Assembly (NCBI GenBank): GCA_964016885.1
Contig: OZ024748.1
Coordinates: 29,392,348 to 29,456,347 of the forward strand
Direction: 5' to 3'
Length of the DNA: 64,000 nt
From: Eledone cirrhosa
Lineage: Eukaryota; Mollusca; Cephalopoda; Octopoda; Eledonidae
Below are positions 1 through 64,000 of this stretch, in pieces; within the stretch, counting starts at the first letter, position 1; each line of letters starts with the position of its first letter. A model generated the notes under the pieces. The model searched no databases, was not told the origin of the DNA, and saw nothing but the letters and a program-made list of their open reading frames with translations. A program made the position numbers and the translations under genes.

Positions 1-1640
1 TGATACCTAAGGCTGAACAGACTAAGGCACTTTGGAGAGGAGTATGGGTGCAGGATGTTGAACATAATAGTCAGGCAGTGTGGATTGAGACAGTTCAAAA
101 GGAGATTAGTGAACAAGCACACCAACAACCTGATTTGAGTATCACAGCTGAAACCCTTAAAGGGCAGGCCAAAAAACTAACCAATGACCAGGCCCAGATG
201 GTGTGCAAAGATATTGGATAAAAAATATAACATCCCTCCACTCAAATTCAATGACTACTTGATGCCGGGTGAAGTACCAGAGCAGTTGACAAAAGGTACC
301 ACAGTTCTGGTAATGAAAGACCGAATCAAGGGTAATGAGGTTACCAACTATAGGCCTATCACATATCTGTCCGTAATGTGGAAACTTAAGAATTGTGTCT
401 GAGGAAATCTACTATTACCTCCACATAAACAACTTATTACCGGACAAACAGAAAGGATGCCGAATGAAGTCCCGGGGTAGAAAAGACCAGTTACTTATTG
501 ATAAGATGGTAATAAGGAATAGCAAGAGGAGGCATACTGGTCTTGCCATGGGATGGATAGATTACAAAAAGACATTCGACATGGTACCTCATTCTTGGAT
601 AACAAAAAGCTTAGAGATCTTCAAGGTGGCAGACAACATCAGACAGCTATTAAGTAAAAGTATGAAGTCCTGGAAAACAAAACTAACATCAGGTGGAGAA
701 TCCTTGGGAGGCGTGAAGATCAAGAGAGGTATCTTCCAGGGAGATAGTTTGTCCTTACCCTCATACCCTTGTCCCTCATATTGTGAAAAGTGAGAGCAGG
801 ATACAAGCTGAGAAGAGGGGAGCTTACCATCAGCTTACCTTCTTTAAGAAAACAGAATTCAGAGATCCAGACGTGGAACTGGTTAAAAAGAAGAGACCGT
901 AAAAAAGCTACAGAAGGAATGCTAATGGCTGCACAAGAGCAAGCACTTAGAACGAAGTGGGTGAAACACCATATTGACAAGAAGGAGGCTAGCTCACTGT
1001 GTAGGATCTGTAGAGAGAGAGAGGGGAGACTGTGGCTCATATTGTATCCGAGTGTAAACACCTAGCCCAAACGCACTATAAAGACTGGAGACATGATGAC
1101 AGGAAAGGTGATTTACTGGCATCTATGCAAACTAAACAATTTACCACATTCTGAGAAGTGGTATGAGCATAAGCCAGAGTCGGTGATAGAAAACGATCAA
1201 GTGAAGATGCTATGGGATTTTTGGATACAGACGGACAAGAAATTAGAACACAATAGACCTGACCTGGTGGCTTTTGACAAGGAAAAAAGATCGTGCCTGC
1301 TTGTAGATGTAGCCTGCCCATTTGACACGAGAGTGCAAGAAAAGGAGAGGGAGAAAATTAACCGATACCAGGATTTAAAGTGGGAGTTAAAAAGGATTTG
1401 GAACTGTCATGAGATCAAGGTCGTCCCGATTGTCATAGGAGCACTAGGTAGTATCTCAAAGAGTTTTCAAGGATGGTTAAAGAAGATAAGTCCAGCCCCG
1501 TTTTTTGGAACACTTCAAAAGGCATGCTTGCTGCGAACAGCAAGAACCCTCCAATATGTCCTGAATATCTGAGGCTGCAGGTAGCGGCTTGATATTCATT
1601 TGAACAAACTTTCCAGTTAAATAACATCAATGACCGAGAC
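1..1640 (+). mobile_element. RLE-type non-LTR retrotransposon (R2/R4/HERO-like), 5'-truncated by window edge, decayed
   Basis: Broken ORFs encode the later half of a reverse transcriptase and the C-terminal endonuclease of a site-specific-type LINE. Visible in order are NYRPIT (about 340-360), a palm segment with [15 protein letters not shown] (about 550-600), the RT block [10 protein letters not shown] (about 724-755), a zinc knuckle CRIC...H...C (about 1003-1060), and at 1093-1572 a restriction-like endonuclease with RPDLV followed by LLVDVACPFD, the PD-(D/E)XK pattern of R2-superfamily elements. The YxDD box is missing: the frame breaks after FQGDSLS and resumes past it, so the copy is dead. 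It ends near 1640, followed by an AAT repeat at 1648-1665 that may be its tail. The RLE class assignment is fairly secure; the clade is not. Confidence 0.8.
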
Positions 1641-1914
1641 TCAAATAATAATAATAATAATATAATTATTACATATTATAATGTACTATCTATTTGTACG
1701 TTAATTTGTTCCTGAATATATACCACAAAAATTGTTTTACGGTTATTCTTGAATCCCACAATTGGTTACTGGTTGATCAAGGGATCCTTTTTGAGGCAGT
1801 GCTTTACGGCTGGATGCCCTGCTTGCTGCCAGCCCCTTTAATTACATCTTATGGCATGTAAGGATATAGGGTATCTATTATAAATAGATACAGAAGAAAT
1901 AATCTCATGGTGGT
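1641..1914. other. Intergenic AT-rich stretch with AAT microsatellite
   Basis: An AAT repeat at 1648-1665 is followed by AT-rich sequence. About 1795-1835 resembles the 'GGCTGGATGCCC' stretch found in the 3' region of the ATG-tailed LINE family. No gene is seen. Confidence 0.5.
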
Positions 1915-2212
1915 TTAACCCTTTAGTGTTCAAAACGACCAAAACCGGCCGCAATTATTTCCCCTTCAGTTCAATCCAGCCGAAAACGGCCAATAACACC
2001 CACACTAACATATCGTTCTAAAAATAAACAATACCGTCATCAAAATCTCATCAATTTGAGATTACTGCGAGATTAGGCCCTTACCGCGAAAATTAAAACA
2101 ACACGTGTTTTTTTAACGTTGAAAGTACAACAGATTTTTGTGTGTAACAACATGGCTTGTGAAAGTAGGTTTTGCACACGACATTCAGAATAAACAAGAA
2201 ACAAAAGATAAT

Positions 2213-2394
2213 TGTTTCTACTTTTGGCACAAGGCCAGCAATTACCCAGTGTATTACTGGTACTTTATTTTATCGACCCCGTAAGGATGAAAGGCAAAGT
2301 TAACCTTGGCGGGATTTGAACTCAGAATGGAAAGGGCCATAACTCTTTGCGTCAAAGCATGGTGTCTGACCCTCTACCGATACTGCCAATCCAC
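2213..2394 (-). mobile_element. tRNA-derived SINE (type 1) with 18 bp target duplication
   Basis: On the minus strand it opens with a tRNA-like head (TTGGCAGTATCGGTAGAGGG as A-box region, GAGTTCAAATCCC as B-box) and ends near GGCCTTGTGCCAAAAGTAGAAACAA. The 18 bp sequence at 2195-2212 recurs exactly at 2395-2412. A second copy is at 19472-19652. This SINE type is one I associate with octopus genomes. Confidence 0.85.
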
Positions 2395-3084
2395 CAAGAA
2401 ACAAAAGATAATGTTAGTGATTTATCTTCAAATGAATCTGATGTGTACATTTCTGAAATTTTCCGACGATGATTTCTGTTTTGAAAGTGAAAACGAAGGA
2501 GATCTCTAGGACGCCATTGAAGATATTACAGCAACGTGGTCGATAAATACCACACCTACACATGTTCCCGATTTTATTGAAAATACCGGTCCACAACACA
2601 CATTACCTCCTGATGATAAAGCACTGAATTATTTCTTTTCGTTTTTGTCACAAACTTTCTTCGAAGTTGTGACAAAAGAGACAAACGGATATGCCCAACA
2701 ACAGATTTCAAATCGAAGAAAACCCAATCTGTTATAGCGACTGACAGATGCTGCGGAGATACAAGCGTTTTTTGCCATAAATATTATGTTTGGTATAAAA
2801 CAATTTCCAAGACTGTGGAATTACTGGAGCACTGATATAAGGTGACCCTTATATATCAAGTTTTATGGCAAAAACAAGGTATTCAAAATGAAACCAGTAT
2901 CTGCACCTGGTTGATACTTCAAATGACCCCCGGTAGAAATGATTTGAATTATGACCCTCTGTATAAAGTTCGACCATTAATTAAAATGCTATCTGAAAAA
3001 TTTAAAACAGTATATATACCTGAGAAAATCTTAGTGTTGAGGAAGCTATGATTGGGTATAATGGTAGAGTAAATTTTAGACAAT

Positions 3085-3446
3085 ATCATCATCATCATCA
3101 TTTTACGTCCGCTTTTCCCTGCTTGCAAGGGTGGGAGGACGGGAACTGATTCTGGCTTGATTTCTACAGCTGGATACCCTTCCTAACACCAACCTCATTT
3201 ACAGTGAGTGCTGTGTGCTTTTTTTGCCGTGGCATCTACACGTCCACTTTACAGTGTGGGCTGGGTGCTTTTTTGCCGTGGCATCTCCACGACCACTCTG
3301 CAGTGGAATGATAGGGAACCCAGTCCTATCATCTCATTTTTACAGCTGAGTAAACTGGAGCAATGTGAAATAAAGCGTCTTGCTCAAGGAAACAACACAT
3401 CACCTGGTCTGAGAATTGAACTCACAACCTTTCGATTGCAAGCCCA
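3085..3446 (-). mobile_element. tRNA-derived SINE (type 2) with LINE-like 3' tail
   Basis: In minus orientation it has a truncated tRNA-like head (TTGCAATCGAAAGGTTGTGA, then GAGTTCAATTCTCAGACC), a body with CTTGAGCAAGACGCTTTATT, then a tail matching the 3' UTR of the ATG-tailed LINE, ending in an ATG/GAT repeat at 3089-3101. It splits the piggyBac transposase between about 3084 and 3447. Confidence 0.75.
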
Positions 3447-4541
3447 ATGCTCCAACAAGCTAAACCTACTAAATGGGGCATCAAGGTGTGGGAACTCTGT
3501 GAATCAGACACAGGCTACTGTGTAAACTTTGATGTTTACACAGATAAGAAACACAACAGAGAGAGAAAAAATGGATTGGAGTACGATGTTGTGTGGTCTC
3601 TGACTGAACCCTTCCACTCTCAAGACAGACATATATATTTTGACCGTTTTTTTTCTTCAGTGCTTCTAGCAGAGGATCTTGCCCTCATAAATACGTACAC
3701 CTGCAGTACAAAATTTAAAAAGAGAGAGGACATTCTCCAAGTGCAAAAAGGGAACATGTTAGCCACATTGTACAAAGACAAACGGCAAATTTTGTTCCTA
3801 TCTTCTAACCAACAACCAGGAGTTGGGGCTGAAGGTAAACCTTTAGTCAACCTCACTTATAATAAATATATGGGCGGGGTTGACAAATATTGTGCGTATT
3901 ACCCAGTTGGACGTCTTGGAAAGAAATGGTGGAGATATATCTTGTGATTTTTAGTGAATTTATTGTAACACATTAGATACAAAAACACCTGCATTCACCT
4001 GTGTCACACTTGTTAATGAACTTATATATTGAGCACATTCTTTTAAAAATCTACTGAGTACATTGTGTAAGAGTACATTGCCAATATTATTTTGACTGGT
4101 GAAAGGATTTTATACATTTTTTACAATGAAAATATTTGCATGGAATGTAGAGACAGACTAAAACCTTTTACTGATTATACCTGTATTTTAAATTAATTCA
4201 CCTGTTTGGAAAAGTGCTACAATTGTTGGAAGTCACCATCTAGGTCATTGTCGGATATTTTTTGTAACAAATCTTACAGGTAAGTCAGGTAAAGTTTAAG
4301 GTTTGTGTTTATCCACAAAGTCATTACTTTTACACTTGTTAATTAATTTCACCTGCCCATAAAAGTCAAATTTAACAAAAAAAAATCAGTAAAAATATAC
4401 AGTTGTAAATTATTGATATTTTAACATCTACTTACAAAATTTCAACAATTACAAACAAATAAAATTGATAACCCTCTTGAGTATGATTAACTCAAAATAA
4501 TGTGAATAGATAAACATGACATTTGACAAGTTAATGTGAAT

Positions 4542-4844
4542 CATCATCAACACTCCTTCACTCCCACACTCATTATAAATATATATTTATAAATATATTC
4601 ATCATATATACATACATATAGAATAGGTATTTCAGTAGCTCTGAACCCATTTTTGTGGCAAAATTTTCTTGAATCTGGAAGTTTCTGCTAGAGATGGAAT
4701 TAGTATTTCAGTAACTCCGAATCTTCTGAATATGTATGTACGTGTAACTGCCTCTCTGTTTTATGTTCTCTGTTCATTTATTAAACTATATACATATACA
4801 TATATATACATAAACACACACACATATATATATATATATATACA
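4542..4844. other. AT-rich spacer with TA/CA microsatellite
   Basis: AT-rich sequence lies between the piggyBac copy and the DD37D mariner. A dinucleotide TA/CA tract runs about 4790-4844. No coding signal or other recognisable element is visible. Confidence 0.5.
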
Positions 4845-6095
4845 CAGGATGTGGACAATATTTGTTCGCAATTTTCAACTGCTAATTTTATGCAAATTTT
4901 TTTACTTCCGTTGTCACTCTTGTCTTCATAAAAACAGGGACTATATTTCCATTATTTATTTTCAGAATAATTGATTATGAATAATTTTGAACCTCCAAAT
5001 TTGTGGAAGAGACACGGAGTTCTTCTTGGAATCTGCGTTGGGAGGACAAATAAGGAAATTTCAGACTTTCTCAGCATCAGCAGAAAGGTCAGAAAGGAAT
5101 TGGAAGATTCAGGATTCGACTATGAAGCAACGTCAGAGAGGAAAACACATGATCGACGATCTGACGCCTTCAGAATGCCCAAGTTCAGGATATCATCAAC
5201 AATGAACCTAGCAAGTCGATGCGTGCCATTGCAAGGGAGAAAGGCGTGAATGAAAAGCTCATTAGGCTGGTGGTACATGAAGACATTCGCTACGTTTCAT
5301 ACAAGATGAGGAAAGGACAATTTCTGTCAAAGGCGATGCAAGAAAAGCGACTGAAGCACGTAAAGAAGCTGATCAACAAGTTGAAACACCCACTGGAGCC
5401 AGACATGTTGTGGTTTTTCTCCAACGAGAAAAACTTCTGCCAAGACCAGACGATCAACTCCCAGAACAACAGGTGGCTCGCTGTCTCATCCAAAGACGTG
5501 TCCAGACTCATGCAGACAAAGTTTCCAGCGACAACATTGGTCTCAGGTGTCGTCATGCCACTTCACTTCTTCCCTGAGGGCCTCAAGCTGAACACCGATG
5601 GCTACATCTGCGTTCTGAGCGAGGTAGTAAAGCCCTGGATCAACCAGGTAGCTGCAGGTAGGCCGTACGTATGGCAGCAAGACTCAGCGCCCTGCCATAC
5701 CAGCCGAAAGACCCAAGCCTGGCTGTCAGAGAACTTCGTCGACCACACTTCACCTGACTTCTGGCCTCCCAGCTCGCCTGACTGCAACCCCCTCGACTTC
5801 TTTGTGTTGGGCGCAGTGGAATGAGACACCAACAGATCTAGCTGCAATACAAAAGACGATCTGAAGGCCAGGATCACAAGTGCCTTTAGGGGCCTAAGTC
5901 AGGGGACAGTGACGAAGGCCTGTAGCCGGTTCCAAGGCCGCCTTGAGGCAGTCATCAAAGCCAATGGCAGGTTTATCAAGTGAGATCGAAAGAACAAGTG
6001 ATGAAGACAAACTGACCCAAGTTTGATAAATATATCTTAAAAAATAAAACTTTTCCTAGAGAGTAATCTTGCGAACAAATATCGTCCGCACCCTG
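4845..6095 (+). mobile_element. mariner-like DD37D (maT-type) transposon, inactivated
   Basis: Imperfect terminal inverted repeats of about 30 bp face each other: left about 4845-4877 (GGACAATATTTGTTCGCAA) and right about 6064-6095, with TA at the outer edges. The interior encodes a broken Tc1/mariner transposase: N-terminus from 4977 in one frame, then 5219-5824 (201 residues) in another, then C-terminal remnants to about 5980. Catalytic-region blocks are FSNEKNFCQDQ, QQDSAPCHTS and SSPDCNPLDFF; 37 residues separate the last two acidic positions, giving DD37D spacing. The first catalytic Asp is Asn (FSNEK where the family has FSDEK). A frameshift near 5170-5220, a stop after position 5823 and this substitution all mark a dead copy. 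Confidence 0.85.
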
Positions 6096-6216
6096 TATAT
6101 ACATATACTGTTTTCTTTGATTATTGAGGTGTGAATCATGAATATGTACCAGAAGGACAAGCAGTTACAAATGTCAGGATCTGTTGGTTTCACAAAACTC
6201 ATAGCTGCATCATGAC

Positions 6217-6310
6217 GAGGTGTCAGAAAAGTTCCAGGACTGATGTCACAAAAGATTTATTTCAAACCCAAACTTCACACTAAGAGTTTTCTCCTTCAAA
6301 GTAATCCCCC
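6217..6310 (+). repeat. Left terminal inverted repeat of mariner
   Basis: It pairs with 7430-7526 and overlaps the end of the transposase coding sequence. Confidence 0.9.
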
Positions 6311-7335
6311 TGGAGTCTAATACACTTTTCCATCCTTTTCTGCCACGCTTGCATGCACTCCTGGAAGGATTCTTCCGGGATCCTCCGCAGTTCCGTCATC
6401 ACAGCCTTTTTGATGTCGTCCACGTCTTCAAAACGGGTCCCCTTGATGACCCCCTTGAGCCTGGGGAATAGGAAAAAATCACACGGAGCCAGGTCGGGGG
6501 AGTAGGGAGGTTGCTCCAGCACGGCGATGTTCTTCTCGGCCAGGAACTGTCGGATGCTCAAGGCATTGTGAGTAGGCACGTTATCATGGTGAAGCAGCCA
6601 CGAGTTGTCCTGCCACAACTCTCGCCTCTTCTCACACACTGAACGAAGCAAACGCTGCAGTATCTCTTTGTAGACATGTTGGTTGATCGTCTGGCACTGT
6701 GGCAAGAACTCGCAGTGGACGATCCCCCTCACATCGAAGAATGTGATCAACATGACCTTGTCTTTGGACTTCGACTGTCGTGCTTTCTTCGGCCTTGGCG
6801 ACGACGGACTCTTCCACTGAAGGCTCTGGCGTATGGTTTCCGGGTCGTACTCAAAGATCCATGACTCATCACCGGTGATGACTGTCCCTAGCAAGTCTGG
6901 TTCGGTTTCAAGACGCTTGAGGATGTCCTGGCACACCTGCATGCGTCGACCCTTCTGTTCATCATTCAGCAGTTTTGGCACCATCTTCGCGCAGACTTTC
7001 CGCATGTCCAAATCTTCAGTGAGAATCTTCCAGACGCTGTCCCGATTCATGCCCAGCTCATTTGCCATCAGTCGAACAGTCAGCCGACGATCGCTACGTA
7101 CCATCTGCCTGATGCGCTCAACGTTGACATCAGTCCTGGTTGTTGAGGGCCTTCCGCTCCTAGGGTCATCTTCCACGTCCTCGCGTCCTTCTTTAAACCT
7201 CTTGCACCACTCAAAAACACGTGAGCGTGACATCGTCTCATCTCCATACACTTGCTGCAGCAATCCCAGTGTTTCTTTCGGAGTTTTCCCCAACCGTACC
7301 AAAAACTTCAAGTTTGTTCGTTGCTCTGTGCTCAT
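6280..7335 (-). CDS. mariner transposase, apparently intact (DD34D)
   Basis: The 351-residue protein starts MSTEQRTNLKF and catalyses cut-and-paste transposition into TA sites. Length fits the family (about 345 residues). The N-terminal half has two helix-turn-helix segments (SRVFEWCKRFKEG and LMANELGMNRDSVWKIL regions) that would bind the inverted repeats. The catalytic part carries GDESW, then HDN, then YSPDLAPCDFFLF; 34 residues lie between the Asp of HDN and the last Asp, the canonical DD34D. The WVPHEL linker is MVPKLL here. The start at 7335 was chosen by family length; the frame is open upstream to 7578 only because it reads through the right inverted repeat and a TA microsatellite. 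The stop codon (6280-6282) and the last nine or so codons lie inside the left inverted repeat. No inactivating change is seen, so it may still be functional. Confidence 0.93.
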   Translation of the reverse strand: MSTEQRTNLKFLVRLGKTPKETLGLLQQVYGDETMSRSRVFEWCKRFKEGREDVEDDPRSGRPSTTRTDVNVERIRQMVRSDRRLTVRLMANELGMNRDSVWKILTEDLDMRKVCAKMVPKLLNDEQKGRRMQVCQDILKRLETEPDLLGTVITGDESWIFEYDPETIRQSLQWKSPSSPRPKKARQSKSKDKVMLITFFDVRGIVHCEFLPQCQTINQHVYKEILQRLLRSVCEKRRELWQDNSWLLHHDNVPTHNALSIRQFLAEKNIAVLEQPPYSPDLAPCDFFLFPRLKGVIKGTRFEDVDDIKKAVMTELRRIPEESFQECMQAWQKRMEKCIRLQGDYFEGENS

Positions 7336-7429
7336 TGCTTGACGACCTGAAACAAAGGACATGTATATAAAATTATGAAGAAAAAAGTTTGATCGCTGCA
7401 GAGAGCTAAGATTACAGTTACATACTGCA

Positions 7430-7525
7430 GGGGGATTACTTTGAAGGAGAAAACTCTTAGTGTGAAGTTTGGGTTTGAAATAAATCTTTTGTGACATCAG
7501 TCCTGGAACTTTTCTGACACACCTC

Positions 7526-7526
<1 letters not shown>
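7430..7526 (-). repeat. Right terminal inverted repeat of mariner
   Basis: Reverse complement of 6217-6310 apart from a 2 bp gap and one terminal base. Confidence 0.9.
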
Positions 7527-7566
<40 letters not shown>

Positions 7567-7568
<2 letters not shown>

Positions 7569-8402
7569 TCATCATCATTTTACGTCCGTATAGTTTCTTT
7601 CATCTAGTGCATCTTCTTTACTCTTGTAGTGGTTGATAATGATGCTGCAGCGTCAATCATTTGGTATGACACCATTTAGTATGACTTGGTTTACAATATG
7701 TGGTTAAAGTGCGACCTATCGACCCTGATGCATTCAGCATCTCGGCAACTATTCCTGATGGACCAGCTGCTTTCCCGGTTTTCATATCCTTAATTGCCTT
7801 ATTACCCTGCTGCTGACTTGTACAGCTAGGCCCTCTATTGGATTCACTTGGGGTAGGGTCTCTTTCTCCCATGCATTCTCCTGATTCAGTAATCTTTTAT
7901 AATGGCTCTTCCATGTTACTTTCTTTTTGGCACCTGTGAGGCCAATTGCACCTTTACCATCACAGACACATTTCTTACCAATGATATCATAAATTTCCCT
8001 AACACACTGCCCAGTAATCCTGAACACTTCATGTTTCTAGTCTCCAAGCTGCAAAACTTGCTTGAATTTTTTATCTTCTGCTTCCCTCTTTGCCAAGTAT
8101 ATTTGTTGACTAGCTTCCCTCCTGGCCGCTCATATACAAGCTGCCTTTCATTTTTAGAGAAAAACCCTTTGTTGCCAACAGTGGTATTAGCTCTCTGAAC
8201 TTTTTCCATCCCGTTCTAACTTTAGCTACTGTACTTTCAGAACACCCTCCTCCACTGCTGATTTTGTCACTCAGATAACAGAATGTGTCTACTATTTCTA
8301 TAGAACCATCTGGGCAGTTGGAAGAGTTAGTATCCAGTGGGAACTCGCTACTTACTGCACTTATATAATTAAATGAAAAAACAATGTTGTCTCCTATCAA
8401 CA
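7567..8402 (-). mobile_element. Scrambled fragment of the ATG-tailed PHD-LINE
   Basis: From high to low coordinate the minus strand first encodes the late C-terminal part of the LINE protein (about 8345-8135: [38 protein letters not shown]). It then jumps at about 8127 to an earlier part (about 8110-7650: Arg/Ala-rich linker upstream of RT, GKAAGPSGIVAEML). That order is reversed relative to intact copies such as 61958-64000, so the fragment is rearranged. An ATC repeat at 7568-7576 and TTTTACGTCCG mark a remnant of the 3' end. Confidence 0.75.
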
Positions 8403-8585
8403 TAAAGCGAAAATATATTTAAATACATATAAGAATGAGAATACTCATCACAAGAACAGCCGTTAAAACATCTAAATGCTGTCTAAGACAGTGATGGCCA
8501 AAAATGACTCAGAAGACAGAGCAGTGGCCAGTGATCAACAGAGAGAGACAATTCACAAGGTGGGTGACAGGCAGATGAAATATAG
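8368..8585. repeat. Dispersed repeat, copy 1 of a local pair
   Basis: About 200 bp (AATGAAAAAACAATGTTGTC ... GACAGGCAGATGAAATATAG) recurs as a direct repeat at 8927-9119 with moderate divergence. No coding potential or known family is recognised. Confidence 0.7.
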
Positions 8586-8926
8586 AAAAGATTGAAAGAG
8601 GAGAAGGACAAGGAAAAGTGTTTTGGTACACAGAAGTCACTGGAGGAAGGAAACAAAGAAAGGTGATGTAGAAGACAAGTTTACACACATTCATCCTCAT
8701 CAACTCTCAAAGCAGCAAAATGGTTTCGCACGATTTAATTGAGAGTACCATTTTAAAATGCTGGATCGTGCAACAGAGAAATAAATCTTTCTGCTGGTAT
8801 GATATGCGTGCGATAAATCAAACAGCACAGATAGGACAAAAGAAAAAAAAGAAATGAAAATAATGGGATAATGGACCTCAAGCTGTAGTGTCTGTCCTAA
8901 ATAGAAAGCTAATCATAGCTATGATA

Positions 8927-9119
8927 AACTTAAATGAAAAACAATGTTGTCTCCAATCGAGACGAAGCGAGAGTGTATTTAAATACATATAAACATTTTT
9001 TAAATCATCGTTAGAACAGCCGTTAAAACAACTAAATGGCGTCAAGGACAGCGATGGCCAAAAATGCCGCAGAGGACAGAGACAATCCACAAGGTGGGCT
9101 ACAGGCAGATGAAATATAG
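8927..9119. repeat. Dispersed repeat, copy 2 of a local pair
   Basis: Direct repeat of 8368-8585, sharing AACAGCCGTTAAAACA and GATGGCCAAAAATG blocks. Next to it, about 9120-9175 is an inverted match of about 8779-8829 (CATACCAGCAGxAAGAT), as expected for ends of an unrecognised DNA element. Confidence 0.7.
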
Positions 9120-9179
9120 TGTTGTTTGTTTTATCACATGCACATCATACCAGCAGGAAGATCTATTTCACTGTCCTCT

Positions 9180-9600
9180 GAGTCATGAAGGTGTGTTCAT
9201 ATGTTTGAAGAAGCCTTGAAGCATGACAAGCTGGCTGCTGAACGAAGTAAGGGGACTGCCACAAAGAAATCAGACAAGTGCGCAAGAGAATCAAGCACAC
9301 ATAGATGTGAGCACAGGAAAATGTATCAGTACTCAGTGCGGGCGGGTGCACACATCTGAAAGTGCAGGGTGGATGGTTAGGTGTGTGCAGTGGTATATAA
9401 ATACGGATGTTGTAAATGTGAGTATTGTGTGGTGGGTGGAGTTGTGTGTATGAATATATGTCCGTGTGTTTGTGTGTAAGGATAAAAGTAAAGGTGGGTT
9501 AAAGGAACTGTGGGGAGGAATTGAGTCCAAACAGAAAAGAAGTTCCAAGGTGGAAAATTAAATATATATATACATATAAATTTACAAATATAATTACATA
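9180..9600. other. Unassigned spacer
   Basis: Sequence somewhat rich in GTG/GTGT. Short open frames on both strands look random. No domain, repeat end or RNA gene is recognised. Confidence 0.4.
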
Positions 9601-9605
9601 TCATT

Positions 9606-9918
9606 ATCATCACCGTTTAATATCCATTTCTCCATGCTGGCATGGGTTAGACGAGTTATCCTGTTATAAACAATGCCAGGTCAGGTGACCATGCTTTGCT
9701 CATACAGAACCGATTTTGGCTTGGTTTCTACAGCTGGATGCCCTCATTTACGAGTACTAGGTTTTTTTTTTTTTTATGCCTACATGACCACTTTACAGTG
9801 TGGACTGGGTGCTTTTTGCCCTGACACTTACACGACCACTTTACAGTGTGGACTGGAGGCTTCGCTGGATGTATACTTCAGTTTGTCCCCATGGAAGATG
9901 AATGGGAGTGAGGTGGTG

Positions 9919-9957
<39 letters not shown>

Positions 9958-10090
9958 TGTAAATGCTGTTGGTGTTAGGAAGGGCAGCTGTAAAAACCCT
10001 GGCCAATCCTGGCCAGACTCGTCTCTCGACATAGATGACTCGCCTGACCTATGCAAGCATGGAAAAATGGACGTTAAACAGTGCTGATGA
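9606..10090. mobile_element. Two LINE 3'-end fragments in inverted arrangement
   Basis: About 9606-9905 is the 3' region of the ATG-tailed LINE in minus orientation (TTTAATATCC, then CTACAGCTGGATGCCC, then TTTACAGTGTGGACTGG). About 9963-10090 is the same region in plus orientation (GTTGGTGTTAGGAAGGGC ... CATGGAAAAATGGACGTTAA). A CA microsatellite (9928-9949) lies between. Confidence 0.7.
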
Positions 10091-10139
10091 TATATATATA
10101 TTCCTTGTGGACAAAAAAATGATTCTACAAATCATTCTG

Positions 10140-11494
10140 GGTGGGGTAGGGATTATGTTAGCTATAAACTGACTGAATGACAGAATCATTAAAATTAGAC
10201 TACAACAAAATAGAACTGTGTCAATTATATCTGCTTATGCACCGCAATCTGGTCAGTCGGACGTACTAAACGATAGGTTCTCCAAGTCCCTAAATGCAAT
10301 GGCTTTGTTCAGTGTGAAGGAAAGGAGTAGAGAGAAATTCCATCTTATACTCCAAATGCAAGCTATGGGTACACAAGAGATGTAGTGGGATCACAGACAG
10401 GCTATCAAAGAATGTAGGTTTTATATGTGGCTGAGGCACAAGTGCAGTAAGTAGCTCGAGCCCACAAGATACTAACTCCTTCACATACGCAGAGGAATTC
10501 TGTAGAAATAGTCAACAGTTTTTGTTACCTGGGTGACCAAATTAGCAGTTGAGGAAGATGTTTCAAAAGTTCAGTAGCCAGAGTAAGAACAGGAACGAAA
10601 AAGTTCAGGAAACTACTACAACTGCTAGCTACAAAAGTTTTTTTTGCTCACAAAATCAAAGGCAGATTGTATGATGCATGTATATGAACAGCAATGTTGC
10701 ATGGTTGTGAGTCCTGGGTGCTGTCTGCAGAGTATCCATGAAGATTGAAAAGAAATGAAGCCTGCACGCTCCAATGGATGTGAAATAGTAATATACGTGA
10801 ATGGCAAAGCAAAAATAAACTGAGAGAGAAACTAGGCATAAGAGGAATCAAATGCTGTGTGCAGGAGAGGAGATTGCAATGGTATGGACATGTGATGCGT
10901 ATGAAGGATGATAGCTGTATAAAAAGGTGCAGAGCTCTCAAAGTCAATGGAACCCAGGAAGACTTGGGATGGGGTGATATAAGGTAACCTTACCCAATTG
11001 CACCTCCCAAAGGTGATGACACAGGACCAAAATCTCTGGCATTACGCAGTAATACAGAAGACGCGACTTCCCACGGGCAAAGGCCGAAGCTGAAGCATAT
11101 TCAGTATACACCACCTCATCCCTATACATCTCCCATGAGGACAGGCTGAAGTATACATTCAGTGAAGCCTCCAGCCCATACTGTAAAGTGGTCGTGATGG
11201 TGACACGACAAAAAGCGCCCAGCTCACACTATAAAGTGGCCCGTGATGGTGACACGGCAAAAAGCGCCCAGCCCATACTGTAAGGTGGTCGGGTAGGTGT
11301 CATGACAAAAAGCACCCAGTACTCACTGTAAAATGTAGTTGGTGTTAGAAAGGGTATCCAGCTGTAGAAACCAAACCAAAATCACTTCTGTATGAGCAAG
11401 ACATGGTCACCTGACCTAGCATTACCTACAACAGGACATCACGCCTAACCCATGCTAGCATGGAAAATGGACGTAAAACAGTGATGATGATGAT
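10140..11494 (+). mobile_element. ATG-tailed PHD-LINE copy with large internal deletion
   Basis: About 10140-10290 encodes part of an apurinic-type endonuclease (RIIKIRLQQNRTVSIISAYA, then PQSGQSDVLNDRFS). The frame then jumps directly to the finger and C-terminal part of the same LINE family ([20 protein letters not shown] region about 10340, then decayed [15 protein letters not shown] sequence to about 10925). The copy ends with the family 3' UTR and an ATG repeat at about 11480-11492. The whole RT domain is absent and stops are frequent. Confidence 0.75.
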
Positions 11495-11652
11495 ACTGTA
11501 ACATGGGAGCCAGAATGATTTTATGAAAATTTAAAAACAAAAAAAAAATTTTTTTTCCCTTTTACAACTTTACTACAAAGATTCACTATCAATCACATTC
11601 ATTTAATTTTTACACAACTACCTCAGCCCTCTGATTTAGTCTGTACCTAGCT
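11495..11652. other. Short AT-rich spacer
   Basis: A/T homopolymer runs lie between the LINE tail and the piggyBac derivative. Nothing else is recognised. Confidence 0.4.
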
Positions 11653-11656
11653 TTAA

Positions 11657-12626
11657 CCCTTTAGTGTCCAAACCGCCCGAAATCGCCCGGTAACACCCAC
11701 ACTAAAAAATTGTTATAAAAATAAACAAACCATCATAAAAATCTCTCGTCAATTCGAGATTACTGCGAGATTAGGCCTTTACCGCGAAAATTAACACTTA
11801 ATATAGTGAAACAACACGTGTTTTTTTAACTTTGAAAGTAGCGATACCGACTTTGAAGGTTTTACACACGACGACATTCAGAATAAACAAGAAACAAACG
11901 ATAATATTAGTGATTTATCTTCAAATGAATCTGATGTTTATATTTCTGAAATTTCGTTTGACGATTATTGTTTTGAAAGTGAAAACGAAGGAGATCTCCA
12001 GGACACCATTGAAAATATTACAGTAACGTGCTTGAAAAATACCACACTAATATATGTTCCCGATTTTATTGAAAATACTGGTCCACAACACACATTAGAT
12101 TATTTCTTTTTGTTTTTACCACAAACTTTCTTCGAAGTTGTGGCAGAAGAGACTAATCGATATACCCAACAACAGATTTCAAATCGAGGAAAACCCGATC
12201 TGTTTGGCGACCAACAGATGCTGCTGAAATGCAAGCATTTTTTACTGTAAATATTATGTTCGGTATAAAACAATTTCCAAGACTGTGGAATTACTGGAAC
12301 ACTGATATAAGGTTATGATCCTTATATATTAAGTATTATGCTGAAAACAACGTATTCAAAATTAAACCAGTATTTGCACTTCAAATGCCCCTATTAATTA
12401 ATTTCACCTGCCCATAAAAGTCAAATTTGACCAAAAAAATCAAGTAAAATTATATAATTGTAAATTATTGATATTTAAACATCTACTGACAAAATTTCAA
12501 GCCTGCACATAGAAAATTAAGAAAATTACAAACAAATAAAATTGATAACCCTCTTGAGTATGATTAACTCAAAATAATGCCAACAGATAAGCATGACGTT
12601 TGAAAATTAATGCGAATGCTAAAGGG
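11657..12626 (+). mobile_element. Non-autonomous piggyBac derivative with TTAA target duplication
   Basis: TTAA at 11653-11656 and at 12627-12630 flank an element that starts CCCTTTAGTGTCC and ends GCTAAAGGG. Inside are N-terminal transposase remnants (DVYISEIS-like, ETNRYTQQQISNRGKPDLF) and the family 3' UTR. An internal deletion joins the N-terminal part to the UTR at about 12395. The minus-strand copy at 22683-23717 has the same junction. Confidence 0.9.
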
Positions 12627-12630
12627 TTAA

Positions 12631-12973
12631 TAGACATTAAATTAACATAAAATTTTACTTCCAACATATTGCGGGAAGATGAGAACCACGAAACATTTCT
12701 AAGGCTTACTAAAATGTTATAATAGACACACAAATGTCTAAAGTGTCACCCCAATAACTGGCTGCACCAGTTATGGGAACTTGATTAATTGATTGATACA
12801 TCACTGGCAAAAGGACAGTTTGAGTAAATATCATATTTAGACCTGTTTTGTTATATATATATATATATATATTGGGAGGAGGAAGAGAGGGGCTCAAACA
12901 ACCGAAAAATGATCAACTAAATGATAACAACAAAGATTATTTTAGAAAGTTTACTGAAACTGAAATTTCCTAC
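12631..12973. other. Intronic AT-rich sequence with TA microsatellite
   Basis: A TA tract is at about 12851-12872. Nothing else is recognised between the piggyBac derivative and exon 7 of gene A. Confidence 0.5.
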
Positions 12974-13007
12974 CTGTGGTATCCTTTAATGTATCATTAG
13001 CTTCTTC
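12974..13007 (-). CDS. SAFB: Gene A exon 7
   Basis: 34 bp, EEANDTLKDTT, acceptor TTTTTTAG and donor GTAGGA. Paralogous to 56406-56439 ([11 protein letters not shown]). Confidence 0.8.
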
Positions 13008-16000
13008 CTAAAAAAGTGAACAACAATAAATGTGAAATACAATATATAGACATAGTAGATTTAATTGTTTATTAAATATAAATGTGAACAATAAGTGAAT
13101 CAATGTATTTTCTTCTCCAATAATCCATATATATAAAGTTGTATTCCTGCCTGTTTGTCTTTGTTTGTTCACAAACTACTCCTATGGTCCATAACCATAT
13201 ATATTCTGAAACTACATTGCCCAGGGTACGTGGATAAGTATATTTTATTTTAACCAAAGGGTTCCCCGGGGGCACAAACCCCCGCTGAACATTTTTTCCC
13301 TTCGATTTATATGAAATTTAAACCATGACAAGATATGATGCCTATTCACAAAAGTTTTGAATTGATATTTTGAAAAAAATTATTTACAAGAAACAAAATA
13401 AGAATAACATTTAATAATGTAATTTTGATTTGATATATTACAAAAAATAATGTTTTCCAATTTTTCATGCATTACATTGAAATGCAGAGTTTTTCTCCAT
13501 AAATTATATCACTGATTTAAAATCAATCATTTTCTTACAAAAAAAATGTATAAAACGAAGCAAGGCGCAGGCAATTCGGCTAGTATTGTATAAGAGATAT
13601 TATCAATGGATTTATAGCAGTTTAAAGGCAACTGTGAAGTAAAATTATTTGTATATAAATTATTAATAAAACATATCTATCACTAATAATATTTGCAGTA
13701 AAAGTAATAACTTGTTTCCACTGCAAAAAAAAATGTAGCATAATGTAGCATTTATTAATTTGTGGTTAGTAATTTTAACAGCTTATATTTACACCAAATT
13801 TACAAATGAAATACTGAAATGATAATTTTGATACAAAAACGCCTGAAACTGTATCTCCTATGATACAAACCAATTTATGTGAAAGTGTTTGTATTTATTT
13901 AATAACATTCCATAATGCCGCAAAAACTAGTGATGGGCCTACGACCTGTCCTGGGAGGCGTGGGCTGGACGCACAATGGCTGCATATCACGAGACCCCAA
14001 AGAAGATCCGGAAGGGAACAAACCTTAACAATTGGAACCTGGAATATCACAACTCTTACAGGTATGGAGCAGGCTAGATGCTACTGGCTAAATATAGTAG
14101 GAGTTTCCTCAACAAAGTTCCATGGCCCTGTAGATTACAAACTCCACTATTCAGGTGTGGCGCCAGAAATGACTGCATAGGCAGGAGTGGGGATACTCAC
14201 AAGCTCCTGGCTGTCAGAATATGTTATGGACTGGATCCCATTAGGAAGTAGGATCTACCTCTTGAAGCTTAGGCTGAAAAGCAGGTCTCTCTGGGTGATG
14301 CAAGTTTATGTACCAAACAAGGAGTCTGAATACGGGTCCTTCCTTGATGAAGTCACTGCAGCATTAGATGTAGTTAAGACTAAGTCATATATCCTGATTG
14401 GAAACTTCAATGCACATGTTGCCACTGACAACCTGACATAGAAAGGAGTGATTGGAAGGAATGATGACCCCAATCTAAATACAAATTAAGAGACTGTACT
14501 TGACTTCTGTTCTAGCAATGGACTCAATTATGAACACCTTCTTCCAACAGAGACATCCATAAATATAAGATGGCAGAAGGGGAATCAGGGACAGAGATCA
14601 ATAATTGATTTTGTTATTGTCTCTGATCTCTTTCATTCTGTGCTGGATGTGCATGTTAAGATAGGGGCTGAGTTGTCAACTAATCACCATCTAATTATCT
14701 GCAACTGGAGACTAACTAAAGCCAAAGAAGCCCACAAAACTGGCAGGTTCAGAGCGACCTACAGGATAAAGTAGGAAGCATTGGTGGATAAGGAAGTCAG
14801 GACCAGGTATGCAGATACTATTGCATCCAAATTCAGAGAATTCCCGAAGCAAACTGAGGACATTGAGACAGAGTGGAGATTGTTCAACACAGAAGTTAAA
14901 TGTTGTGAGCAAAAGAGACTTGGTGTGGCGCCGGATGGCAGGAAGACCCCTTGGTTCAATCAAGAGTCAAAGATGCCAAGAAGGAGACTTACAAAGCTTG
15001 GCTTGAAAATAAGTCCTCCTTCTTGCACTTGCGGTACAAGCAGGCATGAAGAATCGCAGTAGAGATAGTAAAGGCGTCCAAAGTTAAGACATGGGAGGAC
15101 TTTGGGGTTAAGCTGGAATCTGACTTCAGATCAATAAATAAAGTGTTATGGCAGACCATTCACTGACTTCGTAATAAGAAGTCCTCCTCCATACCTGCTA
15201 TCAAGAACATGTCTGGGGCTTCCCCTCTCTTGAGAGAATACTTTGCTGATCTCCTAAACTTGATCATAACAGCATCTTCGGATGTACACGACATTCGTCT
15301 GTGAGTGGTGACTAATCACTCAGAGGCTGAGGTCACAAGAGCAGTTAAAGAGCTCAAATGTGGCAAGACTGCTTGGGAAGATGAAATCTGGCCCAAGATA
15401 TTAAAAGCCTTAAATAGAGAAGGTATTCTCTGGCTGACTCATGTGTCCCATGTGGCCTGAATCTCTGGAAAGGCATCTAAGCAATAGCAATCGGGAGTGA
15501 TAATCCCAATTTTCAAAAAGGAGGATAAGAGAGATTGTTTCAATTACAGAAAGATCTCTTTGTAAAGCCTCCTTGGTAAAGTCTATGCTAAGTGTCTGAC
15601 AAAGATATGCAGGGAGATTGTTGAATCGAAGCTAGTTAATGAATAGTCTGGTTTTCACCCCGGAGGCAGCACAACCAACCAAATATCCACAGAGGCAGGT
15701 ATTCAAGAAATTGTGGGAGTAGTATTGCAAAGATGTATATTCTTTTTTTGTCAATCTTGAAAAGGTTGTGCAGGAGTATGGGATCGATGGCCAGCTTCTT
15801 GCTGCGCCAATGTCTCTATATGAATGCCTGAGTATTCATGTTCGGATAAATGGTGCTAAATCAAAACCATTCAATGTGGGAGTTGGACTCCACCAAGAGT
15901 GCATACTGTCACCTCTCCTGTTCATTATTTACATGAATAGGATTGACATGCACAGCCAGGTTGGAAGTGGTACTATGACTGGCAGAGGTAAAATCAGTCG

Positions 16001-19000
16001 GCTGGGATTTGCAGCTATCATGACTGGAATGAAAATCTCAAGGAAGCCTGCACAGTGAACTCTACATGTGAATGGAGTTTCACTGAAGCAGGTAGAGAAA
16101 TTCAAGTATCTCGGGGCCCATGTTCACCACTGATGGAAGGCAGGAGGCTGAATTAATTGCAAGAACTGCAAAAGCTGGTGAAATAATGCACCAGCTTCAG
16201 CATTCAGTAATTAGAAGAAGGGAGACAGGTGTAAAAGCCACACTCACTATCTTTAATTTGGTATTTGTGTCAACCATTACCTATGTTAATGAAACTTGGG
16301 TAATGGCCGAAAGAATACGATCATAAATACAAGCGGCTGAGATGGGATTCCCCTGAAGGGTCTTTTGAGTAACATTACTTGATAGAGTGAGTAGCTCAGA
16401 GATCAGAGTCACTCCAGGTAGAGCTGCTACTTCTTGGAAATGAGAAATCACAGCTCTGATACTATGGGCATTAGTTAGAATGTCTCAGGAAAGAATCACC
16501 GGACAGATTTTACAGGCAAAACCAACCAGCAGGAGACCCAGGGGTTGACCCCAATCAGGATGGTTGGATAACATCATGAGCTTGGCTGCTCTCGCTTGGG
16601 ATGCAGCCGGATCAGCTGCTTCTGACAGGACCCACTGGAAGGAGTGTTTGAGGACTCTGCTCTCACAACCCTCTCAAGAACAAGAAGACAAAGAACATTC
16701 CATAATAATTTTATGTAAGAAAATTAGTTATGTTCTGAACACCAGCTTAATAATAAGAAAGTCAGTTCTCTTACTAAATATCTCCAAATTCATTATTTTC
16801 AAAATGATTTAAAAAATTAAAACAAGTAGATTTACCTGCAAAACAGTATTAGTTTCTTTGTTTGTATCTAAAGATGTGACAGGTAGCTCTTCCACAAGCT
16901 GGTCTTTATCAAAGGTGTCATTTACCAACATATCTGATGGTTTTGTATCACTTGAAAGTATCTGATTGTCAGTAATATCAGGATTGGTGGTGTTTAGAAA
17001 AACATCAGCCAATGCCACATCAGATGTCTCTGTTTCTTTCTGAAAATTCAAACAAAATATGATGAGAAAGGAATATCTTATTGTTATCTCTTATCACTGA
17101 ACTCTTCTACTCTTGTCCTTTAAATCTTTTATGAAAATATTTCTAACAATAAACTGCCTTTGTGTTTAAATTACAGAAATAATTAGGAAATATGAGAGGG
17201 TTAGTAAAATAATTAATTTTTAATTTCATAATAAAAGACAAATATTTAGCTACTGAAATCTAATATTATCTAGCATGTAATAATCAGATTTCAGTCCAAA
17301 GTTTTAATTAATATTTGAACACTTTAATAGAATAACAGATTGTATGATGTTTAACCCTTTAGGGTTCAAAAGCGGCTGCAATCATTTCCCCTTTATTTGT
17401 TCAATCCGGCCAACAACACCCACACTAAAATATCATTCTAAAAATAAATACTGTCATCAAAATCTTGTCAATTTGAGATTACTGCAAGATAAGACCCTTA
17501 CCGCAAAAAATTTTTAACGTTGAAAGTACAGCAAATTTTTTTGTGTGTCAACATGGCTTGTGAAAGTAGCGATACCGACTTTGAAGGTTTTACACTCGAT
17601 GACGTTCAAATTGAATAAGAAACAAAAGTGATTTATCTTCAAATGAATCAGACGTGTATATTTCTGAAATTTCACCCAACGCTGATTGTTGTTTTGAAAG
17701 TGAAAGTGAAGATCTCCAGGATGCCATTGAGAATATTACAGCAACATTTTATTCAAAATACTGGTCCACAACACACATTACCTGGATTATTTCTTTTTGT
17801 TTTTGCCACAAACTTTCTTCGAAGTTGTGGCAGAAGAGACTAATCGATATGCTCAACAACAAATTTCAAATTGAGACCCCAATCTGTTATGGCCACCGAC
17901 AGATGCTGTGGAAATGCAAGCATTTTTTAACATAAATATTATGTTTGTTATCAAACTATTTCCAAGACAGTGGAATTACTGGAGCACTGATATAAGGTTT
18001 AGTGACCTTTATATATCAAGTATTATGCTGAAAACAGTATTTGCACTTGGTTGATACTTCAAATTCCCCCGGTATAAATGAATTCAATTATGACCCTCTG
18101 TATAAAGTTTGACCATTATTTAAAATGCTATCTGGAAAATTTCAAATTGTTTATTTACCTTGAAAAAATTTAGTGTTGATGAAGCTATGATTGGGTGTAA
18201 GGGTAAGGTTTATTTCAGACAATATATGCCAGCTAAACCCACCAAATGGGGCATCAAGGTGTGGGAACTCTTTGAATCGGACACAGGCTACTGTGCAAAC
18301 TTTGATGTTCACACAGGAAAGAAACACAACAGAGAGAAAGAATGGATTGGGATACGATGTTGTGTGGTCTCTGACTGAACCCTTCCACTCTCAACACAAA
18401 CATATATTTTGACCGTTTTTTTTCTTCAGTGGTTCTAGCAGAGGATCTTGCCCTCGTAAATATGTACACCTGCGGTACAATAATGGGGAATCGCAAAGGG
18501 CTACCCCAAGAAATAAAATTTATGAAATTTAAAGTGCAAAAAGGGAACATGTTAGCCACATGTACAAAGACAAACGGCAAATTTTGTTCCTATCTTCTAA
18601 TCAACAACCAGGTGTTGGGGCTGAAGGTAAACCTTTATCAACCTCTCCTACAATAAATATATGGGTGGGGTTGACAAATCAGACCAGTATTCATTTCATT
18701 TTACGTCCGTTTTTTCCCTGCTTGCAAGGGTGGGACAGGAACTGATTCTGGCTTGATTTCTACAGCTGGATGCCCTTCCTTACACCAACCTCATTTACAG
18801 TGAGTGCTGGGTGCTTTTTTGCCGTGGCACCTCCACGACCACTATACAGTGGAATAATATGGACCCCAGTCCCTATCATCTCATTTCTACAGCTGAGTAA
18901 ACTGGAGCAATGTGAAATAAAGTGTCTTGCTCAAGGAAACAACACATCACCCGGTCTGAGAATTGAACTCACAACCTTTCGATTGCAAGGCCAATGCTCT

Positions 19001-22000
19001 AACCACTAAGCCAAGTGCCTCTATGTGGCTTAGTGGTTAGAGCACTGGCTTTGCAATCGAAAGATTGTGAGTTCAATTCTCAGACCGGGTGATGTATTGT
19101 GATATTACCCAGTTGGACGTCCTGGAAAGGATCCGCTACCACCAAAGGACTACTGCAACATGAAATTTCGTGTGGACATCCTGTTCTCACTCTCATATAC
19201 TTTTGGAACATCCACCTCCACTGCTAATTTAGTCACCCAGGTAACAGAAACTACAGAATGTATAATGTTTAAAGGTTTAACTGTAGCTTTAGCACTCCAC
19301 TGATCTTCAAGACTTATGTTATTTCTCCTGTATCATCCTGGTATTACTATAATACCCATGGTTACCCCTCATTAGACACTTGTCTAAGGTACCACATTGT
19401 TGCAAAGTGAATTCCTTAAACCTTTGGTCACTACATTTATAATGAAATAAACTCTATTTCAATTAATTAATTGTTTCTACTTTAGGCACAAGGCCAGCAA
19501 TTACCCAGTGCATTACTGGTACTTTATTTTATCGACCCCCGTAAGGATGAAAGGCAAAGTCAACCTCGGTGGGATTTGAACTCAGATCGTAAAGGGACGT
19601 AACTATGCTGGAAAGCATGGCGTCCGACCCTCTACCGATACTGCCAATCCACATTAATTAATGAAGAATTTTGAGGGATTTACTAAGTAACTTAACGTAT
19701 GGTTCTTATATAACATTATGTTAGAAGATATTAATCTAATTAGGAACCCTTTAAAATGGGTGGTTTTGTTCCATAGAACCAGAACCAGTCTTAGCTGGAT
19801 TGGAATCACAGAACCAGAGTCAGTCTTGCTTGGGTTGGTATAGTAGAACCAGAGCCAGAGTTGGTTGGTTTAGTATCATAAAAGCAGAGTCAGTCTTAGC
19901 TGGGTTGGTATCATAAAACCAGAGCCAGTCATAGTTGAGTTGGTATCATAAAACCAGAGTCACCTTGGTTGGGTTGGTATCATAAAACTAGAGCCAGTCA
20001 TAGTTGGGTTGGAATCATAGAACCAGAGTCAGTCATGGTTGGGTTGATATCAAAAGGATTATTCATACAGCCATGCCTGCATCTATTGTATGTGTCTATA
20101 GAGGAAGACATAAATTTATAAAAATATATTGATAAAGTTCACCAACCTCATCCATATTGTCTGTAGTAAGTTCATTTTCTGGAAATTAGAATAATACAAT
20201 ATTAGTTCAGGACATACACCACCATATAACATATTATTGAATCACACACATCTAAATAGAGTTACACAGGAAAAAACACATTTACATATATACACATAAA
20301 ATCTATATCTATCTCATCACTTTATTTATATAATTGTGATACTTACGAAGATCATCTTCCACAGGTTGACTTTCCTCCATAAGTTTCTCTTCACAGAGTG
20401 CCTAAAAATGTTAATATTTCAAGTAAGTTCACACAAAAGTTTCCATACATACAACGTTCTGTATGTATATCTGGTTAAATGACAATCAAAATTGACACAC
20501 TAATTGTCAACCAAGATTGACACACTAATTGTCAACCAAAATCAGCACAATAATCGCCAACTGAAATTGACACAACTGTGTACCAAAATTAACACAATTG
20601 TCTACCCAAAACTGACTACTAAATAAAATTTGCTTAAAACTAAATCATCATTATTATCACCGTTTTACGTCCGTTCTTCCACGCTAGCATGGGTTAGACG
20701 GGTTGTCCTGTTGTGGGCAGTGTCTGGTCGGCTGACCATGCCTTGCTCATACAGGAACTGATTTGGCTTGATTTCTACAGCTGGATGCCCTTCCTAACAC
20801 CAACCTCATTTACAGTGAGTGCTGGGTGCTTTTTCGTGGCGCCTACACATCCACTTTACAGTGTGGGCTGGGTGCTTTTTTGCCGTGGCACCTCCACGAC
20901 CACCTTGCAGTGGGGGGGGGGGGGGGCATATTGTCTATATGCTTCAGCTTGTACCCATGGGAGGTCGGGTACTCTGTATTACTGCGTGACGCCAGAGGTC
21001 ATGGTTGTGTGTCATCGCCTTTGAGAGGTGAAATTGGGTAAGGTCGGCTTTTATCACCTCATCCCAGGTCATCTTGGGTCTCCCCACTCCGCGGTTTCCA
21101 TCGACTTCTCGTGCTCTGCACCTTTTTATGCAGCTGTCATCCTTCATACGCATCACATGTCCATACCAACGCAACCGCCTCTCTTGCACACAGCATTTGA
21201 TTCCTCTTATGCTCAGTCTCTCTCTCAATTCCTTTATGCTTTGTCGTTCGCGTATATTACTATTACACATCCATCGGAGCATGCAGGCTTCGTTTCTCTC
21301 TAATCTACGTAAGTCTTCCACCTTCAGCGCCCAGGTCTCACTACCATGCAACATCGCTGTTCGGATACACGCATCATACAGTCTACCTTTCATTTTGAGG
21401 GAGAAGCCTTTTGCAGCTAGCAGTGGTAGTAGTTCCCTAAACTTCTTCCATCCCGTTCTTACCCTAGTTATTGTACTTTCTGAACACCCACCTCTGCTGC
21501 TAATTCGGTCACCTAGGTAGCAGAAGCTGTCTACTGTTTCTACAGAGCCCTCCCAGAGATTGGTGGTAAATATATTTCAGAAAAAATTATAAAGTTATAT
21601 TTCATAGATTCATAAAAATATTTTGAGTGGTACAACAGTGGAGATAATTAGGAGAAGGAAATCTGTTTGTAATTTAATGTGGTTTTGGTTCCAGTCTAAC
21701 TGTGTGATACCTTGGGCAGGTGTCTTTTACCAGAGCTTCAGGTTGACCAATGTTTTATGAGTGAAATTTGGCAGAAGCCTAACATATATATGTTACATAA
21801 CCAAGCAGATAAACAAAACGCTATAGATATAATGAATACCGGACTTGAAAAAATAAGTACTGAAATTGATATGACCAACTTTTGTTACCTTCAGTCTAAT
21901 GATTGAAACAAGTAAAAGAATACAAAAGAAACTCACCTCAATTTTGGCCAAAGCAGCAAGATCTGAAAAACAATAACAATATATTTAGTGGAAGAAAGAT

Positions 22001-25000
22001 AAATATGAAATATAATTAGATTTGTGATTTAATCTATATTTAATGGAATTTTGTTATTTTCTTCAACATCATGGATCAGTGGCTATATGTGAAGGCATGG
22101 CTGTGTGGCTAAGTAATTTTCTTCAGAATCACATGGTTTAAGGTTAAGTCCCAGTGTATGGCACCTTGGGCAAATATCTTCCTCGTGTTGACCAATGCCT
22201 TCATCATCACTATATGTCCGCTTTGTCATGCTTGCATGGATTGGACAGATTCTCTTCAGTACAGCCTGTTTCCACTTGTATTCCTTTGTGAGTGAAATTT
22301 GATAGATGGAAACTGGAGAAGCCAGTCATATGGAGGTGCTTATTTTTAAATAATATATATTTTATGTAGGATGTCTTTAGTATTAGGATTAGGTGATTTC
22401 ATGGTAATTTATTTGGTTCGTAGATAACATTGGATTACTTTGAAGTCGTTTTAATTTATGTCTATGTTACAATGAGTGAAACAAGTAAAAGGATTCAAAC
22501 TTTAACAAATCTTGTGGTTTTCCTGCACTAAAATTCTTCTATAGAAATACTCAGTAAAAAATTGGCAAAGTCTTTAGGCCATTACATATAATGGCTTGAG
22601 GGACTTGTTTCAGCTCTTCAGAATGAGTTGTGGAACTTGTTCGAGGTCTCTCAGCTATGAAAACTTGTAATGTCTTGACTTAAGAGGTTATCAATTTTAT
22701 TTGCTTGTAATTTTCTTAATTTTCTATGTGCAGACTTGAAATTTTGTCAGTAGATGTTTAAATATCAATAATTTACGTTTAAATATCAATAATTTACAAT
22801 TATTTATTTTTACCTGATTTTTTTGTTTTTTGTTAAATTTGACTTTTATGGGCAGGTGAAATTAATTAACAGGGGCATTTGAAGTATCAACCAGGTGCAA
22901 ATATTGGTTTAATTTTAAATACCTTGTTTTCAGCATAATACTTGATATATAAGGATCATTAAACCTTATATCAGTGCTCCAGTAACTCCACTGTCTTGGA
23001 AATTGTTTTATACTGAACATATTTATAGTAAAAAAATGCTTGCATTTCCACAGCATCTGTCGGTCGCCATAACAAATCTTCTTTTCGATTTGAAATCTGT
23101 TGTTGGGCATATTGATTAGTCTCTTCTGCCACAACTTCGAAGAAAGTTTGTGACAAAAACAAAAAGAAATAAACCAGTGATTTAGCATCGGGAGGTAATG
23201 TGTGTTGTGGACTGGTATTTTGAATAAAATCGGGAACATATATTGGTGTGGTATTTTTCGACCACGTTGCTGTAATATTTTCAATGGCGTCCTGGAGATC
23301 TTCTTCGCTTTCACTTTCAAAATAACAATCATCGTTGGGTGAAATTTCAGAAATATACACGTCTGATTCATTTGAAGTTAAATCACTATTATCTTTTGTT
23401 TCTTGTTCATTTTGAACGTCATCAAGTGTAAAACCTTTAAAGTCAGTATCGCTACTTTCACAAACTATGTTGACACAAAAAAAAATCTGTTGTACTTTCA
23501 ACGTTAAAAAAACACAAGTTGTTTCAAGTTGTTTCACTATATTAAGTGTTAATTTTTGCAGTAAAGGCCTAATCTTGCAGTAATCTCGAATTGACGAAAT
23601 TATCATGACGGTTTTGTTTATTTTTAGAACAATATTTTAATGTGGGGGTTGTTGGATGGTTTGGGCCGGTTTGAAATAAAGGGGAAATAAATTCGGTCGG
23701 TTTTGAACACTAAAGGGTGAAGATGTTTTATGGGACTTGTTCCAGCTAATTCAACTATGAAGATTGGAAGGTCTTTACATAAAGTGGCTTATGAGGCTTG
23801 TTCCAGTACTCTCAGCCATGAGTCCAAATCTTGTCAAAGTCAATTTTCCCTCTCACCATTTTAGATTTGATAAATAAAGTAGCTGGCATGAGTCACAAGC
23901 CATGAAGTCATTACTTTACTGAGCTCAAGAGGAAGTTCATCCTGCTAACATAGATTACAGTTATGGCTTCTACAGCTGGATGGCCTCTTTATCACCAGCC
24001 ACCTTACAGAGAGTACTAAATATATTTTAGTGTCACACCAACACAATAAAAATATAGCATATTAAATAAAAATGACATCGTTATTTCAATAATGCTAACC
24101 CAAAAGTTAGAAAAAATTATACAACCAAAGAAAATAAAGGAATCAAAATCTTTAAAAATAAAAATTAACTTACGAGATGGAGTTGCGTCTGATTTGCCTT
24201 CACTTCCTAGACTTCCACCTTCACTTTTCAGAGCCTGTAATAAACAGATAAGAAAAAAAAGTACAAAACAGTTAGTGGAATCCCCATTATCACAACTATG
24301 TAGTAGACAAACCCTAAATAAGACAACACTAATAACAAAATATTAACTAATTTTCTTATATAGCCATTTAACAACCAAAATATCAAGGTTAGTGATTAAG
24401 ATGGTAAATAAATGTGGAAAATATATATTAAGAAAGTAATCATTAGGAGCATTGTTGAATTGTCACCAAAAACTAGGTCTTCACATTCGTTTTTGTCTCA
24501 TTCCAGCAATAAATGTAGTTAATTCCTGACAGATCAGCTAAAAGTTATGTTAGAAAAAAATTATTAAAAGTTACAAAACTCACTATTTTAGAACGTTCAT
24601 ATAAATTTATGTTGGAAAGTTTTAATAAAAGAAATCTTTGTTAAGTAATGGTTCAAATATTAGCTTAATAAAAAGTTATTTTACTAAATATGTCAAATTT
24701 TTTTTATAATTTTCAAAATTAACAGAACCACATTGGCAGTGTATCCCACTAGTAATATGGTAAAGGATACTTCAGTTTATTACAAAAATAAATGGACAAT
24801 TAAAGAACATTATAAATTATATACAGAAATAACATTACAAATTGCTGACAATTCTTTCAGAAATAAAATCAAACAAATATAAACACATATAACAAATACA
24901 ATACACAAAAACATTTTTAAAAAAGGGGAGGGCAATTCACCACTAATTGTGACTATCGGCCACACATCCCATCAGGCAAGCCAATACACTCTCAACATTG

Positions 25001-28000
25001 TCACGAGTGATGGCGAGGCTAAGGCAATGAAACAACCAGGTACCCTCATGGGCATTGCCTGACACTAGCGATGACAAGAACTTTGCTGTCAGCGGCCCAA
25101 CTCCATCAAACATCTCGAACGCTGCAGACTGGAAAAAATAATTACTGGATAAATCCAGGTATTTCCAAATTTTATTCCATTTGGATACGGAAGCAGTGAC
25201 ACCCACATTTACTGCGGTGTCCATGTGGGCAAGACCAAAAGAGTCACTGACTGTGGCGTCCCACATGAGACACCTACCTCTTACCCAGGCACAAAGGGTA
25301 AAGCTGTCTGGTCTCTACCCACCACTTCTGGATAATCCAACCAGCTTCAGAACCGAAGGAATATTTACCCGATCCTGGGCCCGTTTGATGATCGGGTTTA
25401 ACTAAGTGTGTCAGGTGAAACGACCAGCATTTAGGCGGCAGGGCAAACCATATAAACCAGTGGAGTTGAGGGACCTACCACAGTAACATCTCAGAGCCCC
25501 ACAAACGTTGGCTCCCGTTCAAAGTGTAATGGAGATGTGGAGCTTGTCCTTACTGAGAAGGCCATCAATCCAGTCCTCCGAGAACTTTATGCTTGCAGAA
25601 AGTAAACGGCACCTGTAGTAAAGCTTCATCCATCTCCCTGTTGGAACTAGTCCAAGTTGGAAAGGAGAGGTTGTCACCCATTAAAGAGGAGAAAGCATGG
25701 ATGGAGGAAAGAAAACAAGGTAGAGACAAAGATGTGCATTTGTACAGACTGAGACCACCATACCATTTGGACAAGGCAGTTTGATCTCAGGAGATAATCA
25801 GACATTGACCAAACCCTCAAGCTCACTGAATGAGATTGTCAAAGCATTGGAGAGATAACAAGAATTTGTAAAAGGGACTAACTCAGAGAAAAAACTTAAG
25901 GATTGACAAATAATTCCGAAGTATAAAAAAACCTTGGCTCAATGACTTCAGGGTTTTTAAAAAGTTGCTTAAGGTTAGCCAACGTAGATGGAATAAAAAG
26001 ATAGACTCAAAGGCTTGGTCAGTAATTGGGGCTCCAAAGAAGCAGCACGCTGAAGGGGAAGGATTGCAGTCTACTGATGTGAAACTGGGTGGTCGAGGAG
26101 CCAGAGCTCGCATTTGGAACTGTTGACATGGAGGCCCCTATAACCCAGCTCCTCATTCATCGTCTTCAGTCTGGAGGGCTCTAGTAAAGCTGCAGAACCC
26201 TCTACTTTACTGAACAGAGGATGACTTCCAGACTGATGGAATTGAAGGCATTCCTGAGATCTAGCTTGAGGATAACCTTAGGTGTTTCAGAAAGCAAGTT
26301 GGTAAATGCTCTGGTGGCATGAGGGCAGCCTCACAACCCAGCTTGGTACCCACCCCTGGCTGAATAGGAAAAAATTTGGCTGACAGGCTGTCTGAAATCA
26401 AAGTTAGACAGACTTTCAGTGAACCATTGCAGAGTGCACCCAACTGCCATGGGGTGGCGGTCACTGTTGGGCTTTGTGAGACCAAACAGTTTAGCCCTAA
26501 AGAACAAGGGGTGAATTCTTGGACGAGAACAGGTTGACAAAATTGGTGAGGTTCTCCAAGAGCTCAAGGTCGGCAGATCCACAGCAAAGGATATAATCAC
26601 CTTCCTAACTATAGTTGGGGTGAAGACAGGTTGCATATAACCTGGTGGATCAAGCCAGTGTAAGTGGTCATCAGGAAGGGCTAGAGGGTGTTTCACTCTC
26701 AGTCGGTTGAGTAAATCTGTAGTGCACTGGGCAAGGGATGACAGAGGGGAGAGGAGGCAAACAACCCCTTTGATGTCAAATTCATTGAATTTGACATTGA
26801 CGATCTTTAAGTTAAATAATCAACCATTGATTGGAACTAGGATAATTACCGACATGAGATGAACAGTAGTTGAGGTTGAATCAAACTGCTATTTTAGGGA
26901 AGATGTGAGGGATCTGGATTTTGCATAGGACACAAATGACTAAGAGGAACAAGAATAGTTCTTGCCAATCCAAGATGTTGTTGGATAGGCAAATGTTCTT
27001 CAACAGTTTGGAGAGAACAAAGGTGAAACTGGTCCGAGCTCCCTTTGGGATCCTGTTGATGAGTTTTAACTGAGACAAGTCCCGGAGGGCAGCAGCAAAA
27101 TCCTCAACAGAGATCTAAACGTCAGAATTAGGTTCTGACCTACAAAGGGAAGTGGAGCTGAAGTGACATTGGTTACACATCCAGTTTGAGAAACTTTCAG
27201 TTTGAACCTTAGTAATGCCAACAGGAGTGACATGTGATTGTCTTGACTGGTTTGGGAGCAGAGAGCACAGATTGGAGGTGAATTGGCAGCCTCAGAAGAG
27301 AAGACGTGGGGGTAGGTTAACGATAGAGATAGAGAGGGGAACCGGGTGATCAACATTAGCTCTGACAATGGTTGGGGAGGGGGAGAAGAAGTTGGAGGCA
27401 AGCTAGCTGTTGCAGGAGTGGTGGGGAGGATGAGAGAATGAATAGAATTAATTTCGGCTGAATCTGACGATTGGGGGCGGGGTGGGGTGCAAGTCAGCTC
27501 CCTTTGAATGAGGAGGGGGGGTGTTGTTGAACGGAGGGACGAAGGCTGATAAGATGTGATGAAGACCTTTAATCATACGGGTCGCCTGGTCACTCGGCGC
27601 ATGATGTTAAAATAATTTAAATTTAAATCTAAATAGTGTTTTTTAATCCAACCATCAGTATTATACCTAGTTGGATTGGCATTTAAAAGTGGTGCATGGA
27701 CCGCACGTGGAAGTAGGGAGCGAGCTAAAGCAGAGAAATGAAATCTGTGTTTGTGGGGGAAGTGTGTGTGTGTGTAAACATCTAAAACAATGAATTCAAT
27801 AAGTGCAAAAATAGAGTACTAATATACTAAAGAGTTGAAGAGAGGAAGCTGAAATCTGAAAAAGGAATTTGGAGATGGACCGGAGCGAGTGTGTGAAATG
27901 TTGAGATGGATGTTGTGTGTGTGTAAATATTAGAAACATTCGAGAAAGGTACAAAAATAGAGCCGTAAAATGTTAAAAAGAGGGAGCTGAAACTGAAGAA

Positions 28001-29654
28001 AGAATCTTAAGATGTACCAAAAGGAAAAAAAAAAACAATGCATTCACAGACCACGTTCTTTTCGGAACTCGCCCCCGTTCAGTTCAGAATTGGCATTAAA
28101 CTGGGGCTTGAAGGAGCCGTCCAAAAAGTCCTTTCTTAATCTAAGATGGTATAATGTGACATGAAAGAAATTTGGCTGCTATTTCTAACAGGTCAAACGA
28201 CCACATAGAGGTTTTCGCTCCTTCGCTCGAAGCAAACATATTTGTTAGTGTTATTGGTTTTAACCAAAATTTTCTTGTTGAAATTAATAATTTTTATTGG
28301 ATATGTGTGATTCTAGAGAAGAAAAGGTTCCAACAGCGTTACCATTTAAATCAAAAAGTTCAGCACTACACATTAGTCTTTTGTGTTGGGTCAATCAAGA
28401 AACCAACTGAAGATCACACTAACATCAAACGAATTCGATGCAAACGGGTTGAAAAAAAAAGTTCCCCAAAACGGGGAGAAACGAGGCAAACAAGAAAAGA
28501 CATCTCCCACCCACACAAAGTGGGTGGGAGATCTCCCCGTCGGACGAGGAGAGTTGACAAGTCTGAATATAGAAGACACTTTAAAAATGAGACAGAACAC
28601 TTTGTATAATGATTATTTCAATGATTCTTTTCTCCCTTTTCCTTTCTTTAACTTTATTAGAATCTTTTTTTACCACTTTGATCGTTTGCTGGCCTTGTGT
28701 GCCAAAAGTAGAAACTATTAATTATATCTATAAGGTTTCGTGTGAAACACCACTATAATACAATCTCCCTCGTTGGTCTCATTTTTTTTTCTTGGTGGGT
28801 AGCAACATGTGGTTGTGTGTGTGTGTTGCTGCTGAGAAGAAACACGTGCACACAAAAATTACTAAAACTGCACTCCACCCCACAAATATTTTGTGAAATC
28901 TGAACAGACTAAACGTTTATAGCACGTTTCATCAAGGGAGAGTGGGTGGGTAGGTAGATATGTAGAGGAGAGATAAAAATTGATGTATGTATATATAATT
29001 CTGTGCTCATCTCTATATTAGAGAAATAGGTAGCTAGAGGGTAAATAGACTGATTTCGGAGGTACAATTATTTAGGCAAGTCACACGATGTTGGGTTGTG
29101 TGCTAAAACTGAAATATTTGCATTGTGGTAGTCACCATTATTTTTTTTTATAGTATTATAGTAACATTATGTATTTAGTATTAAGCAGCTTTTGTCACGG
29201 TGCATCTTACAATCAAGAGACTAATACTATTATTTTCCATTAAATTGCTGCACGCAGTGAAATAAGTGATAATAACCAGGATTTTGAAATTTCGGAAAAT
29301 ATTACATATTCATAAAATAAATCAAATGACATGCATAACGGTTTGTATTTAAAATGGCTACCGTGACTCTTCCACAATAAAATCATATAATTTTCTTTGA
29401 ATCTTCGTATGTTTTGAAAATTCCACTAATCGAGATAACATTATATATTATATTACATATATAACCAATACGTAGACATCACCAAAGTCTATCATATTTA
29501 TATACGTATATCCTACCTTTTCTAGTCGTTCCAACAACACGGCTTTCACTCCAGTCTTGTCTAGTCCTCGTTTTTCCAGTTCGCTGCGAAGATCCACAAC
29601 CCTTAAATCTATTAACTTGTCGCTGGAGATCTCACCACTAACATTGGCCATCAT
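12974..29654 (-). CDS. SAFB: SAFB/SLTM-like gene A, 5' part (exons 1-7), 3' part not found
   Basis: I join exons 29654-29517, 24234-24174, 21962-21937, 20401-20347, 20178-20147, 17039-16836 and 13007-12974. All have GT donors and AG acceptors and stay in one frame for 183 codons plus one base. Exon 1 encodes a SAP domain (residues about 13-46: LIDLRVVDLRSELEKRGL, then GVKAVLLERLEK). In SAFB and SLTM this binds AT-rich scaffold DNA in the nucleus, upstream of an RRM that acts in transcription and splicing control. The rest here is acidic and low-complexity, as in that family. Two in-frame Met codons open the ORF; the second (29651) has the better context (A at -3, G at +4). The next exon, acidic and 583 bp in gene B, is not seen down to position 1, so the gene either has a very long intron or is truncated. 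Family call is strong; SAFB versus SLTM is not resolved. Confidence 0.8.
13124..13583 (+). mobile_element. Helitron-like non-autonomous element (candidate)
   Basis: It begins TCCATATATATAAAGTTGTA after an A and ends GCAATTCGGCTAG before a T: a TC start, CTAG end and insertion between A and T. Internal features typical of invertebrate Helitrons are GTTTGTTCACAAACTAC near the 5' end, a CCCCGGGGGCACAAACCCCC stretch, and AACGAAGCAAGGCGCAGG just before the end. It is non-coding. The 3' hairpin is weak, so the call is tentative. Confidence 0.55.
13904..13916 (+). repeat. Left target-site duplication of LINE
   Basis: AACATTCCATAAT, repeated exactly at 16694-16706. The paralogous intron of gene B has a single copy (about 56698-56710). 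Confidence 0.9.
13917..16693 (+). mobile_element. APE-type LINE retrotransposon, decayed, with 13 bp target duplications
   Basis: From the 5' end it encodes an endonuclease/exonuclease/phosphatase domain (about 14020-14700: [42 protein letters not shown], then AELSTNHHLIIC). A decayed reverse transcriptase follows (about 15340-16060: [47 protein letters not shown]), then the C-terminal segment to about 16690 (TYVNETWVMAERI). It has many stops and frameshifts. The exact empty site in the paralogous intron of gene B proves the boundaries and shows insertion after the gene duplication, or absence from the other copy. Confidence 0.9.
16694..16706 (+). repeat. Right target-site duplication of LINE
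   Basis: Exact repeat of 13904-13916. Confidence 0.9.
16836..17039 (-). CDS. SAFB: Gene A exon 6
   Basis: 204 bp, 68 codons ([18 protein letters not shown] ... TNTVLQ). Nearly identical to 56902-57093 except for a 4-codon difference near TSLD and scattered substitutions. Confidence 0.85.
18676..19020 (-). mobile_element. tRNA-derived SINE (type 2) with LINE-like tail, full head
   Basis: The minus strand begins GAGGCACTTGGCTTAGTGG with A- and B-box-like segments, the same body as 3085-3446, and a tail matching the ATG-tailed LINE 3' UTR (GTTGGTGTAAGGAAGGGCAT ... CGGACGTAAAATG). Confidence 0.78.
19022..19095 (+). mobile_element. SINE (type 2) head, head-to-head with the preceding copy
   Basis: TGTGGCTTAGTGGTTAGAGC ... 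GAGTTCAATTCTCAGACCGG is the plus-strand tRNA-like head alone, inverted against 18940-19020. It could form a hairpin with that copy. Confidence 0.75.
19190..19255 (-). mobile_element. Small PHD-LINE fragment
   Basis: TTTTGGAACATCCACCTCCA and GTCACCCAGGTAACAGAAAC match the minus-strand stretch encoding YLGDxISxGGGCSE in other copies. Confidence 0.55.
19472..19652 (-). mobile_element. tRNA-derived SINE (type 1)
   Basis: Same element as 2213-2394, including TTGGCAGTATCGGTAGAGGG and B-box GAGTTCAAATCCC. ATTAATTAAT flanks both sides (19462-19471 and 19653-19662). Confidence 0.82.
19755..20055. repeat. Tandem repeat, about 40 bp unit
   Basis: About seven to eight imperfect units built on CATAAAACCAGAGTCAGTC and TTGGGTTGGTAT lie in the gene A intron next to exon 5. 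A trace of the unit end (GGATTGGTATCAAAAGGATT) is at about 56520 in gene B. Confidence 0.8.
20147..20178 (-). CDS. SAFB: Gene A exon 5
   Basis: 32 bp, NELTTDNMDE, donor GTTGGT. Paralogous to 57665-57702, which is 6 bp longer. Confidence 0.75.
20347..20401 (-). CDS. SAFB: Gene A exon 4
   Basis: 55 bp, ALCEEKLMEESQPVEDDL, donor GTAAGT. Paralogous to 60772-60826, with equal length and phase. Confidence 0.8.
20480..20625. repeat. Short tandem repeat, about 32 bp unit
   Basis: About four units of AATTGACACACTAATTGTCAACC, imperfect, in the gene A intron. Confidence 0.7.
20646..21570 (-). mobile_element. PHD-LINE 3' portion
   Basis: The minus strand encodes the C-terminal part (21393-20944, 149 residues: [48 protein letters not shown]), then the 3' UTR ending at TTTTACGTCCG and an ATC/ATT repeat at 20646-20658. 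Upstream remnants run to about 21570. A 14-base G run lies at about 20913-20926. It sits in the gene A intron between exons 3 and 4. Confidence 0.82.
21690..21795 (+). mobile_element. SINE fragment (type 3)
   Basis: GATACCTTGGGCAGGTGTCT, TTCAGGTTGACCAATG and GAGTGAAATTTGGCAGAAG match the body of a cephalopod tRNA-type SINE also seen at 22093-22340. Confidence 0.6.
21937..21962 (-). CDS. SAFB: Gene A exon 3 (microexon)
   Basis: 26 bp between TTTCAG and GTGAGT, reading LAALAKIE after the split codon. Together with exon 2 it restores phase 0. Confidence 0.7.
22093..22340 (+). mobile_element. SINE (type 3), split by a LINE-3'-like segment
   Basis: The head GGCATGGCTGTGTGGCTAAG with GGTTTAAGGTTAAGTCCCAG is followed by GGCACCTTGGGCAAATATCT. 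About 22200-22285 (ATCATCACTATATGTCCGC) is LINE-3'-like. The SINE resumes at TGTGAGTGAAATTTGATAGA. I recognise this SINE type from octopus and squid sequences. Confidence 0.65.
22683..23717 (-). mobile_element. Non-autonomous piggyBac derivative, longest open N-terminal region
   Basis: Minus orientation. The 5' end at 23717 reads CCCTTTAGTGTTCAAAACCG, and the adjoining TTAA is degraded. An open frame at 23606-22971 (211 residues) encodes the acidic piggyBac transposase N-terminus (SSDTDFKGFTLDDVQNEQET, then VVAEETNQYAQQQISNR). It then crosses the same internal-deletion junction as 11657-12626 at about 22860 into the 3' UTR, which breaks off near 22683. Confidence 0.85.
23718..24173. other. 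Gene A intron 2 remainder
   Basis: AT-rich. About 23940-24020 carries a LINE-3'-like trace (CTACAGCTGGATGGCCTC). Nothing else is supported. Confidence 0.4.
24174..24234 (-). CDS. SAFB: Gene A exon 2
   Basis: 61 bp between TTACAG and GTAAGT, reading ALKSEGGSLGSEGKSDATPS. The phase joins exons 1 and 3. Confidence 0.75.
24235..24944. other. Gene A intron 1, AT-rich part
   Basis: AT-rich sequence without repeats or coding signal that I can recognise. Confidence 0.4.
24945..27600 (-). mobile_element. Decayed non-LTR retroelement, RT and C-terminal domain
   Basis: Read from about 27600 down, minus-strand pieces match a LINE type found in marine invertebrates. LSAKFFPIQPGVGTKLGCEA lies at about 26390-26330. 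An in-frame stretch at about 26290-26240 (VILKLDLRNAFNS) is the first RT motif. At 25400-24945 a C-terminal segment reads IPSVLKLVGLSRSGG, RPDSFTLCAW and LMWDATVSDSFG, with an RPD...WDxT pattern that may be an endonuclease-like domain. Frequent stops mark a fossil. It lies inside intron 1 of gene A. The clade is not identified. Confidence 0.65.
27601..28685. other. Intronic sequence with GTGT tracts and one hairpin
   Basis: Repeated GTGTGTGT-containing segments lie at 27764-27776 and 27914-27924. A perfect 13 bp hairpin lies at 28502-28532. The open frame at 28172-28609 is not recognisable as a gene. Confidence 0.4.
28502..28532. repeat. Perfect 13 bp stem, 5 nt loop hairpin
   Basis: ATCTCCCACCCAC, loop ACAAA, GTGGGTGGGAGAT. 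Function unknown. Confidence 0.8.
28686..28724 (+). mobile_element. SINE (type 1) 3'-end fragment
   Basis: GCTGGCCTTGTGTGCCAAAA followed by GTAGAAACTATTAATT matches the 3' end of the type 1 SINE. Confidence 0.5.
28725..29516. other. Gene A intron 1, proximal part
   Basis: AT-rich intronic DNA next to exon 1. No repeat or gene recognised. Confidence 0.4.
29517..29654 (-). CDS. SAFB: Gene A exon 1: start codon and SAP domain
   Basis: 46 codons, phase 0. It contains the SAP helix-linker-helix (LRVVDLRSELEKRGLDKTG). Donor GTAGGA follows GAAAAG. No counterpart is visible for gene B in this window. Confidence 0.85.
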
Positions 29655-29889
29655 TTAGTATGGATATATGTGTATAAAATTTGAAAGATTTAAGAGCTCA
29701 CTCGGGTGGATAATATCACTGTTAAGAAAAGGCTTTGAAAATGTAATTAATACAAATTAGTTACACGCAAACTGAGTTAACTCCCTTTTACCTATGATAA
29801 AGTAGAGCCTGCTTTCTCTATTGTTGCCACTAGATGGCACAAGTATGAACTTACAACGACCATGACCTTCACCTCCGTAATAGTCTCCA

Positions 29890-29965
29890 CCTCTAACTTT
29901 GCCTTTCATCCTTACGGGGTCGATTAAATAAAGGACCAGTAATGTACTGCGATAACACCGGGTAA
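29890..29965 (+). mobile_element. SINE (type 1) internal fragment
   Basis: CTTTGCCTTTCATCCTTACG then GGGTCGATTAAATAAA is the middle of the type 1 SINE, upstream of gene A exon 1. Confidence 0.6.
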
Positions 29966-30289
29966 CAAAAAAAAAATGTTTTCTCTGTTCCTGGCTTGTA
30001 ATCACTTTTTTTGTGTTGTTTAGGTCCCAAATAAATAAAAAAAAGTGCTATTAAACAGTTAAAAGTTTGGGTTTGTAAAATTTCTAAGCTATTCACTAGA
30101 ATTATTTGTATGCTGGATTTTACGTTGTATGTAAGTTTAATTTGATTATGTTAAATGATTTTTTTATATATGTTTCAGGTTAAATTAAAATTATAAAATA
30201 AAGAGTAATACCTAAAGAAAATTATAAAAGTGCAATAAAGTATAAAATTGTTAAAAAGTGGATTAAAGAGATTTATTGATCCTGGATTT

Positions 30290-31370
30290 TCGCACCCTGA
30301 ATAAAGGGTAAGTTGTGTTTTAAGCATTCGTCTCCAGGATGAAGCAGTGGAACTTGGTCAAGGAGGAAGTGCAGGTGACAAGTCAGAGAAGTCGACACAC
30401 AAACCTTTCTCAGGCTTTTACACTCTTAGGGATGGCCTCTGCTTCTGCCATGACGTGCCTGGACTGTTTGACGTTATTGGGGTGCCGTTTGTGCCCAAGG
30501 AGTGGCGGCTATTTATAGACAACTCCACCACAAGTTTGAAGGCTGTCCTCCTCCACAATGGAAACAAGTTCCCGACACTGCCCCTAGCTCATTCAGTCTG
30601 CCTGCAGGAAGATTACTAGTGTGAAAGTCCTCTTGGAAGCTCTGCAATACAACCAGTACAATTGGGAAATCATTGGAGACTTCAAGATGGTGGCTTTCCT
30701 GCTTGGACTCCAAGGAGGTTTTATCAAATTCCAATACTTCCTCTGCCTTTGGGACAGCAGAGCCACCTCTGACCACTACAAAAAGAACTGGGAGCAGCAA
30801 ACAGAATTTGTAGTTGGTATCCGGAACATCATGTGGGAGTCACTGGTTGATCCCAGGATTGTGCTCATGCCGTCACTGCACATTAAGTTGGGGTTGATGA
30901 AGCAGTTTGTGAAGGCTCTCAACTAAGAATCAGCCGCTTTTAAATACCTTCTTGAGTATCTGAGGCCAAAATCAAAGGTGGAATTTTTGTTGGACCTCAG
31001 ATAAAGAAGGTGTTTGAGTCTACCAGGATTGAGAGAACAGCATGGAACTGTTTCAAGGCAGTTAAGGGCTTCCTGGGCAACTACAGAGCTGAAAACTATC
31101 AGCAACTGGTGCAGGATCTGATAAAGGCTTTTGGCGCCATGGGATGCAGGATGTCGCTTAAACTCCATATGCTGGACGCTCACCTGAAAAAATTCAAGGA
31201 CAATGGACGCAAACTCAGAAAAACAAGGCGAATGATTCCACCAAGATGTGAAAGAGATAGAGCGGAGGTACCAGGGCCACTACAATGAAAAAATGATGGG
31301 GACTATATCTGGGGGCTACTGCGGGAATGCGACCTGGACTACAACAGGAAATCCAGTCATTTCTGACGTG
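30290..31370 (+). pseudogene. Decayed ORF of an unnamed, probably DDE-type transposase
   Basis: Three plus-strand frames join as one ancestral protein: 30347-30619 (GKxLCFCHDVPGLF-like), 30621-30926 (EIIGDFKMVAFLLGLQGGF, CLWDSRATSDHY, LHIKLGLMKQFVKAL), then from about 30926 to 31370 (ESAAFKYLLEYL, GFLGNYRAENYQQLVQDLI, GCRMSLKLHMLDAHL, and FHQDVKEIERRYQGHYNEK). I recall similar sequences scattered in invertebrate genomes but cannot name the family. The GDFK Asp and the later FHQD block would suit a transposase core; that is inference. Stops at 30620 and 30927 and later frameshifts make it non-functional. Confidence 0.6.
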
Positions 31371-33403
31371 TATAAGTGTTATTTGTTTTTACTTGTTTGT
31401 TTTTGATAAGCTTGTGTAATAAAATAAATATATACTCTGTTGATTTAATTATATGAACTGATAAATTTTTTTAAAATGTGTTTTTTCTTGAAAAATATGA
31501 AAATTTTGAAATATCAAACTCCTGACCACAAACCCAAACTTCTGATTAAATAATAGTGTTTTTTTATAATAATGGGATATAACAAACCATGAAATGACAC
31601 TTAGAACCGGGGAACAAAAAATGATACACGGTGTAATTGCTCGCCTTGTGCCAAAAGTAGAAATAATTATTTGATTATTTATGTTTCTTTTAAATTTAAG
31701 AAAAATACTCTCGTTACTGATTGTGAGGGTGTCGTAATATGTTATATAATGGAAATTAATTAGTTATTAATTTTATTTTTATTTCATTCGTATAATGATT
31801 GAATGCGAGTTCTGAATTGTCAATCACAGCTACACAATATCAGCCGACAGTAGACCTGTTCACTGAGTCCTCCCCCATTTGCATGGTATTCCGTAAGAAC
31901 CCCTGTTACTGATCTAGCTTCCCAGCCCACCTTTCTATCCGAAATGACAAACCTTGAGCAACTACTCGAAAACCTTGAGGCAATCGAGCCCCATCAAGGA
32001 TTCGTTATACAAAAGGATTACTTATCAATTCCTTCGTAGTTGATATAGTCAGAATCAGTCCCTCCTATAAATTCTCATCTCCAACGGTTTGATAAACTTG
32101 AAAGCTTGGTCAATGTGAGACTCTCTCCAGAGTCATGTGACCTGACTACATTGCCAAAACAATTTGGGAGACTAGGTCTATATGAATGCTCATGTATCTC
32201 TTCCCTCCATCCATGGTTGCTCTCCTACAGCAATGCTGCAAGTGTGTTGGCTTCCCTAAAAAATTGTTAGAGGGAATCTCTAACATATTTTGTTGTGGTG
32301 TGTGAGGGTCTTCACTCCCAAAAATACTTTTTTATTCATTTGACAGACAGTTTTCTCTCTTCTAGTTTATTATTTAAATTATACCTTCCATTGTAATTTC
32401 TTTTGTTTCTAATGTAAAACCCTGATATGCATGCTTTCATACATAACCTACATCTTAACATGATTGAATTTCTTTCTAATATATTTCTCCTGAAAACAAC
32501 CCATTACACCCTTATTCTCAACCAGTACCATTCATTTTATTTCTTTGGCAAAAATAGCCTACAAAGTTGACTAACGTAGATTCTTGGGTGATTTAAAGAT
32601 AGTGATCTCAGTTCTATCTCAAAAAGCAACATGAAATGAAGTGTCCTGCTCAAAAACACAGTGCAACATCTGGTCCAGGAATCAAACAAACAAATTTATA
32701 TTTCTGAGTCCAGCATCATAACCACAGGGACAATCACCTTCATACACCATTGTCTAGAGAGCATGTTTACATTGCTCCCTAAACACCATTTTCTAGAATG
32801 GGTGTTTTCACAGCTCACTAATGATCAGTGTTGAGCTCTAAATTGCTAATTTGAAATGCTCAACTCCTAACTCCTTAATTAGGGATCTTGCCTAACTTGC
32901 CTATTAATGAGAGGGACAGACAAATAAGCTTGCTAAACAACTACTGCTTTCAGTGAGAGTTTTTATTAGATAAATTCAATTAATATGGACATTGAAGGTG
33001 CTTTTATGTCAAACTGTCGTTTCTTATTTGATAATGAGGAAGACAAAGATGGCAAATTATGTTTTAAATGGCTACCATGTTCCTCTATGTCACACTCAGA
33101 AAATCTATGATTTAATGCTTTCAAACAGGAAAGTTCAATTCTTTATCGTTTTTGCAGTGATATTCAATAAAATGTAATATAATTTATGGAACATATTATT
33201 GGTTAGAGTTTCAATTAGAGTCTACAGAGGGAAAAAGAATATTTTCAAAACTCAGTTTTGATTTGACAACATTTTAAAACTATTATTTCTTTGGCAACCA
33301 AGTAATGGAGAACAGAAAAGAGAAAAACAAAGGTAAAAGGTAAACAAGAAAGAGTAACAAACAACATTAACAACATCATTTGTGTATTTTACAGTGAATA
33401 AAT
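31371..33403. other. Intergenic region between genes B and A
   Basis: AT-rich. About 31632-31672 (CTCGCCTTGTGCCAAAAGTA) is a type 1 SINE 3' end fragment. No gene is supported. Confidence 0.45.
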
Positions 33404-33409
33404 TTTATT
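33404..33409 (-). promoter_or_regulatory. Candidate polyadenylation signal of gene B
   Basis: AATAAA on the minus strand about 430 bp after the gene B stop codon. It is the first such hexamer I noticed; use is unproven. Confidence 0.35.
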
Positions 33410-33836
33410 TCTCCATATATTACATTCTGTGGTCTCTTCCAATTCATTATTACATTCTATAGTTGCTCTTTTTCCCTTCTCCCCTCTATCTGATTTCTCC
33501 TCCTCCTCTTTGATTAATACATTCAACTGTGTGATGTGTGTGTGTTGGATGAGGTTATAGAAATAAACTATAGCAACACATAAAATATATTAAGACAGTA
33601 TAATTGGGAAATGGAGAATGTGAAGATAGAGAGAAGGTTGTGTGTTTGTTTATATATGTATGTGTGTGTTAAAATATGGAAAGTCAGAAAAATGATTGGA
33701 TATTCTGGAACCAAGCATTAACTCATAAATGGAGGATGTAGGTGATATATAGCTGTAGGGTAGAGTTTTATAAACTATGCCTCAGATTCCATCCACCCTG
33801 TTTAATTTTCACATTGATCCCATAACTTTATAAGCA

Positions 33837-34183
33837 TCAAAGCGAGGTTCCTGTATACGTCCACTCGTTATTACCACCACCACCATCACCACTTCCACCA
33901 CCATGTGAAACCATTGTAAGCCCACCCTGTGACTGAGGGTTGCCATACATGTTACCAGATCCCATGTTTTGCACCATCCCTCCACTATTACCAGCTCTAT
34001 TACCATGGTCAACAAATGCTCCACTGGCATCACGACCTGTTGGGTTTTTGTTGTTCCCATGCCACTGGTCATTTGATCGGTTCATGCCACTGTTGTCCAT
34101 GTCTCCATGCATGTGAGACCAGCTGTCCACTTTCCTTCCCATGCTGCCAGAACCCCATGGAGGTCTTTGGTCAGGTCCACCAA
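33837..34183 (-). CDS. SAFB: Gene B last exon: Gly-rich tail and stop
   Basis: 347 bp, [16 protein letters not shown] ... [11 protein letters not shown] then TGA at 33837-33839. Gly/Asn/Ser/Met-rich low complexity, as in SAFB C-termini. Confidence 0.88.
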
Positions 34184-37100
34184 CTAACAGGAACACAAAA
34201 AGATTATATTTTCAAATAAATCACTAATATGAAAAAATTGAACAATATTTCAGTTAATTAATTTTAGGATATAACAGTGAGATTTGTCTAAAGGGGAAAG
34301 AGTTGAAGAGTGAGGAGCGGGAGGAGGGAAACGGAGATATGGAGAGGAATAGGGGAAGTACTGAGGGAGGAGAGTTACAGAAAGATATAGGGAGAGAGTT
34401 GGTGACTGTAGAGAGAATGGTGATATGGAGAGAAATAAGGGGTCAGGAAAGAAAGGGGATGTACTGAGAGAGAGATACAGAAAGATATAGAGAGGCAGAC
34501 AGCAAGAGAAAATTAGTCAGTGGGAAGACAACTTCAGTGAAAAATATAAGTGAAGTGGATAGTCAAATAAAATAATTCTAGAGGTAGAGCAATGTAGAAA
34601 AAGTAGAGAAATATTGATAAACAGATAGTGAGAGAAGGAAGGAGGATATGAAAGGATAAAAGAATGAATGATAGAAAAATTATGTTAAATCTCAAACAAA
34701 ACAATGAAAACTTACCAAGGGAACTTCTCACTCGCCCCAGTCTATCATGAGCTGAAACATTTCGTCTGTCTGTGTCTCCTCGTCCTTGTTCAGGGCCGAT
34801 ATATCTTCTATCAAGTTCCCGACTAGGTCCAGTATCTCTTCTAAATTCATAGGGCATCCTGTAATTAGGTATATGTTTAACAACCATGTGTCTGCAAATA
34901 CCTTCCCACTTCACAGCACTATGGCCATCGTCTACAATAGCTTTGTGATGGCTAAATGCCAGGTGAAATTTGGTAGACAGTTAAAGTTTAGATCAAAAGT
35001 GACCAGAACACAGGTCAAATAAAAATTAAAATCAAAAAGAAAGAAAGAAAATTTACCGGCCAAGTTTTTCATCTGTCCGAGACCGGTCACCAGATCGTCT
35101 TTCCTCTCGAACTCGAATATCACGGACAAAACCAATCTCCTTTCTCATCAAACCTCTTTCTTTACGTTCATCATAGCGGCTTCCACCTACCAAAGCTCTG
35201 CTCTCCCTTCTCCTACAACGTTCAGCACGTCTTTCATAACCTGTATCTTCATATTCATTATAGCTGTGAGAGAATGATGAAATGAGAGATGCTTACATAT
35301 ACAGACATCATTGAAAATATGGTGTTAAATGCAAGCATACAAATTATCAACCAGATCTACAAATCCTTAAATCAAAATATATTATATTGTATGTTTGTAA
35401 AATCGATGTGTGACATATATGGTATCATGATCATTTAACATCCATTTTCTCTGCTAAATCCACATTTTTATGCTAGAATATATATGTATATATGCATATA
35501 TATGTTCGTGTATTTTAAAAGTAGAAGCACCAGGTTCACCATGTAAAGTGGTAGTGTTGGTGTCACAAGAAGAGCACCTAATCCACCCTGTATGGTGGTA
35601 ATAGTGGTGTCATTGCAAAAATCACCCAGTTCACCCAGTAAGACTATAGTGATGGTTCCACATAAAAATGCCCCCAGTATATGCTGTAACATGGTTGGCT
35701 TTAGGAATGGCATCCAGCCACAGAAATCAAATTCAAAAACGATCATATGAGCAACGCGTGGTCATGTGAGCTGTCTAGCCTCCATAACATGACAGCTGGT
35801 CTAATCTACACAAGCACAGAAAATAGACATTGAACAGTGATGATGAAGCATGTGTATATATATATGAGTGTGTGTGGGTGTATAGTCATCATCATTTTAA
35901 CATCTTCCCTTCCTAACAAGGGTTGGACAGGTATACGTAGAGCAAGTCAATAGTGAAACAGAGCCAATGATCTCCCAGACAGGCCAGGGATCTGTGACTT
36001 ACTTATGTAAGGTCTCACCTTCTGAGTGCACAGGAGCAGTTATCATCTCTTTGACACAACAGAGGGATCTCCCAAACCTTTCACTGGCAAGATTTCTACA
36101 GCTAAATGCCCTTCCTGTCACAAACCACTTTACAGCATGTACTGAATACATTTATCATTTAGATCACCAATAATGTGTGTTTCTGTGTGCACACACACAT
36201 CAACAACAGTAATAATAAATTAATGACAGCCATAACAACAATAATAATAAATCAATGACAGCCATAACAACAATAATAATAAATCAATGACAGCCATAAC
36301 AACAATAATAATAAATCAATGACAGCCATAACAACAATAATAATAAATCAATGACAGCCATAACAACAATAATAATAAATCAATGACAGCCATAACAACA
36401 ATAATAATAAATCAATGACAGACATAACAACAACAATAACAATAAATCAATGACAGACATAACAACAACAATAACAATAAATCAATGACAGACATAACAA
36501 CAATAACAATAAATCAATGACAGACATAACAACAACAATAACAATAAATCAATGACAGACATAACAACAACAACAATAATAAAGCAATGACAGAAATATT
36601 ATCATTCATCATTATCAATGACAGAAATATTATCATTCATCACACATAACTTACTGAGATTCATTCTGGAATGGAAGTTCAAACCTCAAGGAGTTGTTGG
36701 AATTGCTTATCCTGGAACGTTTAGGTTCCTCCCAGAGATCTTCCTCACGTACGTTGCTTCGATCAAAAGGTCTTTTCATGGAATGTCTCATTTCCAGCCT
36801 AAAAACAAGGAACAGTAAACAACAAAATAAAGTTAATAATAGTAAACAACTGCAATAGTGGATGATAAGCAGCCAGAAGATGTATCCTTCATCTTTTTAA
36901 GATGGCAGGTGAGATTTGGCTATTATAACCAGCAGGCTGAGTGACTACATAAATACTTCCTCAGTGTAGATAACTACATAAATACTTCCTCATTAAGTTG
37001 ATAATGATATAGTTAGAAAATAATCTTGATATAGTGACCTCATCATCTCAGCATGATGCACTTCTTCATTAATTCTTTCTTTTTGAAGTTCTTTTTCCAT

Positions 37101-40100
37101 TCTATATTGTAATAGTTTTTCTTTCTCAAGTTTCATTCTCTCTAGTCTGAGAAAAGAAAAACCAATTCAAAAATATTACCAAGGAATTCTTGGAAAAAAA
37201 AAAGTAAAACATTGAATTAAAAAAAAACATTCACTCCCTACACACTAGCTTGAACCTACACTGTTTCATATTACTCTTAAGAACACATGTTTGGAATTTA
37301 GGAAGAATTATATATTTTTTCAACAGATTTACATTACAATATCTTTTCAGACATTTGATAACATATTGTTGAGTGTTGTTATCATGTCACACATATGAAT
37401 TACATTTCAGACTACTTTCCACTCAGTAAAATCTATTTAAAAGATCCTATTGCCAACAACCAAAACCAACCAATAAAAAAACAAATAGAAAAGGTAGCCA
37501 AGAGGAGGGAGAGGAATAAGTAAATTAACTCAATTGACTAAATGATGTCAAAGATAATTAATAAGATACCATTAAGTTCATAATGGTATAGTAAGAATAT
37601 TTTCTGATTTACTCACCTCATCATCTCAGCTTTCAGTCTTTCTTTTTGAAGAAGTTCTTTTTCCATTCTATATCTTAATAGTTTTTCTTTCTCCAGTTTC
37701 ATTCTCTCCAGCCTGAGAAGTATTAAACAATATAAAGACATCATGAAAAAATACTTGGAAATAAAATAAAATGAAAATGAAAAAAATCCCAGTCTCCAAC
37801 CAGACACTAATTTGAACATATACCGAAGAATATCAAACACACTTTTGGGGGAAAAATTATGTATTTTTCAACTAGGTACTAAAAAAAAATTTTTTAAGTT
37901 GTTCAACAAACCTTAAATCCTCCCTAGCTTTGTCCAATCTCATAGCCTCCTCCCTCTGTTTTCTCTCCACATCTCTCTGAAGCATACGTGCCAAAGCAAG
38001 TTTTTTCAACCGGCGCCTCTCCTCTTCTCTAAGGCTCCGTTGTCTCTGACGTAAACGTTCTCGTTCTCTTTCCTTCTGTCAAGAAATTTGGTGGGGTTTT
38101 TGTTTTATTTTCAAAAAATAGAATATGAAATGAGAATAATTTTTAAATAGCAAAGATTAAAATAACAGAACAGGCAATAACACAAAATGTACAACAGTCA
38201 ACAATATAAAAATTAATTATATAAAACATGAATATAATATATCTTACAAGAGTTGGGAGACTAATATAATAATACAGCAGACATATCATAGATTAAACCT
38301 GTTCTGTATAAAACTAACATCATTTAAACTTCCAGCTAATGTTACATCCTTTGTTGGAAGATATAGCAATTCAAAATGAACAAACTGTCTAATGATTATT
38401 TTTAAGGTAGAGTAAATTTAATATGATGACATCAGTAATGCTAACTATTTTAGTGATAGGATGAAGCTAGTGATGCTAACAATTCTAGTTTCAAAGTGGA
38501 GTTGGTGACACAAACTACTGTAGTTTTAGGGTGGAGTTAGTGATACTAACAATTCTAGGTTGAAAGTGGAGTTAGTGATACTAACTACTCTAGTTTCAAA
38601 ATGGAAATAGTAATGCTAACTATTTGTAGTTTAGAGTGGCGTTAGTGATACTAACTACTATAGTTTCAGAGTTGAATTAGTAATGCTAACTAATCTAGTA
38701 TCAGGGTGGCGTTAGTGCATACTAACTACTGTAGTTTCAGGGTGGAGTTAGTGATACTAACTACAATAGTTTCAGGGTGGAATTAATTATGCTAACTACT
38801 CTAGTTAGACAAAACCACTACCCTTAGTCAAACCATACCACACCTCTTAGTCACACACCAAACCATACAAACCACACCCATGAGACATACTACAAGACAT
38901 ACACAAAACAGTACTTACTTTTATTCTATCAAATGATAAAATATCCTTCTTGGCATCTTTGCCACTTTTATCTTTTGTAGTTTCAGTTGTGGCAGTTGGT
39001 TCACCTGGTTTAGGCTTTTCTGGGTTGGCAACCTTCTCTTTAGTGTCTGATGATGATAAAGGTTTTACACCTTTCTCAGAGCCCTCCCTTGTTGTAGATC
39101 TTGAACTTGTACCTGGTTTACTTGTACTCCTACTTGATGTAGGCACACGAGATTTATCTGAAATATTTACATAAAACAACTTACAAATAATAGTTGAATG
39201 TTTGAAGTGAAGTCTAGACATATATATCTATCACCATATTGTCTTTTAGATAAAGTAAAGTTAAGTGTCTTGTATAAGGACAACATACACACAGACAGAG
39301 AAGTGTTAAGGGAGACTGACCTGATGTTCTATGGTAACTACTTCTGCTGCTGCTGTTATGTCTTCTGTCATCTCTCCTGCTGGATATTCTCCTGCTTCTG
39401 TCATCTCTCTTTGGGTCCTTCCTGTCAAATTTTTTCACCCCTTCTTTCTTATCACCATCCTTTTTCTCTGCAAGTAGCACACACACATGTATAGAGAAGG
39501 AGGGCCTAGAAAGAAGGGGTGTCAAAGTCAACCTGACAAAGACTAAGATCCTCATAAATAGAAGAGAAAACAGAACCCAGATCCCCTCAAGGAAATGGCC
39601 TTGCTTAGTATGTGGGAGAGGTGTAGGTAGAAATTCCATCCTCTACTCCAAATGCAAACTATGGTTAAACAAAAGATGTAGTGGGATGTCAGGAAGTTTA
39701 GCTAAGAATGTAGGCTTTATATGCAGCAGTTGCACGAGACAATAAGCAGCAAACGACCACAGGAAACAAAAACAACCAAATTCTTGGAGGACTCTGTAGA
39801 AACAGTAGACAGCTTCTGCTACCTAGGTGACCGAATTAGCAACGGAGGTGGGTGTTCTGAAAGGACAGTAACCAGGGTAAGAACGGGATGGAAGCAGTTC
39901 AGGAAGAAACTAGCACTGCTAGTTGCGAAAGGCTTTTCCCTCAAAATGAAAGGCAGACTCTATGATGCGTTCATATGAACATCAATGTTGCATGACAGTG
40001 AGACCTGGGCATTATGTGCAGAAGACTTGCATAGATTAGAAAGATATGATGGATGTGTAATAGTAATATACGTTTTTTCCTATTGATATCTGATTTATGC

Positions 40101-43100
40101 ATGTTTGTACTCACAATCAGCATTACAACGTTCTTTCCTGGCAAGACAGACTGCTGCATTTCCCAAATTGCACTTTTGGGATGTTTTTTCTACTTACGTG
40201 GCACCGATGCTGCACATGCTGTCCATATTGTGTTCAGGAGTAGTGTTGACATCTCCAGAGTCATAAAATTCAAGCCAGTTTGGACGTTGCAGCTCGGTGC
40301 AGTAACAGTTCCACTGCTTTATTCCCGTCAAATTGAGCAGTTTAGAGATGGTTGTGGTTTTTGTTACTGCCCATGAGGGATAGAATGGCAATGATCATAG
40401 CATGATCAGAGTCACCTAAAGGTTCCTCAGTAGTAACACTAATAACCGTTCCAGGAGGAGTGGTGAAGAGTAGATCCAAAGTGGTGTCACCTCTTGTGGG
40501 TGAGTATGTGTGAGTGTATATATATATAATCATCACCGTTTTACGTCCATTCTTCCACGCTAGCATGAGTTAGACTGGTTGTCCTGTCATAGGCAATGCC
40601 AGGTCGGGTGACCATGTTTTGCTCATACGGGAACCGATTTTGGCTTGATTTCTACAGCTGGATGCCCTTCCTAACACCAATCATCATCATCATCATTTTA
40701 CGTCCGCTTTTCCCTGCTTGCAAGGGTGGGACGGGTCTTATTTAGCACAGCATCTCTCCACTTGTTACGGTCCTTCGTCATCTCCACCGTGAGGTTCAGT
40801 GACCTGAGGTCTGTTCTCACCACCTCCGCCCATGTTTTTCGTGGTCTACCTCTACCATGTCTTCCTTCAACTGGTATTTCCTGGCACTTCTTCACCCATC
40901 GGTCATCCTCCATGCACATCAGATGTCCATACCACCTCAGTCTCCTCTCTCGCACACTACATTCTATCACTCTCAGACACAGTTTCTCTCTCAACACATT
41001 CATGCTGGGTCGTTCACGCACATTGACATTGCACATCCAACGGAGCATGCTTGTCTCATTTCTCTCCAGCCGTCACATATCCTCTGCAGTTGCTGTCCAT
41101 GTCTCACTACCGTGCATCATCGCGCTCCTCACACAGGCCTCATATAACCGGCCTTTCGTACACAGGGAGAAACCCTTCTTCGTCAGCAGAGGAAGCAGCA
41201 CCCTAAACTTCTTCCAACCCGGCCTTATTCTAGATACTATGGCCTCGGAACACCCCCCTCCAATGCTAATCTGATCTCCTAGGTACTGGAAGCTATCCAC
41301 CACTTCTATAGCACCTGCCTGCATTTGAAAAATGTGTCTATCAATGCGACTTCTACTGTCTAATTTCCCTGTACATCTACTGCATACGTATTTCTCCCTA
41401 CCTGTTAGTTTGCCTGCTATCCCACTACATCTCTTGGAGGGCTTGGAGGACTATAATGAACAAGAGCAGGCTGAGGACCGAACCTTGATGTACTCCTACT
41501 TGTATCTGGAATTCCTCACTAAACTCCATTCCTACCCTGACTTTACTGACAGTACCTCTGTACAAAGTTTGCACTGTCCTCACAAGCCATTCCTCAACAC
41601 TTAGTTTCCTTAGGGACCACCAGATGACAGATCGGGGTACCCTATCAAAGGCCTTCTCTAGGTCAACAAAGGCTAAGAATAGTGGCTTATTTTTCTCTAA
41701 GAACCTCTCTTGTAATTGTCTCACCAAGAAGAGGGCATCTGTTGTACTCTTCTCAGGCACAAAACCAAACTGCATCTCATCTAATTTGACTCTTTCCCTA
41801 ATTGCCACTTTCATATGATCCATCAGTTTTATACCCCTATAATTGCTCCTCTCCAGAGCATCCCCTTTACCTTTGTAGCAATTTATGAGAATACTGCTGC
41901 ACCAGTCTTTGGATATGACACCACCATAAATAGCCTGATTGATGATGCGTGCAACCAGTTTAGTGCCTAAGTCCCCTGATGCCTTCAGCATCTCAGCAAA
42001 TATCCCCTTACCATTTTTCACTTCCTCAATCGCCTCTTGGACCCTATATTCGTCAATCTCACTAGCTGGTCCTTCTGTCGGATCTACTGGGGGTAATTTC
42101 TCTCTCTCCCATTCGTTCTCCACATTCATCAGTCTCTCATAATGACATTTCCAGGCCTCCTTTTTCTGATCATTCGTGACACTAAATACACTGGCATCAT
42201 TCCGGACACATTTATCTCCAACAACATCCTGATTTGCATTGACACACTGCCTTGCAATGAGGAACACTGCACGCCTCTGATCTTCTCGTCACAGAACATT
42301 GGCAAACCTCCTACTCTTAGCCACCCTGCGTGCTAAGTACACCCGACGTCTAGCTTCTCTCTTAGCGGCTGTAAGTCACACTGGATCTGCCCATTTTGTG
42401 GGCTTCTTTGGCTTTATGTAGTCTCAAGTTGCAGATAATTAGATGGTGATCAGTTGACAACTCTGAACCCTCTCTTAACATGAGCATCCAGGCAAAGCTG
42501 TTCTGCTAGAGAATGGGTCGCAGGTGGTGGCTAGCAATACGGCTACCAGATATGATGGCTAGTTGCGACATAAGCAGGTAGGTGCTGGATAAATAAGCAA
42601 CCTTTGACCAACTGTGGTAAACTACTAAGGGAGAAAGTACCAAATTGGTGACTGGCGCGAATAAGTCCACCAAAACTGCAACATCCTTTGTGCAGGTTAA
42701 CAAACGTGATCAGGCCTTAGATAGAGGGGCCTGTTCAAAAAATATATTTCTGTCTCCATTTCATGCCGCAAAAACTGGCGATGGGCTTGCGACATGCCCT
42801 GAGAGGTATGGAATGGACGCACAAAGATTGTGTATCTCAGGACCCCAAAGAGGATCCAGAAGGGGGCAAACCTTGACAATTGGTACCTGGAACATCACAA
42901 CCCTCACAGGTGAGGAGCAGGAACTAGTGGAGGATGCTAAATGCTACCAGCTAAATACAGTTGGAGTTTCCTCAACAAAGTTCCATGGTTATGATACTGT
43001 AGATTTGGTTGGAAGCTGGAAACTCCACTATTCAGGTGTTGTGCCAGAAATGAATCCACAGGTGGGAGTGGGGATACTCACAAGCCCCCGGCTGTCAGAA

Positions 43101-46100
43101 TGGGTTATGGACAGGATCACATGAGGAGAGAAGATTTGCCTCTTGAAGCTTAGGCTGAAAGATAGGTCTCTGTGGGCGATGCAAGTTTATGCACCAAACA
43201 AGGAGTTTGAATACAAATCCTTCTTTAATGAAGTCACTGCAGCGTTAGATGTAGTTAAGACTGAGTCATATATCCTGATAGTGGATGTTGGCACTGACCA
43301 TCTGACATGGAAATGAGTGATTGGAAGGACCAGTGATCCTAATCTAAATATGAATGGAGAGGCATCATTAGACTTCTGTTCTAGCAATGAACTCTCTATT
43401 ATGAATACCTTCTTGCAGCACAGAAAAGTCCATAAATATACATAGTATAAGGAGAATCAGGGACAGAGATCAATAATTGATTTTGTTATTGTCTTACAAA
43501 GATTCTTTCATAAAATTAGGATGCAAGGGTTTCAGATAAATATATACACTTTAAAACAAACACATATCATAAAATCAAGAGTGGTCTCAGATGGTTTTGC
43601 TATGAGAAAGACGAAACCAAATTATTGGTTAGTAACATTTATCACCAAGCTCATCTAATGTCAATAGAAACAACTTATAGATTATCTACCTTATAATTAT
43701 ATCAGTAGATTGTTATTATCAGAAGAAATATCAATGTCTGGAAGAAATCTTACCATCTTTCTTTACTTCAGGTTTTTCTTCTTTCTTTTCTGATGTTTTT
43801 GTTTCTGGCATTTTAATAATCTGAGTTCCAGGTTCATTTTTAGCCTAAAAAATAAAATAAAAATACATTTCAATTTAAATATTAAATATTATTTACCACA
43901 CACCATCGCTACACCAATAGTTTATTACTGAGCTATCTGTATCTCTTTCATATCCACACATTCTCCAGTTTACTATCACATCTCTACACCAATAGGTTAT
44001 ATTTAATGCTTTTATATATTTACTTATACCCAACTAGGATAGCAGTAACTTTCAATATAAACTGGTTCAGGCTGTGACAAGCGATGTCAACATAGAAAGC
44101 AGACATAAATTTATGATGATAAACATCTTGTTTTTTCAAAGTAAGCACAGTGTCATATAACAGCTTTCCATCTCTCTATGTTATTCTTATATTTTCAAGA
44201 TATTTTGAACTACTTAGCTTGGGTAGCAGAGAGCAAAGCAGTGTTCTATAGTTTGGTTTAGTTACCAACATCTACAGGTGACTGAGCCAGTCCTGTAACC
44301 CCATCTGACCAAAGCAGCTTTGAATTCCTGTGTTCCTGTCCTCGGGTAGTTGAGTACCTTCCACTGGCACCATAGTGCTTCAGAGCTAAGAGAGGGGTGG
44401 ATTCCCATGTCAGTTGGAGGAGGGTCATTTGTAAGTCTTTCTGTAGAAAAGCTTCAGTCTGGTCTCCTCTTGAGATGTTGGGGATGAATAACAAAATATA
44501 TATTAAAAGACCCATAATTTTCAAAATGCCAGCAAAATGTGGTAGGAAAATACATAGGGCAAATGATGACAAATAAAAGAAAACAAAGTAGTGTTTAACC
44601 TAGTGTATTTTAGCATGATATTTCAGGGCTATTACCCTCTTTTCAAATACAAAGCTGGAACAGCTCAAAACGAAACAAAACAAAATGAACGAGCTACTGC
44701 TGATATAAGCAGGTAGCTGGAAGATGAATAAGCAACCCCAAACCAAGAGCAACACCTGTAGCTCACAAGGAAACTCTCACAACCCACTGGTGTAGCTATT
44801 ATATAAATACTCGTCCCTAACTAGTCTACATATAGCTATTTCAACTGTTTACCATTTCTATGTTCTTCAATAACTGACTACATATAACTCTTTCAGTAGC
44901 TGGTCATCATCATGATCATCATTTTACGTCCGCTTTTCCCTGCTTGCAAGGGTGGGACGGGTCCTATTCAGCACAACATCTCTCCACTTGTCACGGTCCT
45001 TCGTCAACTCCGTGAGCTTCAGCAATCTGAGGTCTGCTCTCACCACTTCTACTCATGTTTTTCATGGTCTTCCTTCTACTGGGATTTCTTGGCACTTCTT
45101 TACCCAGCGGTCATCCTCCATGTGCATCACATGTCCATACCATCGCGGTCTTCTCTCCCGCACACTATAGCTTATCCCTCTTATACACAGTTTCTCTCTC
45201 AACTCATCTATGCTTGGTCGTTCACACACATTGACATTGCACATCCAACGGAGCATGCTTGCTTCATTTCTCTCCAGCCGTCGTATATCCTCTGCAGTTG
45301 CTGCCCATGCCTCACTACCATGCAGCATTGCGCATCTCACACAGGCATCATATAACCGGCCTTTCGTACGCAGGGAGAAACCCTTCTTTGTCAACAGAGG
45401 AAGCAACTCCCTAAACTTCTTGCAACCCTAGTTTTCCCTACTTGTTAGTTTGCCTGCTATCCCACTACATCTTTTGTGTACCCAAGATCTGCATTGTGTA
45501 CATTTTATAGAATTTATGCCAGCTTCTTTTCTACATATCGAACATGGCCATTTCCCTGATGGAATCAGAGTTTTGTCCTCTTTTCTACTTATCAACACTT
45601 TTGTCTTAGCTAGGTTCACTCTCAGTCCTCTTGATTCCAACTGCTGTTTCCATAGCCAGAATTTATTCTCTAACTCGTCTACTGATTCTGCTATAAGAAC
45701 TAGATTGTCAGCATAGAAAAGTTCCCATGGGCATCCAGTCTTAAACTCCTCTGTTATGGCTTGGAGGACTATAATGAACAAGAGCGGGCTGAGGACCGAA
45801 CCTTGATGTACTCCTACTTGTATCTGGAATTCCTCACCAAACTCCATTCCTACTCTCACTTTACTGACAAGCACCCCTGTACATAGCTTGCACTGTCCTC
45901 ACAAGCCATTCCTCAACACCTAGTTTCCTTAGGGACCACCAGCTGACAGATCGGGGTACTCTATTTAAAGGCCTTCTCTAGCTTATTCTCTAGCTTATTC
46001 TTCTCTAAGAACCTCTCTTGTAGTTGTCATATCATCATCATCATCATCTTCGTTTAACGTCCATTTTCCACGCTAGCATGGGTTAGACAGGAGTTGTCCC

Positions 46101-49100
46101 ACTTGAGGCAAAGTTAGTCGGGTGACTGGGTCTCGCTCATATAGGACTATCTGGCAGGTATTCTACGGCTGGATGCCCTTCCTAACACCAACCACATGTA
46201 CAGTGTGGAACTGGGAACTTTTTACCGTGTTACCTACACGGTGACATTACAGCGTGGACTGTGTGTTTTTTTCTCGTGACACCTACACGATCTCGATCTC
46301 ATTATCTCATTTATTTGGACTGGATGTTGTGGTACCAACTTTACAGAGAGAGGGTGGTGTTGGTGGGAGTGGGAGGATAGGGTAAGGGTAGTGGATTGGG
46401 GTGTATATTTGGTTAAGAGGTGCCTACTGACTGTAGGTTTTGCTTTGTACATAGGCAAGGCGGGTCTTCTGTATTACTGTGTAGCGCCAAAGATCTCGGT
46501 CCAATGACATTGTCTTAGAGAGGTGCAAGTGTGTAAGGTCGGAATTTATCAGATCGTCCCAGGTTTTTATGGGTCTACCTACTCCGTAACTACCATCAAT
46601 TTTATACAGCTGTCGTCTTTCATGCGCATCATGTGGCCATACCAACATAGTCTTCTCTTGAGTAAACAGCATCTGATCTCTCTTATTCCTAATTTCTCAC
46701 TCATTTCAATTATTCTTTACTGTTCACGTATATTACTATTACACATCTAACGGAGCATGCATGGTTCGTTCCTTTCCAGTCTACGCAGGTCCTCTGCACG
46801 TAATGCCCATGTCTCACTGCCATGTAGCATTGCTGTTCGTATACAAGCATACTGTTGCTGAATTGTCGCTTTGAGAAATGTAATGCATTTTCACTTCATT
46901 TTCTCGTCTCTCCTACTTTCTTGGTCCATTTACCTATCAGTATTTATATTAAACTTCTCGTTTAACTCTCATAATTATGGTCGAATCTGTAGGACCTTTA
47001 GAAAAATAACCTGCTCGTTACCTTCCTTCTTTCCCCGCTCTGTCTCCCTCATACATTGTTGATACGCTTACATGTTCTCTCACCCACCTCTCTCTCCGTA
47101 AATATAAAATAAATCTGTTGTGAGTTATGAAAGCTAAAAGTAAACCCCTATACATAGCTTTTGTTGACTTGGAGAAAGCTTTTGACAGAGTCCCCCCGCT
47201 CCATTATCTGGTGGGCTCTTAGAAAACTAGGTGTTAATGAATGGCTTGTGAGAGCTATACAAGCCATGTATAAAGAAACAGTCAGCAAGGTTAGAATTAA
47301 CAACGAATATAGAGAAGAGTTTAGCGTAAAAGTTGGTGTTCATCAGGGCTCCGTCCTTAGCCCCCTACTATTTATTATTGCCCTTCAGGCTATAACAGAG
47401 GAGTTCAAGACCGGCTGCCCATGGGAACTCCTATATGCAGATGATCTAACGCTCATAGCTGAATCGATGGCTAAACTAGAGAAGAAATTCCAAACATGGA
47501 AGCATGGCCTAGAATCAAAAGGCCTTAAAGTTAACTTGTCAAAGATTAAAGTTCTAGTATGTAGAAAGGAAAATAGAGCACAGGTCCCCTCTGGGAAATG
47601 GCCATGTTCAGTGTGTAGTAAAGGAGTAGGCAGAAATTCCATTTTATGTCCCAAATGCAAAGTATGGGTACATAAAAGATGTAGTGGGATCACAGGTAAG
47701 CTATCTAAGAACGTAGATTTTATATGTGGCCAATGCTCAGGTGCAATAAGTAGCAAGTACCCACAGGATACTAGCTCCTTCTATTGCCCAGATGGTTCTA
47801 TAGAACTAGTGGACACCTTCCGTTACCTGGGTGACAAAATCAGCAGTGATGGAGGGTGCTCTGAAAGTACAGCAGCCAGAATCAGAACGGGATGGAAAAA
47901 GTTCAGAGAGCTTATACCACTAAAGGTTTCCCTCTAAAAATGAAAGGCAGATTGTATGATGCTTGTATACGAACAGCAATGTTACATAGCAGTGAGACAT
48001 GGGCATTGTATGCAGAAGATCTGCGCAGACTGGAGAGGAACGAAGCATCCATGCTCTGTTGGATGTGTAATACACGAACGGCAAAGCATAAATGAACTAA
48101 GTGAGAAATTAGGAATAAGAGGGATCAGATGCTGTTTACTCAAGAGAAGACTATGTTGGTATGGTCATGTGTTGCGCATGAAAGACAACAGTTGTATAAA
48201 AAAGTGCAGGGCGATCAAAATTGATGAAAATTACGGAGTAGGTAGACCCAGCAAAACCTGGGACGCTTTGATAAATTCCGACCTACACCTACATCTCTTT
48301 AAGACAATGTCACTGACCGAGTTCTTTGGCGCTACGCAGTAATACAGAAGACCCGAAACCTACAGTCAGTAGGCACCACTTAACCAAATATATACCCCAT
48401 CCCACTACCCCTACTCCCACCCTTTCTCTGTAGAGTTATGTTGGTACCACAACATCCAGTTCAAAATAAATGAGCTCGTGTAGGTGTCACAACAAAAAAC
48501 ACACAGTCCACGCTGTAACGTGGCCGTGTAGGTAACACGGTAAAAACCTCCCAGTCCACACTGTAAACGTGGTTGGTGTTAGGAAGGGCATCTAGCCGTA
48601 GAAAACCTGCCAAACAGTCCTATACGAGCAAGACATGGTCACCCGACCAATCTTGCCTCAAATAGGACAATTCCCGTCTAAACCCATGCTAGCATGGAAG
48701 ATAGACATTAAACGATGATGATGATGATATATATATATATATAAGTAGGAAAGACCTTTTTCTTTAAACATTTTATTTTAACTTACCCTTTCAACTGATA
48801 TCATACGACCATGGAGTTCAGTTTGATTCAAATGTTGAATACATTTAGAAGCTTCATGTGCACTAGACATAGTTACAAAACCATAACATCGGGCACCGGG
48901 ACTTCGAGCATTTGTCACTACTTTGGCACCAACAACCTGGTAGAGAAAAATAGAAATTTGCATTATATGAGCTAAGAGAAAAGCTGGGTACAAGAGGTAT
49001 CAAATGTGTGCAGGAGAGATGACTACACTGGTATGGATATGTAATGCGTATGGATGATGATTGTTGTGTGGAGAATGTTAATCTAAAGAAACTACATCTG

Positions 49101-52100
49101 ACAAAGGAGATGACAAAAAAAACAGGCAAGTGGGGAGATGTATTGGAGAAATTTCATCTAACCTATGCAAGTATAGAAAAACAGATGGAAAATGATGATG
49201 ATTAGTAAAAAATTACTTTGATTCAGTAAAACAGTCAACACCATCATCAACATGTTAATTCTGACAAATATGATAGAGAAGGTGACAAAGCACTGGATGA
49301 ACCTGGTTTGTTTACTTGGAAAAGAATAAATACTGCTAAAGATTACATAGAAAGATTACAAGATATATTGTGCCTACCATTAAAAGAAAAAAACAATAAA
49401 ATGAGAGAAACTGTCTATATACTCAATCAATCAATTATATAGAGAACAGGACAAGAATATCTTATTTGGGGTAAATAACAACACACAAACACACACAAGA
49501 TTGCTGTTGGTATTGTACAAATTAAAAATAACACACCAACATATTTCAGTCAATATACCTTGCCATATTTGGTAAAAAGCAATTTGAGGTCTGTAGCACG
49601 GGTTGTTGAAGCAAGACCACTGACCCACAAATTCCGGCTGTTTTCGTTGTTGCCTATTAAACACAGAAATATTTCAATAACCATGTTGCAAATATATCAA
49701 AATGTTAAAATAAGTATAGAAAAGAAGCAAAAATCAGAGAAAATGGGGAAAAAAAAACTTACTTTTGATATTTTTGACAACTTTTGGTTTAGAAACTGAA
49801 GAACTGTAACGACAAAACAATGGTTTAGAAATATCATCACCATCATCAACATCAAAAGTAAATGTCAAGGGAGAATTTTGAAACATAATTTCATTATTTA
49901 TATGAATTGTAACTGAACTTGCAAACCCACACAATACCACTTTATATTAGGGTTCTCAATCTAAATATACAGATACAGATATATATTGAAATAAACAAAA
50001 TACACACACACATACATGCATATACATATATACTCAAAGACATACTTATTATATAAGAATGATGTGACAATGTAACTTTAATATTTAGCAAAGCATAACA
50101 AATGTTATACATAGTTAAATATATTTCTATACCTAATATCAAATTAATATTACATGTGAGTGGGAAAATGTAACGACGAAAGAAGCTTACCTCTTATTAA
50201 AATATGCTTTTGTACTAGCAATTTATCTATTTTAGATATAAATGAATACAAAAGCACTAATTTGAAATGGAATTATTGGTTGAGACAATGAATGGATTAC
50301 CAATTAGTTAACAACTGACATTATACACCAGCAATAAAAAAACTAACAGTTATCAAAAATGTACAGAAATACATGAACTATAGTCTTCAGGAAATTAAAA
50401 AGAGGTCAGCATATAATGTGCAATTCCCTAAACACTAACTGCTAGTTTAGCAGAAATATGGCTGGAATACAGGAACCAATAACTCAGTTTTCAATCTTTT
50501 CAAACATCATCCAATTTCTATCTTGTCAGAGAAATTATTAATTATCTGACATCCACAAATTCATCAATGTTTTTTTAAATTTTATTCTTGAGAACTCAGG
50601 CTTCCTCCTCTTCATTATTGTCATCTTCATCCAAACAGTTAGTTTTGCTTCATGATATTGGTTATTAGTTCCAGTGGATAATACTTCAGTAATTTGGTAA
50701 ATCTCCTAATATGTGAGTTTGAGCATCTCATGTAATCACACTCCAACTAAGATTCCTTATCCCCAGCCAACTCCCAAACCATTTGCTGGCCCCTTTTCAT
50801 TTCATGAACTATAGTTCACATTAATCATCTAAAGTATAAATATTTACTTCTATAAACACACATCATTATCTACCAAACATCTTCAATGGTATCATCATAT
50901 GTTTTTACTCAACAAATACACAAGCTTTATCAATTTGTTAGAGACTGTAGCACATAAGCCAAGAGAAATCCTGGCCTCTCAACACTTCCATTGTAGTCTC
51001 AAATATGAGAAACTGATGAAAAGATATCTCAGATATGTTTTAGTCAATTATAGCCCAGGCCATGTCTTATTTAATAGTAATCCTACAAATAAACTATTGC
51101 AATATATTAATTATCTGACATCCACAAGACTAGAGAGATGTCTAGCATTAGTAGTAGTAGTTTGGTGTTAAATCTACAATCAAACCAGATACACACACTC
51201 ACATATCTTCTTTTTTAAATAACTCACAATTAACCATGAAAGGATGCTCTCTGAAGAAAACCTAATTAGATAGGTTAACTTATAGTTCCAGAGAAACTGT
51301 TCCTTTTGGCAGTTGTAGACCCCAGTTTTAGCCAAGGTGTCGACATCTGTTACCGAGAAGTAAGATCATTTAACTAATGACATCTTTGAATCAAAGCAGT
51401 GGGAAAGATGACTTGAAAACCAACCTCTTCGACTTTACATCTTTATCATCTTTCTTTTCATCAGTCTTCTTCTCAGTTTGCCCTCCTTCAATTTTACCTT
51501 TAGCCTTTTCCTCAACTGTGCTTCCATCTGTTTTCTTCACTTCACTTTTGCCACTCACTTTGTCCTTAGGTGTCTTCTCTATTTTACCATTATTTGTTTT
51601 GGATGCCACAAGGTCAGCATCTAAATCATTCTGAGTGTCATCAACATGAACTATAAGTGATTCATTTTCTTCACTCTGTTGAGTGGTGGAAGTGTCCATA
51701 CTGATTGTGTCTTTTAATGTAAATGGAGCTATACAAGGTACACTGGTGGGTGTTGGAGGTAAACTATCCGAGAGAACTCTATTGGTCACATCGTCTCCTT
51801 TAGGTTCATTACAGTTTTGTTGCGGAGTTGTTGTTTTCCTACTGGCTGATGAGGGGTTTTCATCATTTTCTTTTTTTATATTATTCTCTGCTGATGAAGT
51901 CTTTTCACTCTTTTCTTCTGGTGTATTCATTTCTGATGATGAGGATAATCCACTGTTTTCTTCTTTTCTGTTAGTTTCCACTGATGAAGATGACAGTACT
52001 GGCGGTGCTATAGAAAGTTAATTTAGAATGAAATAGTTGATACGAAATGAAAACTTGTTAAACCTCACTCCACAACAGACTGTGTTCTGCAGAGAGTTTA

Positions 52101-52883
52101 AATAGAAAAGAAAGAATGCAATAAATAAAATGTTACTATTAAAGCTTTTAGTCTAGCAATCCTATAGGATTAATAGACTATAGGCTCTACAGTTGAAATA
52201 TGGATAATAATTACATTTCAAATAGAAACTTTTGTGTCAAATTTTCACTCCATATATCCTCAGTGATATTGTCTTCAACACATTCAAAATAGAACTGAAG
52301 TAGTTGTACAAAACACTAAAACTAAGCTACAGGCTCTCAGAAAATATAGAACTGGATAGACTCTTGAGAAAAATACCACAAATGTCTCACTGACACACAC
52401 ATACATATATATTTATGTATGTAGTATACTGTTAACCATGGGATGGTTTCAGTAAATTCAGACATGTTTACACTGCTAATGCAATGGTAAGTAATTTAAT
52501 GAGAGAGACAATAAAATGGTTTGTAGTAAAGTTTGAAACTCATGAGCAAGTCATCAATGATCCAGAAATTTGTTAGGTGTTCTATTTCATTTACATAAAT
52601 TACATTATTTTCCATGGATCCATTCGAATGCAGCATTATATAGCATATTATGGAGGAGTGTTGAATATGTTCTGGAATAGGATGTTAGTTGGTTGTCAGC
52701 CAGATCTCCATATGTGGAGGGTTTTCTCCACATCTGGAAGAACTGATGCCGATAGAGAGATGAGAAAATACTGGAAGAATGAGTGAGGTTTCAATGCCGT
52801 CTAACTTCAGCTATTTTGAATCTAGGCAAATGCATAAACACACAAACACTAAATATATATATAGCAGCTGCAATTTTACTCAC

Positions 52884-52928
<45 letters not shown>

Positions 52929-53328
52929 TGGCAAATCTAGCTCAGCCCATGGATGTTACTTAAGAATGGCAGCAACAAATCAAAGACACATACAACAGTT
53001 GCCTTTTCAAACTTTTTCAATTGTGGCTCTTTTTGATCATTTAGCTTCTTTGTTTCACCGGGCTAATTCAATTTTGATAAGATAACATTATAAAGTTGAA
53101 ATATAGCTATAATTCCTTGAAGAATATTGAGCTAACAATTTAAGGAACAAATCTTTATCTCCAAGCAAATATTACAAAATTCCCTCCTCAACTTGTTAGC
53201 TCAATATTCTTCAAGGAAAAATGTGAAGATAGTTTTCGGAGATATTTCTTGCTTTGAAATATATAGACTTGACAACTGTGCTATTCAGGTCTATCCCAAG
53301 TAGCCCAAGTGCTAAGTCATCACTGTTT

Positions 53329-53408
<80 letters not shown>

Positions 53409-56400
53409 TAGTACAGATTAAATATTTTAGTCTTTGTATTTATTATTACAATATATATATATATTTGAACTGAAGAATCAAAATCTTACAGACTAACTGC
53501 AATTTCAATGTCTTCATCCTTAGATGTAAATTACATCTAGACAAATGCATGCATAACACTCATATATATGTGTGTATGTCATCATCATCACTGTTTAACA
53601 TCCATTTTTCCATGCTTGCATGAGTTAGACGGGTTGTCGATGCCAGTAGGCAAGTCTGGCCAGAGTTGGCCATGTCACACCTTGCTCCGGTGAGGACTAT
53701 AAATTTGGCCGGGTATTTTACAGCTGGATGCCCTTCCTGACACCAACCACATTTACAGTGTGAAACTGGATTTGCTCTGTTATGAAGAGGGACAGGCCAG
53801 TTGGCCGAGCTGAACCGTCTCACAAAGGAACAATATTTTCGGAGCCTGACCCATCGCACAGCGGAACCATAATTTTGGAGCCCAGTATTGGATAGCACCG
53901 ATATGAGGGGCCTAACCCATCACACAGTGTAGCCACAGTTTTGGGACCCGGCACTGGATGGCACCGTTATGAAGAGGAGCAGGTCAGTCAGCTGCACCAA
54001 ACCCATCTCACAACGGTACCAGTTTTGGGACCCGGTACGTGATGACACCACTATGAGGAGGGATAGGTGCGGAACCACTGTTTGGGAGCCTGGCTTTGGA
54101 TAGCAGCACTATGTGAGGAGACCAGTTGGAGCCCGGTACTAGATGGCACCTATACCAGAAGCCTAACCCATCTTACAGTGTAGCCTAGTTTTGTGGCCCA
54201 GTACTGGAAGGCACCACTATGAAGAGGAACAGAGGAACAGAGCAGTTGGCTGCGCCAAACCCATCTCACGTGACCACAGTTTTGGGGCCTGGTACTAAAT
54301 GACACCATTATGAGGAAGGACAGGTGTGGAGCCACAGTTTGGGAACTTGGTGCTGGGTGGCACCCCTATGCGGAGGGATAGGCCAGTTGGCATCCCAGTT
54401 TTGGAACCAGGCACTTCTCAATACAAAACCACATTTTGAGAGCCTGAGACTGGATGGCACTGGCTGCACCAAACCCTTCACGGTGATGAGGGACAAGTCA
54501 GTTGGCTGCGCTGAACACATCTAACAGCAGAACTTTTGAAGCTGAGCACTCTTCATGCAACGAACCCTTCTCATTAGAAAACTTCATTGTGTGAGCGTGA
54601 GACTGGATGACACTGCTATGAGGAGGGACAGGCCCATTGGCCATGCCAAGCCCTTCACACAGCGGCACCCCAGTTTCGAAGCCGGGCACTCTCTATGCAA
54701 TGCACCCTTCTCAATACGAAGCCACATTTTGGGAGCCTGCGAAGGTATGGCACTGCTATGAGGTGGGACAGCTCAGTTGGCCGCGCCAAACTCTTCTCGC
54801 AGCAGAACCTCATTTTGGAAACCAGAAACTGGATCAGCAGAACCACATTTTGGGAACCTGGAAACAGATGGGGGTGAAATCCTAAAGCCAAGGCTGGGTT
54901 TTACATCGGGGGAGACAGCAGAAGTATTTAGAAGGAATTAAAAACATTGAAATAATTGAAAATAGGGGAAGAGAGAAGATGAGAGAACTTGAGAGCAGTT
55001 AAATTCAAACTTGGATGGATTTATCTAATTATGGCTATTCACCAGACCAGAGGCCAGAGACAAGCAGCATGGCTGATGGCTCCTTTATTGTTTCTACTCA
55101 CAATTGATTTTGTGATGCCAAAGGCCACAAATTGCCCACACCTTGAAATCAGGTGGAATAATTTTCATTAGACTGACCTAGATTATGCAGATGACACTGC
55201 CCTTCTCGGCAAATCAGAACAGTCATTGCAAGTAATGCTGCTAAATTTGGGGTAAGAATCAGCCCAGAGAAGACGAAGGTCATGTAAGTGAAAGAAGAAA
55301 ACCCTATCAACATACAAGTAAATAACACATGTGCAGATGAGGTTGAGAGGTTCACCTACCTGGGTGGTAGCATTTCCAACAAGTGTGACACGGAGCAAGA
55401 CGTGCTGAACAGAATTGGAAAAGCAGGCTCTTTCTTTGGGAGGCTTAGAAACATCTGGCAATCTAATCAGATGACTCTAAAAAGCAAGGTAGCTTTGTAC
55501 AATTCTCTGATCATTCCAGTTGCCATCTATGCCAGTGAAACGTGGAAGAGACAGCAGGAATTGCTCACAAGCTAGATGTATTCCACCAGAGGTGCCTCCG
55601 AAAAATTCTTAACATCTCTTGGTAAGACAAAATAATCAATAAAGAAGTCTATGGGAGAACAAGGCAGAAACCACTAAGTATCACAGTGAAAGATCATCAT
55701 CTGAGATTTCTTGGACATATCTTTAGAATGCCATCAACAAGACAGGCAAGGCTTTCTCTTGACTTGAAGCAAGAGTGTGGAAAAAGGAAACGTGAACGCC
55801 CATAAACAACTTGGAAGGGGACAGTCATGAAGGATCTAGATGCAGAAGAGCTGAGCTGGGAGGATACCAAAGCTCTTGCAGAAGAGCACAGAGGATGGAG
55901 ATCTTTGGTTGATACCCAATGTTCCACATGGAATGGGAGGACCTGACTAACTAAACATATTTATAAATCAATTTGTTCCTGAATACACACAGTAGAAGAA
56001 ATAGGTTTAATTTTCTTTAATGTTAAGATTTAAATAACATTACAAACTAGATTAGTAGTTGATTACCATACACTGAACCAATATAGTTCCTCCTAAAGTA
56101 AAATCTTGTATAAACCATACTTAATATAAGTCTTTTCTTACAATATATCCATCACTGATAAAATTACAGTCTGTATGTAACTAGCTTTAATAGTCAATTA
56201 AAAAATTAATATAAAATTTCACTTATAACATAAGTGAAATAACAGACAAAAAGACAGTTTGTGTAAATACCATATTTGGACCAGTTTTATTATTTTTTAT
56301 GGGAGAAGAAAGAAGAGAGGCTGAAACAACTGAAAGAAAATCAAGTAAAGTATAACAACAATAAGCAGATTATTCTAAAAATTTACTGCATCTGAAATTT

Positions 56401-59400
56401 CCTACCTGTGGTATCCTTTAATGTATCATCAGCTTCTTCCTAAAATAGAGAAGAAGATATCTGATAACAACAACAACTGATGATATACAATACATAGCCA
56501 TAGTAGAAATAAATTATTTGGATTGGTATCAAAAGGATTAATTTATTAATTTGTGGCTACTAATTTTAACAGCTTATCATAGTTACACTAATTTTACAAA
56601 TATAATATTTTAACAATTGTGAATCAAAAACACTTGGAAATGTATTTACTTCTATAATACAAACTAATTTATTTTAAAGTGTTTGTATTTATTTAATAAC
56701 ATTCCATAATAATTTTATGTAAGAAAATTAATTATGTTCTGAACACCAGCTTAATAATAAGAAAGTCAGTCCTCTTACTAAATATCTCCAAATTCTTCAT
56801 TATTTTCAAAGTGATTTTAAAAGTCATAGGCAGCGACTTTCATTAAAAATTTGGTAATAAAAGGGTTAAGGTATAAACATGCAAAACAAAAGTAGATTTA
56901 CCTTCAAAACAATATTAATTTCTTTGTTTGTATCAGGTAGCTCTTCCACAAGCAGGACTTTATCAAAGGTGTCATTTACCAACATATCTGATGGTTTTGT
57001 ATCACTTGAAAGTATCTGATTGTCAGTAATATCAGGATTGGTGGTGTTTAGAAAGACATCAGCCAATGCCACATCAGATGTCTCTGTTTCTTTCTGAAAA
57101 TTTAAACAAAATATAATTTCAACTTTTAACTCTTAATACCAATCACCTCAAGCCACAACTGGTTCTATGATACTATGTTGTGATACGAGTACAGCCTAAT
57201 ATACCACTGAAAATATTGCTGTTGTCTATACTGGCTCTATCAAGACAAATAACACATGATGCTGTTAGCCATGCACAAATAAAATCACCAAATGTTCCAA
57301 TATATATTTAAAAGAGGACAGTACCAACTGGAGTATGAAATCCTTGACTGCAGCCCCCTTAGGCAATATATAAATCCAGTACTGGGAGCAGCTAAATACC
57401 CTTTTATATACTGACTGGGGAATGATTTGAACTGTGTAATCTAACAGCTAAACTGTACCAGAATGTATTTCCTGATCTACAATCAATATATTTCCTATGA
57501 TCTACAATCAATATTTCCTATGATTTACAATCAAATATGATATTCTTCATAATATAAAAAAAAAACGAATGTAAAACACCAGTACCAAAAGTTGACAACA
57601 ATTAGTGACAACTGGAAGATATGTAAAGGAAGTTAGTGAAAATATATTCATAAAGTTCACCAACCTTAACCTTGACCATGTTGACTGTAGTAAGTTCATT
57701 TTCTAGAAATTAAAATAATACAATATTAGTTCAAGACACACACCACCATATAACATAATATTGAGTGACATACATCTAGACACAGTTTAACCCTTTAGCA
57801 TTTAAACCGGCCAGAATTCTCTCACCTCTTTCTGTTTAAACTGGCCATAACCAGCTCCTCATATTTATGTTAAGGTTTTGTTCTTAAAATAAATAATATC
57901 AAAATCTCATAGATTCAATATTATGTAATAACTATGTAAAGTGAAGCCTTTACCATGAAAATATAATAGTAAATATAGAGTAATGTAAATGCTAAAGGGT
58001 TAGAATACAATTACACACACTATGTAACATAATAGTGTTGCACATATCTAAACAGTCTAAAATACAATTACATACACACCACCATATAACTTAATATTAT
58101 GTTACAAACATCTAAACACAGTTTAAAATACAAATACACACCACTACATAACTTAACATTGTACTGTGCACCCAGAATAAAAAAATATTATTTTTCCTAT
58201 CATTGTTTATTGCAAATTTTCTGTTGAATAAGACCTCTATGGGGAAGAAGCAAAAACCCACAGCTAAAAAGATTGTGTCTATAGAATTTTATGATAATTT
58301 AAAGTTAGTAATTTTGCAGTTCTTTTGCACTAAAAATTAGTTAACAAAAGTCCAAAAAATATCTTGAAAAATCATCTAAAGTTTTATGCTGACCTGAATG
58401 TTCCTTGTTGGAGCATGCAACAGATCTGTTGCATGCTCCAACAAGGAACATTCAGGTCAGCATAAAACTTTAGATGATTTTTCAAAATATTTTCCATGAA
58501 AATAACATACTTTTGTGTTAAGCTGGACTTTTGTTTGATGGTACCCAATACAATGAACTCAAATAGGCTGAAATATTTAATATAGATATTTAGAGACATT
58601 TCATTATCCCAGAGTTCAAATCAGGGTAGGCAGGTGTTTTTGGCACTTATCAAGAAAATGTTGTGCTGGCCTAAAAAAAAACAGTACATGTCTAAAACCC
58701 TAAAATTAGAGAGGCCATTTCATCTAACCATATGATAGGGAGTTGATTTTGAGCAATAATTGACATTTAGAAATAATACAGAGGCTTTGCAGTAACCAAT
58801 GCATAAGTAGGAGAACTTAGAAAAGAATATACATTTTGAAACTGAATGCATATATCAGTACAAACTTTTAAACTAATACAAAGATAACATTTTCTAGTGT
58901 TCCACAAGTTCAATACTATGTAAAATACATGGAGGCAATTTTGTTTTCCTCTTGCATTGAAACTGAAACATTATGTTTGAGTGACCAAACTGTGTATCAA
59001 TTTCTCCTCAAATTGAGCAACTAGGGTGAGGTCTTTTTGATGAAATTTCCAGATGAGACATCATAAGCATCAATTTGAAGATGCCATAAATGTTTTTTCT
59101 GAAAGCAGGCGAAATCTTGCAACTGCCCCACTCTGGAATGACCTAATGTGTTTGTTCCAACTTTCAAGTGGATTTTCACTCCATTTTGCAATTGACTGTC
59201 CACCATTCTATTCAAAAGGTTCCCAGCTGTGAGCACACATTTGAACAATGAAATTATAACCACCCATGAGAAGTCTCCCTTATCAAGAAATAAGTTTTTA
59301 GGTGTAACATTAAATCTATCCCAAGTGCCTTCAGTCTGTCAGACTTTCTTTTCTCATTCACTGATTGTGTGACATGGAGCATAACGTTGGTCAGAGACAA

Positions 59401-60826
59401 GAATATTTCATAATTGCCCTTGTCTTCCTGGTTCAACATGAGAGAACATACATTTTGGCAGTTTTTCGAACTGAAAAATCAGTCAGCCAAAGGTCTGATA
59501 TTAGTGTTCCCACCTATTCCACTGCATAAATCCATTGCATTCCAGTGGTTGACCTGATATGGTCAATTGACAGTTGCTTGGCATGCTGAATAAACCACAA
59601 TAGATTTTAAGCTTCACGCCATGTTTTTTGACCAGCAACCAAGTGATACAAAATCTTCTGAGCAAAATCTAATAATCTCAGTTTGAAGTGAAGGATTGAG
59701 AAACAATGCAAATCTGCTTTTATGTTTTCATGGCACTGACCATGTCTTTCACTGCTAGAATATATCTTGCCAGAAAAAAATTTCTCCCATGCTTCCTTGA
59801 AGGAATTATAATCCTTTGTTATCTGGAATCCCTTGGGTAAAAATGAAATATCATTTGCATCAGCTCATGTGGGTGGCATAAATGACAGAATGCACCACTA
59901 TGAAGAAGAGATACCACCTTGCCATCAATCATTGAACACTGTTTTGCAAGTGATATTCACATTTATGTCATTCACTGTGACATATAAACCAAAACCTGAT
60001 AACATCCAAAGAAAGCTCAAGTTCTACACAGACAGCACATCTTGATCCTCTACTGCTTGTACCAAGGAAACTGGACAAATAAATAGAGTTGTTTGAAACA
60101 GGGTTTATTCAAATACATTATTAGTGAGCTGTAATTCAATAACACAAAATAAAAGGTCTTTTTTGCTGGGGCCAGAGTGCCATAAAGAGGCACTCTTTCT
60201 CTAAGTATGCCAAATCCATCCCTATAAAGTAATTTGATAAAAATTTACAAATCTAACACATTTATTTTTCCGCCAATCACAAATCACACCAATCAAACAA
60301 TTTTTGCAGTAAATGTCAGAAAAAGAAATCAAATTATATCTTCAAAATTAGATGCTTTCATTGAATAGTTTTAACTCCACCAGTTGCAGCTTGCTAAAAT
60401 TATTCCGACGAGCTATAAACTACTTTTCTGAATCAATATTTTTTGTGAAGATATGAATTTATTCCTAAATTTGACATTCTGGTTGCAATGAACATTTTGT
60501 TACACACATCTAAATACAGTGTATCATACCGTTACACACACCACTAAATGACATAATATTGTGTACACACATCTAAATACAGTCTAAAATACAATTACCC
60601 ACACCACTACATAACATAATACTGTGTTACACACATCTAAAACAGACTAAAGTAGTTTCACAGCTGAGTATGATATAAAATAATTACGCACATTTACACA
60701 CAATCTAAAACAAGTCTCCACAGACAGAAAGTCAATATCAATCTTTTTAATCAGATAATTGTAATACTTACTGAGATCATCTTCCAGATGCTGACTTTCT
60801 TCCAGAAATTTCGCTTCACTAAGAGC
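33837..60826 (-). CDS. SAFB: SAFB/SLTM-like gene B (18 exons seen, 3' complete, 5' beyond window)
   Basis: Joined exons give 957 codons and a stop in an unbroken frame. In order: acidic N-terminal part (exons from 60826 to 51425) rich in Glu/Lys/Ser; an RRM (about residues 320-396; RNP2 LWVSGL, RNP1 RCYGFVTM, and [12 protein letters not shown] typical of SAFB/SLTM); Lys/Ser-rich linker ending [13 protein letters not shown], a block highly typical of the family; a Glu/Arg-rich coiled coil (about 556-678); Arg-rich region; and a Gly/Asn/Met-rich tail ending YTGTSL. In other animals these nuclear proteins bind scaffold DNA and RNA and affect transcription and splicing. Adding the roughly 75 N-terminal residues seen in gene A gives about 1030, close to vertebrate SLTM. 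The SAP exon is missing from the visible part. Introns are full of LINEs. The 4.2 kb to the gene A start suggests tandem paralogs. Confidence 0.9.
34184..34715. other. Gene B intron, purine-rich
   Basis: GA-rich plus strand with repeated AGATATAGxGAGAGA-like blocks at about 34280-34500. No coding signal. Confidence 0.5.
34716..34858 (-). CDS. SAFB: Gene B exon
   Basis: 143 bp, [19 protein letters not shown] ... RVRSSL. Donor GTAAGT, acceptor TTACAG, phases match neighbours. Confidence 0.85.
35057..35263 (-). CDS. SAFB: Gene B exon, Arg/Glu-rich
   Basis: 207 bp, [20 protein letters not shown] ... RSRTDEKLG. Donor GTAAAT. Confidence 0.85.
35515..35845 (+). mobile_element. ATG-tailed LINE 3'-UTR fragment
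   Basis: TGGTAGTGTTGGTGTCACAA ... TTGGCTTTAGGAATGGCATC ... AAATAGACATTGAACAGTGA then ATGATGAA. Intronic in gene B. Confidence 0.65.
35887..36175 (-). mobile_element. ATG-tailed LINE 3'-UTR fragment, inverted to previous
   Basis: ATCATCATTTTAACATCTTC ... TTTCTACAGCTAAATGCCCT ... ACTTTACAGCATGTACTGAA. Confidence 0.6.
36206..36590. repeat. Tandem repeat, 32 bp unit
   Basis: About eleven units of AATAATAAATCAATGACAGC plus CATAACAACAAT; the spacing is 32 bp where measured (36223, 36255, 36287). The later units change to CAGACATAAC and lengthen. Confidence 0.9.
36655..36798 (-). CDS. SAFB: Gene B exon
   Basis: 144 bp, [15 protein letters not shown] ... ELPFQNES. Donor GTAAGT. Preceded downstream by a tandem array in the intron (36206-36590). 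Confidence 0.83.
37039..37146 (-). CDS. SAFB: Gene B coiled-coil exon, second of a duplicated pair
   Basis: 108 bp, [20 protein letters not shown] then [16 protein letters not shown]. Very similar to 37617-37712, with the same phases. Donor GTCACT is weaker than that of its twin (GTGAGT). Confidence 0.78.
37617..37712 (-). CDS. SAFB: Gene B coiled-coil exon, first of a duplicated pair
   Basis: 96 bp, [20 protein letters not shown] then [12 protein letters not shown]. Same phase at both ends (carry of two bases), so either exon can be included or skipped without a frameshift. Confidence 0.85.
37912..38075 (-). CDS. SAFB: Gene B exon, start of Glu/Arg-rich coiled coil
   Basis: 164 bp, [20 protein letters not shown] ... 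[10 protein letters not shown]. Matches the family's RE-rich helix. Confidence 0.87.
38405..38805. repeat. Degenerate tandem repeat, about 40 bp unit
   Basis: About ten units built on GTGGAGTTAGTGATACTAAC plus TACTxTAGTTTCAGG in a gene B intron. No coding frame. Confidence 0.75.
38919..39157 (-). CDS. SAFB: Gene B exon with DILSFDRIK block
   Basis: 239 bp, [20 protein letters not shown] ... [16 protein letters not shown]. Ends phase 0, donor GTAAGT. Confidence 0.88.
39321..39467 (-). CDS. SAFB: Gene B exon, Lys/Arg/Ser-rich
   Basis: 147 bp, [19 protein letters not shown] ... [11 protein letters not shown]. The acceptor lies only about 25 bp from a LINE fragment in the upstream intron. Confidence 0.83.
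39490..40075 (+). mobile_element. PHD-LINE fragment (finger and C-terminal part)
   Basis: [31 protein letters not shown], then [17 protein letters not shown] and [20 protein letters not shown] (39721-39978). The finger Cys are partly kept. It abuts the acceptor side of exon 39321-39467. Confidence 0.78.
40076..40380. other. Intronic sequence, not recognised
   Basis: A short plus-strand frame runs 40053-40376 without recognisable domains. Confidence 0.35.
40381..40503 (-). mobile_element. LINE endonuclease C-terminal fragment
   Basis: [15 protein letters not shown] followed by LGDSDHAMI is the end of an APE endonuclease (TLDLxxT ... SDH motif). It seems to be a different family from the PHD-LINE. 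Confidence 0.6.
40525..40680 (-). mobile_element. ATG-tailed LINE 3'-UTR fragment
   Basis: ATCATCACCGTTTTACGTCC ... TTTCTACAGCTGGATGCCCT, directly abutting the next copy. Confidence 0.7.
40681..42390 (-). mobile_element. PHD-LINE, RT to 3' end, YADD deleted
   Basis: Minus strand. The 3' end is at 40681 (ATC repeat, TTTTACGTCCGC). RT segment at 42267-41425, 280 residues: [58 protein letters not shown]. The frame then jumps, losing the YADD block and most of the finger, to 41324-40698 ([44 protein letters not shown]). An in-frame stop lies near 41073. Defective by deletion. Confidence 0.85.
42395..42488 (-). mobile_element. LINE endonuclease-end fragment
   Basis: The reverse complement matches the 14640-14740 part of the APE LINE ([24 protein letters not shown]). 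Confidence 0.6.
42496..43500 (+). mobile_element. APE-type LINE, 5' UTR and endonuclease only
   Basis: Same family as 13917-16693. 5' UTR 42496-42763 (GCTGTTCTGCTAGAGAATGG), then GCCGCAAAAACTGGCGATGG and an endonuclease frame ([39 protein letters not shown]). It ends near 43500 inside the endonuclease. It contributes a longer 5' UTR than the copy in gene A, which starts at GCCGCAAAAAC. Confidence 0.78.
43754..43844 (-). CDS. SAFB: Gene B exon after the RRM
   Basis: 91 bp, [20 protein letters not shown] then [15 protein letters not shown] directly follows the RRM as in vertebrate SAFB. Confidence 0.85.
43845..44685. other. Gene B intron, unrecognised
   Basis: AT-rich with one minus-strand open frame (44572-44258) of 104 residues that I cannot relate to a family. 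Confidence 0.35.
44690..44805 (+). mobile_element. APE LINE 5'-UTR fragment
   Basis: GATATAAGCAGGTAGCTGGA, GATGAATAAGCAACCCCAA and AAACTCTCACAACCCACTGG match 5' UTR segments near 42560 and 61000. Confidence 0.55.
44905..46030 (-). mobile_element. PHD-LINE, partial, YADD changed to YADN
   Basis: The 3' end is at 44905. 45874-45428 encodes late RT and finger ([61 protein letters not shown]); 45406-45062 encodes the C-terminal region. The second catalytic Asp of YADD is Asn, which would abolish polymerase activity. Confidence 0.83.
46033..46855 (-). mobile_element. PHD-LINE 3' portion
   Basis: ATC repeat and TTCGTTTAACGTCC at 46033-46060, 3' UTR, then the C-terminal region (46672-46424, [17 protein letters not shown]). 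Inverted relative to the copy at 47125-48730. Confidence 0.8.
46856..47124. other. Spacer between inverted LINE copies
   Basis: T/C-rich sequence without recognised content. Confidence 0.35.
47125..48730 (+). mobile_element. PHD-LINE, RT palm to 3' tail
   Basis: Frame 47161-47937 (258 residues) covers RT from [12 protein letters not shown] through [20 protein letters not shown] and [14 protein letters not shown] (catalytic YADD kept). It then carries a C4HC3 PHD-like finger at about 47602-47738 (CSVC, LCPKC, WVHKRC, ICGQC) and [16 protein letters not shown]. After a frameshift near 47925 the C-terminal region continues ([15 protein letters not shown]). The 3' UTR ends in GATGATGATGATGATA. 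5'-truncated, as is usual for LINEs. Confidence 0.87.
48787..48936 (-). CDS. SAFB: Gene B exon: second half of RRM (RNP1)
   Basis: 150 bp, 50 codons, [20 protein letters not shown], then [18 protein letters not shown], ending MISVER. Carries RNP1. Very conserved family signature. Confidence 0.93.
48967..49203 (+). mobile_element. PHD-LINE fragment next to RRM exon
   Basis: GAGCTAAGAGAAAAGCTGGG, then a TGGTATGGATATGTAATGCG stretch, ending in GATGATGATTAG. About 30 bp upstream of the acceptor of exon 48787-48936. Confidence 0.7.
49559..49653 (-). CDS. SAFB: Gene B exon: first half of RRM (RNP2)
   Basis: 95 bp, [20 protein letters not shown] then [11 protein letters not shown]. Carries RNP2 (LWVSGL). 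Ends phase 0, donor GTATAT. Confidence 0.92.
49763..49803 (-). CDS. SAFB: Gene B small exon before the RRM
   Basis: 41 bp, [13 protein letters not shown]. Acceptor TTACAG, donor GTAAGT, phase bridges 51425-52007 and 49559-49653. Confidence 0.75.
49804..51424. other. Gene B intron without recognised elements
   Basis: AT-rich. Short open frames are random-looking. A CA/TA tract lies near 50000-50030. Confidence 0.45.
51425..52007 (-). CDS. SAFB: Gene B large acidic exon
   Basis: 583 bp, from [17 protein letters not shown] through [17 protein letters not shown] to [11 protein letters not shown]. Acceptor TCTATAG, donor GTTGGT. Its counterpart in gene A was not found in the window. Confidence 0.85.
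52008..53580. other. Gene B intron with TA microsatellites
   Basis: TA arrays lie at about 52888-52925 and 53330-53405. A perfect 25 bp inverted repeat is at 53114-53138 and 53193-53217. No gene. Confidence 0.55.
53114..53217. repeat. Perfect 25 bp inverted repeat with 54 bp spacer
   Basis: TCCTTGAAGAATATTGAGCT plus AACAA pairs with its exact reverse complement at 53193-53217. Confidence 0.85.
53581..53760 (-). mobile_element. ATG-tailed LINE 3'-end fragment
   Basis: ATCATCATCACTGTTTAACA ... TTACAGCTGGATGCCCTTCC ... CACATTTACAGTGTG. It leads straight into the minisatellite. Confidence 0.7.
53761..54890. repeat. Minisatellite, about 100 bp degenerate unit
   Basis: About ten or more units built on CACTATGAGGAGGGACAGGC, CAGTTGGCxGCGCCAAACCC and CCACATTTTGGGAGCCTG. 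Relatively GC-rich, so frames stay open by chance on both strands; no protein is claimed. Confidence 0.8.
54980..55950 (+). mobile_element. LINE reverse transcriptase fragment (separate family)
   Basis: [15 protein letters not shown] (about 55070-55120), the catalytic box [11 protein letters not shown] (YADD at 55184-55195), KTKVM, then 55288-55575 with [18 protein letters not shown] and [19 protein letters not shown]. The C-terminal region continues in shifted frames to about 55950 (KRERP ... TWKG). Stops and frameshifts make it defective. It lacks the PHD-like finger. Confidence 0.8.
55951..56405. other. Gene B intron
   Basis: AT-rich, nothing recognised. Confidence 0.4.
56406..56439 (-). 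CDS. SAFB: Gene B exon (paralog of gene A exon 7)
   Basis: 34 bp, [11 protein letters not shown]. Same length, phase and donor context as 12974-13007. Confidence 0.8.
56440..56901. other. Gene B intron homologous to gene A intron 6
   Basis: About 56530-56820 aligns to 13745-13916 plus 16694-16805 and contains the empty LINE target at 56698-56710. Confidence 0.8.
56902..57093 (-). CDS. SAFB: Gene B exon (paralog of gene A exon 6)
   Basis: 192 bp, 64 codons, [18 protein letters not shown] ... EINIVLK. 12 bp shorter than 16836-17039. Confidence 0.85.
57094..57664. other. Gene B intron
   Basis: No gene or clear repeat. The last 50 bp resemble 20095-20146 of gene A. Confidence 0.45.
57665..57702 (-). 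CDS. SAFB: Gene B exon (paralog of gene A exon 5)
   Basis: 38 bp, [12 protein letters not shown], donor GTTGGT. 6 bp longer than 20147-20178. Confidence 0.75.
57735..58165. repeat. Tandem repeat of about 60 bp in gene B intron, left part
   Basis: Units such as CACACCACCATATAACATAA plus TATTGTGTTACACACATCTA then AACACAGTCTAAAATACAAT. It is interrupted by the MITE and continues at 60495-60660 on the other side of the RAG1-like insert. Gene A has a single unit (about 20212-20250). Confidence 0.75.
57791..57999. mobile_element. piggyBac-type MITE
   Basis: It starts CCCTTTAGCATTTAAACC after TTAA (57787-57790) and ends ATGCTAAAGGG before TTAG, a one-base decay of TTAA. About 209 bp, non-coding. 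Ends match the piggyBac copies in this window. Confidence 0.8.
58364..58485. repeat. Perfect 122 bp palindrome (61 bp arms, no spacer)
   Basis: Arms 58364-58424 and 58425-58485 are exact reverse complements around CAGATCTG. After one mismatch 7 more bases pair (58356-58493). Confidence 0.95.
58980..60230 (-). pseudogene. RAG1-like transposase core, broken by stops and frameshifts
   Basis: Minus-strand pieces in several frames line up in order with the RAG1 catalytic core. DGFG (Asp at 60218-60220) fits the first catalytic Asp in DGMG. VFE and CPVSL...EDQDVL follow. [20 protein letters not shown] carries an Asp (59924-59926) at the second catalytic position and the zinc Cxx[24 protein letters not shown] and LVAGQKTW follow, then [17 protein letters not shown]. 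The end is [28 protein letters not shown], where the Glu (59163-59165) fits the final catalytic residue in RAG1 NESGNK. At least four stops and several frame changes show it is dead. RAG1 and its transposon relatives cut DNA at inverted-repeat or RSS ends. The alignment is from memory of family motifs; a Transib relative is the main alternative. Confidence 0.68.
60495..60665. repeat. Tandem repeat of about 60 bp, right part
   Basis: Three units (TTACACACATCTAAATACAG plus TxTAxxATACxxTTACxCAC). Continuation of 57735-58165. Confidence 0.75.
60772..60826 (-). CDS. SAFB: Gene B exon (paralog of gene A exon 4), most 5' exon seen
   Basis: 55 bp, [18 protein letters not shown], donor GTAAGT, acceptor TTTTAG. 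Exons equivalent to gene A 1-3 are not seen between here and 64000. Confidence 0.8.
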
Positions 60827-60933
60827 CTAAAAATGTCAAAATTTCAAGTAAACTGATGGAAAGTTCCACACACATTTTCTGTGACTGTTAAATGTCTGTT
60901 AAATTTTACTATAACTATATGTATCTAACTTTT

Positions 60934-61377
60934 TGGCAGAGCTGTTCTGCTAGAGAATAGGTTGCAGGTAGCAAATAGCAATGCAGCCACCAGATATGGT
61001 TAGTAGCAATATAAGCGGGCACCTGCCGGATGAATAGGCAAACCCAGACCAACAGCAGTAAACTACGAGAGGAAATGGGGCATCTATGAGAGGAAATGGA
61101 GCATTTTAGTTCCCAAGAAAACTCTCACAACCCATTGATGTAGCTATGACAAGGCGAATAAAGATTCCCCTCTAAAAATGCCTAGTCTTCCAAGGTCTGA
61201 TGAAGAACCAGACTGGTGACTGGTGTGAATAAGGTCACCAAAGCTGCAATATAGGAAGAAGTAACAAAAAGGATCATACCGCATCATCATTCACGCAGGT
61301 TAACAAGGAATACGCTCAGGCCTTAGGTGGAGGAGCCTGTTAAAAATATATATTGCAGTCGCCATTTAATGCTATCG
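60934..61377 (+). mobile_element. APE LINE 5'-UTR fragment
   Basis: GCAGAGCTGTTCTGCTAGAG ... GATGAATAGGCAAACCCAGA ... GCCATTTAATGC matches 42496-42765 but stops where the endonuclease should begin. Confidence 0.7.
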
Positions 61378-61559
61378 TCAGCATCGTATACCTTCCTGCC
61401 AGATGATTGAACGTCTGAAAGTATATACTTTCCTTATGCATATTAACGGCTGAGCAGCCTAATTTGCATATCGAGTGAGTTAGTCGGCGTAATTGGGGCT
61501 GTTTGTTTGTTTACAATCAAACCGAACATTATAATAAATGTTCGGTAAACCCATACGTA

Positions 61560-61848
61560 CGTATATATATATGTGTGCATGTATGTATATATATATACAT
61601 ACTACTGTACGTCTGTATACATATATGTATGTAGTATACAAACATACTTACATTATATATATATATATATATACATGTATATACATGTATATATATATAC
61701 ATATATATACATGTATATATATATACATATATATATACATATATATATACATATATATATACATATACATATATATACATATATATACATACATATATAT
61801 ATATATACATATATATACATATACATATATATACATACATATATATAC

Positions 61849-61886
<38 letters not shown>

Positions 61887-61955
61887 ATATATACATATAT
61901 ATATATACATATATATATATACATATATATACATGTATATATATATATATACATG
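61560..61955. repeat. Long TA/ACAT microsatellite
   Basis: About 400 bp of alternating TATA, CATA and GTAT. It gives spurious Tyr/Ile-rich frames on both strands. Confidence 0.95.
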
Positions 61956-61957
61956 TC

Positions 61958-64000
61958 ATCATCATCATCATTGTTTGTCGTGACACCTACACAATCTCAT
62001 TTGTTTCGGCCTGGATGTTGTGGGACCAACATAACTTTACATTGAAAGGGGCGGTGTGGATGGGGTGGGGGTGGTGGGACGGGGGTGTATTTTGATAGAG
62101 ATGCCTACTGACTGTAGTAGGTTTTACTTTGTATTTAGGTAAGGCGGGTCTTCTCTATTACTGAGTACCGCCAAAGGTCTCGGTCCAGTGACATTGTCTT
62201 GGAGAGGTGTAAGCGTGTGAAGTCGGAATTTATCATGTCGTCCCAGGTTTTTCTGGTCTGCCTACTCCGTGGCTACCGTCTATCTTTATTGCCCTGCACT
62301 TTGTTATACAGCTGTCGTCTTTCATGCGCATCACGTGACCGTACCAACGTAGCCTTCTCTCGAGTAAACAACATCTGATCCCTCTTATTTCTAATTTTTT
62401 CCTTAGTTCGTTTATGCTTAGCCGTTCACGTATATTACTATTGCACATCCAGCGGAGCATGCAAGCTTCGTTCCTCTCTAGTCTGCGTATATCCTCTGCA
62501 CACAATGCCCAGGTCTCACTGCCATTCAGCATTGCTGTTCGTATGCAGGCATCGTATAACCTGCCTTTCATTTTTAGGGAGAACCCTTTAGCAGCTAATA
62601 GTGGTATAAGCTCTCTGAACTTTTTCCATCCAGTTCTGACTCTAGCTACTGTACTTTCAGAGCACCCTCCCCCACTGCTGATTTTGTCACCCAGGTAACG
62701 GAAGCTGTCCACTATTTCTATAGTACCCTCTGCGCAATTGAAAGAGCTAGTATTTTGTGGGCACTTGCTGCTACTTATTGCACCAGAGCACCGGCCACAT
62801 GTAAAATCTATGTTCTTAGTTAGCTTACCTGTGATCCCACTACATCTTTTATGCACCCATACTTTGCATTTGGGACATAAAATGGAGTTTCTACCTACGC
62901 CTTTCCTACACACTGAGCATGGCCATTTCCCGGAAGGGACCGCCGCCTTATTTTCTTTCTTACAAACTAGAACTTTAGTCTTAGCCAGGTTAATTTTAAG
63001 GCCTTTTGATTCTAGGCCGTACTTTCATGTTTGGAATTTCTTCTCTAGTTCGGTCATTGATTCAGCTATGAGCGTTAGATCATCTACGTATAGGAGTTCC
63101 CATGGGCAGCCGGTTTTGAACTCCTCTGTTATAGCCTGAAGGGCAATAATAAATAGTAGGGGGCTAAGAACAGAGCCCTGATGGACACCAACTTTTACGC
63201 TAAACTCTTCACTATATTCGTTGTTAATTCTAACCTTGGTGACTGTTTCTTTATACATGGCTTGTATAGCTCTCACAAGCCATTCGTCAACACCTAGTTT
63301 TCTAAGAGCCCACCAGATAATGGAACGGGGACTCTGTCGGCTTTCTCCAAGTCAACAAAAGCTAAGTATAGGGGTTTACTTTTAGCTAGGTACTTCTCCT
63401 GTAGTTGTCGTACAATGAAAAGAGCGTCTGTGGTACTTTTGCCTGACACAAACCCGAACTGCATTTCATCTAGATCAATTCTCTCTCTGATTAGTTGCGC
63501 TATTACTTTTTCTGTGACCTTCATGACCTGGTCGATTAATTTAATGCCTCTATAGTTACACTTATCTAGGGCATCTCCTTTACCCTTGTAACAGTTAATG
63601 ATGATGCTGCTATGCCAGTCCTTCGGAACAACCCCATTCTGTATGACTTGGTTTACTATCCGGGTGACCATGGTGTGTCCCACCGTTCCAGAGGCTTTCA
63701 GCATCTCAGCAACTATTTCCGAAGGCCCAGCTGCCTTACACGTTTTTGGTCCTCATGTTGTAGAACATGCTTGAACTTTCTTTCCTCTGCTTCCCTTCTT
63801 GCGAAGTACACTTGTCTCCTAGCTTCCCTCCTGGCCACTTGATAGTCTTCTCTACTTCCCCCATCCCGCCATACCTTCCAAGCCTGCTTTTTGGCCTTAA
63901 TTGACTCCTCCACCTTACTGTTCCACCACCATGTTACTCTCCTCCTACCTACAGGCCTGCTCCAGCCACAGACTTCGTCTGCCGCCGTCAGCAGGTTTGC
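61958..64000 (-). mobile_element. PHD-LINE, best-preserved copy, continues past right edge
   Basis: Minus strand. From the right edge: linker upstream of RT (63913-63713, KAWKVWRDGGSREDYQVARR), RT fingers (63704-63294: [65 protein letters not shown]), RT palm (63276-63025: [34 protein letters not shown]), then 62913-62233 (226 residues) with the second half of the C4HC3 finger, [26 protein letters not shown] and GVGRP. The 3' UTR ends in an ATC repeat at 61960-61971. Only a few frame breaks separate the parts (near 63710, 63320, 62990). The polymerase box is YVDD. Confidence 0.88.

What the first reader, a model, noticed from the sequence alone, without database searches (positions are those of the whole stretch)
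58980..60230. Fossil of a RAG1-like transposase inside a cephalopod intron
A broken minus-strand ORF matches the RAG1 core in linear order: DGFG, IDGK, CxxC (FCHLC), ADLHC, an AH..E..E segment and a terminal ESWNK block. All three catalytic acids have counterparts (60218-60220, 59924-59926, 59163-59165). RAG1-like elements are the relatives of the V(D)J recombinase; a copy in a protostome intron bears on how far these transposons spread. The frame reading was done by eye; the match to RAG1 is established-family knowledge applied by me.
Basis: partly seen in the sequence, partly recalled or inferred. Interest (0 to 1): 0.92.

Follow-up and report, generated by a model that had tools for sequence, protein, structure and literature searches.

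The report
Crippled RAG1-kin jumping gene, mollusc intron
A mollusc genome, likely a cephalopod's, holds about 33 broken copies of a jumping gene of the Transib family, distant kin of the enzyme that cuts antibody genes, and the copy found here has lost part of its cutting centre, so it likely spread only with help from fuller copies.

Summary
The core observation holds. Window 58162-60492 (minus strand) is a decayed DNA transposon whose coding part aligns with an intact 711-aa transposase (413 residues, 247 identical, 11 frameshifts, 5 stops). It is a Transib-superfamily element, not a RAG1L/RAG2L transposon: the family profile scores HzTransib 9e-35, amphioxus RAG1L 1e-9, RAG1 4e-4 or weaker. 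It ends in 15-bp inverted repeats (family form CACAGTGCACCCAGA) and a 5-bp target duplication matching at 4 of 5; the joined flanks restore a minisatellite unit. The real D1 sits in a ~600-bp stretch deleted here and in 12 of 20 fetched paralogues that align straight through the junction; one of 20 keeps it. So this is a deletion derivative, likely moved in trans. The lineage resembles the 'Subgroup I' Transibs of Tao et al. 2022: RAG1-like zinc-domain spacing (36 of 38 proteins) and a C-terminal zinc knuckle (36 of 38; 0 of 96 HzTransib-like proteins). The host is a mollusc, likely a cephalopod. RAGL transposons in molluscs are already published, so this is a new member of a known kind.

The parts
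58162..60492 (-). whole decayed Transib element, 2331 bp
   Evidence: blastn boundaries shared with paralogues, terminal repeats and target duplication
60478..60492 (-). 5' terminal inverted repeat, decayed (11 of 15 match CACAGTGCACCCAGA)
58162..58176 (-). 3' terminal inverted repeat (13 of 15 match)
60493..60497 (-). left copy of 5-bp target site duplication (AAATG)
   Evidence: 4 of 5 match the right copy; joined flanks restore a minisatellite unit
58157..58161 (-). right copy of 5-bp target site duplication (CAATG)
60197..60490 (-).
   Evidence: aligns at 85.8% identity with L031 2751-3042, upstream of L031's coding match; 41 matches in the genome, the window's own included
60170..60190 (-). 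approximate junction of the internal deletion (about 600 bp with the N-terminal part and catalytic D1 missing)
   Evidence: MAFFT of 14 copies; 12 of 20 fetched copies align straight through
58922..60179 (-). decayed transposase coding region, equivalent to residues 273-711 of P0029
   Evidence: frameshift-aware alignment, 247 of 413 identical, 11 frameshifts, 5 stops
59924..59926 (-). codon of second catalytic Asp (IDGK; P0028 D367)
59876..59887 (-). CxxC of the zinc-binding domain (P0028 C382/C385)
59691..59875 (-). long segment between CxxC and the conserved His, RAG1-like in length (64 residues in most full-length relatives, 30 in most HzTransib-like ones)
59163..59165 (-). codon of catalytic Glu (LESWNK; P0028 E631)
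58978..59019 (-). remnant of the C-terminal zinc knuckle; second Cys position is now a stop (59008-59010)
58356..58493 (.). palindrome of two 69-nt arms (99% complementary) inside the element, apparently a local inverted duplication not seen in the copies aligned

Best explanation
Window bases 58162-60492 (minus strand) hold a decayed, internally deleted copy of a Transib-superfamily DNA transposon, related to RAG1, which was likely moved around this genome in trans by transposase from fuller copies before the copies found here decayed. Shown: termini, a 5-bp target duplication (4 of 5), a shared deletion of the N-terminal part and the first catalytic Asp, and homology of the rest to full-length ~711-715 aa transposases with a DDE triad and a predicted RAG1-core fold. 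Inferred: the living element cut itself out at its CACAGTG ends by a RAG-like nick-and-hairpin reaction and inserted with 5-bp staggered cuts; a copy that lost the segment with D1 kept both ends, so transposase made elsewhere could still move it, and it multiplied. Also inferred: the lineage belongs to the 'Subgroup I' Transibs, which keep RAG1L-type zinc-domain and tail features.
Confidence: 0.87

Rival explanations
1. One reading: a fossil of an RAG1-like (RAGL) transposon proper, i.e. a RAG1L gene that once stood beside a RAG2L gene.
Against: Sequence is nearer to HzTransib than to RAG1L by 123 versus 40 bits; Martin et al. separate Transib from RAG1L by low identity and lack of the RAG1 N-terminal region. 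The 990 bp behind the coding region of the fuller copy L031 has no stop-free stretch above 77 codons, though L031 is itself decayed. Terminal repeat differs from the protostome RAGL consensus CACTWMCAAACKTYKBB. RAG2 (PF03089) and amphioxus RAG1L gave 0 matches in the genome, but those searches had no positive control.
Confidence: 0.07
2. A standard HzTransib-like (Subgroup II) Transib fossil with nothing special about it.
For: Best solved match is HzTransib; no second gene seen; CACAGTG ends; 5-bp duplication.
Against: The clade is separate from 96 HzTransib-like proteins in spacing (64 versus 30), tail knuckle (36 of 38 versus 0 of 96) and N-terminal GRP (31 of 38 versus 3 of 96), and from 22 of those 96 in the tree. 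That set was drawn from the proteins nearest to HzTransib, so it does not show all of Subgroup II. The HzTransib-like query P0121 finds one weak place in this genome (2.4e-5).
Confidence: 0.05
3. A host gene domesticated from such a transposase and later broken.
For: It lies in an apparent intron on the gene's own strand.
Against: It has transposon ends, a target duplication and an insertion into a minisatellite, and about 32 sister loci.
Confidence: 0.01

Closest known systems
Subgroup I Transib transposons (Tao et al. 2022, PMC9435367)
   Same: Transib with an alpha11-alpha12-like stretch in the zinc domain (inferred from spacing and predicted helices), a CTT1-type C-terminal zinc knuckle, N-terminal GRP, 5-bp duplication
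   Different: Asymmetric terminal repeats only weakly supported; genome copy is a deletion derivative; their reference sequences could not be compared
HzTransib (PDB 6pqn, 6pqx)
   Same: DDE fold, order of catalytic and zinc residues; CAC-start ends for Transib in general are recalled and from paper passages
   Different: About 22% structure-aligned identity; its relatives lack the long zinc-domain stretch and the C-terminal knuckle
Protostome and amphioxus RAGL transposons (RAG1L/RAG2L; PMC7204232, PDB 6b40)
   Same: DDE core, 5-bp duplications, heptamer-like ends, Cx2Cx3GHx4C tail motif
   Different: Those carry a RAG2L gene and a RAG1 N-terminal region; sequence more distant than Transib (40 versus 123 bits)
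Vertebrate RAG1
   Same: Core fold and zinc-domain spacing of 64 (mouse)
   Different: About 16% structure-aligned identity; no transposon ends; works with RAG2

Membership tests
Transib superfamily | Transposase of the RAG1-core/Transib type, best match Transib | tested here: met
Transib superfamily | DDE triad in full-length members | tested here: met
   D253, D367, E631 in 38 of 38
Transib superfamily | All three acids in the window copy | tested here: not met
   D1 lies in a segment deleted here; 60218-60220 is leader. This is damage of the copy, not of the family
Transib superfamily | Heptamer-like inverted repeat ends and 5-bp target duplication | tested here: met
   CACAGTGCACCCAGA family form; of 7 copies with 11 of 15 or better at both ends, 5/5 in L031 and L046, 4/5 in the window and L042, 2-3 of 5 in three; of all 14 placed copies 4 reach 4 of 5
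Subgroup I Transib (Tao 2022) | alpha11-alpha12 equivalent in the zinc domain | tested here: met
   C385-H450 spacing 64 in 36 of 38; mouse RAG1 64; HzTransib-like 30 in 92 of 96. Equivalence of the helices themselves is inferred
Subgroup I Transib (Tao 2022) | CTT1-type C-terminal zinc knuckle | tested here: met
   CxxC-x2-6-H in the last 90 residues of 36 of 38, exact Cx2Cx3GHx4C in 18 of 38, 0 of 96 in the HzTransib-like set; decayed in the window copy
Subgroup I Transib (Tao 2022) | Asymmetric terminal repeats | tested here: inconclusive
   12-mer offset by 9 bp, 19 of 1000 shuffles; 10- and 14-mers 231 and 145 of 1000
Subgroup I Transib (Tao 2022) | Groups with their Subgroup I sequences in a rooted tree | not tested
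   Supplementary sequences not held; one genome-contig scan found no bacterial relative to root with
RAGL transposon (RAG1L + RAG2L) | RAG2L gene inside the same termini | tested here: not met
   No stop-free stretch above 77 codons in the 990 bp behind the coding region of L031, the one fetched copy that keeps the N-terminal part, itself decayed; PF03089 0 matches in the genome, no positive control
RAGL transposon (RAG1L + RAG2L) | RAG1-type N-terminal zinc-finger/RING region | tested here: inconclusive
   P0028 shows no such Pfam match at E<=0.1, but Pfam also misses its core
RAGL transposon (RAG1L + RAG2L) | Protostome RAGL terminal repeat CACTWMCAAACKTYKBB | tested here: not met
   Family form CACAGTGCACCCAGA against the published consensus

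The most novel reading that the evidence does not exclude
Molluscs carry a scarcely annotated Transib lineage that preserves the state from which RAGL transposons arose before they gained RAG2: RAG1-like zinc-domain helices, the RAG1L zinc-knuckle tail, CACAGTG ends, and a bipartite terminal repeat whose second element starts near positions 18 and 27, the same two places that follow from the 13-bp element and 4/13-bp spacers of the algal RAGL element, i.e. a 12/23-like asymmetry older than RAG2; in this likely cephalopod it was swamped by its own D1-less deletion derivatives.
Probability: 0.22. Interest if true: 0.66.

Novelty: new member of a known kind. Interest (0 to 1): 0.42.

Why it matters
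Transibs are thought to be the stock from which RAG1 came. A survey of 39 genomes, 27 of them bivalves and two cephalopods, counted one stop-free Transib ORF over 300 residues (PMC10294476, section 11), yet this single mollusc genome holds about 33 decayed loci of a Transib lineage with RAG1L-type features. If the lineage is widespread in molluscs, intact members would let one test whether the tail knuckle and the zinc-domain stretch, which in RAG proteins serve DNA-end and RAG2 binding (PMC9435367), worked before RAG2 joined. The window copy itself is a dead deletion derivative and of modest interest.

Tried and rejected
Pfam RAG1 (PF12940) over the genome gave nothing, and the joined fossil gave no Pfam or PDB match on its own; relatives exposed the family. 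PF12940 does match the HzTransib-like P0121 (2.2e-6) but not P0028 at E<=0.1, so the empty answer says little. PF26100, precomputed for some members of both clades, is not in the library. Amphioxus RAG1L and RAG2 queries found nothing in the genome; neither had a positive control. By tree distance the RAG pair is slightly nearer the HzTransib-like set (6.4-6.6) than this clade (6.8-7.0), so I do not claim that this clade is RAG1's nearest kin. The exon-like piece at 57093 recurs near 17090 in the window and may be repeat DNA, so I do not use it as proof of the intron.

In print: Transib with cephalopod, octopus, squid or mollusc was searched; the passages I read and section 11 of PMC10294476 name no Transib family of cephalopods. 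Other listed papers were seen as listings only. Only open-licence papers are held, and supplements were not readable.

Full report
What is there. On the minus strand, 58162-60492, lies a 2331-bp transposon remnant. Its coding part (60179-58922) aligns with full-length proteins from public data: against P0029, 413 residues aligned, 247 identical (60%), 11 frameshifts and 5 stops, ending at the last residue. Plain tblastn of five full-length relatives gives E from 1e-35 to 4e-69. Chance is excluded.

Ends and insertion. Comparison of the window with 20 paralogous regions set the borders. The family ends in CACAGTGCACCCAGA at both sides; the first seven letters equal the RSS heptamer (the heptamer itself is recalled). 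The window copy keeps 11 and 13 of 15. Target duplications: CAGAG/CAGAG in L031, CAATG/CAATG in L046, AAATG/CAATG in the window copy, TGCTA/TGCTG in L042. Of 21 copies the script placed both ends in 14; besides these four, five match at 2-3 of 5 and five at 0-1. The window's joined flanks rebuild a unit of the minisatellite on either side.

The first Asp. In the fuller copy L031 the bases homologous to it lie at about 3019 in the leader, while the true motif KIGVDGPGS lies at 3595. About 600 bp, with the N-terminal part and D1, are missing between leader and coding part in the window. Of 20 fetched copies 12 align straight through this junction with the window copy and one (L031) keeps the segment; the other seven do not align through it in one piece (two of them, L042 and L046, also lack the segment). 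Genome-wide, residues 1-274 match at two loci (three matches), the leader gives 41 matches, the window's own included, and the joined fossil 84 matches that I group by position into 33 loci, the window included. Stop-free matches reach about 101 residues at most; no longer match is free of stops there or. Both lists are lower bounds by the tool's own note.

How it worked (inferred). Intact elements would encode a single DDE transposase that cuts at the heptamer-like ends and inserts with a 5-bp stagger. The D1-less form cannot make an active enzyme but keeps both ends, so it would be moved by enzyme from fuller copies. That it became the common form fits a non-autonomous derivative outgrowing its source. 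Hits over 800 bp between the fetched regions average 77% identity (320 hits, range 71-92; some of these may be other repeats), so the burst looks old.

Which branch. Two sets were compared: 38 relatives of the window copy of at least 520 residues, and 96 HzTransib-like proteins of at least 640 residues out of the 120 listed (1278 were found; only the best 120 are listed). The spacing between CxxC and the next conserved His is 64 in 36 of 38, 30 in 92 of 96, 64 in mouse RAG1 and 60 in amphioxus RAG1L (the HzTransib fragment itself reads 20 because about ten residues are missing from it). A C-terminal CxxC-H knuckle is found in 36 of 38 and 0 of 96; the exact RAG1L motif Cx2Cx3GHx4C in 18 of 38. 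GRP in the first 170 residues: 31 of 38 and 3 of 96 (all). Tao et al. 2022 (PMC9435367, main text read in full) give the zinc-domain stretch and the CTT1 tail as marks of Subgroup I Transibs, which they see as intermediates towards RAG1L; GRP they report in both subgroups. The tree (38 relatives, 22 of the 96, two RAG fragments and the window; 622 columns, LG+F+G4) groups the window with this clade (89), apart from the HzTransib-like set (100) and the RAG pair (100). It is unrooted, and by path length the RAG pair is slightly farther from this clade than from the other.

Asymmetric ends. Subgroup I is said to have asymmetric terminal repeats. The two ends here share a TGGGAA-led block at positions 26 and 17 (GGGAA at 27 and 18). 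The 12-mer match was reached by 19 of 1000 shuffles, the 10-mer by 231 and the 14-mer by 145. This is suggestive only. The algal RAGL layout (13 bp, then 4 or 13 bp, then 10 bp) would put its second block at 18 and 27.

Host and place. The genome has 39 matches to the molluscan haemocyanin domain PF14830. One such unit scores 652 bits against the best unit of 6r83, 655 against 4yd9_C and 647 against 1js8, but 502 and 459 against the best units of 3j32 and 8trz and 456 against 8tnv (units of some long chains were not printed). That the first three are squid and octopus is recalled. So a mollusc is shown and a cephalopod likely. A piece with splice-like borders (60826-60772) precedes the element on the same strand, and RRM exons follow at 49630 and near 48882 (RRM_1 2.1e-14). 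The gene looks like SAFB by recall. An intron is therefore likely, not proved.

Known or new. RAG1L-RAG2L transposons in bivalves and a nemertean are published (PMC7204232; abstract, section 5 and passages read), and a damaged TransibSU core in the oyster before that (PMC4411706, passages). Transib is published across animals (PMC9435367). This element adds a lineage with many copies to molluscs, where a survey of 39 genomes counted one Transib (PMC10294476, section 11 and passages). That count required stop-free ORFs over 300 residues, which the copies matched here would fail.

Noticed in passing
58356-58493: A 138-bp palindrome (two 69-nt arms, 99% complementary, no gap) inside the element: a local inverted duplication not seen in the copies aligned.
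   Followed up: partly
57093-56866 and 17090-16809, minus: An exon-like piece (KETETSDVALADVFLNTTNPDITDNQILSSDTKPSDML...) occurs twice in the window, about 40 kb apart: exon duplication or repeat.
   Followed up: no
62233-63752, 41425-42288, 47158-47937 and others: Several fragments of what looks by eye like one RTE-like non-LTR reverse transcriptase.
   Followed up: no
6280-7599, minus: Open 439-codon frame that looks like a mariner-type transposase (by eye).
   Followed up: no
52017-33800, minus: Likely exons of an RRM gene resembling SAFB (recalled) spread over the window.
   Followed up: partly
G000:C4:25925282-25925506: One weak match to an HzTransib-like transposase (2.4e-5), without stops: perhaps a second Transib lineage.
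   Followed up: no
G000:C1 near 173.75-173.91 Mb, C26 near 21.93-22.02 Mb, and C27 near 0.06 Mb: Haemocyanin genes in repeated copies, by position three on C1 and two on C26 in opposite orientation, with two more matches on C27.
   Followed up: no
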